Source: Moringa oleifera (lineage: Eukaryota; Streptophyta; Magnoliopsida; Brassicales; Moringaceae). From it: 64,000 bases of DNA. A program made the translations under genes and the position numbers. The stretch lies in the NCBI GenBank assembly GCA_021397835.1, contig JAJFZO010000034.1, positions 4,652,501 through 4,716,500 on the forward strand. The letters are read 5' to 3'. Below the pieces are notes generated by a model. The model had not been told where the DNA came from, did no database searches, and saw nothing but the letters and a program-made list of their open reading frames with translations. Shown piece after piece: positions 1 through 64,000 of this stretch; the stretch's first letter is position 1; each line of letters begins with the position of its first letter.

Positions 1-1
1 C

Positions 2-2617
2 CAATCAATAGGGTATCCAGAAAACCCACTAAGTCAAGAATACTTAGATGACAACAGCCCAAAAGACAAAAAGGTTCAGAAGCCCATACTAGCAGCTGGT
101 CCGACTCAGGAACAGTCAACTAGTCAAACAACCAAGGACGATTGTAAGGATAATCATGTCCGAACATTCGGTCCAACCCACATACTAGACCTTGCACTAT
201 ACCTTGCACTATTCAAGAACAAGGCTAGTAACAAGGCCCAAGATGATCAAGTCATCCAAAGAGACCAAACTATTGGTCCAATCAAAAAGGATTCAACCCA
301 GGAATTAGACAACAAAGAGTCTGAACTCTCAGTAGTCTATTCCAGGAACGAACCTCAAGAGCCTCTCCAGGAACTTAGGTACATCCTGGTAAAAGAACCC
401 AAAACAGAAGGAATCCTTCCTTCAATAGTCAAACCAAACCTAGACATGAGCCCAATCCAAGAAAAGGCAAGATGGGATCTAATCATTCCAAAAGCCTTTC
501 CAGACTTCCAAGATTTCCAATTAGCCAAGGATCTATTTAGATCACCAAACCAAATAAACTTGATTCGATCAAGTAGATCGACCCAAGTTAGAATTCAAGA
601 CTTATATTCAGAAATCAATAGGCTCAAGACTCAAATAAGTCAAAATCTGAAAGACAGTCGGATACAAATCCAAAAGTGGTATGTCCAAGCCACACTGGTA
701 ATTAATGATGATTTTCATTTGATTACCATAGCCCTTGTAGACTCAGGAGCTGATCAAAACTGTATACAAGAAGGGTTGATCCCAACCCAATATTATGAAA
801 AAACAACAGAAAGGCTTTACGGAGCCAATGGAGTAGAACTCCAAGTCAAGTTCAAACTTACAAGAGTCAAAATATGCAATAATGGATATTGCATCAAAAC
901 CCCTTTCATCCTAGTTCAAGATTTACAACAAGGACTGATATTAGGAAATCCATTCCTCACAAAAATATATCCTTTCTCAGTAGATCAGGAAGGGATATCT
1001 ACAACCATACTAGGAGAACATGTCAAGTTCAAGTTCATCAAACAAGTCCAAAACAGAGAATTAGCAAGACTTCAGGAAATTCCTGAAATTCAAAACAAAC
1101 AGAAACAAATTAGGTGTCTTCATGAGGAGATACAATACCAAAAGATAGAAGAACAACTAGCAAAACAAACAGTCCAGAATAAAATCAAAGACATAGAAAC
1201 AAAACTTCAAAAAGAAGTATGTGCAGAAATACCCAATGCCTTTTGGAGTAGAGACACCCATAAGGTAACCCTGCCATACGAACCAGACTTTAGAGAAAGT
1301 CAAATCCCAACCAAAGCTAGACCAATACAAATGAATCAAGAACACTTAGAGTACTGCAAAAAAGAAATACAAGAGTTATTAGACAAAGGATTAATTAGAC
1401 CAAGCAAATCTCCATGGAGCTGTGCTGCTTTTTATGTCTATAAAAATGCAGAAATAGAGAGAGGAGCTCCAAGGCTAGTTATAAACTACAAACCCCTCAA
1501 CAAAGCACTCAAATGGATTAGATATCCAATACCAAACAAGAGAGACCTGATTAACAGGTTATACAAAGCCAAAATTTTTTCAAAATTTGACATGAAGTCA
1601 GGATACTGGCAAATACAAATAGAGGAACAAGACAAATACAAAACAGCTTTCAATGTACCCTTTGGGCAATACGAATGGAACGTAATGCCTTTTGGACTCA
1701 AAAATGCCCCATCAGAATTCCAAAACATCATGAATGAGATCTTCAATGATTATGTCTCATTCACAATAGTTTACATAGATGGTGTATTGATCTTTTCGGA
1801 GTCAATAGATCAACATTTCAAACAATTAAAAATCTTCTCAAACATCATCAAAAGAAAAGGATTAGTTATATCTTCAAAAAAGATGAAGATATTCCAAACC
1901 AAGGTTAGATTCCTAGGATTTGAAATATCCCAAGGAACCATTACCCCAATATCTCGTTCTATTGAATTTGCTGACAAATTCCCAGACGAGATCAAAGACA
2001 AAACTCAACTCCAAAGGTTTCTAGGGTGTCTGAATTATATCTCAGACTTTATCCCTAACCTGAGGCAAATCAGCAAACCCCTATTCCAAAGGATTAGAAA
2101 GAATCCCCAAAACAAAGAGTGGACACCACAAATGACAGAAATAGTCAAAACCCTAAAGGCCAAGGCTAAGTCATTGCCTTCCTTAGGAATTCCCAATCCT
2201 GAGGCACCTCTAACTGTGCAGACAGATGCCTCTGAACAAGGATACGGAGGTATCCTCATCCAACAAATAAAAAACAAAGATCAAATAGTCAGATACCAAT
2301 CAGGGATATGGAATCCCACTCAAGAGAATTACTCAACAGTCAAAAAAGAAATTTTAGCCATAGTATTATGTATTTCAAAATTTCAAGATGATCTATACAA
2401 CAAGAAATTCTTGTTAAAAATAGATTGCAAATCTGCAAAAGAAATTTTGCAAAAAGATGTTCAAAATTTAGTTTCAAAACAAATATTTGCAAGATGGCAA
2501 GCACTACTTTCTGCTTTTGACTTCGATATAGAATTCATCAAAGGAAGTACAAATTTTATTCCTGATTTTCTCACCCGTGAATTCTTGCAGGGGAAAGTCA
2601 AGAAAAAACAATCATGA
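2..2617 (+). CDS. Viral ORF1 polyprotein, 5' truncated by window edge (protease-RT-RNase H)
   Basis: The frame is open from the first bases of the window and matches the complete copies from about residue 304 onward. It carries the aspartic protease DSGA motif (codon GAC at 740), reverse transcriptase motif A (FDMKSGYW, Asp codon 1589-1591), the YIDG box (GGT at 1781-1783) and RNase H. It differs from the other two copies by Lys instead of Arg near 1181. The stop TGA at 2615-2617 overlaps the ORF2 start. The catalytic substitution in the reverse transcriptase suggests no activity from this copy. Confidence 0.93.
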   Translation, partial: QSIGYPENPLSQEYLDDNSPKDKKVQKPILAAGPTQEQSTSQTTKDDCKDNHVRTFGPTHILDLALYLALFKNKASNKAQDDQVIQRDQTIGPIKKDSTQELDNKESELSVVYSRNEPQEPLQELRYILVKEPKTEGILPSIVKPNLDMSPIQEKARWDLIIPKAFPDFQDFQLAKDLFRSPNQINLIRSSRSTQVRIQDLYSEINRLKTQISQNLKDSRIQIQKWYVQATLVINDDFHLITIALVDSGADQNCIQEGLIPTQYYEKTTERLYGANGVELQVKFKLTRVKICNNGYCIKTPFILVQDLQQGLILGNPFLTKIYPFSVDQEGISTTILGEHVKFKFIKQVQNRELARLQEIPEIQNKQKQIRCLHEEIQYQKIEEQLAKQTVQNKIKDIETKLQKEVCAEIPNAFWSRDTHKVTLPYEPDFRESQIPTKARPIQMNQEHLEYCKKEIQELLDKGLIRPSKSPWSCAAFYVYKNAEIERGAPRLVINYKPLNKALKWIRYPIPNKRDLINRLYKAKIFSKFDMKSGYWQIQIEEQDKYKTAFNVPFGQYEWNVMPFGLKNAPSEFQNIMNEIFNDYVSFTIVYIDGVLIFSESIDQHFKQLKIFSNIIKRKGLVISSKKMKIFQTKVRFLGFEISQGTITPISRSIEFADKFPDEIKDKTQLQRFLGCLNYISDFIPNLRQISKPLFQRIRKNPQNKEWTPQMTEIVKTLKAKAKSLPSLGIPNPEAPLTVQTDASEQGYGGILIQQIKNKDQIVRYQSGIWNPTQENYSTVKKEILAIVLCISKFQDDLYNKKFLLKIDCKSAKEILQKDVQNLVSKQIFARWQALLSAFDFDIEFIKGSTNFIPDFLTREFLQGKVKKKQS

Positions 2618-3813
2618 GTACCCCCACCAAACCTCCTAAATCAAAGGGCAAAACAAAACAAAATTCACCAACTACCCCACAATCTTATGCAATGACAAGT
2701 CAAGCCAAAACCCCAAAACCACAAAGCCCTGTCAAACTAGCAACAAATTCTTTTGCTCCACTAGACCCCTATTATGCAGGAGTACTAGTCCAACCCAGCC
2801 AATATCAAGCCCAGACCAGTCATGCTAATCAAGCTCTAATCCAATATAGCCCAACAACCCAAAAACATGACGCCCAATATATCACCAAAGAATTCCTGCT
2901 TCCCCTTTGCTATACAGACATTTCTGCAGGAGTTGACGAAGACAGCATCTCACTGTCTCAACTACTCAAACGCACTTTCCTTCCAAATTTCCACTACATC
3001 ACAGACAACCCTCAAAAAACTCAAAGATTTTATGAATTTATTTTAGTAGATACTCAATCTGCTGAAATTACCCACACCGAAGACCAAACAGACCCATCCA
3101 AAATAGCCTATTCAAAATGCCGCATCAAGAAGGTTATCACAGAAAAACAATGGGATCAAAGCCCATTCACATCCAAAAACTTTTCCCAAAGATTCATCCC
3201 CTAATCTTTCAATTACCAAGACTACAAAGATGCCTGGTGTAGAGCGTTCCTCATCAGGAATACTACCCACTCCTGGTTCTTTCATTTTGACAAAAGATCA
3301 TCCAAATCATTCCCAAACTGGTTTTCAGAATGGTGGTATTATATGGGAAGCTCTCCCGAAATACTACCTCAAACTATCCTTCAAAGTTATGAAGAGTTTG
3401 CCAAATCGGTCAAATTCCCAGACAATATCAAATTCCTCATGTTTTCAAATATCTTCTCAATACCTTGGATATTCTGTTGGGATTACAGGATAGCACAGGT
3501 ACTCCCTGTCCCACTCAATCAAAACTTAGCCAGACAACATCGCATCAAATGGCGGAAATCCTTCCACTCCCCTGATGCTGAACTACCTTAAGTCATGTTT
3601 TGGCTCTCCACCAACCCTGACAAACTAATCCAGCCAATCCAACAGTCAATCAACATATCTGCTCAAACCAGCCCATCTACCATATCCAAGAAAGATTACA
3701 GACGACAACTCCAACAAGCCCTCTCCCAACTGGGCAGTGACTCAGAAGAAGAGGAAGATGAAGTCCAAGACCCCTTTGGGGGCCCACTGGCACAAGATCC
3801 TTTTGAACTATAA
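2614..3813 (+). pseudogene. Viral ORF2, copy 1 (two premature stops)
   Basis: It is collinear with the intact 399-codon ORF2 of copy 3 but interrupted by TAA at codon 197 (3202-3204) and again at codon 326 (3589-3591). Both correspond to CAA glutamine codons in copy 3, so both are single C-to-T changes. There is also an Asn/His difference near 3178. Product as for copy 3, unknown function. The first stop is shared with copy 2; the second is private to this copy. Confidence 0.9.
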
Positions 3814-3879
3814 AGGATCTCAGGCGATCTCAGGCTCCATTCGGAGTCCACAAAAAAAAAAAAAAAAAAACAAAAGACA

Positions 3880-3917
3880 GAAAAAGAAGAAGAAAAAGGA
3901 AGAAAAGAAAAAGAAAT
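3880..3917 (+). promoter_or_regulatory. Polypurine tract, copy 1 (candidate plus-strand primer)
   Basis: An uninterrupted run of about 38 purines follows ORF2 and a 19-A homopolymer. Caulimovirids prime plus-strand DNA from RNase H-resistant polypurine RNA, so this is the natural candidate. Equivalent runs lie at 10127-10164 and 16366-16402. Confidence 0.5.
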
Positions 3918-4060
3918 TTTTCTAACCTACTTTTCTTGCAGGGATAAGAACGAACCACCAAGGCAAAAAGGCAATGGATCAGAAACAATCCAAAGCCATC
4001 AAAAGAAGACAAAAGACAAGGGCACATGGCCAACCTTCACTCACTACTTTTCCTTTCTGG

Positions 4061-4220
4061 AAAAGAAAAGCTGAGTTGGCCCCTACCAGTCAAAAGAAGA
4101 CAAGACTCCCCACTACCAAAGAAGATAAGAAGGAATCCTAACTACTCTTTTTTTCAAAAGAAAGATGAGTTGGCTTCCATCGAAGAAAGACAAGCCACCC
4201 CACTATCAAAAAAGAGCCTC
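4061..4220 (+). repeat. Duplicated segment upstream of viral TATA, copy 1
   Basis: Two imperfect segments of about 50 bp, starting near 4061 and 4157, share a GAGTTGGC core and a downstream AAGACAAG...CCCCACTA block. They sit about 100-260 bp before the TATA box, where caulimovirid promoters keep their enhancers. The same arrangement occurs in the other copies (near 10308-10467 and 16547-16706). Confidence 0.5.
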
Positions 4221-4323
4221 CATCCACAAGGATTAACGACAACTCAAAAGGAAAATAGTTCCCATCCAAAGATGACAAGACCTCACCAGCAAAGGAAAAG
4301 AATAATCAAGAAGCTCTCCTCAC

Positions 4324-4332
4324 TATAAAAAG
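4324..4332 (+). promoter_or_regulatory. Viral TATA box, copy 1 (pregenomic RNA promoter)
   Basis: TATAAAAAG precedes the likely transcript start by about 30 nt. The poly(A) signal AATAAA lies only 291 nt downstream, which gives the terminally redundant transcript typical of caulimovirid pregenomic RNA. Confidence 0.8.
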
Positions 4333-4614
4333 GGAACACATAGACACCCAGAGGCAGGCTTTTCATTAGGTTTTTCATTCAAGACTTCTCAACTTCAAGA
4401 CAGCCATCCCAAATCTCCGAAGATCCTACAATCTTCGACAAATCCAAACCCCTTATCCAAAATATCCCAAACACCAAAAGCTCATAGTTTATGAGCAAAT
4501 ACTTTCTGTATTACAAGTTAGAAGATACTACCTGGCAACAGTTTTGTAAGATCTACTTTATACTTTTGTTTTCTAAGTTTGCAATATTGTGTCTTTTGTA
4601 CTACATTTTGTTTT

Positions 4615-4620
4615 AATAAA
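4615..4620 (+). terminator. Viral poly(A) signal, copy 1
   Basis: AATAAA in a T-rich context downstream of the TATA box. In pararetroviruses it must be bypassed on first passage and used on the second, giving a redundant RNA. Confidence 0.75.
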
Positions 4621-4751
4621 TTTCAGTATTAATGTTTTGCTTCCCATTGTGCTTTTAATTCATTGTTTTATATCTTCTGTTATTCGTCTAGGTAGCCCCG
4701 TATACCGCTAGTCTAGTAGATCCATCCCACCTAGCCAGAGGGACCCGAAAA

Positions 4752-4763
4752 TGGTATCAGAGC
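4752..4763 (+). promoter_or_regulatory. tRNA-Met primer-binding site, copy 1
   Basis: TGGTATCAGAGC is the standard plant initiator tRNA-Met complement used by caulimovirids and many plant LTR elements to start minus-strand DNA. It lies about 130 nt downstream of the poly(A) signal and 588 nt before the ORF1 ATG, the expected place in a pararetrovirus leader. Confidence 0.93.
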
Positions 4764-4890
4764 CAAAGACTGGCACTGACGAATTGAACTAATAATTTTT
4801 ATTCTATCTAAGATTTTAGTGATTGTTCTTTATTCACAACCTCCTAGAAGTAGTTTTAGCCGAAGATAACTGGTTAGTCCACTCAAGGAA

Positions 4891-4980
4891 ACTGCTGGTG
4901 TTTTAAAGATAGTACGCCTAAACTGCTGGTGTTTTAAAGGTGGTGTGTTTACACTGCTGGTGTTTTAAAGATAGTGTGCT
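4891..4980 (+). repeat. Leader triple repeat, 31-bp period, copy 1
   Basis: ACTGCTGGTGTTTTAAAG occurs at 4891, 4922 and 4953, giving three near-identical 31-bp units in the leader between primer site and ORF1. The same array is at 11138-11227 and, with a few changes, at 17377-17466. Confidence 0.85.
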
Positions 4981-5034
4981 GAAGACCAGAAAGCTAAGGT
5001 AAACCCGAAGTAAGACCCGAGGAGGGGCAGCAGG

Positions 5035-5040
5035 GTAAGT
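5035..5040 (+). other. Candidate splice donor in viral leader
   Basis: CAGG|GTAAGT in the leader matches the plant 5' splice consensus well (copies at 11282 and 17521). Acceptor-like polypyrimidine-TTGCAG sites end at 8837 and 15084, 23 nt before ORF2, and another follows ORF2 (TTTTCTTGCAG ending 3941, 10188). Spliced RNA is used by some caulimovirids for a downstream ORF. Here it is only a sequence-based suggestion. Confidence 0.4.
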
Positions 5041-5067
5041 TAAGGCTAGAAGGTAGAAGCATCAAGC

Positions 5068-5145
5068 ACTATCCAATCCGGTGTAGGCGCCAAACACTAC
5101 CCAATCCGGGATAGGCACTAGTACTATCCAATCTGGGGACTGAGA
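5068..5145 (+). repeat. Second leader triple repeat, about 28-bp period, copy 1
   Basis: Three degenerate units around CACTATCCAATCCGG begin at 5068, 5096 and 5123. They recur at 11315-11392. In the truncated fourth leader the array breaks at 17552, just where this repeat block would begin. Confidence 0.75.
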
Positions 5146-5339
5146 GTGAACTTATCAGTAACAATAGGTTAGAACTTTCTCATAGGACTCGTGGTTAAAG
5201 AAGAAATTACTAAAATTAAGGTTAGAATAGAATTATTATTAAATTCTGAATTGTCCATATTTGGTAAAGAAACTGTTTTCTCGTTCTCACTTGAATAGGA
5301 GGGAGAAGAGATATAGGACAAGTGGTACATAGGATACCA

Positions 5340-8300
5340 ATGGAAGATTATGAATGTTATGAGTGTAGTTCTGAGTATTGTGATAATAGTTATGAATGTT
5401 GTAATCAAGAATATGATTACAGAGAAACTTGCGATGATTATGAAGATAATTGTCCAAGTACTAGTTATAAAGAGTATAGCCAGGAATACCAAGAAGATCT
5501 AGAAGATCAATACGATACAGAAAGTTTAGAACAAGAGTATCAACCCTACGGTCAAGACAGTTATTCTGGAATTAGATATCTATCTAAACCCAGAAAAATA
5601 GGAAAATTAGTTAGTGAAAAGCCTCACTACTCAAACCAGGACGACATCCTACTTCAAGCAATCAACAAACTCCTAGAAAAGGAATCCAAACCCAAATTCC
5701 AAATAGACAAAGATTTTCTCAGAACAGACTTCAACTCAGAAACAAACAGGCAAAAAAGAGAATGGTTTATGACCATCTTCTCAACAGAACGAAGAAGTCA
5801 AATTAGAGAGCAATATTACAAAGAAATGGAAGAAATACAAAAGAATATAGGATTCTTCGAATGGTTTGAATCCTATACACAACAAAAGGGCATAGAATAC
5901 CCCTTCAAAGCCCGACAAGAGGCCCTTAAGGCCAATGAAACCCAACAAGAGGCCCAAAAGGCCAAAGAAAAACAAAAAACTAGGAATAGAAAACCTAGTT
6001 CTCCAAAGATGGACTCTCCCCAAGAGCCCAGAATCCAAGAAATGGACTCTTCTCAAGAGTCTCAAAACCTTTACAAGAAACCCAAAAGTCAAGAAGATCA
6101 TAAAGATCTGCAACAAGAATCAAGCCAAATGGAAGACCCACAAAACCTAACCCAAGATCAATCTGTCCAGATGGACAACAATCCAAGCCAAGACCAAGAA
6201 GACTATGAAAGCCTACATAGTCCAACCCAAGTCCAAACACAAGATAGCCAATCAATAGGGTATCCAGAAAACCCACTAAGTCAAGAATACTTAGATGACA
6301 ACAGCCCAAAAGACAAAAAGGTTCAGAAGCCCATACTAGCAGCTGGTCCGACTCAGGAACAGTCAACTAGTCAAACAACCAAGGACGATTGTAAGGATAA
6401 TCATGTCCGAACATTCGGTCCAACCCACATACTAGACCTTGCACTATACCTTGCACTATTCAAGAACAAGGCTAGTAACAAGGCCCAAGATGATCAAGTC
6501 ATCCAAAGAGACCAAACTATTGGTCCAATCAAAAAGGATTCAACCCAGGAATTAGACAACAAAGAGTCTGAACTCTCAGTAGTCTATTCCAGGAACGAAC
6601 CTCAAGAGCCTCTCCAGGAACTTAGGTACATCCTGGTAAAAGAACCCAAAACAGAAGGAATCCTTCCTTCAATAGTCAAACCAAACCTAGACATGAGCCC
6701 AATCCAAGAAAAGGCAAGATGGGATCTAATCATTCCAAAAGCCTTTCCAGACTTCCAAGATTTCCAATTAGCCAAGGATCTATTTAGATCACCAAACCAA
6801 ATAAACTTGATTCGATCAAGTAGATCGACCCAAGTTAGAATTCAAGACTTATATTCAGAAATCAATAGGCTCAAGACTCAAATAAGTCAAAATCTGAAAG
6901 ACAGTCGGATACAAATCCAAAAGTGGTATGTCCAAGCCACACTGGTAATTAATGATGATTTTCATTTGATTACCATAGCCCTTGTAGACTCAGGAGCTGA
7001 TCAAAACTGTATACAAGAAGGGTTGATCCCAACCCAATATTATGAAAAAACAACAGAAAGGCTTTACGGAGCCAATGGAGTAGAACTCCAAGTCAAGTTC
7101 AAACTTACAAGAGTCAAAATATGCAATAATGGATATTGCATCAAAACCCCTTTCATCCTAGTTCAAGATTTACAACAAGGACTGATATTAGGAAATCCAT
7201 TCCTCACAAAAATATATCCTTTCTCAGTAGATCAGGAAGGGATATCTACAACCATACTAGGAGAACATGTCAAGTTCAAGTTCATCAAACAAGTCCAAAA
7301 CAGAGAATTAGCAAGACTTCAGGAAATTCCTGAAATTCAAAACAAACAGAAACAAATTAGGTGTCTTCATGAGGAGATACAATACCAAAAGATAGAAGAA
7401 CAACTAGCAAAACAAACAGTCCAGAATAGAATCAAAGACATAGAAACAAAACTTCAAAAAGAAGTATGTGCAGAAATACCCAATGCCTTTTGGAGTAGAG
7501 ACACCCATAAGGTAACCCTGCCATACGAACCAGACTTTAGAGAAAGTCAAATCCCAACCAAAGCTAGACCAATACAAATGAATCAAGAACACTTAGAGTA
7601 CTGCAAAAAAGAAATACAAGAGTTATTAGACAAAGGATTAATTAGACCAAGCAAATCTCCATGGAGCTGTGCTGCTTTTTATGTCTATAAAAATGCAGAA
7701 ATAGAGAGAGGAGCTCCAAGGCTAGTTATAAACTACAAACCCCTCAACAAAGCACTCAAATGGATTAGATATCCAATACCAAACAAGAGAGACCTGATTA
7801 ACAGGTTATACAAAGCCAAAATTTTTTCAAAATTTGACATGAAGTCAGGATACTGGCAAATACAAATAGAGGAACAAGACAAATACAAAACAGCTTTCAA
7901 TGTACCCTTTGGGCAATACGAATGGAACGTAATGCCTTTTGGACTCAAAAATGCCCCATCAGAATTCCAAAACATCATGAATGAGATCTTCAATGATTAT
8001 GTCTCATTCACAATAGTTTACATAGATGGTGTATTGATCTTTTCGGAGTCAATAGATCAACATTTCAAACAATTAAAAATCTTCTCAAACATCATCAAAA
8101 GAAAAGGATTAGTTATATCTTCAAAAAAGATGAAGATATTCCAAACCAAGGTTAGATTCCTAGGATTTGAAATATCCCAAGGAACCATTACCCCAATATC
8201 TCGTTCTATTGAATTTGCTGACAAATTCCCAGACGAGATCAAAGACAAAACTCAACTCCAAAGGTTTCTAGGGTGTCTGAATTATATCTCAGACTTTATC

Positions 8301-8864
8301 CCTAACCTGAGGCAAATCAGCAAACCCCTATTCCAAAGGATTAGAAAGAATCCCCAAAACAAAGAGTGGACACCACAAATGACAGAAATAGTCAAAACCC
8401 TAAAGGCCAAGGCTAAGTCATTGCCTTCCTTAGGAATTCCCAATCCTGAGGCACCTCTAACTGTGCAGACAGATGCCTCTGAACAAGGATACGGAGGTAT
8501 CCTCATCCAACAAATAAAAAACAAAGATCAAATAGTCAGATACCAATCAGGGATATGGAATCCCACTCAAGAGAATTACTCAACAGTCAAAAAAGAAATT
8601 TTAGCCATAGTATTATGTATTTCAAAATTTCAAGATGATCTATACAACAAGAAATTCTTGTTAAAAATAGATTGCAAATCTGCAAAAGAAATTTTGCAAA
8701 AAGATGTTCAAAATTTAGTTTCAAAACAAATATTTGCAAGATGGCAAGCACTACTTTCTGCTTTTGACTTCGATATAGAATTCATCAAAGGAAGTACAAA
8801 TTTTATTCCTGATTTTCTCACCCGTGAATTCTTGCAGGGGAAAGTCAAGAAAAAACAATCATGA
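5340..8864 (+). CDS. Viral ORF1 polyprotein, copy 2 (1174 aa)
   Basis: The first ATG of the open frame is at 5340. Residues 1-37 hold seven cysteines among acidic and tyrosine residues (C5, C8, C13, C19, C20, C30, C37). About 110-190 is helical and charged, and about 190-450 is Gln/Ser/Pro-rich and disordered. The aspartic protease has D550-S-G-A. Reverse transcriptase has motif A D833 and YIDG with D896 followed by Gly897 where the second catalytic Asp is expected. RNase H keeps its acidic set D1045, E1086, D1111 and D1158. No 30K-type movement protein motif and no CCHC coat-protein knuckle is visible. Function by family: polyprotein processing and reverse transcription in the cytoplasmic phase of the virus. 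The frame is intact, but the polymerase is probably dead. Confidence 0.93.
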   Translation: MEDYECYECSSEYCDNSYECCNQEYDYRETCDDYEDNCPSTSYKEYSQEYQEDLEDQYDTESLEQEYQPYGQDSYSGIRYLSKPRKIGKLVSEKPHYSNQDDILLQAINKLLEKESKPKFQIDKDFLRTDFNSETNRQKREWFMTIFSTERRSQIREQYYKEMEEIQKNIGFFEWFESYTQQKGIEYPFKARQEALKANETQQEAQKAKEKQKTRNRKPSSPKMDSPQEPRIQEMDSSQESQNLYKKPKSQEDHKDLQQESSQMEDPQNLTQDQSVQMDNNPSQDQEDYESLHSPTQVQTQDSQSIGYPENPLSQEYLDDNSPKDKKVQKPILAAGPTQEQSTSQTTKDDCKDNHVRTFGPTHILDLALYLALFKNKASNKAQDDQVIQRDQTIGPIKKDSTQELDNKESELSVVYSRNEPQEPLQELRYILVKEPKTEGILPSIVKPNLDMSPIQEKARWDLIIPKAFPDFQDFQLAKDLFRSPNQINLIRSSRSTQVRIQDLYSEINRLKTQISQNLKDSRIQIQKWYVQATLVINDDFHLITIALVDSGADQNCIQEGLIPTQYYEKTTERLYGANGVELQVKFKLTRVKICNNGYCIKTPFILVQDLQQGLILGNPFLTKIYPFSVDQEGISTTILGEHVKFKFIKQVQNRELARLQEIPEIQNKQKQIRCLHEEIQYQKIEEQLAKQTVQNRIKDIETKLQKEVCAEIPNAFWSRDTHKVTLPYEPDFRESQIPTKARPIQMNQEHLEYCKKEIQELLDKGLIRPSKSPWSCAAFYVYKNAEIERGAPRLVINYKPLNKALKWIRYPIPNKRDLINRLYKAKIFSKFDMKSGYWQIQIEEQDKYKTAFNVPFGQYEWNVMPFGLKNAPSEFQNIMNEIFNDYVSFTIVYIDGVLIFSESIDQHFKQLKIFSNIIKRKGLVISSKKMKIFQTKVRFLGFEISQGTITPISRSIEFADKFPDEIKDKTQLQRFLGCLNYISDFIPNLRQISKPLFQRIRKNPQNKEWTPQMTEIVKTLKAKAKSLPSLGIPNPEAPLTVQTDASEQGYGGILIQQIKNKDQIVRYQSGIWNPTQENYSTVKKEILAIVLCISKFQDDLYNKKFLLKIDCKSAKEILQKDVQNLVSKQIFARWQALLSAFDFDIEFIKGSTNFIPDFLTREFLQGKVKKKQS

Positions 8865-10060
8865 GTACCCCCACCAAACCTCCTAAATCAAAGGGCAAAA
8901 CAAAACAAAATTCACCAACTACCCCACAATCTTATGCAATGACAAGTCAAGCCAAAACCCCAAAACCACAAAGCCCTGTCAAACTAGCAACAAATTCTTT
9001 TGCTCCACTAGACCCCTATTATGCAGGAGTACTAGTCCAACCCAGCCAATATCAAGCCCAGACCAGTCATGCTAATCAAGCTCTAATCCAATATAGCCCA
9101 ACAACCCAAAAACATGACGCCCAATATATCACCAAAGAATTCCTGCTTCCCCTTTGCTATACAGACATTTCTGCAGGAGTTGACGAAGACAGCATCTCAC
9201 TGTCTCAACTACTCAAACGCACTTTCCTTCCAAATTTCCACTACATCACAGACAACCCTCAAAAAACTCAAAGATTTTATGAATTTATTTTAGTAGATAC
9301 TCAATCTGCTGAAATTACCCACACCGAAGACCAGACAGACCCATCCAAAATAGCCTATTCAAAATGCCGCATCAAGAAGGTTATCACAGAAAAACAATGG
9401 GATCAAAGCCCATTCACATCCAAACACTTTTCCCAAAGATTCATCCCCTAATCTTTCAATTACCAAGACTACAAAGATGCCTGGTGTAGAGCGTTCCTCA
9501 TCAGGAATACTACCCACTCCTGGTTCTTTCATTTTGACAAAAGATCATCCAAATCATTCCCAAACTGGTTTTCAGAATGGTGGTATTATATGGGAAGCTC
9601 TCCCGAAATACTACCTCAAACTATCCTTCAAAGTTATGAAGAGTTTGCCAAATCGGTCAAATTCCCAGACAATATCAAATTCCTCATGTTTTCAAATATC
9701 TTCTCAATACCTTGGATATTCTGTTGGGATTACAGGATAGCACAGGTACTCCCTGTCCCACTCAATCAAAACTTAGCCAGACAACATCGCATCAAATGGC
9801 GGAAATCCTTCCACTCCCCTGATGCTGAACTACCTCAAGTCATGTTTTGGCTCTCCACCAACCCTGACAAACTAATCCAGCCAATCCAACAGTCAATCAA
9901 CATATCTGCTCAAACCAGCCCATCTACCATATCCAAGAAAGATTACAGACGACAACTCCAACAAGCCCTCTCCCAACTGGGCAGTGACTCAGAAGAAGAG
10001 GAAGATGAAGTCCAAGACCCCTTTGGGGGCCCACTGGCACAAGATCCTTTTGAACTATAA
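8861..10060 (+). pseudogene. Viral ORF2, copy 2 (one premature stop)
   Basis: It starts inside the ORF1 stop (ATGA) and is interrupted by TAA at codon 197 (9449-9451), where copy 3 has CAA. Downstream the frame stays open to 10060, so only the first 196 residues would be made without readthrough. It shares this stop with copy 1, so copies 1 and 2 descend from one ancestor that already carried it. Confidence 0.9.
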
Positions 10061-10570
10061 AGGATCTCAGGCGATCTCAGGCTCCATTCGGAGTCCACAA
10101 AAAAAAAAAAAAAAAAACAAAAGACAGAAAAAGAAGAAGAAAAAGGAAGAAAAGAAAAAGAAATTTTTCTAACCTACTTTTCTTGCAGGGATAAGAACGA
10201 ACCACCAAGGCAAAAAGGCAATGGATCAGAAAGAATCCAAAGCCATCAAAAGAAGACAAAAGACAAGGGCACATGGCCAACCTTCACTCACTACTTTTCC
10301 TTTCTGGAAAAGAAAAGCTGAGTTGGCCCCTACCAGTCAAAAGAAGACAAGACTCCCCACTACCAAAGAAGATAAGAAGGAATCCTAACTACTCTTTTTT
10401 TCAAAAGAAAGATGAGTTGGCTTCCATCGAAGAAAGACAAGCCACCCCACTATCAAAAAAGAGCCTCCATCCACAAGGATTAACGACAACTCAAAAGGAA
10501 AATAGTTCCCATCCAAAGATGACAAGACCTCACCAGCAAAGGAAAAGAATAATCAAGAAGCTCTCCTCAC

Positions 10571-10579
10571 TATAAAAAG
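10571..10579 (+). promoter_or_regulatory. Viral TATA box, copy 2
   Basis: Identical TATAAAAAG in unit B, preceded by the same duplicated upstream region. Confidence 0.8.
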
Positions 10580-10861
10580 GGAACACATAGACACCCAGAG
10601 GCAGGCTTTTCATTAGGTTTTTCATTCAAGACTTCTCAACTTCAAGACAGCCATCCCAAATCTCCGAAGATCCTACAATCTTCGACAAATCCAAACCCCT
10701 TATCCAAAATATCCCAAACACCAAAAGCTCATAGTTTATGAGCAAATACTTTCTGTATTACAAGTTAGAAGATACTACCTGGCAACAGTTTTGTAAGATC
10801 TACTTTATACTTTTGTTTTCTAAGTTTGCAATATTGTGTCTTTTGTACTACATTTTGTTTT

Positions 10862-10867
10862 AATAAA
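10862..10867 (+). terminator. Viral poly(A) signal, copy 2
   Basis: AATAAA at the equivalent place in unit B, 6247 bp after the first. Confidence 0.75.
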
Positions 10868-10998
10868 TTTCAGTATTAATGTTTTGCTTCCCATTGTGCT
10901 TTTAATTCATTGTTTTATATCTTCTGTTATTCGTCTAGGTAGCCCCGTATACCGCTAGTCTAGTAGATCCATCCCACCTAGCCAGAGGGACCCGAAAA

Positions 10999-11010
10999 TG
11001 GTATCAGAGC
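10999..11010 (+). promoter_or_regulatory. tRNA-Met primer-binding site, copy 2
   Basis: Identical TGGTATCAGAGC motif exactly 6247 bp after the first site. It marks the start of the second complete genome unit. Confidence 0.93.
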
Positions 11011-11586
11011 CAAAGACTGGCACTGACGAATTGAACTAATAATTTTTATTCTATCTAAGATTTTAGTGATTGTTCTTTATTCACAACCTCCTAGAAGTAG
11101 TTTTAGCCGAAGATAACTGGTTAGTCCACTCAAGGAAACTGCTGGTGTTTTAAAGATAGTACGCCTAAACTGCTGGTGTTTTAAAGGTGGTGTGTTTACA
11201 CTGCTGGTGTTTTAAAGATAGTGTGCTGAAGACCAGAAAGCTAAGGTAAACCCGAAGTAAGACCCGAGGAGGGGCAGCAGGGTAAGTTAAGGCTAGAAGG
11301 TAGAAGCATCAAGCACTATCCAATCCGGTGTAGGCGCCAAACACTACCCAATCCGGGATAGGCACTAGTACTATCCAATCTGGGGACTGAGAGTGAACTT
11401 ATCAGTAACAATAGGTTAGAACTTTCTCATAGGACTCGTGGTTAAAGAAGAAATTACTAAAATTAAGGTTAGAATAGAATTATTATTAAATTCTGAATTG
11501 TCCATATTTGGTAAAGAAACTGTTTTCTCGTTCTCACTTGAATAGGAGGGAGAAGAGATATAGGACAAGTGGTACATAGGATACCA

Positions 11587-14500
11587 ATGGAAGATTATGA
11601 ATGTTATGAGTGTAGTTCTGAGTATTGTGATAATAGTTATGAATGTTGTAATCAAGAATATGATTACAGAGAAACTTGCGATGATTATGAAGATAATTGT
11701 CCAAGTACTAGTTATAAAGAGTATAGCCAGGAATACCAAGAAGATCTAGAAGATCAATACGATACAGAAAGTTTAGAACAAGAGTATCAACCCTACGGTC
11801 AAGACAGTTATTCTGGAATTAGATATCTATCTAAACCCAGAAAAATAGGAAAATTAGTTAGTGAAAAGCCTCACTACTCAAACCAGGACGACATCCTACT
11901 TCAAGCAATCAACAAACTCCTAGAAAAGGAATCCAAACCCAAATTCCAAATAGACAAAGATTTTCTCAGAACAGACTTCAACTCAGAAACAAACAGGCAA
12001 AAAAGAGAATGGTTTATGACCATCTTCTCAACAGAACGAAGAAGTCAAATTAGAGAGCAATATTACAAAGAAATGGAAGAAATACAAAAGAATATAGGAT
12101 TCTTCGAATGGTTTGAATCCTATACACAACAAAAGGGCATAGAATACCCCTTCAAAGCCCGACAAGAGGCCCTTAAGGCCAATGAAACCCAACAAGAGGC
12201 CCAAAAGGCCAAAGAAAAACAAAAAACTAGGAATAGAAAACCTAGTTCTCCAAAGATGGACTCTCCCCAAGAGCCCAGAATCCAAGAAATGGACTCTTCT
12301 CAAGAGTCTCAAAACCTTTACAAGAAACCCAAAAGTCAAGAAGATCATAAAGATCTGCAACAAGAATCAAGCCAAATGGAAGACCCACAAAACCTAACCC
12401 AAGATCAATCTGTCCAGATGGACAACAATCCAAGCCAAGACCAAGAAGACTATGAAAGCCTACATAGTCCAACCCAAGTCCAAACACAAGATAGCCAATC
12501 AATAGGGTATCCAGAAAACCCACTAAGTCAAGAATACTTAGATGACAACAGCCCAAAAGACAAAAAGGTTCAGAAGCCCATACTAGCAGCTGGTCCGACT
12601 CAGGAACAGTCAACTAGTCAAACAACCAAGGACGATTGTAAGGATAATCATGTCCGAACATTCGGTCCAACCCACATACTAGACCTTGCACTATACCTTG
12701 CACTATTCAAGAACAAGGCTAGTAACAAGGCCCAAGATGATCAAGTCATCCAAAGAGACCAAACTATTGGTCCAATCAAAAAGGATTCAACCCAGGAATT
12801 AGACAACAAAGAGTCTGAACTCTCAGTAGTCTATTCCAGGAACGAACCTCAAGAGCCTCTCCAGGAACTTAGGTACATCCTGGTAAAAGAACCCAAAACA
12901 GAAGGAATCCTTCCTTCAATAGTCAAACCAAACCTAGACATGAGCCCAATCCAAGAAAAGGCAAGATGGGATCTAATCATTCCAAAAGCCTTTCCAGACT
13001 TCCAAGATTTCCAATTAGCCAAGGATCTATTTAGATCACCAAACCAAATAAACTTGATTCGATCAAGTAGATCGACCCAAGTTAGAATTCAAGACTTATA
13101 TTCAGAAATCAATAGGCTCAAGACTCAAATAAGTCAAAATCTGAAAGACAGTCGGATACAAATCCAAAAGTGGTATGTCCAAGCCACACTGGTAATTAAT
13201 GATGATTTTCATTTGATTACCATAGCCCTTGTAGACTCAGGAGCTGATCAAAACTGTATACAAGAAGGGTTGATCCCAACCCAATATTATGAAAAAACAA
13301 CAGAAAGGCTTTACGGAGCCAATGGAGTAGAACTCCAAGTCAAGTTCAAACTTACAAGAGTCAAAATATGCAATAATGGATATTGCATCAAAACCCCTTT
13401 CATCCTAGTTCAAGATTTACAACAAGGACTGATATTAGGAAATCCATTCCTCACAAAAATATATCCTTTCTCAGTAGATCAGGAAGGGATATCTACAACC
13501 ATACTAGGAGAACATGTCAAGTTCAAGTTCATCAAACAAGTCCAAAACAGAGAATTAGCAAGACTTCAGGAAATTCCTGAAATTCAAAACAAACAGAAAC
13601 AAATTAGGTGTCTTCATGAGGAGATACAATACCAAAAGATAGAAGAACAACTAGCAAAACAAACAGTCCAGAATAGAATCAAAGACATAGAAACAAAACT
13701 TCAAAAAGAAGTATGTGCAGAAATACCCAATGCCTTTTGGAGTAGAGACACCCATAAGGTAACCCTGCCATACGAACCAGACTTTAGAGAAAGTCAAATC
13801 CCAACCAAAGCTAGACCAATACAAATGAATCAAGAACACTTAGAGTACTGCAAAAAAGAAATACAAGAGTTATTAGACAAAGGATTAATTAGACCAAGCA
13901 AATCTCCATGGAGCTGTGCTGCTTTTTATGTCTATAAAAATGCAGAAATAGAGAGAGGAGCTCCAAGGCTAGTTATAAACTACAAACCCCTCAACAAAGC
14001 ACTCAAATGGATTAGATATCCAATACCAAACAAGAGAGACCTGATTAACAGGTTATACAAAGCCAAAATTTTTTCAAAATTTGACATGAAGTCAGGATAC
14101 TGGCAAATACAAATAGAGGAACAAGACAAATACAAAACAGCTTTCAATGTACCCTTTGGGCAATACGAATGGAACGTAATGCCTTTTGGACTCAAAAATG
14201 CCCCATCAGAATTCCAAAACATCATGAATGAGATCTTCAATGATTATGTCTCATTCACAATAGTTTACATAGATGGTGTATTGATCTTTTCGGAGTCAAT
14301 AGATCAACATTTCAAACAATTAAAAATCTTCTCAAACATCATCAAAAGAAAAGGATTAGTTATATCTTCAAAAAAGATGAAGATATTCCAAACCAAGGTT
14401 AGATTCCTAGGATTTGAAATATCCCAAGGAACCATTACCCCAATATCTCGTTCTATTGAATTTGCTGACAAATTCCCAGACGAGATCAAAGACAAAACTC

Positions 14501-15111
14501 AACTCCAAAGGTTTCTAGGGTGTCTGAATTATATCTCAGACTTTATCCCTAACCTGAGGCAAATCAGCAAACCCCTATTCCAAAGGATTAGAAAGAATCC
14601 CCAAAACAAAGAGTGGACACCACAAATGACAGAAATAGTCAAAACCCTAAAGGCCAAGGCTAAGTCATTGCCTTCCTTAGGAATTCCCAATCCTGAGGCA
14701 CCTCTAACTGTGCAGACAGATGCCTCTGAACAAGGATACGGAGGTATCCTCATCCAACAAATAAAAAACAAAGATCAAATAGTCAGATACCAATCAGGGA
14801 TATGGAATCCCACTCAAGAGAATTACTCAACAGTCAAAAAAGAAATTTTAGCCATAGTATTATGTATTTCAAAATTTCAAGATGATCTATACAACAAGAA
14901 ATTCTTGTTAAAAATAGATTGCAAATCTGCAAAAGAAATTTTGCAAAAAGATGTTCAAAATTTAGTTTCAAAACAAATATTTGCAAGATGGCAAGCACTA
15001 CTTTCTGCTTTTGACTTCGATATAGAATTCATCAAAGGAAGTACAAATTTTATTCCTGATTTTCTCACCCGTGAATTCTTGCAGGGGAAAGTCAAGAAAA
15101 AACAATCATGA
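11587..15111 (+). CDS. Viral ORF1 polyprotein, copy 3 (1174 aa)
   Basis: It encodes the same protein as copy 2, with the same domain order: Cys-rich acidic N-terminus, disordered middle, protease, reverse transcriptase, RNase H. The reverse transcriptase again reads YIDG (GGT at 14275-14277). The TGA at 15109-15111 overlaps the ATG of ORF2 as ATGA, an arrangement that suits translational coupling. Of the three copies it is the only one followed by an unbroken ORF2. Complete identity over 3.5 kb argues for recent duplication or homogenisation. Confidence 0.93.
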   Translation: MEDYECYECSSEYCDNSYECCNQEYDYRETCDDYEDNCPSTSYKEYSQEYQEDLEDQYDTESLEQEYQPYGQDSYSGIRYLSKPRKIGKLVSEKPHYSNQDDILLQAINKLLEKESKPKFQIDKDFLRTDFNSETNRQKREWFMTIFSTERRSQIREQYYKEMEEIQKNIGFFEWFESYTQQKGIEYPFKARQEALKANETQQEAQKAKEKQKTRNRKPSSPKMDSPQEPRIQEMDSSQESQNLYKKPKSQEDHKDLQQESSQMEDPQNLTQDQSVQMDNNPSQDQEDYESLHSPTQVQTQDSQSIGYPENPLSQEYLDDNSPKDKKVQKPILAAGPTQEQSTSQTTKDDCKDNHVRTFGPTHILDLALYLALFKNKASNKAQDDQVIQRDQTIGPIKKDSTQELDNKESELSVVYSRNEPQEPLQELRYILVKEPKTEGILPSIVKPNLDMSPIQEKARWDLIIPKAFPDFQDFQLAKDLFRSPNQINLIRSSRSTQVRIQDLYSEINRLKTQISQNLKDSRIQIQKWYVQATLVINDDFHLITIALVDSGADQNCIQEGLIPTQYYEKTTERLYGANGVELQVKFKLTRVKICNNGYCIKTPFILVQDLQQGLILGNPFLTKIYPFSVDQEGISTTILGEHVKFKFIKQVQNRELARLQEIPEIQNKQKQIRCLHEEIQYQKIEEQLAKQTVQNRIKDIETKLQKEVCAEIPNAFWSRDTHKVTLPYEPDFRESQIPTKARPIQMNQEHLEYCKKEIQELLDKGLIRPSKSPWSCAAFYVYKNAEIERGAPRLVINYKPLNKALKWIRYPIPNKRDLINRLYKAKIFSKFDMKSGYWQIQIEEQDKYKTAFNVPFGQYEWNVMPFGLKNAPSEFQNIMNEIFNDYVSFTIVYIDGVLIFSESIDQHFKQLKIFSNIIKRKGLVISSKKMKIFQTKVRFLGFEISQGTITPISRSIEFADKFPDEIKDKTQLQRFLGCLNYISDFIPNLRQISKPLFQRIRKNPQNKEWTPQMTEIVKTLKAKAKSLPSLGIPNPEAPLTVQTDASEQGYGGILIQQIKNKDQIVRYQSGIWNPTQENYSTVKKEILAIVLCISKFQDDLYNKKFLLKIDCKSAKEILQKDVQNLVSKQIFARWQALLSAFDFDIEFIKGSTNFIPDFLTREFLQGKVKKKQS

Positions 15112-16307
15112 GTACCCCCACCAAACCTCCTAAATCAAAGGGCAAAACAAAACAAAATTCACCAACTACCCCACAATCTTATGCAATGACAAGTCAAGCC
15201 AAAACCCCAAAACCACAAAGCCCTGTCAAACTAGCAACAAATTCTTTTGCTCCACTAGACCCCTATTATGCAGGAGTACTAGTCCAACCCAGCCAATATC
15301 AAGCCCAGACCAGTCATGCTAATCAAGCTCTAATCCAATATAGCCCAACAACCCAAAAACATGACGCCCAATATATCACCAAAGAATTCCTGCTTCCCCT
15401 TTGCTATACAGACATTTCTGCAGGAGTTGACGAAGACAGCATCTCACTGTCTCAACTACTCAAACGCACTTTCCTTCCAAATTTCCACTACATCACAGAC
15501 AACCCTCAAAAAACCCAAAGGTTTTATGAATTCATCTTAGTGGATACCCAGTCTGCTGAGATTACCCACACAGAAGACCAGACAGACCCATCCAAAATAG
15601 CCTATTCAAAATGCCGCATCAAGAAGGTTATCACAGAAAAACAATGGGATCAAAGCCCATTCACATCCAAACACTTTTCCCAAAGATTCATCCCCCAATC
15701 TTTCAATTACCAAGACTACAAAGATGCCTGGTGTAGAGCATTCCTCATCAGGAATACTACCCACTCCTGGTTCTTTCATTTTGAAAAAAGATCATCCAGA
15801 TCATTCCCAAACTGGTTTTCAGAATGGTGGTATTATATGGGAAGCTCTCCCGAAATACTACCCCCAACTGTCCTTCAAAGTTATGAAGAGTTTGCCAAAT
15901 CGGTCAAATTCCCAGACAATATCAAATTCCTCATGTTTTCAAATATCTTCTCAATACCTTGGATATTCTGTTGGGATTACAGGATAGCACAGGTACTCCC
16001 TGTCCCACTCAATCAAAACTTAGCCAGACAACATCGCATCAAATGGCGGAAATCCTTCCACTCCCCTGATGCTGAACTACCTCAAGTCATGTTTTGGCTC
16101 TCCACCAACCCTGACAAACTAATCCAGCCAATCCAACAGTCAATCAACATATCTGCTCAAACCAGCCCATCTACCATATCCAAGAAAGATTACAGACGAC
16201 AACTCCAACAAGCCCTCTCCCAACTGGGCAGTGACTCAGAAGAAGAGGAAGATGAAGTCCAAGACCCCTTTGGGGGCCCACTGGCACAAGATCCTTTTGA
16301 ACTATAA
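15108..16307 (+). CDS. Viral ORF2, intact copy (399 aa, unknown function)
   Basis: This is the only complete ORF2 in the window. The N-terminus (about 1-55) is rich in Lys, Pro, Thr and Gln. Residues about 85-330 form a folded-looking, aromatic-rich region with Trp motifs such as FPNWFSEWWYY and IPWIFCWDYRI. The C-terminus is acidic (SDSEEEEDE). I see no transmembrane segment, zinc knuckle or enzyme motif. Second ORFs of unknown function follow the polyprotein in some endogenous caulimovirids. It begins with a 4-nt overlap with ORF1, and a splice-acceptor-like TTGCAG ends 23 nt upstream of its ATG. A capsid or transactivator role is possible, but nothing visible proves either. Confidence 0.85.
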   Translation: MSTPTKPPKSKGKTKQNSPTTPQSYAMTSQAKTPKPQSPVKLATNSFAPLDPYYAGVLVQPSQYQAQTSHANQALIQYSPTTQKHDAQYITKEFLLPLCYTDISAGVDEDSISLSQLLKRTFLPNFHYITDNPQKTQRFYEFILVDTQSAEITHTEDQTDPSKIAYSKCRIKKVITEKQWDQSPFTSKHFSQRFIPQSFNYQDYKDAWCRAFLIRNTTHSWFFHFEKRSSRSFPNWFSEWWYYMGSSPEILPPTVLQSYEEFAKSVKFPDNIKFLMFSNIFSIPWIFCWDYRIAQVLPVPLNQNLARQHRIKWRKSFHSPDAELPQVMFWLSTNPDKLIQPIQQSINISAQTSPSTISKKDYRRQLQQALSQLGSDSEEEEDEVQDPFGGPLAQDPFEL

Positions 16308-16809
16308 AGGATCTCAGGCGATCTCAGGCTCCATTCGGAGTCCACAAAAAAAAAAACAAAAAGACAGAAAAAGAAGAAGAAAAGGAAGAAAAGAAAAAGA
16401 AATTTTTCTAACATACTTTTCTTGCAGGGATAAGAATGAACCACCAAAGCAAAAAGGCAATGAATCAGAAAGAATCCAAAGCCATCAAAAGAAGACAAAA
16501 GACAAGGGCACATGGCCAACCTTCACTCACTACTTTTCCTTTCTGGAAAAGAAAAGCTGAGTTGGTCCCTACCAGTCAAAAGAAGACAAGACTCCCCACT
16601 ACCAAAGAAGATAAGAAGGAATCCTAACTACTCTTTTTTTCAAAAGAAAGATGAGTTGGCTTCCATCGAAGAAAGACAAGCCACCCCACTATCAAAAAAG
16701 AGCCTCCATCCACAAGGATTAACGACAACTCAAAAGGAAAATAGTTCCCATCCAAAGATGATAAGACCTCACCAGCAAAGGAAAAGAATAATCAAGAAGC
16801 TCTCCTCAC

Positions 16810-16818
16810 TATAAAAAG
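16810..16818 (+). promoter_or_regulatory. Viral TATA box, copy 3
   Basis: Same TATA box in unit C. A transcript from here would read through the truncated fourth leader into the inverted element and would be antisense to the 356-aa ORF. Confidence 0.8.
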
Positions 16819-17100
16819 GGAACACATAGACACCCAGAGGCAGGCTTTTCATTAGGTTTTTCATTCAAGACTTCTCAACTTCAAGACAGCCATCCCAAAT
16901 CTCCGAAGATCCTACAATCTTCGACAAATCCAAACCCCTTATCCAAAATATCCCAAACACCAAAAGCTCATAGTTTATGAGCAAATACTTTCTGTATTAC
17001 AAGTTAGAAGATACTACCTGGCAACAGTTTTGTAAGATCTACTTTATACTTTTGTTTTCTAAGTTTGTAATATTGTGTCTTTTGTACTACATTTTGTTTT

Positions 17101-17106
17101 AATAAA
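17101..17106 (+). terminator. Viral poly(A) signal, copy 3
   Basis: AATAAA at the equivalent place in unit C. It would end array transcripts before the inverted junction. Confidence 0.75.
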
Positions 17107-17237
17107 TTTCAGTATTAATGTTTTGCTTCCCATTGTGCTTTTAATTCATTGTTTTATATCTTCTGTTATTCGTCTAGATAGCCTCGTATACCGCTAGTCT
17201 AGTAGATCCATCCCACCTAGCCAGAGGGACCCGAAAA

Positions 17238-17249
17238 TGGTATCAGAGC
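17238..17249 (+). promoter_or_regulatory. tRNA-Met primer-binding site, copy 3
   Basis: Same motif, 6239 bp after the previous one. It belongs to the truncated fourth unit, which breaks 315 bp from the start of this site. Confidence 0.93.
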
Positions 17250-17553
17250 CAAAGACTAGCACTGACGAATTGAACTAATAATTTTTATTCTATCTAAGAT
17301 TTTAGTGATTGTTCTTTGTTCACAACCTCCTAGAAGTAGTTTTAGCCGAAGATAACTGGTTAGTCCACTCAAGGAAACTGCTAGTGTTTTAAAGATAGTA
17401 CGCCTAAACTGTTGGTGTTTTAAAGGTGGTGTGTTTACACTGCTGGTGTTTTAAAGATAGTGTGTTGAAGACCAGAAAGCTAAGGTAAACCCGAAGTAAG
17501 ACCCGAGGAGGGGCAGCAGGGTAAGTTAAGGCTAGAAGGTAGAAGCATCAAGG

Positions 17554-18624
17554 TTATCTTGGATTGTTGATTTCATGGAATTCCTGGGGAGGTTGGGCCA
17601 GGAACATGTCTGGTGAGGCCGATAGAAAGATTTGGTGTTGGGCTGGTGTTTCGGTAAGGCCATGGGTTTGTGGTATGGTTGAGACTATCTTGATTGGTCC
17701 TGGATTGGGTTGACCATACTCGAGGGCCATTTGGAATCTGGTTCCAAAGTGTCTAAGTTGGAGGGTATTTGTGATAATGAGCTGGTCAAGCATACCATGC
17801 TCATAGAGTTGAATGATTTGGGATGAAAACAGGTTGGTCTCAAAACAGTTAATCCTGGCTTTGAGAAGACCTGATTGGTTGGAGTTTGGATAGTAATAGG
17901 GTTCTTGGACAATTGTAACCCCATTAACTGGTATTTGTTTGGTGAAGATTTGAAAAAGAAGGTTTTGTAGCCAGATTAGTTTTTTGATAAACAAAGTCTG
18001 GCAATGTTGGGCTATAATGGGCTGGAGTCCTGGTTCGATATCGAACAAGGGTTTGAGTGTGTCATGGGTTTTGAGTTTGAGTCTCACTTGGAGGGCCTCA
18101 TTGGTTCTGTTTGGAGGTATGGATCGTATTTGTCTGGATCTTAGTGAGGAATTCTCTAAGATCAACTGATTGATTTGATTTTGAAGTTGGTTGACTTGTT
18201 GGGTGGCTTGATCCCACTGGGTTATGAACCAAGTAAAGGATTCACTTTGGCTGGATAGCTGGCTTTTGATTTGGGGTAAGAGGGCTTTGGCTCTTTGGAG
18301 TTTTCTGATAAGCCGTTGATTGTCCTGCAAAATTGAGAAAACATAGTCATCTGTATGACCAGATGATCTTTGGTTAGATGTTTGAATGTTCTGCTCATGG
18401 AAATAATAGGCTAAGGCATTAAGACTGGTTAGCCTGTTTTGAATGATTTTGCTATTCCAAAGGTGGTCTAGCAAGCATTGTTGATTTGGGTGAATAGAAG
18501 TGTTTGGTGGTAATCTAAAAGCCCTTGGGTCATAATTTGGAAAGGTTTGGAATTGAAATGGGCCATATTGGTGCATGGGTTGGATTTCGTCTTGATCTTG
18601 ACTGTGTCTACTGCTGGATGCCAT
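17554..18624 (-). CDS. 356-aa viral-associated ORF, unknown function
   Basis: The ATG is at 18624 (GCAG|ATGGCATCC) and the TAA stop at 17556-17554 touches the array junction. The N-terminus is Gln/Pro/Phe-rich. Residues about 95-165 are predicted coiled coil, with repeated Leu/Gln heptads and many QxxNQLxxQINQL patterns. The C-terminal half is mixed and hydrophobic. I recognise no enzyme motif, zinc knuckle or membrane segment. It starts 21 nt after the end of a protease reading frame, just as ORF2 follows the polyprotein in the array, and it is open over its whole length. A virion-associated or structural role would fit a coiled-coil protein, but this is inference. Confidence 0.75.
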   Translation of the reverse strand: MASSSRHSQDQDEIQPMHQYGPFQFQTFPNYDPRAFRLPPNTSIHPNQQCLLDHLWNSKIIQNRLTSLNALAYYFHEQNIQTSNQRSSGHTDDYVFSILQDNQRLIRKLQRAKALLPQIKSQLSSQSESFTWFITQWDQATQQVNQLQNQINQLILENSSLRSRQIRSIPPNRTNEALQVRLKLKTHDTLKPLFDIEPGLQPIIAQHCQTLFIKKLIWLQNLLFQIFTKQIPVNGVTIVQEPYYYPNSNQSGLLKARINCFETNLFSSQIIQLYEHGMLDQLIITNTLQLRHFGTRFQMALEYGQPNPGPIKIVSTIPQTHGLTETPAQHQIFLSASPDMFLAQPPQEFHEINNPR

Positions 18625-18645
18625 CTGCAAAACAGCAAATTTGAT

Positions 18646-18888
18646 TCAGATAAAATTGAATGATATGTTAGATGTTTTGAAATGAATGCCATGTATGTCT
18701 ACCCGAAAGGGGTAAATTTTTGATAAAAATGGAGTTCCTAAGATAACTCCTTGTTGGATATCTTTGACGAGGATGAAATCAGTCTAGATTTCTACCTCCT
18801 TTTGCATGAGTTTGGTTTTTGTGAGCTTGAACCTGGTTGATAGTCTCTGGCCATTGGCACCACATAGTCTTTCTCTAGTGGGCTCAAT
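18646..18888 (-). pseudogene. Aspartic protease C-terminal fragment of second element
   Basis: Reading minus from 18888, about 80 codons align with residues after the DSGA box of the array protease, including RLCGANG, TDFILV, QQGVILGTPFLSKIYPF and a final NFI. There is one internal TAG (18884-18886 region excluded; the stop lies at 18784-18786), and the frame ends with TGA at 18646-18648. In the array the protease runs on into reverse transcriptase; here it ends. The active-site part is missing upstream of 18888. Confidence 0.8.
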
Positions 18889-20660
18889 TATTTACTTAAT
18901 TTAACATTATTAATTTTAATTAATTACTTAATTTAATGTTATTAATTTTGTGATCTTGTTTTATAAAAATACTTAAGTATCCAATTATTTTTATAAGATG
19001 TATTTTAAATTAATATTATTTTATTTATTTTTTTAATTTTTTGAAAAACTAAAAATTTTAAAAACGTTTAAAACTATACTTGAATAAAACCTTGAATTGA
19101 TCCGTCACCTAAATCAAAACTTGAACTAATTTGCAACCAACACTAAACTCGAATAAATACTTAACTCATGATTAGGAGCTTATCATAAATTGAATTTTAA
19201 ATTTAAATCGATTTTGAATCACACTTGAATTTATTTCAAATCGAATTTGAACTAAATCTTGGATTAATTTCAAATCCAATCTTAATGGAAACAATAACCT
19301 TACAGTTCTAGTTTTAATTTTTTTCTTCACTAACTCTGAAATGACGATTGAAAACTAAAATCAAATCAAGACTGCGATCACATCTACATGTATGGAACAT
19401 GAAGATAAGATTAGAACACAAAATACATCACGTTAAGAGGGACTTAGTGTAGTAGAGTGTGTATGTGTGTGTGTATACACAAGTATGCTAAAAACAAACA
19501 CACAGAAATGCCCCAGCGATAACTTTATTTATAATATGTTTCAAAATTGAGTTACTTCTCAGATGCAAATACCGTTTCAGGCTTTATAAAAATAAGAGAT
19601 CGTATATCTTTTGTTTCTTTTATAATATGTTTTACTAATATGTATTATCTTCCTAAAACAAGTTGTTTTGCCGAGAGAAAAAAATATAAAAAAAGAGAGA
19701 TAAAAAAATGGGTGGATAGAAGCAGAGACAGATGGATACACCGACAAACATGATACTACAGGCAGTAGTCGGAGTTGAGCTTGTGCATCCTGCTTTGGTC
19801 AAATTGCGGAAATCACGGGTCATCCCATTGTGACCTAACTTGCCTGATTTTTGCCCGTCAGGTTTGTAAGTTGTAACACAACTATCTACTACAAGCCTTT
19901 TTCTTTTTCTTTTTCTTTTTTAATCTACTAGAAGGCCTTTTTTCAGAGAGAAAAAAAAAGGAAAGTAAATAAGCTACCTTGTTTCAATTTGAAAGTGAAA
20001 TAATTTTCATCAAACATATGCTGTTTTTGAAAATCAATTTATTGAATCAATTGCATCTCTTCAATACATATCCAATGTAATATTTCTCAATTCATACTTT
20101 TAACTTTATTTTTAGAATAAATCTTACAATTTGGTAAGTATCAAGGTTTTTCTGATACAAATTTGTGAACAACTTGAAATAGACAGCCCAAAAGACTAAA
20201 CAATTTAATGAAAACATGTCTCTCTAGAGAGGTCTGGGTGTATTTCATTTATCATGTTTAAAATTTCTTTGAAGAGTGACTGTTGTGATTATTAACTTGT
20301 TAAATATAACTTATTAAATGGAAAAAAAAATTCTTTCATTTATATCATCGATATTTCCTCATCCCAATTTCATGCAAGATTGTACAACTCCATAAGGGTA
20401 TAAAAAGAAGAAGAAGAATAAAAATGAAAAAGAGAAACTTTAGAAGCACCATCAATAAAATAAATACAATAAATAAACTAGAATTTGCTTAGATACAGGC
20501 AAGGGGTAAAACTGAAAGCAAATTCCCTGACCAAACCTCAAAACCCAAAACAAGGAGGATACAACCAAAAGTTTTTCCAATCTGCTGTGCATAATTGATA
20601 TGGAAAATATGGGAGGGAAATTTTAATGAAGGGCACAACCAAAAACTAGGACCCAAAAAG
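18889..20660. other. AT-rich intergenic DNA between viral block and PICC-like gene
   Basis: No gene is recognised. A 26-bp sequence beginning TTACTTAATTTAA is duplicated at 18892-18917 and 18924-18949, right beside the viral end. A short TG run lies near 19461-19474. Sequence from about 20450 to 20660 is probably the 3'UTR of the gene to the right. Confidence 0.6.
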
Positions 20661-23600
20661 CTAGTATCTTTTCCCAAGAATTATGCCTATGATGATAGAC
20701 ACCAGTGCTACTCCCAAGATGACCTTAAAGGTCATGAGAGGAGAATCTCGGGAGCTTTTAGCACTGTTCTCTGGAGAGGACAAGGTTTGGCCAGAAGCTG
20801 CCTCTAACTTCTTCTTACTTTTCCGTTTTGATGGAATTGGAATGTCTAATCCGATATCTCGAGATTTAACCTCTATTCCATCCTTTAAGTCACCTGCACT
20901 CCCCTCAGTACCCTGCAACAAATTTCAACCCATTTCACCATCATACAGGGCTCAGATATCAAAATTATAATTCATGGTTTTGAATGCACGTAGTTTTCCT
21001 AGCTTTCATGTGAAAACAAGGGAACGTACAGTTTAGATGACAATAAATTAATTTAGATTTCAAAATTTTCATCAAGTAGTTCATTTGATAATTGGAAAAA
21101 AAAATAATTTGTCAAAACAGAAGGACTAGAAATATGGTTTTCAGGGAACAAAGTGCATATTTTCCCATAGATGCAGAAAATCAACAGAATCCTAGAGCTT
21201 CCTTACGAGCAAGCTAAAACGAAGCCCTCCAGTTACATGCAGATACACCTCAAGATCAACCGACAGACGCTGCTGCTTAAATGCAGATGGATTTAGATTT
21301 TAGTTGTTGTCAAAATAATCTTCCTAAATTTACCAGTACAGCTTCCTGTACCCACTCAAAATTCTTTTTATCTCTTCTTTAGGACTACCATGGAGGAGGG
21401 TGAAGTAGTGCAAACTGACCTTTGCTTTAACATCAGCTTGCTGCAACTTCTGCTCAAGCTCTTTGACTTGTGAATCCAGAAGTACGATTTCTTTTCTCTT
21501 GGCTTCCAGCTCTTCTAGGGAATGCTTCAGAGCTGCATCTTGCTCCAACTCTTTTTGAGAATGTGCCTCTTTCTGTTTTGTTTGAGAAACAACAAAAGAG
21601 CAAAACAGAAAGGAAAATTTTAAAAAAAAGGTTCAGCAATAGTCTGAGGTTTCTTGAAGTAGAAGATTACTTTGATTCAAAAAAAATAGAAAGAAGCAAA
21701 TTTTAACCTAGAAGAATTTGATTTCTGTAACTAGCTTGACAGATTAGCAATTTAACCATGAAATTAATTAGCAACACTTGCATTGAATATTAAAAAGCCA
21801 AAGTACACAAGATTTTAATTAACGAGTCATAAAGGCCAACCTGTTCAGTGATGGTGTTCTGAGCAAGTTGTAACTCTCTCTGAAGCTGCAAAACTTGTTC
21901 ATATAGTGTATCTCTCTCACTGGATTTGTAAGCATGATCCTGCAATTTTGAAGTTAATTCAGCCTCTCTTCCAGCAGCAGCGGCCTTAACACTTTCAACC
22001 TACAAATAGTGAAAATCGTCAGAAAAGAAAGACTCTCTGGTTCAAGTGTCTTCAAACATTAAACAATTATCTTGGCATTTCTTGACTCCTGGGATACCTC
22101 TTCCTTCAGTTGAGCTTCAACTTTCACCAGTTGTTCTTCAAGTTCTCTGAGTTGTGCTTGCAACGCAGATTTCTCAGCAGCATCAGCCTTGAGACTTTCA
22201 GTCTCAGATTTTAGAGAATCTTCAGATGCCTTTTGTTCTTTCAGCTCTCCTTCAAGCTGTAATATCACAGAATGAAGTTCCCTTTTGGCATTCTGATATG
22301 TTTCATTGAGCTGGCTGTTCTCCTCCATAAGTGAAGATATCTGTGGCATGAATATGTTACTTCATAAGATGATAGGAGAAAACAGGACCATAATATAATT
22401 ATCAAGATACACATAAAGTGTTGCTTCAAACCTGAGACTGTAATCTCTGCCCTTCAGAAGAATGCTGCTCCGTCAAATTTTCTATAGCCTTCTTTGAAGC
22501 ATTAAGCTGTTCAACCATTTCGTCCTTCTCAGTCAGGGTTGTAGACAGTTTTACCTGTAAATCACTAAGTTGGGATGCATATGCGGCCAATTCCTCGTTC
22601 AGGTTCAAATTTGCCTCAGCCAACCCCCCACTTTCTCTCTCAAAGTGGCTTGTTTTGGTAAGAAGTTCCTCAATATTGCTTTCCAGATGCTTCACTTTTG
22701 AGAGAGCCTCTTCCAGCTCAATGTTTTGAGTTTCAGCTGCTGCAGATGCTTCCCTAGCCTGTTTTTCGTATAATTCTATTTGACCTTCAAGTGCACTAAG
22801 TTTTTCATTCAAGTCTTTAGCTTCTACGTCTCTATTATGGAATCTCTCAATGGCTTCTTGTAACTGTTTCTCGGCTTCAATGATGCGGGCTTCAGTTGCC
22901 GACTGGAGTTCTGAGGCTCTTGAGTGATGGTCCGTCAATTCCGTAATAGTATTTATATGAGAAGCAAGTTGTTGAAAGGCAGCTTCCTTCTCAGAAACTG
23001 TAGAATTCAGCAAATCCTGAAGTTCATCAATCTTGCTTTTGAGCTGAACGTTTGTCTCTACCAACAATTCATTCTCTGAGGAAGACTGTGAAGCTCTGCT
23101 TTCTGCTTCCAAGATCTGTCTTCTGAGTTCTTCATTTGTGCTCTCCATAGAAGAAAGTTTCATCAAACTCTCATCCAGTTTCTCATTCAAGTCCTTTGCT
23201 TCTGCATCTTTATGATCACATCTCTGAATGGCTTCCTGTAATTGTCTTTCTGCTTCAATGATGCGAGCTTCAGTTGCAGACTGAAGATCCAAGGCTCTGG
23301 AGTGCTGGTCTGTTAATTCCCCGATAACATTCTTGTGAGAAGCAAGTTGTTCAGCAGCAGCTTCCCTTTCTGAAACAGCAGCATTCAGCAAATCATGAAG
23401 TTCACTAATCTTGCTTTTGAGCTGAAAGTTTGTCTCAGCTAATAGTTCATTCTCTGAGGAAGAATGTGAAGCTTTTCTTTCGGCTTCCAAGATCTGTTTT
23501 CTTAGTTCTTCATTTGCACTCTCCAGAGAAGCAAGTTTCATCAAATTCTGATCTAGTTCTTCCTTCAAAGAGGAAGATCTTCCAGCTGTTTCAGCCACTT

Positions 23601-26600
23601 GCTCTTTATATATCTCTACTTGATCTTGAAGAACTTTCAATTTCTCAAGCAAAGATTTGGCTTCTGAATCCCTGCTGGTGAAGTTTTCTATTACTTGTTG
23701 GAGCTGAAGCTCTGAATCCCTTGTTAGGGATTCATGTAGCAATTCCAGCTCTTTGCTTCTTGCAGCAGCTTGATCTAATGCTCTGCCCTGTTGTTCTAGT
23801 TCCTTCTCAGCAGATTTTAGCTTCGTCATTGCCTCGCTTTCTCTTAAACCAGTGGCAATAAGATCATTTTCAATGCTCTCCAACTTACCTTGCGTCAGAT
23901 TTAATTCATTCCTCAAGACTTCCATCAGATTTTCTGCTTCAGCAAGCTTCTCACTCGAACTTTTTGATGCATCTTCCAACTTTTTCTTCTCATCTGTGAC
24001 CATACTCAATGATTCCGTCAACTCTCTCTCCTTCTCATTGGCCATTTGCAATGCAACTTCAAGGCTTGATGCTTTTGCTTGGAATGCCTCAACTTCTGCT
24101 GAAAGATCAGTTACCTTGTCAGAGTATTTTCTTGAATCTGCCTCTGCATTCTTGAAGTTCTTTTCTAATGAGCTTATCTGTTCTTCCAGTTCCTGAATTC
24201 TGTATTTTTTGGCTTCAAGTAACAACTCTAACTCATTCACCCTTTTACCAGTATCCTCCAATTTAGAATTAGATGTCTGGAACAGATCTTCTAATTCAAG
24301 GCTGCGTTGGTGATTCATATTAGCTCGGTCCTCATGTTCGGCACATTTTCCCGTGACAATCTTCAGCTCCTCCTCAAGCTCTGAATTCCTTGATGCTGAC
24401 TGGTTCAAGGCAGATTCCAGCTGAGCTAACTTCCCTTCATATTCCTGGATTTGGTCATTCAGCAGTTTCTTTTCTTCCTCAACCTCTCCTAAAGCAATTT
24501 TGAGTTCAGATATTTTCTGGGAGAATTCTTCTACTTCTCTCTCTGAGTTACTACTTTTCAGTTCTACTAAGTTTAACTGTTGTTCAAGCTCTACATTCCG
24601 TTGCTCAGCTGCTATAAAGCGTGTCTCAAGCTCTCTGAATTGTGATTTTGCCTCTTCTGCTGCTTCATTTGAAGTTCGTATCATATCCTCAAGCAGAAGA
24701 TTTCTTTCAGTAGCTGTTGCTGCTGCAGTTCCACTTTCATTGTGGAGCACCTCTAGGGACTTCAGTTTTTGCTCAAGCTCTGCATTGTTAGACAAAGCTT
24801 GAGACAAAAGAGAATCGGTTTTGCTGAAATTCTCATTTGAAATCTTCAACTTCTCTTCAAGATCACCGCACAAATCTTTCAACTGTGCTGCATTACTGGT
24901 AAGGTCTGCTAAAGCCACTTCAAGAGCTTCTTTCTCTCTCAATAGTTCAGCCAAATTTTCCTGCACATTTGAGATCTGTGCTTCCTGGGTTTTTGACACA
25001 GCTTCAGCCAATTCCCTTGTGTGGACTTCCTCTTGCAGCTTCGACTTGATCTCTTCTAGTTCAGAGACTTTTCCCTGAAGATCTTCTTTAGTTGTGGCAA
25101 GAAGATTCTCAAGAGCTAAAATATCATCCTTCACCTGAGACTCAGAAGCTTTTCTCAGGTCAAGTTCCTGAGTTAGTTCATTCATAAGAGCTTCTTTTGA
25201 AGAGAGTCTTTGCTCCATCTCCAGCAACTGTGATTTAGAGAGTGTCAGCTCTTCCTGGACTGTGGAAAGCTCCGCTGTAGCACTCTTAAGTGCTTCTTCA
25301 ACTTTCTCATTGTCAGCAATCTTCTCATATAGGCCCTTGATCTCTTCCTGCAGGGAGCCCAGCTGATCTTCCATTTCTTTTGCACCCACTTGTGCCACTT
25401 GAAGTAGCCTCTCAAACTCCAGAGCCCTCTGTGTCTCAGACTCAGCGAGTGAACCACTCTGCTTATGCAGCTCCTCAAATCTCCGTGCCTCGTCTGCGGA
25501 ACAATGCAGCTGATGCTCCAACTCTTGCATCCTCTTTCTCGAGCTTTCAAGTTCAATGCTGAGACCATCAAATGCTTCTTTAACCTCGACAAGCTCCTTG
25601 TGTTTTGCTTCTTGAGCTTGCAAAGCCTCTTGCAAGGTGTTGAGCTGTGAGCTATATCTCCCCTCAGCTTCAACAATCTGCTCTTCCAGCTTCTTGTGAC
25701 TGAGTTCCAGTTCTTCATTTTTCTTTCTGCTATCCTCCAACTTCTCATTTGTAACCAAGAGGTCATCCTTCAGCCCAGAATTTTCAGATTCATACCCTTT
25801 TAGTGCTTCAGCTACTCTTTCCAATTCAAGCTCGAGTTCTTTAACCTTCTCTTTGGCTTCATTTAATTCTCTGTCTGAATTACTTGCATTTCTCTCATTG
25901 AGAGAAGATTTGTCATCCTCAGTGGATACTCCCGCATGAGAACCAGCCTTGACATCTATCAATTCCTTTTCCACCTTTACAAATTCCCCATCCAATATAG
26001 CCTCCTGCTCATCTTTTGTCCCTTCTTTTTCTTCTTGTAGCAAGTCCCCGTTTGTAGCCTGCAAATCATCATCATCAGAATCAACTGACTGAAACACTAA
26101 ATTTCGTGTGAATCAGGTCACTTAACAGAGAGCTTAAGAGTGCATCAGTGCTGAATCTAACTTGCAGGGTTAAGCATTTTATACTTCATCTAAGTCATTT
26201 AAGTTCGCTCACAAATCAAATTTCCCAGCGAGGATTCAGATGCTCCCCAAGTAGAAGGAATTCACTTTCAATTAAGTAGACAACAATTTGAATTGAATCT
26301 GATAGGTTTCTCTACATGTTAAGAGTTAACAGTAATCATACTGACAAATTCAATGTGAAATGAATTTATTCATGGGAAATAGATAGAACACATGAGTTAC
26401 AGAAGGAAAAACAATGAATAATAGTTAATGGATGAATAGATTTTGGAAGACAAATACCCGCTTTGGTTAGGAAATATTTGTAAACAAGAGGTTATGTTCT
26501 TGGGTTTGACCATTCAATGTAAGATTTGAACTATGGCATGAACATAGCAGCAAGCCAGCACCTATTTATGAAACAGGCAAACAAGGATTTTACAGACTGC

Positions 26601-26934
26601 CTTTTTCATGATAATTAAAGCTGTGCAAATAATTACTTCCCCAACATGTCCTGCTTTTAGGTAGTGAGTAAGGATAAAAATTATTATTATTATTTTTAGT
26701 GGGTAGCGGGCTGTCGGAGAGAGCCCCACTGATGTTAAAATTTTGCATCGTTCCCTCAGTCAGTTTCAATCTGCACAGTAGATTACCAAAACCTGACAGC
26801 TATAAGTTACATTAAATACAATAACCATCCATGAGTGATACATAAGTTACCTTGATGGGGTTGGAAATATTTTCGGGTTCGTTGGCAGCCTTCACTATAG
26901 GAGCCACAGAACTCACTTGGGTATCTTCTTCCAT
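20661..26934 (-). CDS. PICC: PICC-like long coiled-coil, tail-anchored protein (1515 aa)
   Basis: Six coding exons join in phase 0: 26934-26851, 26088-22432, 22340-22098, 21999-21841, 21572-21420, 20912-20661, all with GT-AG introns. The product begins MEEDTQVSS, has an acidic stretch (SVDSDDDD) and then almost continuous Leu/Glu/Lys heptad coiled coil to about residue 1430. A basic patch (KRKSKKK, about 1461) precedes a single C-terminal membrane helix (about 1493-1512) ending GKRY, typical of tail-anchored proteins. This layout and end match Arabidopsis PICC (At2g32240), an ER-associated PAMP-induced coiled-coil protein involved in callose responses. A 126-residue block is tandemly duplicated inside the giant exon. 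Orthology is inferred from remembered similarity. Confidence 0.9.
23111..23580 (-). repeat. Start points of a 378-bp intragenic tandem duplication in PICC-like exon 2
   Basis: The AAGATCTG block at 23111 recurs at 23489, exactly 378 bp apart (126 codons). The encoded blocks share QILEAE, SSSENELL, LQSATEARIIEAE and EAKDLNEKL in the same order. The duplicated region covers roughly 22810-23580. Being in frame, it simply lengthens the coiled coil. Confidence 0.8.
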
Positions 26935-29900
26935 ACTAAAATCAAAGCGATCTCAGTAGACTTGTCACTCTGTGATTGTCTGTTCATATTCATATAAAAT
27001 TAATTTGAATGAGTAAGAAACAATGTATATGGCCCTTAGGATAATTTTAATGATAGCAACAACAAAACTTGTCCACATATCCATTGACAGGCAATTTATT
27101 GCCACTACATAGGTGGAATGCTCGATGATCCACCTTGAACACTTAGAACTAGGTAGGCAAATTCGTAAAACAGGACCAACAGATCAACTTTGCATCAACA
27201 TTGACTGTGTAAGAGGAACTCAAGAATTTTTAAAAGGGAAAAAGTAGATAATTCATATTCCGGTGTTATTCCTCAGAAGATCCTACTTCACTCAGAACAT
27301 GATTGGAAACTAATGGTTAGATAATGGAGGCAAGTCAAAAGAGCAGTTCAGTAATTGAAAACAGCACATAATGGTAGCATTAACTTATACAACAATACAG
27401 AATGGGGAAAATGTTTAGCTGATATTAACATTGACATATCTGCTGGCAAAGCACTTAGGTGAAGAAACTGAAGGACGCCGAAAAACAAAAAGGACGATGT
27501 GGAGGGTAGTTCAATGTTGGCTTACATGGCATGTTAGCTTAAAGGACTTTATCCTAACTTTCAAAATAATAAATATAGTTCTTTCAATTACTGTAAACAA
27601 CTAAGTGGAGAGTAAATATCCCAAAATAACTAATTTAGCTTTAAATAACACTAAAAAAAAAAAAAAAACTCAATCATCCCCTCCACAACAACACAAATGA
27701 TAAAATTTTTAAAGTATTTTCTAGAAAATCTAAACTATTCTTTCTCTTATAATAACTTTCAAAGTTATTCATTTTCATTACAGACTACCTTTGGTTAATC
27801 TCCTGCCACATTTGTGCTGTCTTTATAATCTCAAAATTTCTTATTTAATTCTCTACAATTCCTCGAACTCTAAAAAAAAAAAAATTAAAAGGAACATTAA
27901 AGAAAAATAATTTGAACATTTGAACATTGAATATAATATTGAAAATTCAAGTTCAAAACCAAAACATATGTCATTTAGTTTTATACTTATTTATTATTTT
28001 AACATCTAATTTAAAAAAGAATTAGTAATTTGATTTTTAAACATACATTGAATCAAAATAATACACAATGTAAATTGAAATTATATTGAAATAGCTCCCT
28101 AAAGTCCTAGATCTAAAATCATTAAATTTAACATAATTTATAATTTTAAATTAAAATTTATTTACAGCCCAAAACAACATGGTATAACACAAAAACACAA
28201 ACTAATTGTGCATAGGCCACAAGCTGTTAAGGTGTTCAACATAGAGCCACATCCGTCGCCGGCCATGAGGTCAAGTCTTTAAAAAACAATAGACTGTACC
28301 TACATCATGCGGTCCATTTCGCACCTTCAGGCATGTGTTTAGAGACTTTCATTTATATGTTTTGTTCATGCTGAATTAGGAGCACGTGCAATTGGCATAC
28401 TAAATGATCAATAAAGAAGAAAATCTTCCAATAACAACCTAAAAGAGAAAGAATAAACATAATAAACAGAAGGTCCACACCCGCACAAACCTCCATTATG
28501 AAAGGCTGGACCATAGATTTGTGGCCAAGTAAAATGATAAAAACCCTCGCAGGTAAAATTCCGAAAGCTCCAACGACGGAAACTTTGTTAGATAAAACCT
28601 TTTTCTTGATATGGGATTAAAAACAGCAAAAATGAAAAAACAGACAAGAACATGCTATCAATTGTCCTTTTATTCCAATGGTGGCTCAACAGCTCATCTG
28701 GAACCAAGATCGAAAATTAGCTCAGATGGTGCAGTGATTAACCATGTGAATGTGCCACGTAAGACCACATTGTGGGGCCCAGAAATTCGTTTCACAATTC
28801 ATGCATAGAATGTGTTTCAGAAATTCTTTTCTTTTTTCTAATAAATGAATCAACAGGTATCCAAATGGTAAAAACACAACAATGCTAAAGAGCAAATACA
28901 CCAAAAAGGAACGTGGCAAATGGGACCCATCAAAGTAGGCACCCCATCGCTTTAGCTCCTGTCATCCCAGCATTTCAATCCCCAAAGTTGAAAGCGCGTG
29001 ACAGCTAAATGCTACACCTCTATAACAGTCTATGAATTTTTGCAGTACACAAAATTACCCATCTACCATCAAAGAGTGTAATGATTGCCTAAAAGAGACA
29101 GCTAGAAAGAGAGGATATTTTTGTCAATTGGAGAAAAAGACAGTAGGCGTTCATATTTAGGAAATGGAGCACTTAGTCACCCAATTTCACTTCCGGCACA
29201 CCACTCTTAACCAAGTAAGAGGGGTATAGAAAAAGGATAGCAAAAATTAGAAATTAGCAATGAATTATAAAACTCCCTTGGATTACAGATCCGCCCGATA
29301 ATAAGACTTCAAAGTTTCAAATCTTTACCTAAACACACAGCAGACCAAATAAAAAATTGGAAGCAAAAAGTTAAGAATCTGATTGACCTTATTGGTTATT
29401 ATTGTTTTATTTCATTAAAAAATATCTCAATAGCAAATTAGATTTCCAGCAGGCAAAAAAATCATAAACTCGAATTCGATACGGTTTCAAAAATATTGCC
29501 GGATCAAATGAAGCGACGAATGATCAGAGACGATCAACCACTTTTCCTCTAATCAGAAACGATCAACGGAATGATCAGCAATGACCAACCACTTCTGCTA
29601 GCAAAAAGAAAGAATCAAACTCACTTATGAGCAGATTTATGGGTATCTCAGTTGTTTGTGCAGCTGAATACATCACAACCTGAAATGATCTCACTGGTCC
29701 TATTGTTTAAACAAAAAGGCTCATCAAAAGAGAAAGGAATTGCAATCAAACCGAAACTAATCAAAAATGAATTTCAGCCTAGAATTCGATGCAAATAAAC
29801 ACCTTTAGGATCACCGTAATCATGATCACCAGAGGAACAGAATATAGAGAGCTTCATGAAACAAAAACATGAACAAAAAAGAAAGAATCAACAAATCAAA

Positions 29901-30027
29901 ATTGAAGAAGAAACAGCAGTTACACAGAACAGAGCCAGAAAATCATCACGAGTAAATCAGATAAACATGTATGAGCAATATAGGTAAGAAGATTCATACT
30001 AAGAAAGGAAGGGATGAGACGGCTTAC
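26935..30027 (-). other. Probable 5'UTR intron of PICC-like gene
   Basis: An acceptor (TTTTAG) lies one base before the start codon, so coding exon 1 must be joined to an upstream non-coding exon. A strong donor CATCAG|GTAAGCC is found at 30028/30027. The 3.1 kb between them holds no recognised gene; it has a TTA microsatellite near 26683 and A-runs near 27650. Extra small UTR exons cannot be excluded. Confidence 0.5.
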
Positions 30028-30214
30028 CTGATGAGCAAGTTGATTCCCTTGGCTTTTGAGAATCGCTTTTCCCTTTTTTTCTTATTTACTATTTGTTTTC
30101 TGGAATCAAAGAAACCAAACGCAGAGAGAAAAATGGTGATGATGGCTGTTGTGAAAACTTGGTGAGACACAGTGGGTGAGAGAGAGAGAGAGAGAATCTT
30201 CGGGATATAAAAAG
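30028..30214 (-). promoter_or_regulatory. Probable promoter and 5'UTR exon of PICC-like gene
   Basis: On the minus strand, an AT-rich TATA-like stretch (30204-30214) is followed by a CT-dinucleotide run (30179-30196) and about 150 nt ending at the donor at 30028. CT-rich initiator regions are common in plant 5'UTRs. The start site is inferred. Confidence 0.4.
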
Positions 30215-33200
30215 CAAAGGAAACAGGAGTCCACTGGTTAGTGCTGTGCCGGTGGGACAACAGTGGGGCCCGTAATGGTTGCGAAGCACGGCTGCCCTGT
30301 AGGTTCCTTATGCACCCCCTCAACATCCGCCCCTAGTTTGCATCAAAACTACGGTTCTACCCAAATTAATTATATTTAAATAATTAAAAAAGAAAATGGC
30401 AAAACATCTCTCTCAAACATTCTGTCAAATAGTTGTCAATTATGTTTTCTTTGCTTTTTAGCAATTATTCTTCATAATCTCAGCTTACTATCCCTTAATC
30501 TTCAGTAAATCCTTTTTTGAAATTAATTAATTTTGAAGATTATATTAAAAATAATATATTAATTCCATAGATTTCACTTTTTTAATATGTGATATTATAT
30601 TTTAAAATTAATACAAAAACAATTTTATTGTGGTTCAAAACTTAAAATGGTAGACTGATATTTAAATATATGAAATCATTCAAAACTTGTCAAAAACATA
30701 TTCAAATTTTAAGACCATATATATATATATATATATAATCACATTAAAAGAAAATAATTTTATTTAATTATTCCTTGAAATAATGAAATGGTATTATTTT
30801 TTTATTTATATTATTTATATCATAAATGAATAAATTTATTTTAAATTAATATAAATATAATTTTTAAAAAATTAATGAAAAATTACATAATTTTATATGC
30901 TCATTAATTAATTGTTATGCAATTCAAGTTTGTAATAAATTGTATTATTTTTACTCTAATTTTTAAATTGATTTAATTTCTTTTAAGAACATTAATATTC
31001 TTGATTAAATAATTTTAATTTATTAATATTTATCACTTATATTTATGAAATTTATTTTATAATTATATCTTTTTAAATCAAAAAATGATAAAGTATAATA
31101 AATTTTTTAAAAAATTAAATAAAGAATTTAAACAATTATGTTTATTAATTTTTTATTACAATATAACCCAACTTTAAGGTAAATATTATATTGTATTATT
31201 TTTTAAATAGTAAAATATTTTACAGTAAATAATTTTATTTTTATATCATGTAATATCAAATACATCACAATATTAATCTAATTTTGTATAAATTATTAAT
31301 ATAATCTTAATTTTTATTTAATTTTAAATTATTTTATATCAAACTAAAAATTTACGGTATTAATATAATTGCAATCTTATCTCATTTAATTTAATCTCAT
31401 GTAAAAAATTTAATTTTATTTCAATTGCTAAATGGATATTAAATGAATTCACATGATAAAATTATAATTTTGAATTCATATATTGCAACTGTATGATTGA
31501 ATTTATTAACAGCTTTTAGAAACTCTGTAATTTTTATTATGATCTAAATTTTAAAATACGTCTGTTAAATTTAAAAGATAAAATTATAATCTTTGATCCT
31601 TGATGAAATTTATAATTAGGGTTTTATTCAAAAAAATAAATTATTAAAATTTAATAAAATTTGATTACATATATATTGTCTTGTAAATTCTATTTACGGG
31701 GTTGAAAGGAGTTTTTCATTATTGTGTTTTCCACTTTATGGTTAGATCTCATGAGCTGAATTTCAGCCGCGAAATTTGCATATTCCTCACAGTCAGGTGA
31801 GACATTGCTCTTACTGAAGTGGTGTTTTCGAGGATTTGAGATGGAACGGAGGATAGAATGGTCATTTGGAGAAAAACGAAGAAATGTTTTAAGCTTTTAG
31901 GTCTCAAAGTGGCGGCCCTAAACGACCGACCAAACCGCCCTTCAATGCGAACAAAGATGAGCGTATGACGACTCTGTCTTTCTTTGGCGTCGTCTGATAA
32001 AGACATCTTTTCTTTCTTTCTTTCTTTTTCTTTTTGAAAAAAAGATTAAATATTTGTTTTGGGTATCTTTTAGACGGTTACAAAGTAAAAAAGAAATGTC
32101 ATTGTAATGATAAGTAACAAAATTAAACTGTAAAAGTATGACTTTGAGACCTTTCACGTTGATTTTTAATAGATAAATAAATAAAATTTAAAATTTAGGT
32201 GCTTTTAAATTAAATTAAATATTTTTAATATTTAAATTTAAATTAAATTAAATTTAAAAACTATAAAAATTAAGATTATTTTTATTATTAAAATATCTCA
32301 ATAATAATTCAAGCATATTCTATATTATATTTTGATTAAGTATGAGTATCTTTTATAAATTTTTCAAATTTTAATAGTACAAAATTAAAAAAATATGTAT
32401 TTTTAATAATTAAAACTTTTTTAAATTTTATTGATATTAGCTTAGAACATTTTTTTGTTTAAAATTTTTTCAAGTTGAATTTATATATATATATTATTCT
32501 TAATTTAAATTTATTGAGATTTTTAAAATTTTTAATAAAGTTTGAATTGAATTATATTAGAACATTACAAATAATTAATTGATATTTAAAGATTATAATT
32601 AAAAATTAGTTATAATTTAAGATTTTTTATATTTACGTTAATTTTTTCTTTGCCGGGAAATGTTATTAACACATTTCTTCCAAATATCATAAGATATAAT
32701 TAATGTTAATATAAAAGTCAAATCTCTTAAATCATATGTATTACAATAATTTTTATAAAAACCAACTTGGATTAAAATAATATGATTTTTATTAATTTTA
32801 ATTATATATTCTTTAAATAAAAATAAAAGGCGACTCATCTTTGTGGGACTTAACATGCAAGCGGATGATCTTAGGACTTTACTGAAGAAGAACAGTGGAA
32901 AAGGAGAGTCTCGGAGGGCCATATATGTAATTGTGTATGGGCGCCGCCCGCCCCCCCCGCCCTATGACTGTCTCGCAAATTGAATGCTGCCAATTCTTGG
33001 ATTGGTCAACTCTCATGAATCGTGATTCTCCATGTGCCAATATTTTTAAAACAAACCCTTTTGGTTAGGATATAATGACAGTACAAGTTCAAGTCTATTT
33101 TTTTTTAAAAAAAATAACTTTTTAAAAAATAAATAAATAAATTGGAGTGAATTATAAGCCAAGGAAACTTTCAGAGCTTTGTTTATGGCTTCTGTCCTGT

Positions 33201-34590
33201 GTGAGGAAATGTTAGGATAAGAAAAAGGGTATGATGTATGTAGAGTTTTTAAATAAAAATATAAAAAATTTATATATTAATATGAATAATAATAATAATA
33301 ATAATAATTTATTTTAATAAATGATATGTTTTATAATTAAAAATTATAATTTAAATTAATAAAAAATTAATTTTTATATCATAAAGCAAGCAGAAAGCTG
33401 ATGGAATGAAGGCGCCGGCCAGAGAAGGATTGACTGGCTGTTTTTGACTTGGAAAGTCTTGAGACCGGCAACTCGAGCTGTCCAACATGCTGGCTAAGTC
33501 TATTTTCAGCGCACCAGCATGGCGGTCTTGGGAAAACATATTATACAGCAAAGCTAAAGCTGAACCACACAATTTACTTTATACAGCCTTTGATTAGCAG
33601 TCTAATTGGGGTATGAATAAATTAAATGTGAGACTTTCTTTCGTGACCAAATCAACCGACCCACCCAAGAATTCCTTCGGCCAACTAGCCCATGTGAATT
33701 CTGGGACATTTGAAAATTACAAATTGATATAACTAAAAATTGGTCATAAGACTGTGTGATTATAAACCTAAAATGAGAGAAAAAGGAAGACCGACTAGGG
33801 TGTGAGAGAAAAATTATGTCTTTTCTTAATCTTGCTTGATTAACTCTCAGTTTATAAACAGAGAAAGATTTGGTATACATGACTTCTTCTTTTTTGTTTT
33901 TGATTAATTTCATTTCCTAGTCTAATTAGAAGTCAACTTTTGAAGATTATCCATATCTCAACATCTTACAATGTATAGATCACATTTTCAATTCATATTA
34001 AAGTCGTAATCAACAGTTTTGATTTGATTAGCAAAAATAAAATTTTGATTTAATTTACCACTTTAAACAGAAATTGTGATCACCATTATATAAAGACAGA
34101 TAGGGTTAAGACCTTCAAACTAATCTATGCTCTTACTTGCAAGCATAAGCTACATGTTGACCTTTGAAATAATTTGTGTCCCGCACGGGAGGGCATGCTA
34201 AGTTGGAACCTTTTAGGATAATGTTCAAATCTTGCATGTAAGGATAAGTGGATTTTGGTATTTGGAACAATTTTTGGTCCCATCTATTAGGATAAACTGT
34301 TTATGTAATTTGATTTAAATTACATTGAATTGAGACATTCAAGACTGTAAAAATAGTTCAAGTTACAAATTTTTGGATCGGCTATAAAATTTGATATAAA
34401 TTAGACCAAATCTAATTAGATTCTTATTAAAATTTAAACGCTATAAAGATATATATATATATATATTTTTTTTTTTTTTGACAAAGTTGTAATAGTGCAG
34501 CATAGTGGGTCTAGACAGAGCTGGATCATATTCTGAATTGGCCCAATTGGCTCTCCAGAGGACCTTCTCCCTTGTTTTCTTCCCAAAATG
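30215..34590. other. AT-rich intergenic DNA, nothing firm
   Basis: This separates the divergent PICC-like and 70-aa protein genes. There are AT microsatellites (about 30717-30737, 34449-34466). Three patches of ordinary base composition (31740-32010, 32830-33060 with a run of eight C, and 33385-33600) stand out from the AT-rich background and may be decayed gene or transposon pieces; none could be identified. Confidence 0.5.
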
Positions 34591-34661
34591 AAGTATAAGA
34601 GCCACAAGCAGAATGCAAAGATATAGGAAAAAAGAGAAGGGGAGAAAGTGAGGAAGAAGTA

Positions 34662-34961
34662 ATGGATGGGATGATGACGCAGGTAGGGCTACCCGTACTG
34701 GGAATTGTGGCAGCTGCGGCCGTTACTTTCTATGCTGTAAGCTTTGCGGAGATCAGAGAGGTAATTTCTTCCTCTCCCTTTCTCTACTGCTTTCTCCTTC
34801 ACTTTGCTTCTGAATTCTGTCTGTTGTTTGGGGGTTCTTTTGCGTAGAAATCTTTTAGAGAGTTAGAGGAGTCTGAAAATGAAAGTGGAGGATTCAAGTC
34901 GTCTCTGAGTTCGAGGGACAGAAGGGCTAAGAGAAAAGCTCAAAAACAAGCCAAAAGTTGA
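34662..34961 (+). CDS. Small single-pass membrane protein (70 aa), two exons
   Basis: Exons 34662-34760 and 34848-34961 join in phase 0 across an 87-nt GT-AG intron. The product starts MDGMMTQVG, has one hydrophobic helix (about residues 8-28, GLPVLGIVAAAAVTFYAVSF), and then a charged tail with SSRDRRAKRKAQKQAKS. The tail after a short N-terminus suggests an anchored protein with a basic cytosolic or stromal end. An upstream TATA-like GTATAAGA lies near 34590. I do not recognise a named family. Clean splicing and a coherent protein support a real gene despite its size. Confidence 0.7.
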
Positions 34962-36060
34962 ATTTGCAGGGCTTACCTTTCTTCTTCTTTGAATTGCCTT
35001 GTTACTCGAGAAATATGGCTAAAAGCATATCCTTATTTATTAAGACATCATTATATTATCCATATTTTGAATGCATGAAAGCTTAATTGGCCTCTGTGGC
35101 TGTTCGTAAGTTGGTATATAGAAAGGTGAGAAAAGCTCGAAGAAGCTCTGGCATTCGGGTATGGAAGGATGCCATCCTTGTGCTTGCTTTCATAAAACCC
35201 AAGATGGAATTTAATTAGGAATGATAGGCTCTTGTGTTCTGAGGCTGGATTCAATTAATTATCCCAACAAGAATAAATATACTAAATGGTTGGGTTGCAT
35301 ATAATGCTTTAATATTGACAGTAATTAACAAGAGCGAGGATAGGTATTAAAAAAAAAAAAAAGAAAGTAAATTACACCATTTTAATTTATATTTGATTTA
35401 ATTAAAATTTTATGGAAAAATTTAGAAATTCAAGATATTTAAATTAAAAATTTTATATAATACATTTTGATTTGAAATTTTATATAAATATAAAAAAATG
35501 CAAATTATGATCATAAAAATATTTAAATTTTTATTTAATTTTTTTTTGTATATTAAAAAGTTTAAAAATTTATAAAAAATAATTCATAAATTAAACATTA
35601 TTAAAATTTAAAATATTAATTTAAAATAAAATACAAAATTTATTAAAGTTATTTTTGAGATTTTTAATTACGAATATATTTTTAATTTTTTAAATTTTTA
35701 TCAATTTGATATTTTAAAAATAAAAATGTATCATGTTAAAATTTAAATTAAAAATTATTTTAAATTACTCTAATAATAATTGTGATTCACTGAACAAAGA
35801 GCACAGCATGATCTAAGATGGTGGTGCTAATATCATTTCCCACGGGTTGTCCAGTTTCATGCGGCTCAGTTAGAAAAATGGGAAAACATGGAATCTGCCT
35901 AAGAACAGGTAAGTGTTGAGCACTGTTGGTTCCCATTCATATTTATTTCTAACATGCATCACTGACACTCTTCATGCTGCTAGAAGAGGTTGTTCAGAAA
36001 CATGGAAGGAACCCAAAATTTAAAAATCAGGGGAAATAACCAGAAATAATAAGCTAAAAG
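34962..36060. other. Intergenic DNA, nothing recognised
   Basis: It starts with the 3'UTR of the 70-aa protein gene and then becomes strongly AT-rich (about 35340-35780). It ends near the poly(A) signal of the GABA transaminase gene on the other strand. Confidence 0.5.
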
Positions 36061-36073
36061 GAGTCACCATTGC

Positions 36074-36079
36074 TTTATT
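36074..36079 (-). terminator. Poly(A) signal of GABA transaminase
   Basis: TTTATT on plus reads AATAAA on minus, about 90 nt after the stop codon of the minus-strand gene. Confidence 0.6.
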
Positions 36080-36169
36080 AAATAAGGCAGGTGTGTGTAA
36101 CAGAACTCAGAATGGCAGCTTAGATTTACATGAATCCTACAATTTTTCAGCATTATCAGTTACTGTAAT

Positions 36170-39100
36170 TTACTGCTGCTTCTGCTGAGACTTGAGTTCT
36201 TTCACCCTCTCCTCTGTAGCCTTCAGTGCTTTCCCAAATTTGCTAATTAACTGAAAATTAACAATATAAACTCGGAAAATTTAATTTGGACCCATATTCA
36301 AACTTCCAGTCACTACCAAAAGTATCTAACTTTGCAAATATTTGCAGCCAACATCCAAAACAGGTGAATTTTGAGGATATCAAGTTTCCCAGTTGGGATG
36401 AAAAGAAGGTAAAGGAGAAAAAGGTTTAATGGTGAAAACGAGAAAAATTGTCCATCCTTGTTTGGAGAATACCCCCCCAAAATATGCAAAAACAGGTGAA
36501 TACTAAAAGCAAGAACATAAAAAATGTGAAAATATGATTTTCAGTCAAAAACTTCAGGAACCTCCCAGAGAGACCCTTAAGACAACTCGGTAAAAGCTAA
36601 ATCTCTTCAAGTAATCACAAAATCACAACAAATGGCAAGACACGATTGCTATAAAAATGGAGGAATAGGGAGAGAATCATTTGAACATACCTCCTCAACC
36701 TCCTCTGGAGAGATGATAAACGGTGGAGACATCATTATGTTGTCACCAGAAACACGTACTAGCATCCCATGCTTCTCGCACTGTGCTCCAAAGTATGCAC
36801 CTATTCCTGTGGTGCCAATCATCAAATAGAATCGTAGTTACAAAAGAGCACAGCAGCAATGCGCTTTCAATTGTATTTGGAAATTTAAACCAATGGCAGC
36901 AATAATTAACCAACAGACTCTGGAACTCAGTAACCAACAAGTGTTAGTTCATTATCATGCAGACACAGTTGCTGCTAAATGGAGGTACTTACCCCATTCT
37001 GGGGGGAACAAATCATTAGGTGACTTGTTGTCTGTGAACTCTGTACCAAGAATTAAGCCAGTTCCACGTATCTGCAGAATCACAAGTGTTACAACCAATT
37101 GTCTCATAATGGAGCATTCACCTGTTTAACTGAATTAGATAGAATACATTAGATAAGGAACATATACCTCCCCAATAATGGGACTGTCAGAAAGGGCTTT
37201 CATGCCTTCTTGAAACCTTGGGGCAACCTTGTTCACTTGATCAACAATATTTCTTTCCCTGGAAAGACATTAAATTGAGTTTCACAGACAGTATATTCTG
37301 AAGAAAGCTAGTCATAGAAACATGTTTAAAATTATTGATAAATGAGATAAACATGCACATAAGAGCTCTCCATATCATGCTGGGTACGTCAGCATTTTGG
37401 ATTGCCCCTCACGGCTTACTGTTACAAAAAAATATATATAAAGTTTTTATGGAAATAAAACACATTTAGATCAACATATTTTTAAGGGTCCAGACCAAAG
37501 GTTTATGTGATGATAATGAGCTTGAATAGATATCTCCCTAAAAGAGTGCTCTCAAAGAGGTACAGTTTCATTCTTAAATTGGGTAGAGAGTAGAAAGGAA
37601 CACACTTGTAAATCTTCAGTGCTTCATGGGCAACGGCACAGGCTACAGGGTGGCCAGAATAAGTAAATCCATGACTGAAAGAACCTGAAATCGAGGAAAT
37701 TAGAAGAACCCTTCACAATTTTCATAGACAGGCTGGAACTCTTTGATAACTATTACTGTACCAAGTTTGTTGCTCTGAGAGTAGACGACGTCTGCAACTT
37801 CAGGGCTCACAAGAATAGCTCCAATGGGCATATAAGCAGAAGAAAGGGCCTGGACAAAACATGATATTAGCACTATGTAGAACAATTTAAATGATATCAG
37901 TAACTAATAATATCAAACTTACCTTGGCTAAAGACACAAGGTCTGGTTTTATGTTGTATTTGTCACTCCCAAACATTGTCCCCAGCCTTCCAAAAGCACA
38001 GATTACCTGAAATAAGAGAACATAAGAAAGCAGTGCTGAGGTCTTTTTCCATTCTCCTTTCCCTTTTGACCTGTCAGGCCTGAACCTGAGAACTAACAAC
38101 ATTTCTTCACATTTCTTACCTCATCAGCAATAAAAAGTATATCGTATTTCTTCACAACAGCTTGGATCTGCATCCAAATGAAATGGTATAATTATTAGTA
38201 GAAATGCATGGGATAGAACCCAGAGAAAGAGAAGAACCGGCATAATTTTGCATATTACATTAATAGAGAACCAGAAGAAAAAAGTAGTATATCAACATCA
38301 TGAAACTCATTAACACCCCAACTGGAGATACTCATTCATATGGAAAAACTCTATTTAGAAAAGAATATTGCTAGGTCTTGAAACACAAAAAGATCCTATC
38401 AACAAAGTTTTTTTTTTTTTTTTTTGGGGGCGGGGGGGGGGGGGGGGGGGGGGGAAAGAGGAGCGAGCTGGACTTCTACTCATTGAAATTTCCTTCATAA
38501 AATGCCTGCCCTTGGGACCTGAACTCATGTTCATGTGCTTATCAGCCCAAGTCATTCTCACCAATCACATCCAGTGCAAAATTAAAAATGCATAGAAGAC
38601 AGTTTTCTACTGCAGCTCGAACTCCAATTTAGCAGGGAAGGGCATTAAAAGGGTGTCATTGTTCCCTAAATTGAATGTAAATCTAATCAATCATTTATCT
38701 ATGCAATACATGGCCACAGCATTTGTCCCTACTAATATGGAATGGTACATTGTTATCACACCAAAGTCAAGATCTTGACTTTGGACTGAATATGTTAGAC
38801 CTGAACATACTAACTGCAAAGTAAGCATATCACCAATAATCCAAATGCTCACAGTGCTCCAGAACCACACAAAATATGATAGCATATCATCTTGGTGGTC
38901 CATCTAAGTTCGAGTCACATAACCATGCAAAGTACTAGTAAATAAGCTAACCATATATGCATAAGAAAGCACCACATTGCGCATATACATACATTCTTGG
39001 TGATACAAGTGCATTTTTGTTCATAATGCAATAGTATGTTTGGTTCTTTACAGCTCCAAAAGCAAAAGGCTTGTGAATATTTGAGGCCTTCCAAAAAACC

Positions 39101-42100
39101 AGTATATTAGTCAAATCTCACCTTGTCAAAATAGGTTGCAGGGGGAGGTATCACACCTCCTGCACCCATGACAGGCTCGGCAATAAAAGCAGCAATCTGG
39201 AATGAACACAAATGTTATTAATTAGTAGCACAAGCATTCCTTTCAGCTGTAAAACAATTTTCTGGTTCAAGTTCAAGTATGTTAGACTAACTGTTTCTGG
39301 TCCCTCTTTGAGGATAAGGTTCTCTAAATTGGTGGCTAATCTGGTTGAGAATTCCTCTTCTGTCTCACCTGAAACATATATTAGCTTAATTACCACTTTC
39401 AACAAAGATGATTGAATAATTTGGGGATAAGCCATAGATTGAGAACCTGGAAGATGATAACGCCAATAATGAGGGCAGTCAGTGTGCAATACAAAAGGAG
39501 CTGGCAAATCAAACTTTTGGTGCAAAGCAGGAAGGCTACAATGACAATATACTTGTTAATGGACTTGAGTGTTTCATACATGTAAGTAATCTATAGACTG
39601 CTGAAATCACTTCCAATTTTATCGTACCCAGAAAGGCTAGCTGATATCAGAGTTGAACCATGGTACCTGATAAAGCGACAGCACAATAAGCACTTATCAA
39701 TTATGCATTAAAAAATACAGAAAACAACACCAAATTAGTAGTGGAACATACGACTTAGCTCGAGCTATGAACTTTTTCTTATCTGGCCTTCCAAGCGCAT
39801 TATTGTAATACCAAACCAACTTCACCTACATGTTGGAGAAAAATATTGAAACATCTCATCGTCATCACTGTTAAATTTATTCATTTGTTATCATAACAGC
39901 GAACTTATAATGGTGCATGAAAACATAATTTGACCAAATAGATGTCTTCAACTTGTATTGGGTCTTCATACTATGATGTTTGGTTAACCAACTGAAACAA
40001 TATATCTTTATGGTAACAAAACATTTATGTGAAATTGCAAAGTAAGTTTCAAGGTCCACTGAGTGCCAAGTAAGAAGGCCAAAAAAAAAAAAGAGGAAAT
40101 GATAGCTAATCAACACTCTCAATTCCCACCCTTTTCTTCTTACTCTAAAATCTTTATCTTAAGGCACTAGTCTCAAATTCAGCATCATCAATATTATATG
40201 AGGAGAAGCAAGAGTCTATCTCATAGATAGAGGAAGAGTATGCGCGCTAGCGCGCTATGGCTTACGCAGTTGATCGGATCAGATAGCCCTTTGGGCAACC
40301 AACCGCACAACAAATTCCGATCAACAACTTGGCGGGATGGCTGAGTGGCTTAAGGCATTGGCTTGCTAAATCGACATACAAGAAGATTGTAACATGGGTT
40401 CGAATCCCATTTCCAAGGTTTCCTACACCTTCCCATGAAAAAGACAACAGAATAAGGAGAGTGAGAGAAGAAAGGAGGAATCAAGTGTTTGTGCAGAATA
40501 ATCAAACCTGAGAATCATTAGCTTCTGATCCACTGTTTGTAAAGAAGACTTTCGCCATTTTCGTAGCAGTAAAGGTTTCTAAAAGTTCCTTGGCAAGATC
40601 CTGTAAGATGAAGACTAACAATGAGTAAAAGAAGTAAACCAGATACAGGACTTCTAAGAATGTATCTGCTAAACTATAGTCTACCAAAAATGCAGAAGCA
40701 TTGGTGGAATATGGGGAAGAGATCTACACAGAGAGCAAAATCTAATTTTGCAGATTAAAAATTGGTAAGAGAAGAAGGTACCATTGAATAATGAAATCAA
40801 ATCCCAGTATTCAATGATGTGTAAACACAGGAAATATACGAACCAGAGAAGGTTTTGTAGTCCGATTCCAGAAGGAGTGGTAAAAAGGTAAGGTATTCAA
40901 TTGAGCAGTAGCAGCAGCCACAAGTCGAGGTTCGTTACCCCCTGCAATATTTAGTTTTGCACAGCAACTAAATCAAAGTTTTCACTTCAAATGCATGCTC
41001 AGATTCAGAAATGTATGATGCAAGTTTATAGGCAGCACTATCATTTTAAGACACATCCTAGGTCATTAAAGCACAACTGGAGAGTTGAAACATCTAATAG
41101 ATCAGCTTCTATAACATAGAGATAAATGAACAGTTGCTGTCATGCCATAAATAAATAGTTTCTTTAATGCTAGGGTCTTTCACTAGCTTAAATTATTCTT
41201 GTAATAGACAGCCTATGACAAAACAAAATGTAACTCATAGTCACATATATATTTTTTGCGTCATTAGAAATTTATGCTGGAACCAGCAGAGTGAACAGGG
41301 ATCATTATCCCTGAAAGTCTAAATATTGTGTACTCTCTGCTTCATGCCCCAAAAATTCAAATTATTCTTGCTCCAGCCAAGAATGTTTCACTTGGGAACT
41401 CTGCTTCAATGCTTCATTCTCTCGTGCAAACTCCATACACAGCTTGAATTTACTGGTGTCAACATTTTTTTACCCTAATTATTCCTGATAACTCACATAA
41501 TATACCAACTAAGTTGGAAGGACAGCAAACAAGGTTAGATGGCCATCCCCCATTCTCATGCACTTCCAAAATTCATTTGAAGATCTTCTATGTCGTGTCC
41601 TTTTGCAATCGTATCACATGTCAGGAAACATCACAACATCATGCTAGTAAAAAGATAATTTATTTACTAACCAGAATCATGAAAGTTGAAGTGGAAACAA
41701 ACAGACAGAACTGGTCAGTGTGGAAAGTAGAAATAATATCCCAAAACTAGAAAAATCAAATAACATGAAAAATGAGAAAAAGAAAAGATAGCGAGAAAAA
41801 GAATAAACATAGGCCAATAAGCAAATCTGGGGAAAAATTATTGTAGGTGTTATTGAATTGCAGGATACATCATGCACACCTAAGGCTGTGGACCATAGAC
41901 CAGCGAGAGCATCAAGATACTTCTTCCCATTGATATCATAAACATAGCTGCCCTGTATCATTGAGAAGAGTACAATTAATTACACGTAAATAAGTTTTAA
42001 GGATGAAAAAGTTCACATATCATAGCCTATAATAAATTCACATCAAGAGAAACGAAGGAGCTTGTTGAAGAAAGAGATAATTAAGATACATGCCTCAGAC

Positions 42101-44475
42101 TTCTCGATAACCAGAGGGTGTAAATCAGTAGTCTGCCACCCAGCAGTAAAAGGTGCCAGCATATCATGCCCCTTAAACCTGATTATAATAACAATTCACA
42201 TTTGCGTGATTGAACTATTATATGAACAAGTCTAACATACAAGCTTTCTAAATAGAAATGATTTCACACAACACATTGGACACATCTAAACATATATAAA
42301 CATATCTTGTGAATTAAAAAATACACAGTGAAACAGAATGTACATGAAACTAATATGGAAAACACATACCCCTTACCGCCACCAATGTCAGCAGTGGAAT
42401 TTTCCTTCTGCAAAGATGCCTCTGTACCATACAATCTGGCCAGTGAACAGGCCTTTAGGAGATGCTCCTGCAAACTTCTAGAAGCATCAAGATATCTTGT
42501 ACATGAACCAAGCTGTCCCAAAACACCAAAAATATATATATTTAATAGGGTTGAACGTCTTGCATGGCTGGTAGTCAAACTTAGGAAAGATACGAAATTT
42601 TGGGTTATGCATGAAAGTTTCACCATCCAAAAATCTTCATCTGCAGCTATGCAAGACTGAATTAGCACCATGCCACATATCCCTAAATTAGAATTGACTG
42701 AACGATTGTAGAAACAATGCTGTTTACATAAGTTTCACTATTAAATGTTTGCCGTCTTTCAACATGAGGAACAGTGGTTTACTTGTTTATCATTATGTGC
42801 ACTATTATTAAAACTACAAACATGATGTTTTTCTATTTTCTCTTCTGTTTCTTTCTCACTCATTTACTTGTCTTATCAAATTGATTTCCTTTTGAACAAG
42901 GAGACTCCAAATTATTAATAGATACCAAATTCTTGATCTACACTTGCCATCCTCCACAATGTCTCACATAAAAGGATGAAAGTCAACTTTAAAAGACGTA
43001 CTGGACAAATACATACAAGAAAACAATTGTGCTGAGGACATTAAGACCCCATAAAGCACTGACAGAAGCATGAAGTGACAACAACTATAATCATCATTTG
43101 CTGAAGAATCCAACAACAACTTCTGATCAGGAAAAAGAAAAAAGAGACTAATAGCAACAAGGAATATTTAGATACAGAGTGACCATATGATTTCCATCAT
43201 TAACGGAAGTTAAGTGACCGTACCATAATGAACTGCCATAAATTTTAAGGACCAAAAAAAGAAAAAAAAAAAAAACAGAGGACTGGTTAGTTTAATAGAA
43301 AATATCGACCTTCTAGTCTTCCCTGTCAAGATACCTGATACAGTTAACTTAAGGCGGATATTACATGTTAGTAAATGTAGAACGAAAAACTGATGAATAC
43401 TCCATTTCTTGACTTATAATTGGTTTATATCAAGTTATTACAACCATAATGACAGTACAAAATAATAAATTTGAATTAAGGCTAACAAAATACTGTTGCA
43501 ATTTACCATATATAAGCTACTAACTAGAGATTCACTATGTTCCGTAAAAAACATTTGTTTACCTATATAACCAAACAATCACTTGTTCTGCAACTGCTTA
43601 AAGAGGAAGTCCATGATACATAACAAAATGAAATCTTGACTCTGTATTTTACCAGACATAGCAGAAAGCTTGATTCAGCTGTGCAAAACAGGTGTCCTAT
43701 AGCCAATTTAATCTTTTCTCCCTTTCAGCCATAGATTAAAGAGTCCAAAAAAAATATATAGATATATATATATATATTTTTTTTTCACCTTGACAACAAA
43801 ATGGAATCCCCATCTTAGAACATCCAAGCAACTCAATTTGGAAGAGGAACAAATTAATTAAATCAAGAATAAACTGCATGAACCAATCCAGATATGTATA
43901 ACGGAAAGGACGGCCCAGATTGTCAGCAATTGTCTTAATGAAACAAGACAAAACATGGATAATCAGAATAAAGGTCTGGATAATGCTCTACCGACATTTA
44001 CTCAGCAACCAAACAGAACCTTTAGGTTACACAAGAAAAATCAAATCGGACTTAAAAGGTAAAGTAGGTTTGAGCCAATAGAACAGTCATGATCCATATG
44101 AGAGCAAGAAGAAAATAACTAAAATTTTTCCAATATATATTGATCCACTAAAGCACGAAATACGAAGTTCCCAGAAGACAGGGAGGCATAAAAACGTCAT
44201 CATAATCAGAGGGGAATCCAACTTGCTAATAGGCGATTCTTTCCTTTGCCAACATTTTACTGGAAACAAAACAAAGTTACAAAACCACCCGATGATGAAA
44301 GGATGAGTAGTGATAGTCCTTAAATTATGCATCAAATGATCCTTCTAGCAAGACAGCACAGTTTCAAAAGCAGATATCAAACGGATGAATATAACTTAAA
44401 TAAACACCAAATGGGCATAACAAAGGTAGAAACCTTGGTCTTGAGAGAAGATCGAAGGAGATTGTTGATCACCAT
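36170..44475 (-). CDS. POP2: 4-aminobutyrate (GABA) transaminase, mitochondrial (517 aa)
   Basis: This class III PLP aminotransferase moves the amino group of GABA to pyruvate or glyoxylate, giving succinic semialdehyde in the GABA shunt. Nineteen coding exons join in frame: 44475-44434, 42512-42370, 42178-42094, 41952-41880, 40941-40844, 40600-40508, 39825-39752, 39666-39628, 39535-39447, 39368-39292, 39196-39122, 38167-38120, 38006-37923, 37849-37762, 37684-37606, 37258-37168, 37071-36993, 36806-36691, 36250-36170. Visible landmarks are an Arg/Ser-rich presequence, [12 protein letters not shown], the phosphate-binding GSEAND (171-176), the cofactor Asp in FIADE (311) and the Schiff-base Lys340 (SLAK), which is the last codon of its exon. 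Intron 3 begins GC instead of GT. Length is normal for plant GABA-T. Confidence 0.96.
38408..38454 (+). repeat. Poly-T / poly-G homopolymer in GABA-T intron
   Basis: Eighteen T, five G, one C and twenty-three G in a row, within the intron between exons 11 and 12. In the gene's sense strand this is poly-C then poly-A. Such runs are error-prone in sequencing and can form G-quadruplex structure. Confidence 0.9.
40241..40418 (+). pseudogene. trnS-GCU: Mitochondrial-DNA insert with trnS-GCU remnant in GABA-T intron
   Basis: From 40331 the sequence has the D-arm (TGGCTGAGTGGC), a GCT anticodon in TTGCTAA, a long variable arm and the T-arm GGGTTCGAATCCC of a type II serine tRNA, closely resembling plant mitochondrial trnS-GCU and not the plastid form. 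The acceptor stem is broken: 3' bases 415-417 of the local count no longer pair with the 5' GGC. The flank includes the palindrome GCGCGCTAGCGCGC (40242-40255) and a GC-richer stretch unlike the intron. It is antisense to the host gene. Confidence 0.7.
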
Positions 44476-44636
44476 TTTCGCTTTCCACGTGCAGGAACAA
44501 AGCAGGCCGAGAGTGAGAAAGGAAGAGACGTTTCCTGTTTTGAGTCCAGATACAGAACTGGAAGCATCAGACAGACATGACAATAATGAAGGCGCTAAAC
44601 CAAAATCTGGGCCAGGCCAACCCGTTGAAGATTCCA

Positions 44637-44643
44637 TTTTATA
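44637..44643 (-). promoter_or_regulatory. TATA box of GABA transaminase gene
   Basis: TATAAAA on the minus strand lies about 165 nt upstream of the start codon, leaving a 5'UTR of roughly 130 nt. Confidence 0.45.
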
Positions 44644-44649
44644 ATAACA

Positions 44650-45640
44650 TCCATATCAGCCTCACGTAGGTACAGTCGTTTTCTGACACCCCGCACTAGT
44701 AGTGTAATAATTCGCCAGCCCCCATGCCCTCTTAAAAACGTAAGCGGGGGTTACTGCAAGTTCCTTTTCTATTTATTTATTAATTTAATAATATAAACAA
44801 TTAAGATAAGAAGTACTTTCAATTTATAACCGGTTGCCGGTTACTCTTGTACACGTAGTGATGACGTGGCAATAGCAGCCCGCATGCACGGAAGATCTGT
44901 CAGAATTCAAAAAGTGACGGCCAGCGGCCCCTAATTATTTGGCAGTCGATGCGATCAAATCAATTAAAAAGCCGGTGGGACCCTTTGCCATTAAGCCATC
45001 AAGTTTCACTTGATGTGATAATATTTAATAAATTCTGAGTGTTCTGTTCCTACTTTGTGATCTTTTCATTTTGCAAAGTGACAATATGAATGATTGAATG
45101 TTGGAAACTTCAAATTAATGAATTTTGCATAATATATGGTTTGTGTAGGATACTATATGTGTGGAGATAATTTAAAATTGTTAAATTTTAATTTCCAAAT
45201 CTATAAATTTTATAATTAAATCTTTTAATTGGGGCCTTTAACATATCTTATAATGATGTGATTTTTTTAAATAGAATGGCCATTTGATTTAATTTCTTTT
45301 ATTTATATAAATCATGCTCGATTAAAATGTGACACTTCCATGACAATATAAATTTAATGTTTAAGATCAAAATATTGGCATAAGACATACTTGATTTTTT
45401 AAAAGAATCGTCTTGCATGTTGTTTTATTTTATACGATATTTTAGTTTGTGTTGTGCTATGTCAAAATTATTTTTATAATTTTTTAATATTAAAATACTG
45501 ACATAACAATAATAATATATTAAAAATATAATTAATTGATGTTTTGAACTACAATTTTTAGATTAGTACTAAAAAAATGAAATCAAATTTTTGTGTGTTT
45601 TTTAATTCAATAAACTATATATATTAATAAAATCATTTCG
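44650..45640. other. Intergenic DNA upstream of GABA transaminase
   Basis: After about 300 bp of mixed, partly GC-containing promoter-side sequence it becomes AT-rich. No gene is recognised. Confidence 0.5.
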
Positions 45641-45644
45641 AATA

Positions 45645-46035
45645 ATTTTAAAAAATTTATATTTTTATTAGATTTTTAATGTAATATTTTTTTTTATAAG
45701 TTTTGATAATATTAACAAATTTGCACACGTACGTGATATATATATGGATTTTACTTGTGTAATTACCTCAAAATATTTTTAAATATTATCAAAATAAATA
45801 AAATATTTTTTTCACATTAACCATAGTAAGAATGTGTAAAATATAAATATTTAAAGAGAAAGATGAGAAAATAAATTTTTTTATTTTGATAGTGTTTAAA
45901 TTGTGCTAAGATAATTACACAAATAAAAGTCATATGTACATTATATATATACACAAATTTGTTAATGTTAATAAAAATAATAGACAAAAATTTTATATTA
46001 AAAATTTAACAAAAATATAAGTATCAAATAGTTTA
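45645..46035. repeat. Large imperfect inverted repeat (candidate MITE)
   Basis: The left arm around ATTAACAAATTTG (45711) and TTGTGTAATTAC reappears as reverse complement around CAAATTTGTTAAT (45954) and GTAATTACACAA-like sequence near 45911. The arms are about 170-190 bp, AT-rich and centred near 45840. The structure is that of a foldback or MITE-like element with no coding capacity. Confidence 0.6.
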
Positions 46036-46669
46036 TATAGATCTTTATTTGAGATTGTGAGCAAAATGCAAGTTTTTTTTTAATATATTAGCTTTTAATA
46101 TAAATTTGATCTTAATATGATAAAGTTTTAAACCGATAATAATTTTTAATTTAAACTCAAATTTAAATATGAGTTTAATATTAAAATATTAATTATATAT
46201 ATAAATGAACCTTTAACTCCTACAAATATCAATAGTTTGATGAAGTAAAAAATTTTATATTTGTTTATTGAATATAAGATTCTTTGGTTTATCTTATTAA
46301 GTATATGCGTTATTTTAAGGGTTCATGTGAATTTTTTTATTATTTTACTCTTAAAATTTTAAGTTTTTTCGCTTTTATGTTTGTAATGAATGTAATGAAA
46401 TTAAAAATGAGATATCTCTTGCAGTCACTAATCACATCCAAAAAAAAAAAATCATTTTAAAAATTATCAAATCTTTTTATATCTAACAAAAGTATTGCAA
46501 GTAAGTTTTTATTAGACTAAGAAAAAGTTTTTATTCACGATTATAAAAAGTGTGAACTATGCAATATGAATAAAAGAGTTGATCCCTTTTATTTATAGTT
46601 TTTGAATCATGAATTAAAAAAAATAGTCCATAGTTTAGATTAAGTTCAGGCAAAAATTCTTTAGACCCT

Positions 46670-49600
46670 TGCTCAACCATGAGGGTTGTTCAGCTATAAT
46701 AAGTTATAGGGTTAGCCAATCCAGACTAATGGGCCGAAAAGGCTGGCTTGTTTTTCTCCTTATTTAAAATGACCTAGTTGCCTCCTTTTTAACAACAGTG
46801 TCACCGCCTGAAACGGTTCACGTCGAACCCAATTCACTTAACAATTATGTTAGATCATAAATCTTTTTGATATCCATATAAATCATTTTGAATCCTCATA
46901 TAAACCTTCTTTCTTAGCTCTTTTCAATCCTTTTTCACCTCTACCATCCTCTTTTCTCATTTTAATCTTCAAATCCTTCATATAGGACTTGCACTTCTTA
47001 CTTGAAATCGAACCCTCCTTTGTTGAACAATAGCCATGAGCCCTGATTTCAATGTTTTAGCGATTCTCCTCAAGGTAAAGTCTTAGGCTCCTCTAATTCA
47101 CATTTGGTAAGTTCAAAATTTTCTTTTTTATCATATTTTCTTTTTTTTTTTTTTGGTTATCATAAGTGACTTCAACGCTTTTGTCACAGTTAAGACCTTA
47201 GTTAAAATTAGGAGAACTTATTTGATTTCCAAGTCTGTTAGTTAGCACCTCCTTAAAAGGATCATCAGCCTGGGATTGAACATTTAATTGTAATTTGCAT
47301 GTTTTAAGACTTTCTGAAGGGTGGACTTAGGCTTTACCTTCATTCTTTCTTTCTATATATTTGTAAGTTCTTAAATGTTTCACCCTCTTAACTTATCCGT
47401 AGCCTTCGTAGCCAAATATATTGAGATTAAGGCTCTACTTTGATTCCAACCATCTCTATAAACTTTTATAAAACTAAGAAACATAAGGGTAAGTTATGTA
47501 CTGATAACGTTTTATGGTATTTCAATGCCAAAAAATCATTTTTGTTTGGAAAAGGATTGCATAATCAAACAAGATATGCAAAAGGAACTATTTTTGAACA
47601 TCTTGGAATAAGATTAAGTCAGGGTTGAACACCTAGCTAACCTCTAACCAAAAATATGAGGAAAAACTTTTCTTTTCTCAATCTTTAGTTAACATTCAAT
47701 AAAGCCTTTTACATAATTCAGACAGTACTTTTTATATGTATACTCTAAAAAAGATAATTGAAGTCAACAAATCCAAATCCTATACCAATGACCCTATACC
47801 AACTAAAAAGTACTTGAGTATGAACCTTAATCCCTGCACACTGCATATAAATCATTCTCTGAAAAATCGATTTCTAAAACGACCCACAAACCTATTAACA
47901 ATTTGCCATCTAAATTTATTTCCCGATCTTTTAGTAAGTTTTAAGTTTGATTTATTCTTTTGATCTATTTCTTTTCTTTATGTCAATTCTTTTGGCTGTG
48001 AGCCTTTTAGCAATGTTGAACTCTCTAGTAGCTCGTTTCTAGTTTTGATATGTTCTTTGATCGCTGTTGTTTACTTATTATTGACATTTAAAGTCTGCTT
48101 CACTTTAGTTGGGATTAAAGTGAGACCGTCTAACCTGCAAAAGTGGATACCTTCAATGCCTAAGTCAGTTTTCTATGAATCAATGATATACCTAAAAAAA
48201 AAAACATGTAGAAAAAATGAAGAAAAAAGAGTGATACTGTTAGTGGAAAATACTTAACCTTTTATAAGGTTTCGAGTCTTTCTTTAGATTCAGGTGGTTT
48301 CTTTTCAAGGAGGTATCTCTTGTAGGATTTCAAGCGAATTTTATAGAGAGATTATCAAGGAGCCCTTTGTAACGGTCATAATCATTAAGCAGAGTTAAGG
48401 GTTGTAACGATCGAGTAAAATAGTTTCTTAACTCATGGTGTCTTTATAGCTTTTAATGGTTTATTGAGCTATAACATAGAGTCTTGTGGGCATAAAAATT
48501 TTAGGTCGAGTTGCATGCTAGTGGCAGGTCTGTCAAAGGTATGGTGGTAGGTCTGCTGAATGTTCGAAGGAGTCTACTTGGTCAAGGCTGGTATCAAACC
48601 AATTACAGGTATAACACTTATCCTTACTGTAATACTCATATTCTTTTCTTTTTTGCAGATTAATTCTCTATGATAACTCATTCGGTAAAGAGATAACTTT
48701 TTATTGTTGGAGGCACAACTAAAATGACACCCAATGGTTTAACCAAATCAAGGATTGCTGATATTTTAATAAAACTCTCTGACAAGATCAACTAATCTAT
48801 TAAAAAGCCCACATCAACTAGTTTTACAAAGGACTCTAATAAGAAAGACAAGACCTTAGTCATATTTGCAAGACTTTGACTCTCCAAAACTTGATCACCT
48901 TAGCCTACTTGCTCTTTTGAGCAGCCGAGGGAAGAAACTCATCCCAAATTAAGATTTGAAGACTTCCAGCTCCACTATCAATACTCCAGTAGCCTACAAC
49001 GTCATTAAGAAATTAATTCCTCCTAGTGATCTCTAAAGGCTTCCATCTGAGGCTCAGTGATTAACATATCAGATGTAAGTGCTACTTTTCTTTCCTTTCT
49101 TTTTAAAGCTTATCTTATCATTCCACACTAAACTTTTCTCTTTATTTCATTTTAAATTTTTCTTAAGCCTTAATCCTAGATGACTATTAGCATACAATAG
49201 CCTAAGTAAAGGTCTAGAAAAGGCAAAAGAGGCTTTAAAGCTAGTTGTTGAGAAGGTGGAGAACTCAAGGCTAAGAATAAAAGCTTAAGGAAAAAGAAAG
49301 AGAATGTTAAACAAGAGTTGGTCTTGTCTTGAGCTAAACTTTCAGAAAGCAAAGGTGGATGCTAAACACCAAGTTAAACTAGTTAAGAAGACCATTTACA
49401 AAGTAGTGGAAGCCACTAAAGAAAATGTAATGAAGGACTTCAAAGAAAGAGAAGAGTTCGACAAGATCATACTAGTAGAATGTGCGGCCATGTATTGGCA
49501 CATTAAGGCCAAAATAGAGGTAGAAATCCAAGAAAGATACCTTGATCTAAGCTTGAGCTTTGTGAGGCTTAGCTCGGGTGAGGGAAAAACCTTAACTAAT

Positions 49601-50340
49601 CTCAGCGTTATACATATGGTTGAATAGGCTAGGGTCTCTATTAAATAAATAAAAATCTTTGTTGATCAGGCTGGGGTTTTTATTAAATAAACAAAAGTCT
49701 TCATTGATCAGGCAATTTCCAAACTAAAGACGTAATTGTTCCTACACCCATGATTGAGAACCCAAGTAAAGAAATTGCAGTCTAAATTGTTACACATGCA
49801 TTTTCTTTTTCTTTTTTATTTTAGGATAACAAAAAATATATGAACACGTTTTCCTTTTAATGAAATATCATTTCTCCATTTCATGTCTTATTTCATCCTT
49901 CACTGAGTTTTTAACTAATTAATATGATTAAACTAAGTACAAAGATTTATTCCAATTACCTTAATGGATAATTGACCATTAGTACCAAAGATTTCATTAT
50001 TGAACTGTAAGTTGAATATGTTTGAACATTCATTGCTAGTCTTATTGTGGATCTTTAAAACCAAACGTATTCCTTAAACTTTTTTTAATTTGAATTAACT
50101 TCATGAAATTGCTAAACTTGCTGGATTGAAGTGGTTGAACTACGACACAAGCTAAGCTTACTGCTGAACCCACTAGCTAAACAACGAGCTTAACCAAACA
50201 ACTAGCTGAATAGCATGGCTGAACCCATTAGGTGAACAACCCACTATTGAAAAGCTTAACTGACCAACATTGAACCTATTGGCTGAACAACTTGTTGAAC
50301 CCATTACTGGGCCACTCTGGATAAGCCACAATGAATAAAT
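46670..50340. mobile_element. Decayed transposon or retrotransposon region
   Basis: Base composition is less AT-rich than the flanks and short broken frames are scattered through. A 107-codon open frame at 49304-49627 encodes a Lys/Glu-rich helical segment (VVEATKENVMKDFKEREEFDK), of a kind often seen in plant gag-like or putative plant transposon proteins. A 45-bp segment is duplicated at about 49627-49711, and degenerate GCTGAACCCATT units follow at 50150-50330. No intact ends or enzyme domain were found. Confidence 0.4.
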
Positions 50341-53100
50341 AGCGTTTGGTTGAATCGTTGTTTACTATTAGAATGAAATTGTTTTTCCTTTATTTCTTGT
50401 CTTTTTTATTTGAAATTATCTTGAAGCAAAATTAGGTATTTATATCCATTCTATGAAAGCTAAAAAAAAAAAATCTCCCATGATGAATTGGATATAATAA
50501 AAATTACAAATATGTTGAAGAGGTAATTACCTGAAGAAAATGGTTAAGTTATATTTTTTTATTTTAAAAAAATAAAGAGAAAGTGTAAAAGATTAATTTT
50601 TATTTTTAAAAACTCTTTTTTAAAATTACGGACATACCTTTTATGCTAACTAAATATATCACATTGGAGGTTTAGTTGTCTTATAAGTCAGAAGGGGAAT
50701 GGTAATAAAAGTCCTTAATCATAGGGATAATTTTTGTATTTGATTTTAAATAATATAAATATTACTTGTAAAAAAAAGAACAGAATTAAAAAAAAACAAA
50801 TATAAGGGTGTGTTTGATTGTATTTTAGTTTTTTGTTTTCAAAAATTATTTTTAAAAATAAATTTTAATGTTGTTTTAAAAAAATTTAAAAGTTTTTTTT
50901 GAGTGATTAATAATTATAATAATACCATTAATAAAACATATTTTCTATGTTTTTAATTTTTTTGAAAAATTAAAGGTTAAAAAATAAAACAAAACAACTT
51001 TAAGAAATTCCCTATTTTTTGTTTTAAAAAATAAAAATAAAAATTATTTTTAAAATTAATTTTTATAAAACAGTTTTATCATATAATTTTTTTGGATAAA
51101 AGTTTCATAAAATTTTTATTTTTACCTCGAGTAATAAATCGAATTTCGATATTCACAAAGTGATATTATAAACCCTAAAGTAATATTAATAATCGATACA
51201 AACCTTGAGCTCTAACACCATACAAAACCAATCTCAGTATTTAGCATAAAATGATATTTTTATTTATATTTACTCCACCATATGATATAAATTATGATTT
51301 CGCAAATCGAAAATGGATTTAAAGAAATGTAGCTGAAATTTGAAATTAGGTCTGAAAAATCTCTCAACGAAGTGTGATTAAGCCTTCCATACTAATCTAA
51401 AAGAGAATCAAAACTAGATTTATCCAAAAACATCTTTAATTTGCTCTCATTTGTTTTTTCAAGCACTTTTTTTGCTTTTGTTTTCATGGGTCTTTCTTTC
51501 TACTTGAAGTACTTTCGGTCACTTCTTACTCATTATTCTGCAATTTGTTTCAGCCTTCTTTTCTTGCTTCATTAACTCATAATTTATAATTTATTAGATT
51601 CCCTATGATGAAAGAGAGAGATGCTCCGTTGCTTACCAAAAGGTAAAGCTTTATTCTTCAGTAGCGAACACTGCCTAAGTAAGCTGAAATCCTAAGGTCC
51701 CTTTTTGCCCAAAAAGGCAACCAAATAATATTTTTGATTCCACTGAATTACCATACCCATTGCCTCCTTCTGTGCTCGTTTTCTCTACTTCTCATGACTA
51801 CTCATCCAACAAAAACATGGACATGAAGCTTTCTAGTGCACTTGATATTTATTTTCCCTTACTTGGTTATTTTGCATTATCTCTTCTTCTTCCTCTTCTT
51901 CTTATGGAAATTAATTTTTCAATGGTTGTACTTCAATTTTTGTCTGACTTTAATGTTAATTGTAGTAGATTTGACCAAGGATTTTTATTTGGAGGCATTT
52001 TTAAGTTTGAAATTAAAGATTATTGATTATTTTAACAATTTAGATACTTGGTTAATGCCTCTCTCGGATACAATTCACTAAAAAAAAATTTATATATGTT
52101 CTTGGTCTGGCATCAAATATAATAAAAACTTTATAAGTATTTAGATTTTTCAAAAAGTAAAAGATTTTGATAAATTTATTTTAATAAAAAATAAATTAAA
52201 TGTTTAAAAGTGAAATATTATTGAAAGTGAGAGTGTTAATGAATCATTTCTAGAGTTGATTATGTTAGATAAAAAAAATTTAAAAATCTATTTTTTAATT
52301 TTTTAATTATTAATGCCATGAATGAAATGTTAATTAAGAATTTATTTTGATTGATACATAAACATGAAAATTTGTTTTAATCGATATTGAACATTAGAGT
52401 TTGATTAATAATCTCGAATAAATATAAAAGTTTTATGAGATCTTTATTTTAAATTTTTTATTTTAAAAATAAAAAATTATTTTTAAAAATAAAAATCAAA
52501 TAAATTTTTAAGTTTTTTTATTTATAAAATTCATAATTTTTTTAAAACACTCCAATAACACAACTTCAAGTCAACTTTCTATTTTTTAAAAAATAATTCT
52601 TTTCATTATTATTTTTTCTCTATTTCAAATTGCATCAAATGAAACATCACTTAGCACCCGAGTTCCTCTCAAGTACTTTATTTCTCTGAAATTAGAGGGA
52701 ATAAACTAATAAAAAAAAACCCTTAGTTGTTGATTATCTTTTACAGTTATTTCATATATAATTTAATTTATATCAAAATTGAAATTTTAAATATAAACTT
52801 AAAATAATTAATACAATAAAATTTGCATTAAAAAGTACAATTAACATAAGATTTGGTTTCATATTTATCTTTCATAAGATTAAATGTTAAATGTCCATGA
52901 TAAAACTCTAGGTGGGTTTTCTTTGTCTTTGTTAGTTAGTTGAACAAGGGCACCATTGCTGTCCTTAACTCTTCTGACTTCTGAGTTTTAGAAAAATGGA
53001 TTCCTGATTTGAAATACAGCGACTGTAAAATAGAACAAAGGTTGTGTTGCTTAACTCTGCTCGCTTCTTGCATCCTTAGCCCATCCCGTAACATGGATTA
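50341..53100. other. AT-rich intergenic DNA
   Basis: No gene was recognised. AT-rich stretches starting GGTGTGTTTGATTG near 50807 resemble the edges of short plant transposons, but no matching far end was found. Open frames at 51760-52081 are low-complexity and unsupported. Confidence 0.5.
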
Positions 53101-53151
53101 AAGTGGAAACCCTACCGTCTTCGACCGTTGAACTTCTTGAAGAATTCTCTA

Positions 53152-54342
53152 ATGGCCTCCTCCATCTTCAGAAGCCCCAAACTTCTTAACTCCAAAGCCC
53201 TCTTCTCCACCCTCATAACCCCGTTTCCTTCCTTTCGCGCCGCAAAATCGGCTATTCTTGCAGAATCAGACCCAGAAAAGCTCGCCCAGATTTTCGACCA
53301 ATGTGCCCAGTTTCCCACCTTCCGCCGCCACCGCCCCATCTATCATTTCTCTGTCCACAAGCTCGTCCGGGCCGACCGCCAGGACCTCATCGCACGCGTC
53401 CTCGAAAAGCAGATGAACTCTCCCTCCAGTGCACCCATGCTCAAATCTGAAGGCTTTTGGATTCGTCTCATGATGCTCTACTCCAGTGCAGGTATGGTCG
53501 ATCAAGCTGTGCAAACCCTCAATCATATGTTGCAAAGCCGAAAATGTAATGCATCTCAAAAGTCTCTTTGCGCAATTTTGACGGTTTACTTGAACAATGG
53601 GTTGTTTGAGAAGGTCCACGAGCTGCTCGAAACCATGCCTAATAAGCTTGGTGTTGAACCCAGTGTTGTCTCCCACAATTTGGTATTGAAAGCTTTTGTT
53701 AAGGACAACAGGGTTGATACGGCCTGTGACTGGATTCAGAAAATGGAGAAGGATGGCAAGGTTAAGCCGAATATAGATTCTTATAATGTACTGTTAGGGG
53801 CTTATTTGAAAAATGGGGATGGGAATGGTTTTGATGGGCTTGTTAAGGAGGTGTTGAAGAAAGGATTGGAGCCTAATGTAACTACTTATAATCATAGGAT
53901 TTCAAGAATGTGTAAAAGTAAGGAATGTGCTCGGGCTAAGAAGTTGTTGGATGAAATGGTCTCAAAAGGAGTAAAGCCAAATTCTGCCAGTTATAACACT
54001 ATTATTTATGGATTCTCTAGGGTAGGGGATATTGAATCTGCTAAAAAGGTCTTAGAAAGTATGCTGGCTGATGGGTATGTTGTGCCATGTTCTTTCACTT
54101 ATTATACCTTGATTCGGAGCATGGTGATGGAAGGAGAGTTTGATTTGGCACTCTTGATGTGTAAGGAGATTATAAGGAGGAAATGGGTTCCCCCGTTTGA
54201 GGCAATGGAAGGCCTAGTTAATGGGTTGGTAAAAATGTCCAGAGTGGAAGAAGCAAAAGATGTTGTTGAGAAGATGAAGAAGAGACTTCGAGGGGAAGCT
54301 ATTGAGTCCTGGGGGAAAATTGAAGCTGCTCTTCCTTTATAA
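53152..54342 (+). CDS. P-class PPR protein, mitochondrial, PPR336-like (396 aa)
   Basis: It is intronless, with first ATG at 53152 (TCTCTAATGGCC). Residues 1-40 (MASSIFRSPKLL...) are Arg/Ser/Leu-rich and lack acids, consistent with an organelle presequence. About eight 35-residue pentatricopeptide repeats follow from near residue 100, for example VSHNLVLKAF, DSYNVLLGAY, TTYNHRISRM and ASYNTIIYGF, most ending in (V/L)xPN. The C-terminus resembles WVP...LVNGL...VEEAK...IEAALP of Arabidopsis PPR336 (At1g61870), a P-class protein linked to the mitochondrial ribosome. There are no E, DYW or SMR domains. The target is unknown; ribosome association is inferred from the family. Confidence 0.9.
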   Translation: MASSIFRSPKLLNSKALFSTLITPFPSFRAAKSAILAESDPEKLAQIFDQCAQFPTFRRHRPIYHFSVHKLVRADRQDLIARVLEKQMNSPSSAPMLKSEGFWIRLMMLYSSAGMVDQAVQTLNHMLQSRKCNASQKSLCAILTVYLNNGLFEKVHELLETMPNKLGVEPSVVSHNLVLKAFVKDNRVDTACDWIQKMEKDGKVKPNIDSYNVLLGAYLKNGDGNGFDGLVKEVLKKGLEPNVTTYNHRISRMCKSKECARAKKLLDEMVSKGVKPNSASYNTIIYGFSRVGDIESAKKVLESMLADGYVVPCSFTYYTLIRSMVMEGEFDLALLMCKEIIRRKWVPPFEAMEGLVNGLVKMSRVEEAKDVVEKMKKRLRGEAIESWGKIEAALPL

Positions 54343-56738
54343 GTATACTGTGGAATTGATAAAAATAGCTTGGCAATATCATCACAAGTTTTGGATTCAA
54401 AGACTTTAAATGACTGGTGAATTTCAATTTTGCTGTCATGTAATGCTATCTTATGTTCATCTTTGAGAAGACGCAGTTGTTTCTTTTGTTCTGTTAGTTA
54501 GGCTGAAAAGTTAAATAAGTTCCATTTCTTATTTGTTTTTGGAAATCTAACATGGATCATTTCTTGGATTACGAAGCTGGTGTTCTGGTCTTTATACGAA
54601 TGGAGTATTATCAATTTAGCACCGTAATAAATTTAGTATTTGTACACTGGCATTCTGTTTTAATATTTCTAAGCCTTTCATATCTGGGGCTGGGCTTGGG
54701 TAAAATCTTAATGAAGGCCGACGTGATTGTCCACAACTATTGTATAGTCTCATCCTGATAAGATTTTTAGATGGATATAGAATCTGAATCTTGTAGTTTG
54801 AAAGAGTTGTCCCTCAATTTTTTTTGTTTATTTCAGTTGTGATATTTATTTCATTCTTCGATTAGTAATTGAGCACTAATACAATTGAAATTGTACTGAA
54901 ACTATTTTTGAGATATAGTAGCAGTTGTAGACTTAGAGAGTTTCATCTACACTCATATTTGTTTGGTTTTGGGAGATGACATATATACGTATATCTTTCA
55001 CTTTTTCTTTAGAAACAACTTAAAAATGGAGTATCTTGAGCTAGATGTAAATGTTATGCCTTTGTTTCTGTGGTTGGCCCATGACTATATTGTCTTAGGC
55101 CTTTGTTCAATCACATATCCGATTGGGGAACTATTTAAACATGAAGAGATGCTGTGATTTGCTCCCTTAGAAATCGTTAAATATTCCTTACCTGCATTGC
55201 ATCAATCAGCTGTATCACTGAGCTGCTAGGGTTCTATTGGTTGGTTCATTTTAATCACTGCACTTGCTTGAAAAGCATCCTCTACCATGCTGAACTTAAG
55301 CATTTGACTCGCATCCTCTTGTCCTGTCATTAGGTAACCAACCAGTTAACTGCAATTATTGATTGATCCACTTCAAGCCTCTCTCTATTTTGAGATCAGC
55401 CTCTATATTCCTAGAGCCAACTGTTGACCTTCTAATGCTCTTGTTCTCTTGGAATTGGTGGCCCCAACAATACTGCAATTCTTGATTGAATTTAGGTTAT
55501 GAACAAATAGGCATAACACTAGGGCCTCTTTTCTGGTAATCATCAAGCATTCTCATCTCTTCTTTATCTAATTTTATCTTAACTAACTCAGTTTTTATTA
55601 TTTTACAAAGTACTAACTGTTATGTAATGTCATCATTAATATTAGATTCTTACCCAATGTCAACTGTGATAAAGTAGCAAATATGTCATCCACCTGAATG
55701 ACACCCTTTTGCCCATTTGCATTTACCTCCTATTTTGAGATGGATGCAATTGATTGCAGAACAACAGCATCACAAACAGATCAAATGCATCATGCTTTAC
55801 TATATATGTAAGAATTGCAAGGAGCATGGCAAAATAATTTATTGATGTATTGTCAAATTACATATACTGTGACAAATTCTTAAATGAGAATGAGACACCT
55901 GTCGAAAATACTGAGTGAATCCAATGTTCCAATCTCAGTTCTCCCAGGAAAAATATAAAGGGCCTATAGTGTAGCTGAGGTCTTGTTCTCAATGCATAAT
56001 TAAGAGTTTCTAATTTGTTGGAAGTTTGGGACTTTTGCCGTGCGAGGGAAGAAACAATAGGGCTTGATTGACATACAAATCAATAATGTTAACCATTTTC
56101 TGTTTTTTAGTTAATTCAGAAAGGATGGAGGGGGAAAATGAGGTAGAGGAGAGAGGGGAGGTAGGAAAGATCTCAAACTCAAAAGAGCAAATCGACATAT
56201 GGATATGGTATAATTAATCCTATTTGCACACTACATTTCAAAGGCAGTGGCAGAATTTAATGATAGTATTATGTAAAAAGAAGAACAAAGAATCTGAAAG
56301 CGTTGATTAAGCAATACAGGGAAGAGGGCAAAACTGCATCTGTCTAATTAAAGATAAAAAGTGTGGGACAATGCAAGGAAGAGTTCCGAAGATTCCATCA
56401 ATAATGATCAGTTGTCTAATGTAAAAAATGATAATGAAGTTACAAAAAAGAAACACTTGGTAGCCACTAGTGAGAAAGATCAAATATTTAAAGACACCTC
56501 ATTTACATAATTGAGGTAAAGCTGGGTCAGTCAAATCATCAAGTTCCTTTGAGAAGGAAAAACCACTTGAACCTAGCAACATCATTCTTGTTCGCAAGAG
56601 TAAAATACAACTGGAGTGTTCCAGGGCTGGTGCAGCTCCCATCAGAGGTTTCAACTTCATTGACCTTCGCTTAGTAACCTCAATAATTCAGAGAAAAATG
56701 GCACATACATGTCATTATAAGATCAAGCTCCTCTGAGT
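54343..56738. other. Intergenic DNA between convergent PPR and acyltransferase genes
   Basis: It holds the two 3'UTRs facing each other. No further gene was recognised and short open frames here lack support. Confidence 0.5.
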
Positions 56739-59657
56739 CTACTTCAAGCCAGACCCTCCCTGAGGATTGTACTCGAACCCTCCTGGGACAAACACAGGAA
56801 ACTGGTTTGTCCCTGAATCCCTTTTAAATCTTGTTTCTTTGGGCATGTTCAGAGGCAACCTTTCTTGGCCCTCTCTTGAACTTGAACCCCTTTCATTTCT
56901 CAAGCTGTCCCTGACAGGGACATTTACAAGTGGCCCACCAAAGAATATTGAGTCTCCTGTATACATTAGTTTCTCTGCCTGCTGCAGGGGAGCTTTAGCT
57001 ACTGAAGAAGAAGACTCCTGTAATGGATTAACTGGCCTTTTACTTTGGGCACTCATTTGTGCATTAGAATTTGGCGAACTGACCTGCATGGATGATCTGT
57101 TCCGAGCTTCCGATGCTGAGACAGGAACAGATACATATCTCCCTGCTTCTTGATCCCAAACAACAGATGTCCTTCTAACATCTCTGAGAAGAGAAGCTGC
57201 AGGAGTTGAGAGAAGCAATGGATCAGTTATGCTTCCTTTTGGCACAATCTTCTCATTAAATCCCGACGAAGTATGGGTTATAGGGTTACTAACGCCAGGA
57301 AAAGCTGCTCTATATGTTGGATGATCAGGAATACCAGGAATTGATGTAGCTGCGCTATAACGGCCAGCAGCATGAGGTTGCGGCAGAGGGCTAAGTGTAA
57401 CTGATTCATGAACATGGCTTGGACTGCTGAAGCTACTCACACTTTGAGTCCCTGTTTCATATTCATCCCGGCTACCTTGACTTGGAGCAAAAGAGTTTCT
57501 CAATGGTGACAATCGCAGTTCATTCTTAATCTCTTTATTTGCCCCTGACTCTGCACTTACACTACTTCTCACACTCATGTTACCACTGGAGCTAAATTCA
57601 GGATCCGGTAAATGACGATTATCAACAGGCCGTAGCACAGAGGAAGACGCTCTGGCTTTGGCAGCTGCTCTCACAGCTTCATTGGAATCTAACTTCGCGA
57701 GCTTCCATGCACTAATGCGAATGGGCTTTTTGGGTCCCTTTTGCCCTCTTTCAACTCCAGCAGCATCTGGATCAACAGTTGATGGGACCATTCCAGGCTC
57801 CAAGTGAGGCACAACTTCATCCTAACACATCCATTTCAAGATTAGTTTAAGATATCTCTCAACCAGACTAGAAAACTGCTTTCAAAAGATCATCAGACTG
57901 GAACAGGGGCAGGAAAATACAAAAATATTCCCTTCTCTGAAATATATCCAATTTTCCAGTTGCCAGATAAATGAAAAGCAATTTTCCACCTTCTACTAGA
58001 CACTAGAAATATGTTAAAAAATCAAGTGACACCCTTTACAAATAAAAAAAATATTGGACAGAAAGAATTAGGTCCTCAGATTGTTTAGCCTTTTGATTGT
58101 GTGGACAGGGAGAAAATATATTTTAGCAAGTAAAGAGAAATTTAATGACAACATTGATGCATTGGAGCCAGTAATTTAATGCAGAAATTGCTAGTAGAGA
58201 GCTTTAATCAACATAGAACATGAAAAAAGAGGAAAAGAGAAAGGGGGAAGGAGAAGAAGGAGGGCATTAAAGAAGGTCGCACCAAATCTAGTGTTTTAAG
58301 ATCCAATTGTTTTATAGAACTACTCTATCCACTTGGCTTCTCCGGTCTTCTTGTACAATCAAGAAGAAAACTGGCGCATGTGTAATCAAAGCTCGAAGCA
58401 GTAGGGACAGACTATGTGTTCTTCTGATTAAGATGCATGGAAGATTTTCTGTGCATAACATGCTATGATTTTCTTAAAATAGCAAACAAATAATCTAGAA
58501 TTCTGAAAAAAGTAAACAGGGATCCTGGGCAGAGAGAGAAGAGAGAGACAGAGAGAATGTGATACATATTTCAGAGGTTAAATCAATGGAGAAAACATAA
58601 AGAATTAATTAAAAAGAAACTCATAGGCACAGCATCCACAATATAAATAAACAAGGTAAAACACTATTTTAAGAACATAATCGATGCAGAAGATGTTGAA
58701 AGACATAGTTTACCACCCAATCTATAATTGGGAGTCTTCATTCAACCCCCTTTTTCTTTCAGCAAATTATATTCACATAAATATTTAGTCATAACCAGCG
58801 TAAATAACCATTTGGTCAATGGTTTGAGTAAATAATTCAGTTGGGAATTGTAAGTGAGATTTTTTACAACAAGTGAGTTTTGTGCCATGACAAATCAAGG
58901 AAGAATGGAGCAGTACTTAAAGATAATACCTGATAATCCACAAATACTCTAGGTGGAGTGCACCATGCCCCCTTGTATTGCAGTCCCAGAGAACTTCCAC
59001 CACTTAAGCCAGTTGTGGTAGATCCTGTTGGAGAATAAAGCAAATTTGGCAGTTCCTCATCTACAGATGCCCCAGCGGGTGCCTCACTCATAGCTCTCAT
59101 TGCCACAACATACTCATACGTTGTAATGCCCTTAGTTCACATAAGAATCAAAGGAAACCGAAAATTTTAGATTGCCCTCGAATTTACTCACCAAAAGGCT
59201 GCTAATTTAGAGCTACCATTGCAGTTCAAAATAAAGTTGGGGAACATCAACCTCTATCTTCTCCTCATCCATCCTCTTTGAATGCAATAAAAACAATGTG
59301 AAAAGAGAAAATAATATTAAGTTTCTTTGGCACTAACCTTTCTAATAAGTATCATGTGGAAAAAGAAAAGTTCACTTAGAGGTACACAAGCCAGCATAGA
59401 AACTGCAGTACATATGGCCTACAGAAAATAGATATCCAGCATTAGGATAGAAAGTTTAATAAATGAACAAGAAAAGCATCACATCAGCTTTGGTCAAGGA
59501 ATTTCTTGAACATATTTTACCACAACAGTAGTAAATGGTGCACGAGAAAAACCATTTCCAAGTCTATCAATAATCTGAGTCTCCATGGTTCTCTTGTTGA
59601 CAAAGCAACGCACTACGACTGCAACACCCACCCCAGCTTCAATAAGAAGCTGAGATC

Positions 59658-59703
<46 letters not shown>

Positions 59704-62369
59704 AGTAGTGATTGAATCATATTCTCTCCAAAGAACAATTAGTAGACTACATACCCAAGCAAGACTGACAGCCATGAGCGAGATAAAGGTCACATAATTT
59801 TTATGCCCTACACAATTGTTAAGCCACTGCAACCATATCATATAATATTAGCTCTCAGGAAGTGAATTCAGATGGTACGAACTCTACAGTTGAAATATAC
59901 TTCAAGATGTGTGCCTGTAAAGAGCACTTCAAACAGCACAAAAATTTACCCGGCAGTGGTGATCAAAACCATCTACACATTTATCACAACTTCTACAATG
60001 TTTGCTAAACTTGCGGACCTGCAGAATGGAAAGCATTCAGGACAATGAAGAAAGAATAACCGGAAATATTTGGCATCTGCCAAATCTCTCATTTATTTTG
60101 CTTTTCTAATGAAATTTGTAAAACAAGAAGAAAAGTGGATTTTTTTATTTCTTTTCTTCATGCATTCAATTAAATCTTTCTAGCTAGTTATATGTAAATT
60201 TTGTTGCCTGAGATTTTATAGAACAGTAACAAATTACTAAGTTTTAGCAACTTACAGCTTTAAACATACATTCGTCACTTAGAATTAATATGGAGTTGTA
60301 AGGCTGTTGGAGGCAAACAGAAGCAAAATCTTCTATTGAGTTCATGTGGAGTTTGCAGACATCCATTGCCATGTATTTAGGTGTTTCAAGGAGAAACGGA
60401 TCATTAACAAGACAAAACCAAAGCACTTGATACTGAGTTAGTATCAGTTATTGAACTCATGAAATGGGAAGTGCTAGTAAGTATAACATACCCTAAAAAG
60501 ACAATATAAAACAGTACAGGAGTAGGTTTTCTTCCACAACATCCCCCATCCCAGGCCTTTTTCAGAGTCTATCAAGCCCATCTTTTTTGTAAAGACACTA
60601 AGAACAATGTATCACTATTAGAGAGGATGAGTATCACCAAACGTTGAAATAGATCAGAGTTACACAGACCACTGAACCGCATAAATGGCCTAAAAGAAAT
60701 GCATGTTTGCATAACTGTTGCTGACAAGGATGCAAAAGGTTCAACATGCTGAAAATATTAGGAGCAAAGGATATTTACTATAATTTGGAATAAGTCTTGT
60801 ACCATACTAAATAAAATGTAATACCTCAGCGTTGCACAACGTGCAGAATAAAGCATCTTCACTTCCCTGTTGCTCAGTTACCCCTTCCTGTTTACGGCAA
60901 TCTTCATGAACAAACAATGCACAAACGATCCCTGCAGTGCTTGGACAAGATCTTGTGGCTGCAGTATCCACTCTCCCAATATCTCCTGTGGAGCCTTTCC
61001 TACTTGAGTTTGCTGCTGGTATGGAACCCCTTGAGGCTGATGATGGGGAAGAATGGACTGCACTGCCCATTTCATCAAATTTTTTTGGTAGATCCTTCAC
61101 TGATAAGGCATGATTTGCATCATGTCTATTTCTCATCCCATCAAATTTTGACATTATGCCAGGATCCGCAGGATTAATTGCAGTACACCGAACATAAAGA
61201 ATGAAAACAAGGAGTGCCTGCAATCCCATGACATAAGTGGGAACAGCATCAGACATCGAGGCTGTGCTTGTTTACTGGACAATAAAACCAATGCACCTCT
61301 TTTTTTATGGCAAATTAATATGATGAAGTAATCATTCAGCTATGTATATTTTAAACTCTCAAGTTTCACAAAGGACTTTTTAGACAACACCTCTTCTTTT
61401 GCAACAATTTTAAGCTTTCATTTTCAAAGTCAAATGATGAAAGTTTCTTAAATGATACAATTTAATCTGGAGAATTCAAAACTTTTAATAAATCACAATC
61501 TTTTGTCTCAATTGAACTTACTTTAGACATGTTGCACGTTCATCATGCTATGTCATCTGATTCCTATGTTGCCCTTTTATGATTGAGTTACATGGCCTGA
61601 TATTACACATGACCTGTGTCAGAAGGAAAAGTTTCATTTTGAACAGTTGTGGCTTAATTTGTCACATTGTGGCAGGAAGGAGGTAAAGAACACTTAGAAC
61701 TTTTTACTGAGGCTTGAGGTTTAAAATGTAATTAACATTCTTCAGTTTATATTTGCAAATTATAACCAATCCTCTGATTTAAAATCTCATTATTGACTAA
61801 ATCCAATCAATCTTAAGCCGATATTCAAACAAGTCCACAAATAGGTTAAGATGTTCATTATTAATGTAAAAGCAACTCATATAAAGGTTTTTGACATTAA
61901 AATTTTTTCAAATTCATGTGAAATTTTGCAAAAACAAAAAATTAAAGATAAAGCAAAACATATTAAAGTGCATTTTTCATTTTTTTAATGTTAACAGCAT
62001 AATACCCAAGTAAACAGTGTAAACAAGTCATGTCAAACAAAATAGTTCCTCCAAGTGTCGTGCAAAGAAGTGCTAACATGTATTTATAATTTGGTCATTT
62101 TATTTTACAAGAGAATAAGATTGTAAGACATATTTATATAATGATCCAAGAACCTACTACTTATTAAGAAAATGGAACAGAAAAACATATACATAATTAA
62201 GAAGCATTGTCAATTTTTATAGCTTTAATACATGAAAATTAAATACAGCACATACCACCGGGGAGTAGGCAGCAACCAAAGCATATTCCCAAATGCGTCC
62301 TCCAACAAAAGGAGCAAAGAAAGCATAAAATGCAACCACTAACAGGCAGAATACAGTGATTGCAACAAC
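56739..62369 (-). CDS. DHHC protein S-acyltransferase, PAT21-like (5' exon outside window)
   Basis: Eight exons join in phase 0: 62369-62256, 61217-60825, 60018-59950, 59826-59755, 59649-59521, 59418-59338, 59130-58930, 57821-56739, giving 713 residues. The start codon and about 15 residues must lie beyond 64000. It is a four-pass membrane enzyme that palmitoylates cysteines. Visible: two N-terminal helices ([27 protein letters not shown]), NPADPG motif, Cys-rich domain from CTLCNAE through KHCRSCDKC, catalytic DHHC, two further helices, and TTYEY (TTxE motif). The long Ser/Pro-rich tail ending NPQGGSGLK includes [12 protein letters not shown] and [12 protein letters not shown], features of Arabidopsis PAT21 (At2g33640). 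The exact paralogue is inferred. Confidence 0.93.
59658..59701 (-). repeat. CT microsatellite forming a polypyrimidine tract
   Basis: About 21 GA units on plus (CT on the sense strand) lie within some 8 nt of the acceptor AG (59651-59650) of the acyltransferase exon at 59649. Confidence 0.85.
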
Positions 62370-64000
62370 CTGTCCAAGTTAAGAACCACTTTTCAAAAAA
62401 TTCAATATGCATGCAACCATGAAATAACAGTGTACTTGAAATATAACAGAGCCACCTTCATAAATGGCACTAACATTAGACAGGATCTAACTTACACTAT
62501 TACATGGCGGCAACCCCTTGGTGCCTCATAGCTAATAAAAAGTAATCTCCGTTTCTGATTTTTTTTTGTTTTTTGAAGTATCACAAACACATGTGACAAC
62601 AAAACACAAATGTTTGTTGACGTATACACAGTCAACTATGAAAACTAAACGTAAATAAAAGACATTTAATATCATGGTTGACATTTTCTTCATAAGAAAT
62701 ATTCTTCAGTGGTCATCTCAAAAAACTAGCTGAACTAAGACTGTATCACGTGTGAAAATAACAGTAAGCTTATGATATCACTCACAAAGCTACTCCAACC
62801 CATGCACTTTTTTTATTTTTTTGGGCCTAACATCAAGGAGGAGCTCAAATCCTTCAGAGTTGCTGCATTTTGATGGTTGTGACCTGTGTCACCACAAGAG
62901 AGAGGCAGAAAAGAAGGAAGAAAGAAAACCTAGCTAAAGAACAGACTGATAAGGTTGGAAACAATAATGACTCTCAAAAGATCTTAGAAGCTTATCGGGC
63001 TACCACAATCTTGCCTTTACCTCAAGGATAAAGAGCAAAATATTGGCTTTGACCCCACACTTCCTCTAAATATAAATGAGATAGCATTACAGCACGGTGA
63101 GCCGAGTAAAGTTCTCTAAAAGTTAGTACCAATAAAATTAAAGTTTTACAGCCCAGTAAGGGGCAATTTTTGAGATAGGAATTTCAAATCCCATTAAAGT
63201 GAAATCGACACATAAAATAATGGGCATATTTGAATCATTGGTACCGAAAAATCAAGCATAGGATCTCAGGAATTGTACAAGATAGTTATATTTCAAGACC
63301 AAGCCACATAATGTCTTCAAAAGGATCACTGGACTCAGATAACTTATAAATATGGCCTGATAGAACCTATGACGTCCCTAGCTCAGAATGAGGACGGCTG
63401 GTTGAACTTCAATTGCTTTCATAAATCAATGGTGGATACAGAAGAACAGTTCAAATTAACAGTTTTGCTTACGATGCACCCCAAATCAATGAACCAACAG
63501 CATCACAACCAATCACAGATGCTTCCATGTGTTCAGGATATCACAAAGAAGGAAAGATCTTACATCCTTGTTAGCAGGAAGAGAATAAGGCTGGCCCTGG
63601 AGCTGCTTGCAGGCTCAATCGATAAGCAAACTACTTCACCCAGCCAGCCTTTCAAAGTTTGCTTATCTTTGATGTTAGTTCGAAGGAGATATATACAGAA
63701 GGAGATAACAAGGCCCTTCTGGCAATCTTGTTAGCTGAAACAGAATGATACCAGTCAAGGAGCTACTTGTGGACCCAATAGATAAGCAAATTTCTTCCTC
63801 CAGACTTTTTAATGTTTACTTACCTTTAATTGTTAATTCCAGGACACCCACTAACATTTATACAATATCTCTAAGAAGAAACCTTAGAAAATTTTTAACC
63901 AGGACCTCCCTCACCCGAAGAGAAGATAAAACAGAGTGGTTTGGCCTGCAGTTTAGAGCAGAAGGGCGGCTTCCGAAGTTTAAGTAGGATGTCAATACAA
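62370..64000 (-). other. Intron 1 of the acyltransferase gene, truncated by window end
   Basis: The exon at 62369 has a good acceptor (GACAG|GTTG) and lacks a start codon. A search by eye for the expected HGWQLPAHTFQ-type first exon found nothing up to 64000. The open frames on plus at 63369-63987 lie in this intron and are not supported as genes. Confidence 0.6.
63562..63885. repeat. Diverged tandem duplication inside intron
   Basis: CTTGTTAGC, then GGAGCT(G/A)CTTG, then CAAT(C/A)GATAAGCAAA occur in order at about 63565-63633 and 63726-63794, roughly 162 bp apart, at about 70% similarity. Origin unknown. Confidence 0.55.

What the first reader, a model, noticed from the sequence alone, without database searches (positions are those of the whole stretch)
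17553..18888. Second element: protease ends, then a new 356-aa ORF instead of reverse transcriptase
The inverted segment has a protease tail clearly related to that of the array, but its frame stops (TGA 18646-18648) where the array continues into reverse transcriptase. Then, 21 nt on, comes an open coiled-coil ORF not found in the array. The order polyprotein end, short gap, second ORF copies the ORF1-ORF2 arrangement. Bipartite organisation has been proposed for some florendoviruses, so this could be the partner component of the array virus or of a close relative. The link between the two is my inference.
Basis: partly seen in the sequence, partly recalled or inferred. Interest (0 to 1): 0.9.

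Follow-up and report, generated by a model that had tools for sequence, protein, structure and literature searches.

The report
Fragment of a reverse-transcriptase-less plant virus
Stuck head-on to a tandem array of a fossil plant DNA virus is a 1.3-kb scrap of a related element that carries a new coiled-coil protein where the copying enzyme should be; it fits, but does not prove, a two-part virus genome of a kind already proposed in grape and rice.

Summary
An inverted segment (17553-~18890, minus strand) abuts the array at 17552|17553. It carries the last ~80 residues of a viral aspartic protease (53% identical to the array's), a TGA at 18648-18646, 21 nt, and an intact 356-aa ORF. Corrections: the protease tail also has an in-frame TAG (18786-18784), and the 356-aa ORF lies in the same frame as the protease, unlike the array's ORF2. 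So it resembles the C-terminal extension of the RT-less 'component B' of bipartite florendoviruses (Geering 2014) more than an ORF1-ORF2 copy. In the array unit I detected no movement- or coat-protein signature, as in 'component A', which strengthens the partner idea. Against it: the 356-aa protein shows no similarity to ORF2 (score 10.9, reached by 191 of 200 shuffles; held-out ORF2 relatives score 262-362), the segment shows no RNase H remnant, no relative was found in the collections searched, no MP, CP or intergenic region is preserved, and there is one copy. The host genome search did not complete. Best reading: a fragment of a component-B-like, RT-less caulimovirid; partnership with the array virus is plausible but unproven.

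The parts
17553..18890 (-). Inverted segment: fragment of a second caulimovirid element. Left edge exact, right edge within about 18885-18900
   Evidence: Array match ends at 17552; protease match reaches 18885; AT content rises to 0.92 in 18901-18950
18646..18885 (-). C-terminal ~80 residues of an aspartic protease, downstream of the catalytic DSG; in-frame TAG at 18786-18784 and final TGA at 18648-18646
   Evidence: tblastn 53% identity, E 3.6e-20; translation; dN 0.29, dS 1.89 over 59 codons
17554..18624 (-). 356-aa ORF (41 kDa) with a coiled-coil signal at residues 91-168; same frame as the protease; stop codon 1 nt inside the junction
   Evidence: no relatives
1..17552 (+). Tandem array of 6247-bp pararetrovirus units in the opposite orientation; the window starts inside it
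   Evidence: units 1 and 2 differ at 5 of 6247 positions
11569..15111 (+). Array ORF1 (unit 3, first ATG about 11587): DUF7588, aspartic protease, RT, RNase H; no movement-protein or zinc-finger signature detected
15108..16307 (+). Array ORF2 (399 aa, intact in unit 3; stop codons in units 1 and 2)
   Evidence: plant relatives
17238..17250 (+). tRNA-Met primer-site motif of the last, partial array unit (the motif is recalled)
   Evidence: sequence; same motif at 10999-11011

Best explanation
The inverted segment is the 3' coding part of an RT-lacking, component-B-like endogenous caulimovirid, captured together with the tandem array of a component-A-like virus during repair of a chromosome break. 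In the parent element a polyprotein (upstream part missing here, expected to be MP and CP) ended in the protease, and the 356-aa coiled-coil module followed directly in the same frame in place of RT and RNase H. It would have depended on RT and RNase H supplied in trans by an RT-bearing helper such as the array virus, and would have given back movement and coat proteins, of which none was detected in the array unit. The 356-aa module would be a self-associating accessory protein (virion-associated or host-interacting), made as the last polyprotein product or from its own ATG. Shown: anatomy, junction, relatedness of the proteases, no RT in this segment, no detectable MP/CP signature in the array unit. 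Inferred: MP and CP upstream, trans-complementation, capture by break repair, the role of the 356-aa protein.
For: The switch from protease to the 356-aa module falls at the end of the protease homology. Protease and module share a frame (one chance in three by accident), as in component B polyproteins with a C-terminal extension (PMC4241990, passages). The protease tails have dN 0.29 and dS 1.89 over 59 codons: for much of their separation they evolved as working proteins. The ORF's base make-up (A .35 C .29 G .13 T .23) equals that of array ORF2 (A .34 C .29 G .14 T .23) and not the flank (A .34 C .17 G .16 T .33); codon usage correlates 0.67 with ORF2, 0.66 with the N-terminal and protease part of ORF1, 0.50 with its RT part and 0.37 with a neighbouring host ORF. 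The array unit is 6247 bp, keeps AP-RT-RH1 and ORF2, and shows no MP or CP signature, matching component A (5.5-6.9 kbp). Rice ePVCVL and eRTBVL2 carry another unknown domain after the protease and no RT/RH (PMC5491270, sections 6 and 8 and passages).
Against: One truncated copy with an in-frame stop in the protease. No MP, CP, promoter or primer site on the fragment. The module is not detectably homologous to ORF2, whereas in Vitis the component B extension is. Published component B lacks only RT and the N-terminal part of RNase H; no RNase H remnant was detected here. The TGA between protease and ORF may mean separate ORFs or decay. No relatives were found, so conservation of the ORF cannot be tested.
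Confidence: 0.5

Rival explanations
1. Internal deletion: the segment comes from an ordinary single-component virus whose RT-RNase H was lost in this one copy, before or at integration; the 356-aa ORF is then its (very diverged or replaced) ORF2.
For: Only one copy seen, already broken in the protease; ORF composition matches ORF2; no RNase H remnant as published component B has.
Against: A random deletion would have to fall at the end of the protease domain and leave the next ORF intact and in frame; the protein does not match the ORF2 family although 6 of 6 held-out members do.
Confidence: 0.25
2. Junction artefact of integration: protease tail and 356-aa ORF come from different elements joined as filler DNA.
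For: Head-to-head patchwork with the array at 17552|17553; capture as filler DNA is the route thought likely for such inserts (PMC13308828, passage).
Against: Same frame, and strand composition of the ORF is that of an array gene; but no second copy was available to test the junction.
Confidence: 0.12
3. The ORF belongs to another retroelement group (for example a Ty3-type element) or to a host gene.
For: The Pfam matches are weak, below cut-off, and mostly to coiled-coil families; an ORF with weak coiled-coil matches lies nearby at 22426-26097.
Against: The adjoining protease is 53% identical to the array's; composition and codon usage are those of the array's genes and not of the neighbouring host ORF or flank; no Pfam family reaches its cut-off.
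Confidence: 0.06
4. The ORF is a highly diverged homologue of florendovirus ORF2, beyond sequence detection, so this is a textbook component B (a special case of the best explanation; the confidences overlap).
For: Geering reports more divergent ORF2 homologues in O. sativa and S. bicolor; the two low-confidence models put helices and strands in a loosely similar order in their C-terminal halves (my reading by eye, weak).
Against: hhalign score 10.9; 191 of 200 shuffles of the same protein, and its reversed sequence (16.9), score as high or higher; the single-sequence model has mean pLDDT 39.
Confidence: 0.2

Closest known systems
Component B of bipartite florendoviruses (VvinBV, VvinDV, OsatBV, SbicV; Geering 2014, PMC4241990)
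   Same: Protease followed in frame by an extra module, no RT; found joined to an RT-bearing component lacking CP
   Different: The extension there is described as homologous to ORF2 and part of RNase H remains; here neither is detectable; a stop codon lies between protease and module; MP and CP are not preserved here
Non-autonomous rice pararetroviruses ePVCVL and eRTBVL2 with the 'SFKTE' domain (Chen 2017, PMC5491270)
   Same: RT/RH replaced after the protease by a domain of unknown function; ePVCVL has a partner with complementary genes
   Different: The SFKTE domain alignment is 522 aa long and lies within an ORF; the 356-aa protein lacks the SFKTE string (the domain sequence itself was not available); 24 and 13 segments known in rice, copy number here unknown
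ePVCVL2 / florendovirus component A (compared with the array unit)
   Same: Protease, RT, RNase H and ORF2, no coat-protein zinc finger; size of the florendovirus components (5.5-6.9 kbp)
   Different: No MP was recognised in the array, whereas rice ePVCVL2 of the Oryza group keeps MP; in Vitis component A, MP is sometimes missing

Membership tests
Florendovirus component B (for the inverted segment) | Aspartic protease present and RT absent behind it | tested here: met
   Protease tail, then a non-RT ORF; no RT match in the segment. Only the protease tail is preserved
Florendovirus component B (for the inverted segment) | C-terminal extension in the polyprotein frame | tested here: inconclusive
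   Same frame, but a TGA stands between
Florendovirus component B (for the inverted segment) | Extension homologous to ORF2 of component A | tested here: not met
   BLASTP: nothing better than E = 4; hhalign probability 0.1%; score reached by 191 of 200 shuffles, while 6 of 6 held-out ORF2 members score 262-362
Florendovirus component B (for the inverted segment) | C-terminal part of RNase H retained | tested here: not met
   No RNase H family in the ORF; the array's RT-RNase H piece has no match in the segment at E <= 10
Florendovirus component B (for the inverted segment) | MP and CP upstream of the protease | not testable with these tools
   The fragment ends inside the protease at about 18890
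Florendovirus component B (for the inverted segment) | Intergenic region >90% identical to the partner | not testable with these tools
   No intergenic region in the fragment; host genome search unanswered
Florendovirus component A (for the array unit) | AP, RT and RH1 in ORF1 plus ORF2 in another frame | tested here: met
Florendovirus component A (for the array unit) | CP (and sometimes MP) missing; 5.5-6.9 kbp | tested here: met
   No MP hit up to E = 1 in the three ORF1 pieces; no CX2CX4HX4C in six frames of the array; 6247 bp. Intergenic ORFs, 126 aa at most, were not scanned against Pfam; a very diverged MP or CP cannot be ruled out
Genus Florendovirus (for the array unit) | Groups with florendoviruses in an RT tree | not tested
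   No named reference RT set was in hand; the ORF2 relatives found bear plant or no names, none a virus name

The most novel reading that the evidence does not exclude
A divided pararetrovirus genome in a new host, whose RT-less partner carries a coiled-coil protein unrelated to florendovirus ORF2 (an independently acquired gene in the place of RT), with both partners captured in one compound insertion beside a little-decayed array of the RT partner.
Probability: 0.3. Interest if true: 0.7.

Novelty: new variant of a known kind. Interest (0 to 1): 0.45.

Why it matters
Geering 2014 call divided genomes unique among viral retroelements and argue that the state arose three times with similar outcomes. 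Another case with a different gene behind the protease would show that losing RT from one segment and reusing its place is a recurring path, and would give a protein (356 aa) with which to look for further partners that RT-based surveys miss. As it stands it is one fragment and should be treated as a lead.

Tried and rejected
Searches that found nothing: the 356-aa ORF in 5.8 billion proteins, among candidates of similar length (1033 candidates, E <= 0.001) and of polyprotein length (1316 candidates, E <= 10); viral contigs with the ORF, with ORF2 and with the array RT piece (2, 6 and 10 pattern matches, none confirmed); prokaryote contigs (16 pattern matches, none confirmed); PDB sequences. 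Fold of ORF2 (6 sequences, mean pLDDT 53) against viral and PDB structures: no match at E <= 0.001. The 356-aa model (mean pLDDT 39) was too poor to search. In the ORF2 profile A2, 5 of the 8 hits were used; P0005, P0009 and P0010, which looked fused or partial, were left out (all 8 are in A1). In the dN/dS count 59 codons were used; the columns next to the stop and the last part of the protease alignment were dropped.

The host species was not identified.

Full report
What is there. The window begins inside a tandem array of 6247-bp pararetrovirus units. The last unit is cut 302 nt beyond its tRNA-Met motif (17238-17250; motif recalled), and at 17552|17553 the sequence changes to a segment running the other way. 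On the minus strand that segment reads: the last ~80 residues of an aspartic protease (18885-18649; 53% identity to the array's protease, tblastn E = 3.6e-20), a TGA at 18648-18646, 21 nt, and an intact ORF of 356 codons that stops 1 nt inside the junction. Beyond about 18890 lies AT-rich DNA (92% A+T in 18901-18950). Florendovirus inserts are often near TA simple repeats (PMC4241990, abstract); I did not test for such a repeat here.

Is it more than chance? None of 2000 second-order Markov simulations of the segment gave an ORF of 356 aa, though the maximum was 353. The ORF's base composition (A .35 C .29 G .13 T .23) is that of the array's ORF2 (A .34 C .29 G .14 T .23) and unlike the flank (A .34 C .17 G .16 T .33). 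Its codon usage correlates better with the array's ORF2 and with the N-terminal and protease part of ORF1 (0.67, 0.66) than with the array's RT part (0.50) or a nearby non-viral ORF (0.37). Residues 91-168 show a heptad signal (p = 0.0004 against 5000 shuffles, the best of six stretches tried). I take it as a real viral gene.

First, the protease tail has an in-frame TAG at 18786-18784, so this copy is partly decayed. Second, the ORF is in the same frame as the protease, 24 nt from stop codon to ATG, while the array's ORF2 overlaps ORF1 by 4 nt in another frame. The layout is thus not a copy of the array's ORF1-ORF2 layout. It is closer to the published component B polyprotein with a C-terminal extension, with a stop codon in between that one copy cannot explain. 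A shared frame alone has one chance in three.

The array as partner. The array's ORF1 (unit 3) was scanned in three pieces: DUF7588, protease, RT and RNase H were found, with no movement-protein hit at E <= 1 and no CX2CX4HX4C zinc finger in six frames of the array. Intergenic ORFs, 126 aa at most, were listed but not scanned. An RT-bearing unit of 5.5-6.9 kbp without CP, and sometimes without MP, is what Geering 2014 call component A. So the array virus itself looks unable to move and encapsidate alone, which makes a helper or partner likely. A very diverged MP or CP is not excluded.

The protease comparison. Over 59 aligned codons (two blocks, 26 and 33; the rest of the alignment dropped) the two protease tails differ at 16, 14 and 31 first, second and third positions, 66% nt identity, dN 0.29 and dS 1.89 (dS is near saturation, so only the direction is safe). 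The two lineages were under protein-level selection for much of their separation, and the segment is not a recent deletion derivative of the array virus. In rice, too, the protease nucleotide sequences of the two partners are very dissimilar (PMC5491270, section 8). So the divergence does not exclude partnership, but conspecificity cannot be argued from the protease.

What the 356-aa protein is not. BLASTP gives nothing better than E = 0.75 against the first 700 residues of array ORF1 or E = 4 against ORF2; the array's RT-RNase H piece has no match in the segment. The array's ORF2 has 8 plant-like relatives among 1084 candidates (5 of 8 named to a plant, 3 unnamed). A profile of the ORF2 domain recovers each held-out member (6 of 6, scores 262-362), but scores the 356-aa protein at 10.9, a score reached by 191 of 200 shuffles; its C-terminal part does no better (10.7, reached by 172 of 200). 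With the full 9-sequence alignment the probability is 0.1%. No relative was found in 5.8 billion proteins at similar length (1033 candidates) or at polyprotein length (1316 candidates, E <= 10), in viral contigs, prokaryote contigs or PDB sequences. How well plants are covered by these collections is not known to me, and the protein search needs shared 5-residue words, so absence is weak evidence of uniqueness.

Mechanism. My best reading (0.5) is that the segment is the 3' coding part of an RT-lacking, component-B-like element: its pregenomic RNA would be reverse transcribed in trans by an RT-bearing relative such as the array virus, while it supplied MP and CP (expected upstream, not preserved). 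The 356-aa module would be an oligomerising accessory protein, either the last product of the polyprotein or made from its own ATG, which follows TTTGCAG, a stretch that could serve as a splice acceptor (recalled pattern, untested). Shown: anatomy, junction, protease relatedness, absence of RT here, no MP/CP signature detected in the array. Inferred: all else. The main rival is an ordinary virus with its RT-RNase H deleted in this one copy (0.25).

Known or new. Bipartite florendoviruses and compound A+B insertions are in print (PMC4241990: outline and abstract, passages, figure legends and tables seen), as are RT-less rice pararetroviruses with an unknown domain after the protease (PMC5491270: outline and abstract, sections 6 and 8, passages). 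Sugar beet is a further reported case (through PMC10377300, passage; the paper itself is not held). If real, this is a new variant: the module does not meet the ORF2-homology feature of component B, nor is the RNase H remnant seen, so I do not file it as a member. Five paper searches (8 of 8, 20 of 13,659, 13 of 13, 20 of 250 and 12 of 37 papers listed) showed no title or abstract opening on a module of this kind; I saw listings and, for six papers, passages or sections, not whole texts.

Limits. The host was not identified. All conclusions about the segment rest on one truncated copy.

Noticed in passing
1-17552: Array units 1 and 2 differ at only 5 of 6247 positions; unit 3 equals unit 2 over its first 3020 nt, then switches to a distinct variant from 15515 on. 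In ORF2, 11 of 16 differences between units 3 and 2 and 12 of 19 between units 3 and 1 are synonymous, which suggests two replicating variants that recombined before or at capture.
   Followed up: partly
2614-3813, 8861-10060, 15108-16307: ORF2 is intact in unit 3 but carries stop codons in units 1 (two) and 2 (one).
   Followed up: partly
11956-12150: DUF7588 (PF24496, E 1.9e-20) lies near the N-terminus of array ORF1; its role is unknown to me.
   Followed up: no
22426-26097 (-) and 53128-54342 (+): Probable host genes: a 1223-aa ORF with weak, below-cut-off coiled-coil matches (scanned in two pieces) and a PPR-repeat protein; the viral insert ends about 3.5 kb from the first.
   Followed up: no
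18625-18645 (-): TTTGCTGTTTTGCAG directly before the ATG of the 356-aa ORF resembles a plant splice acceptor (pattern recalled); it could offer a way to express the ORF from a spliced RNA.
   Followed up: no
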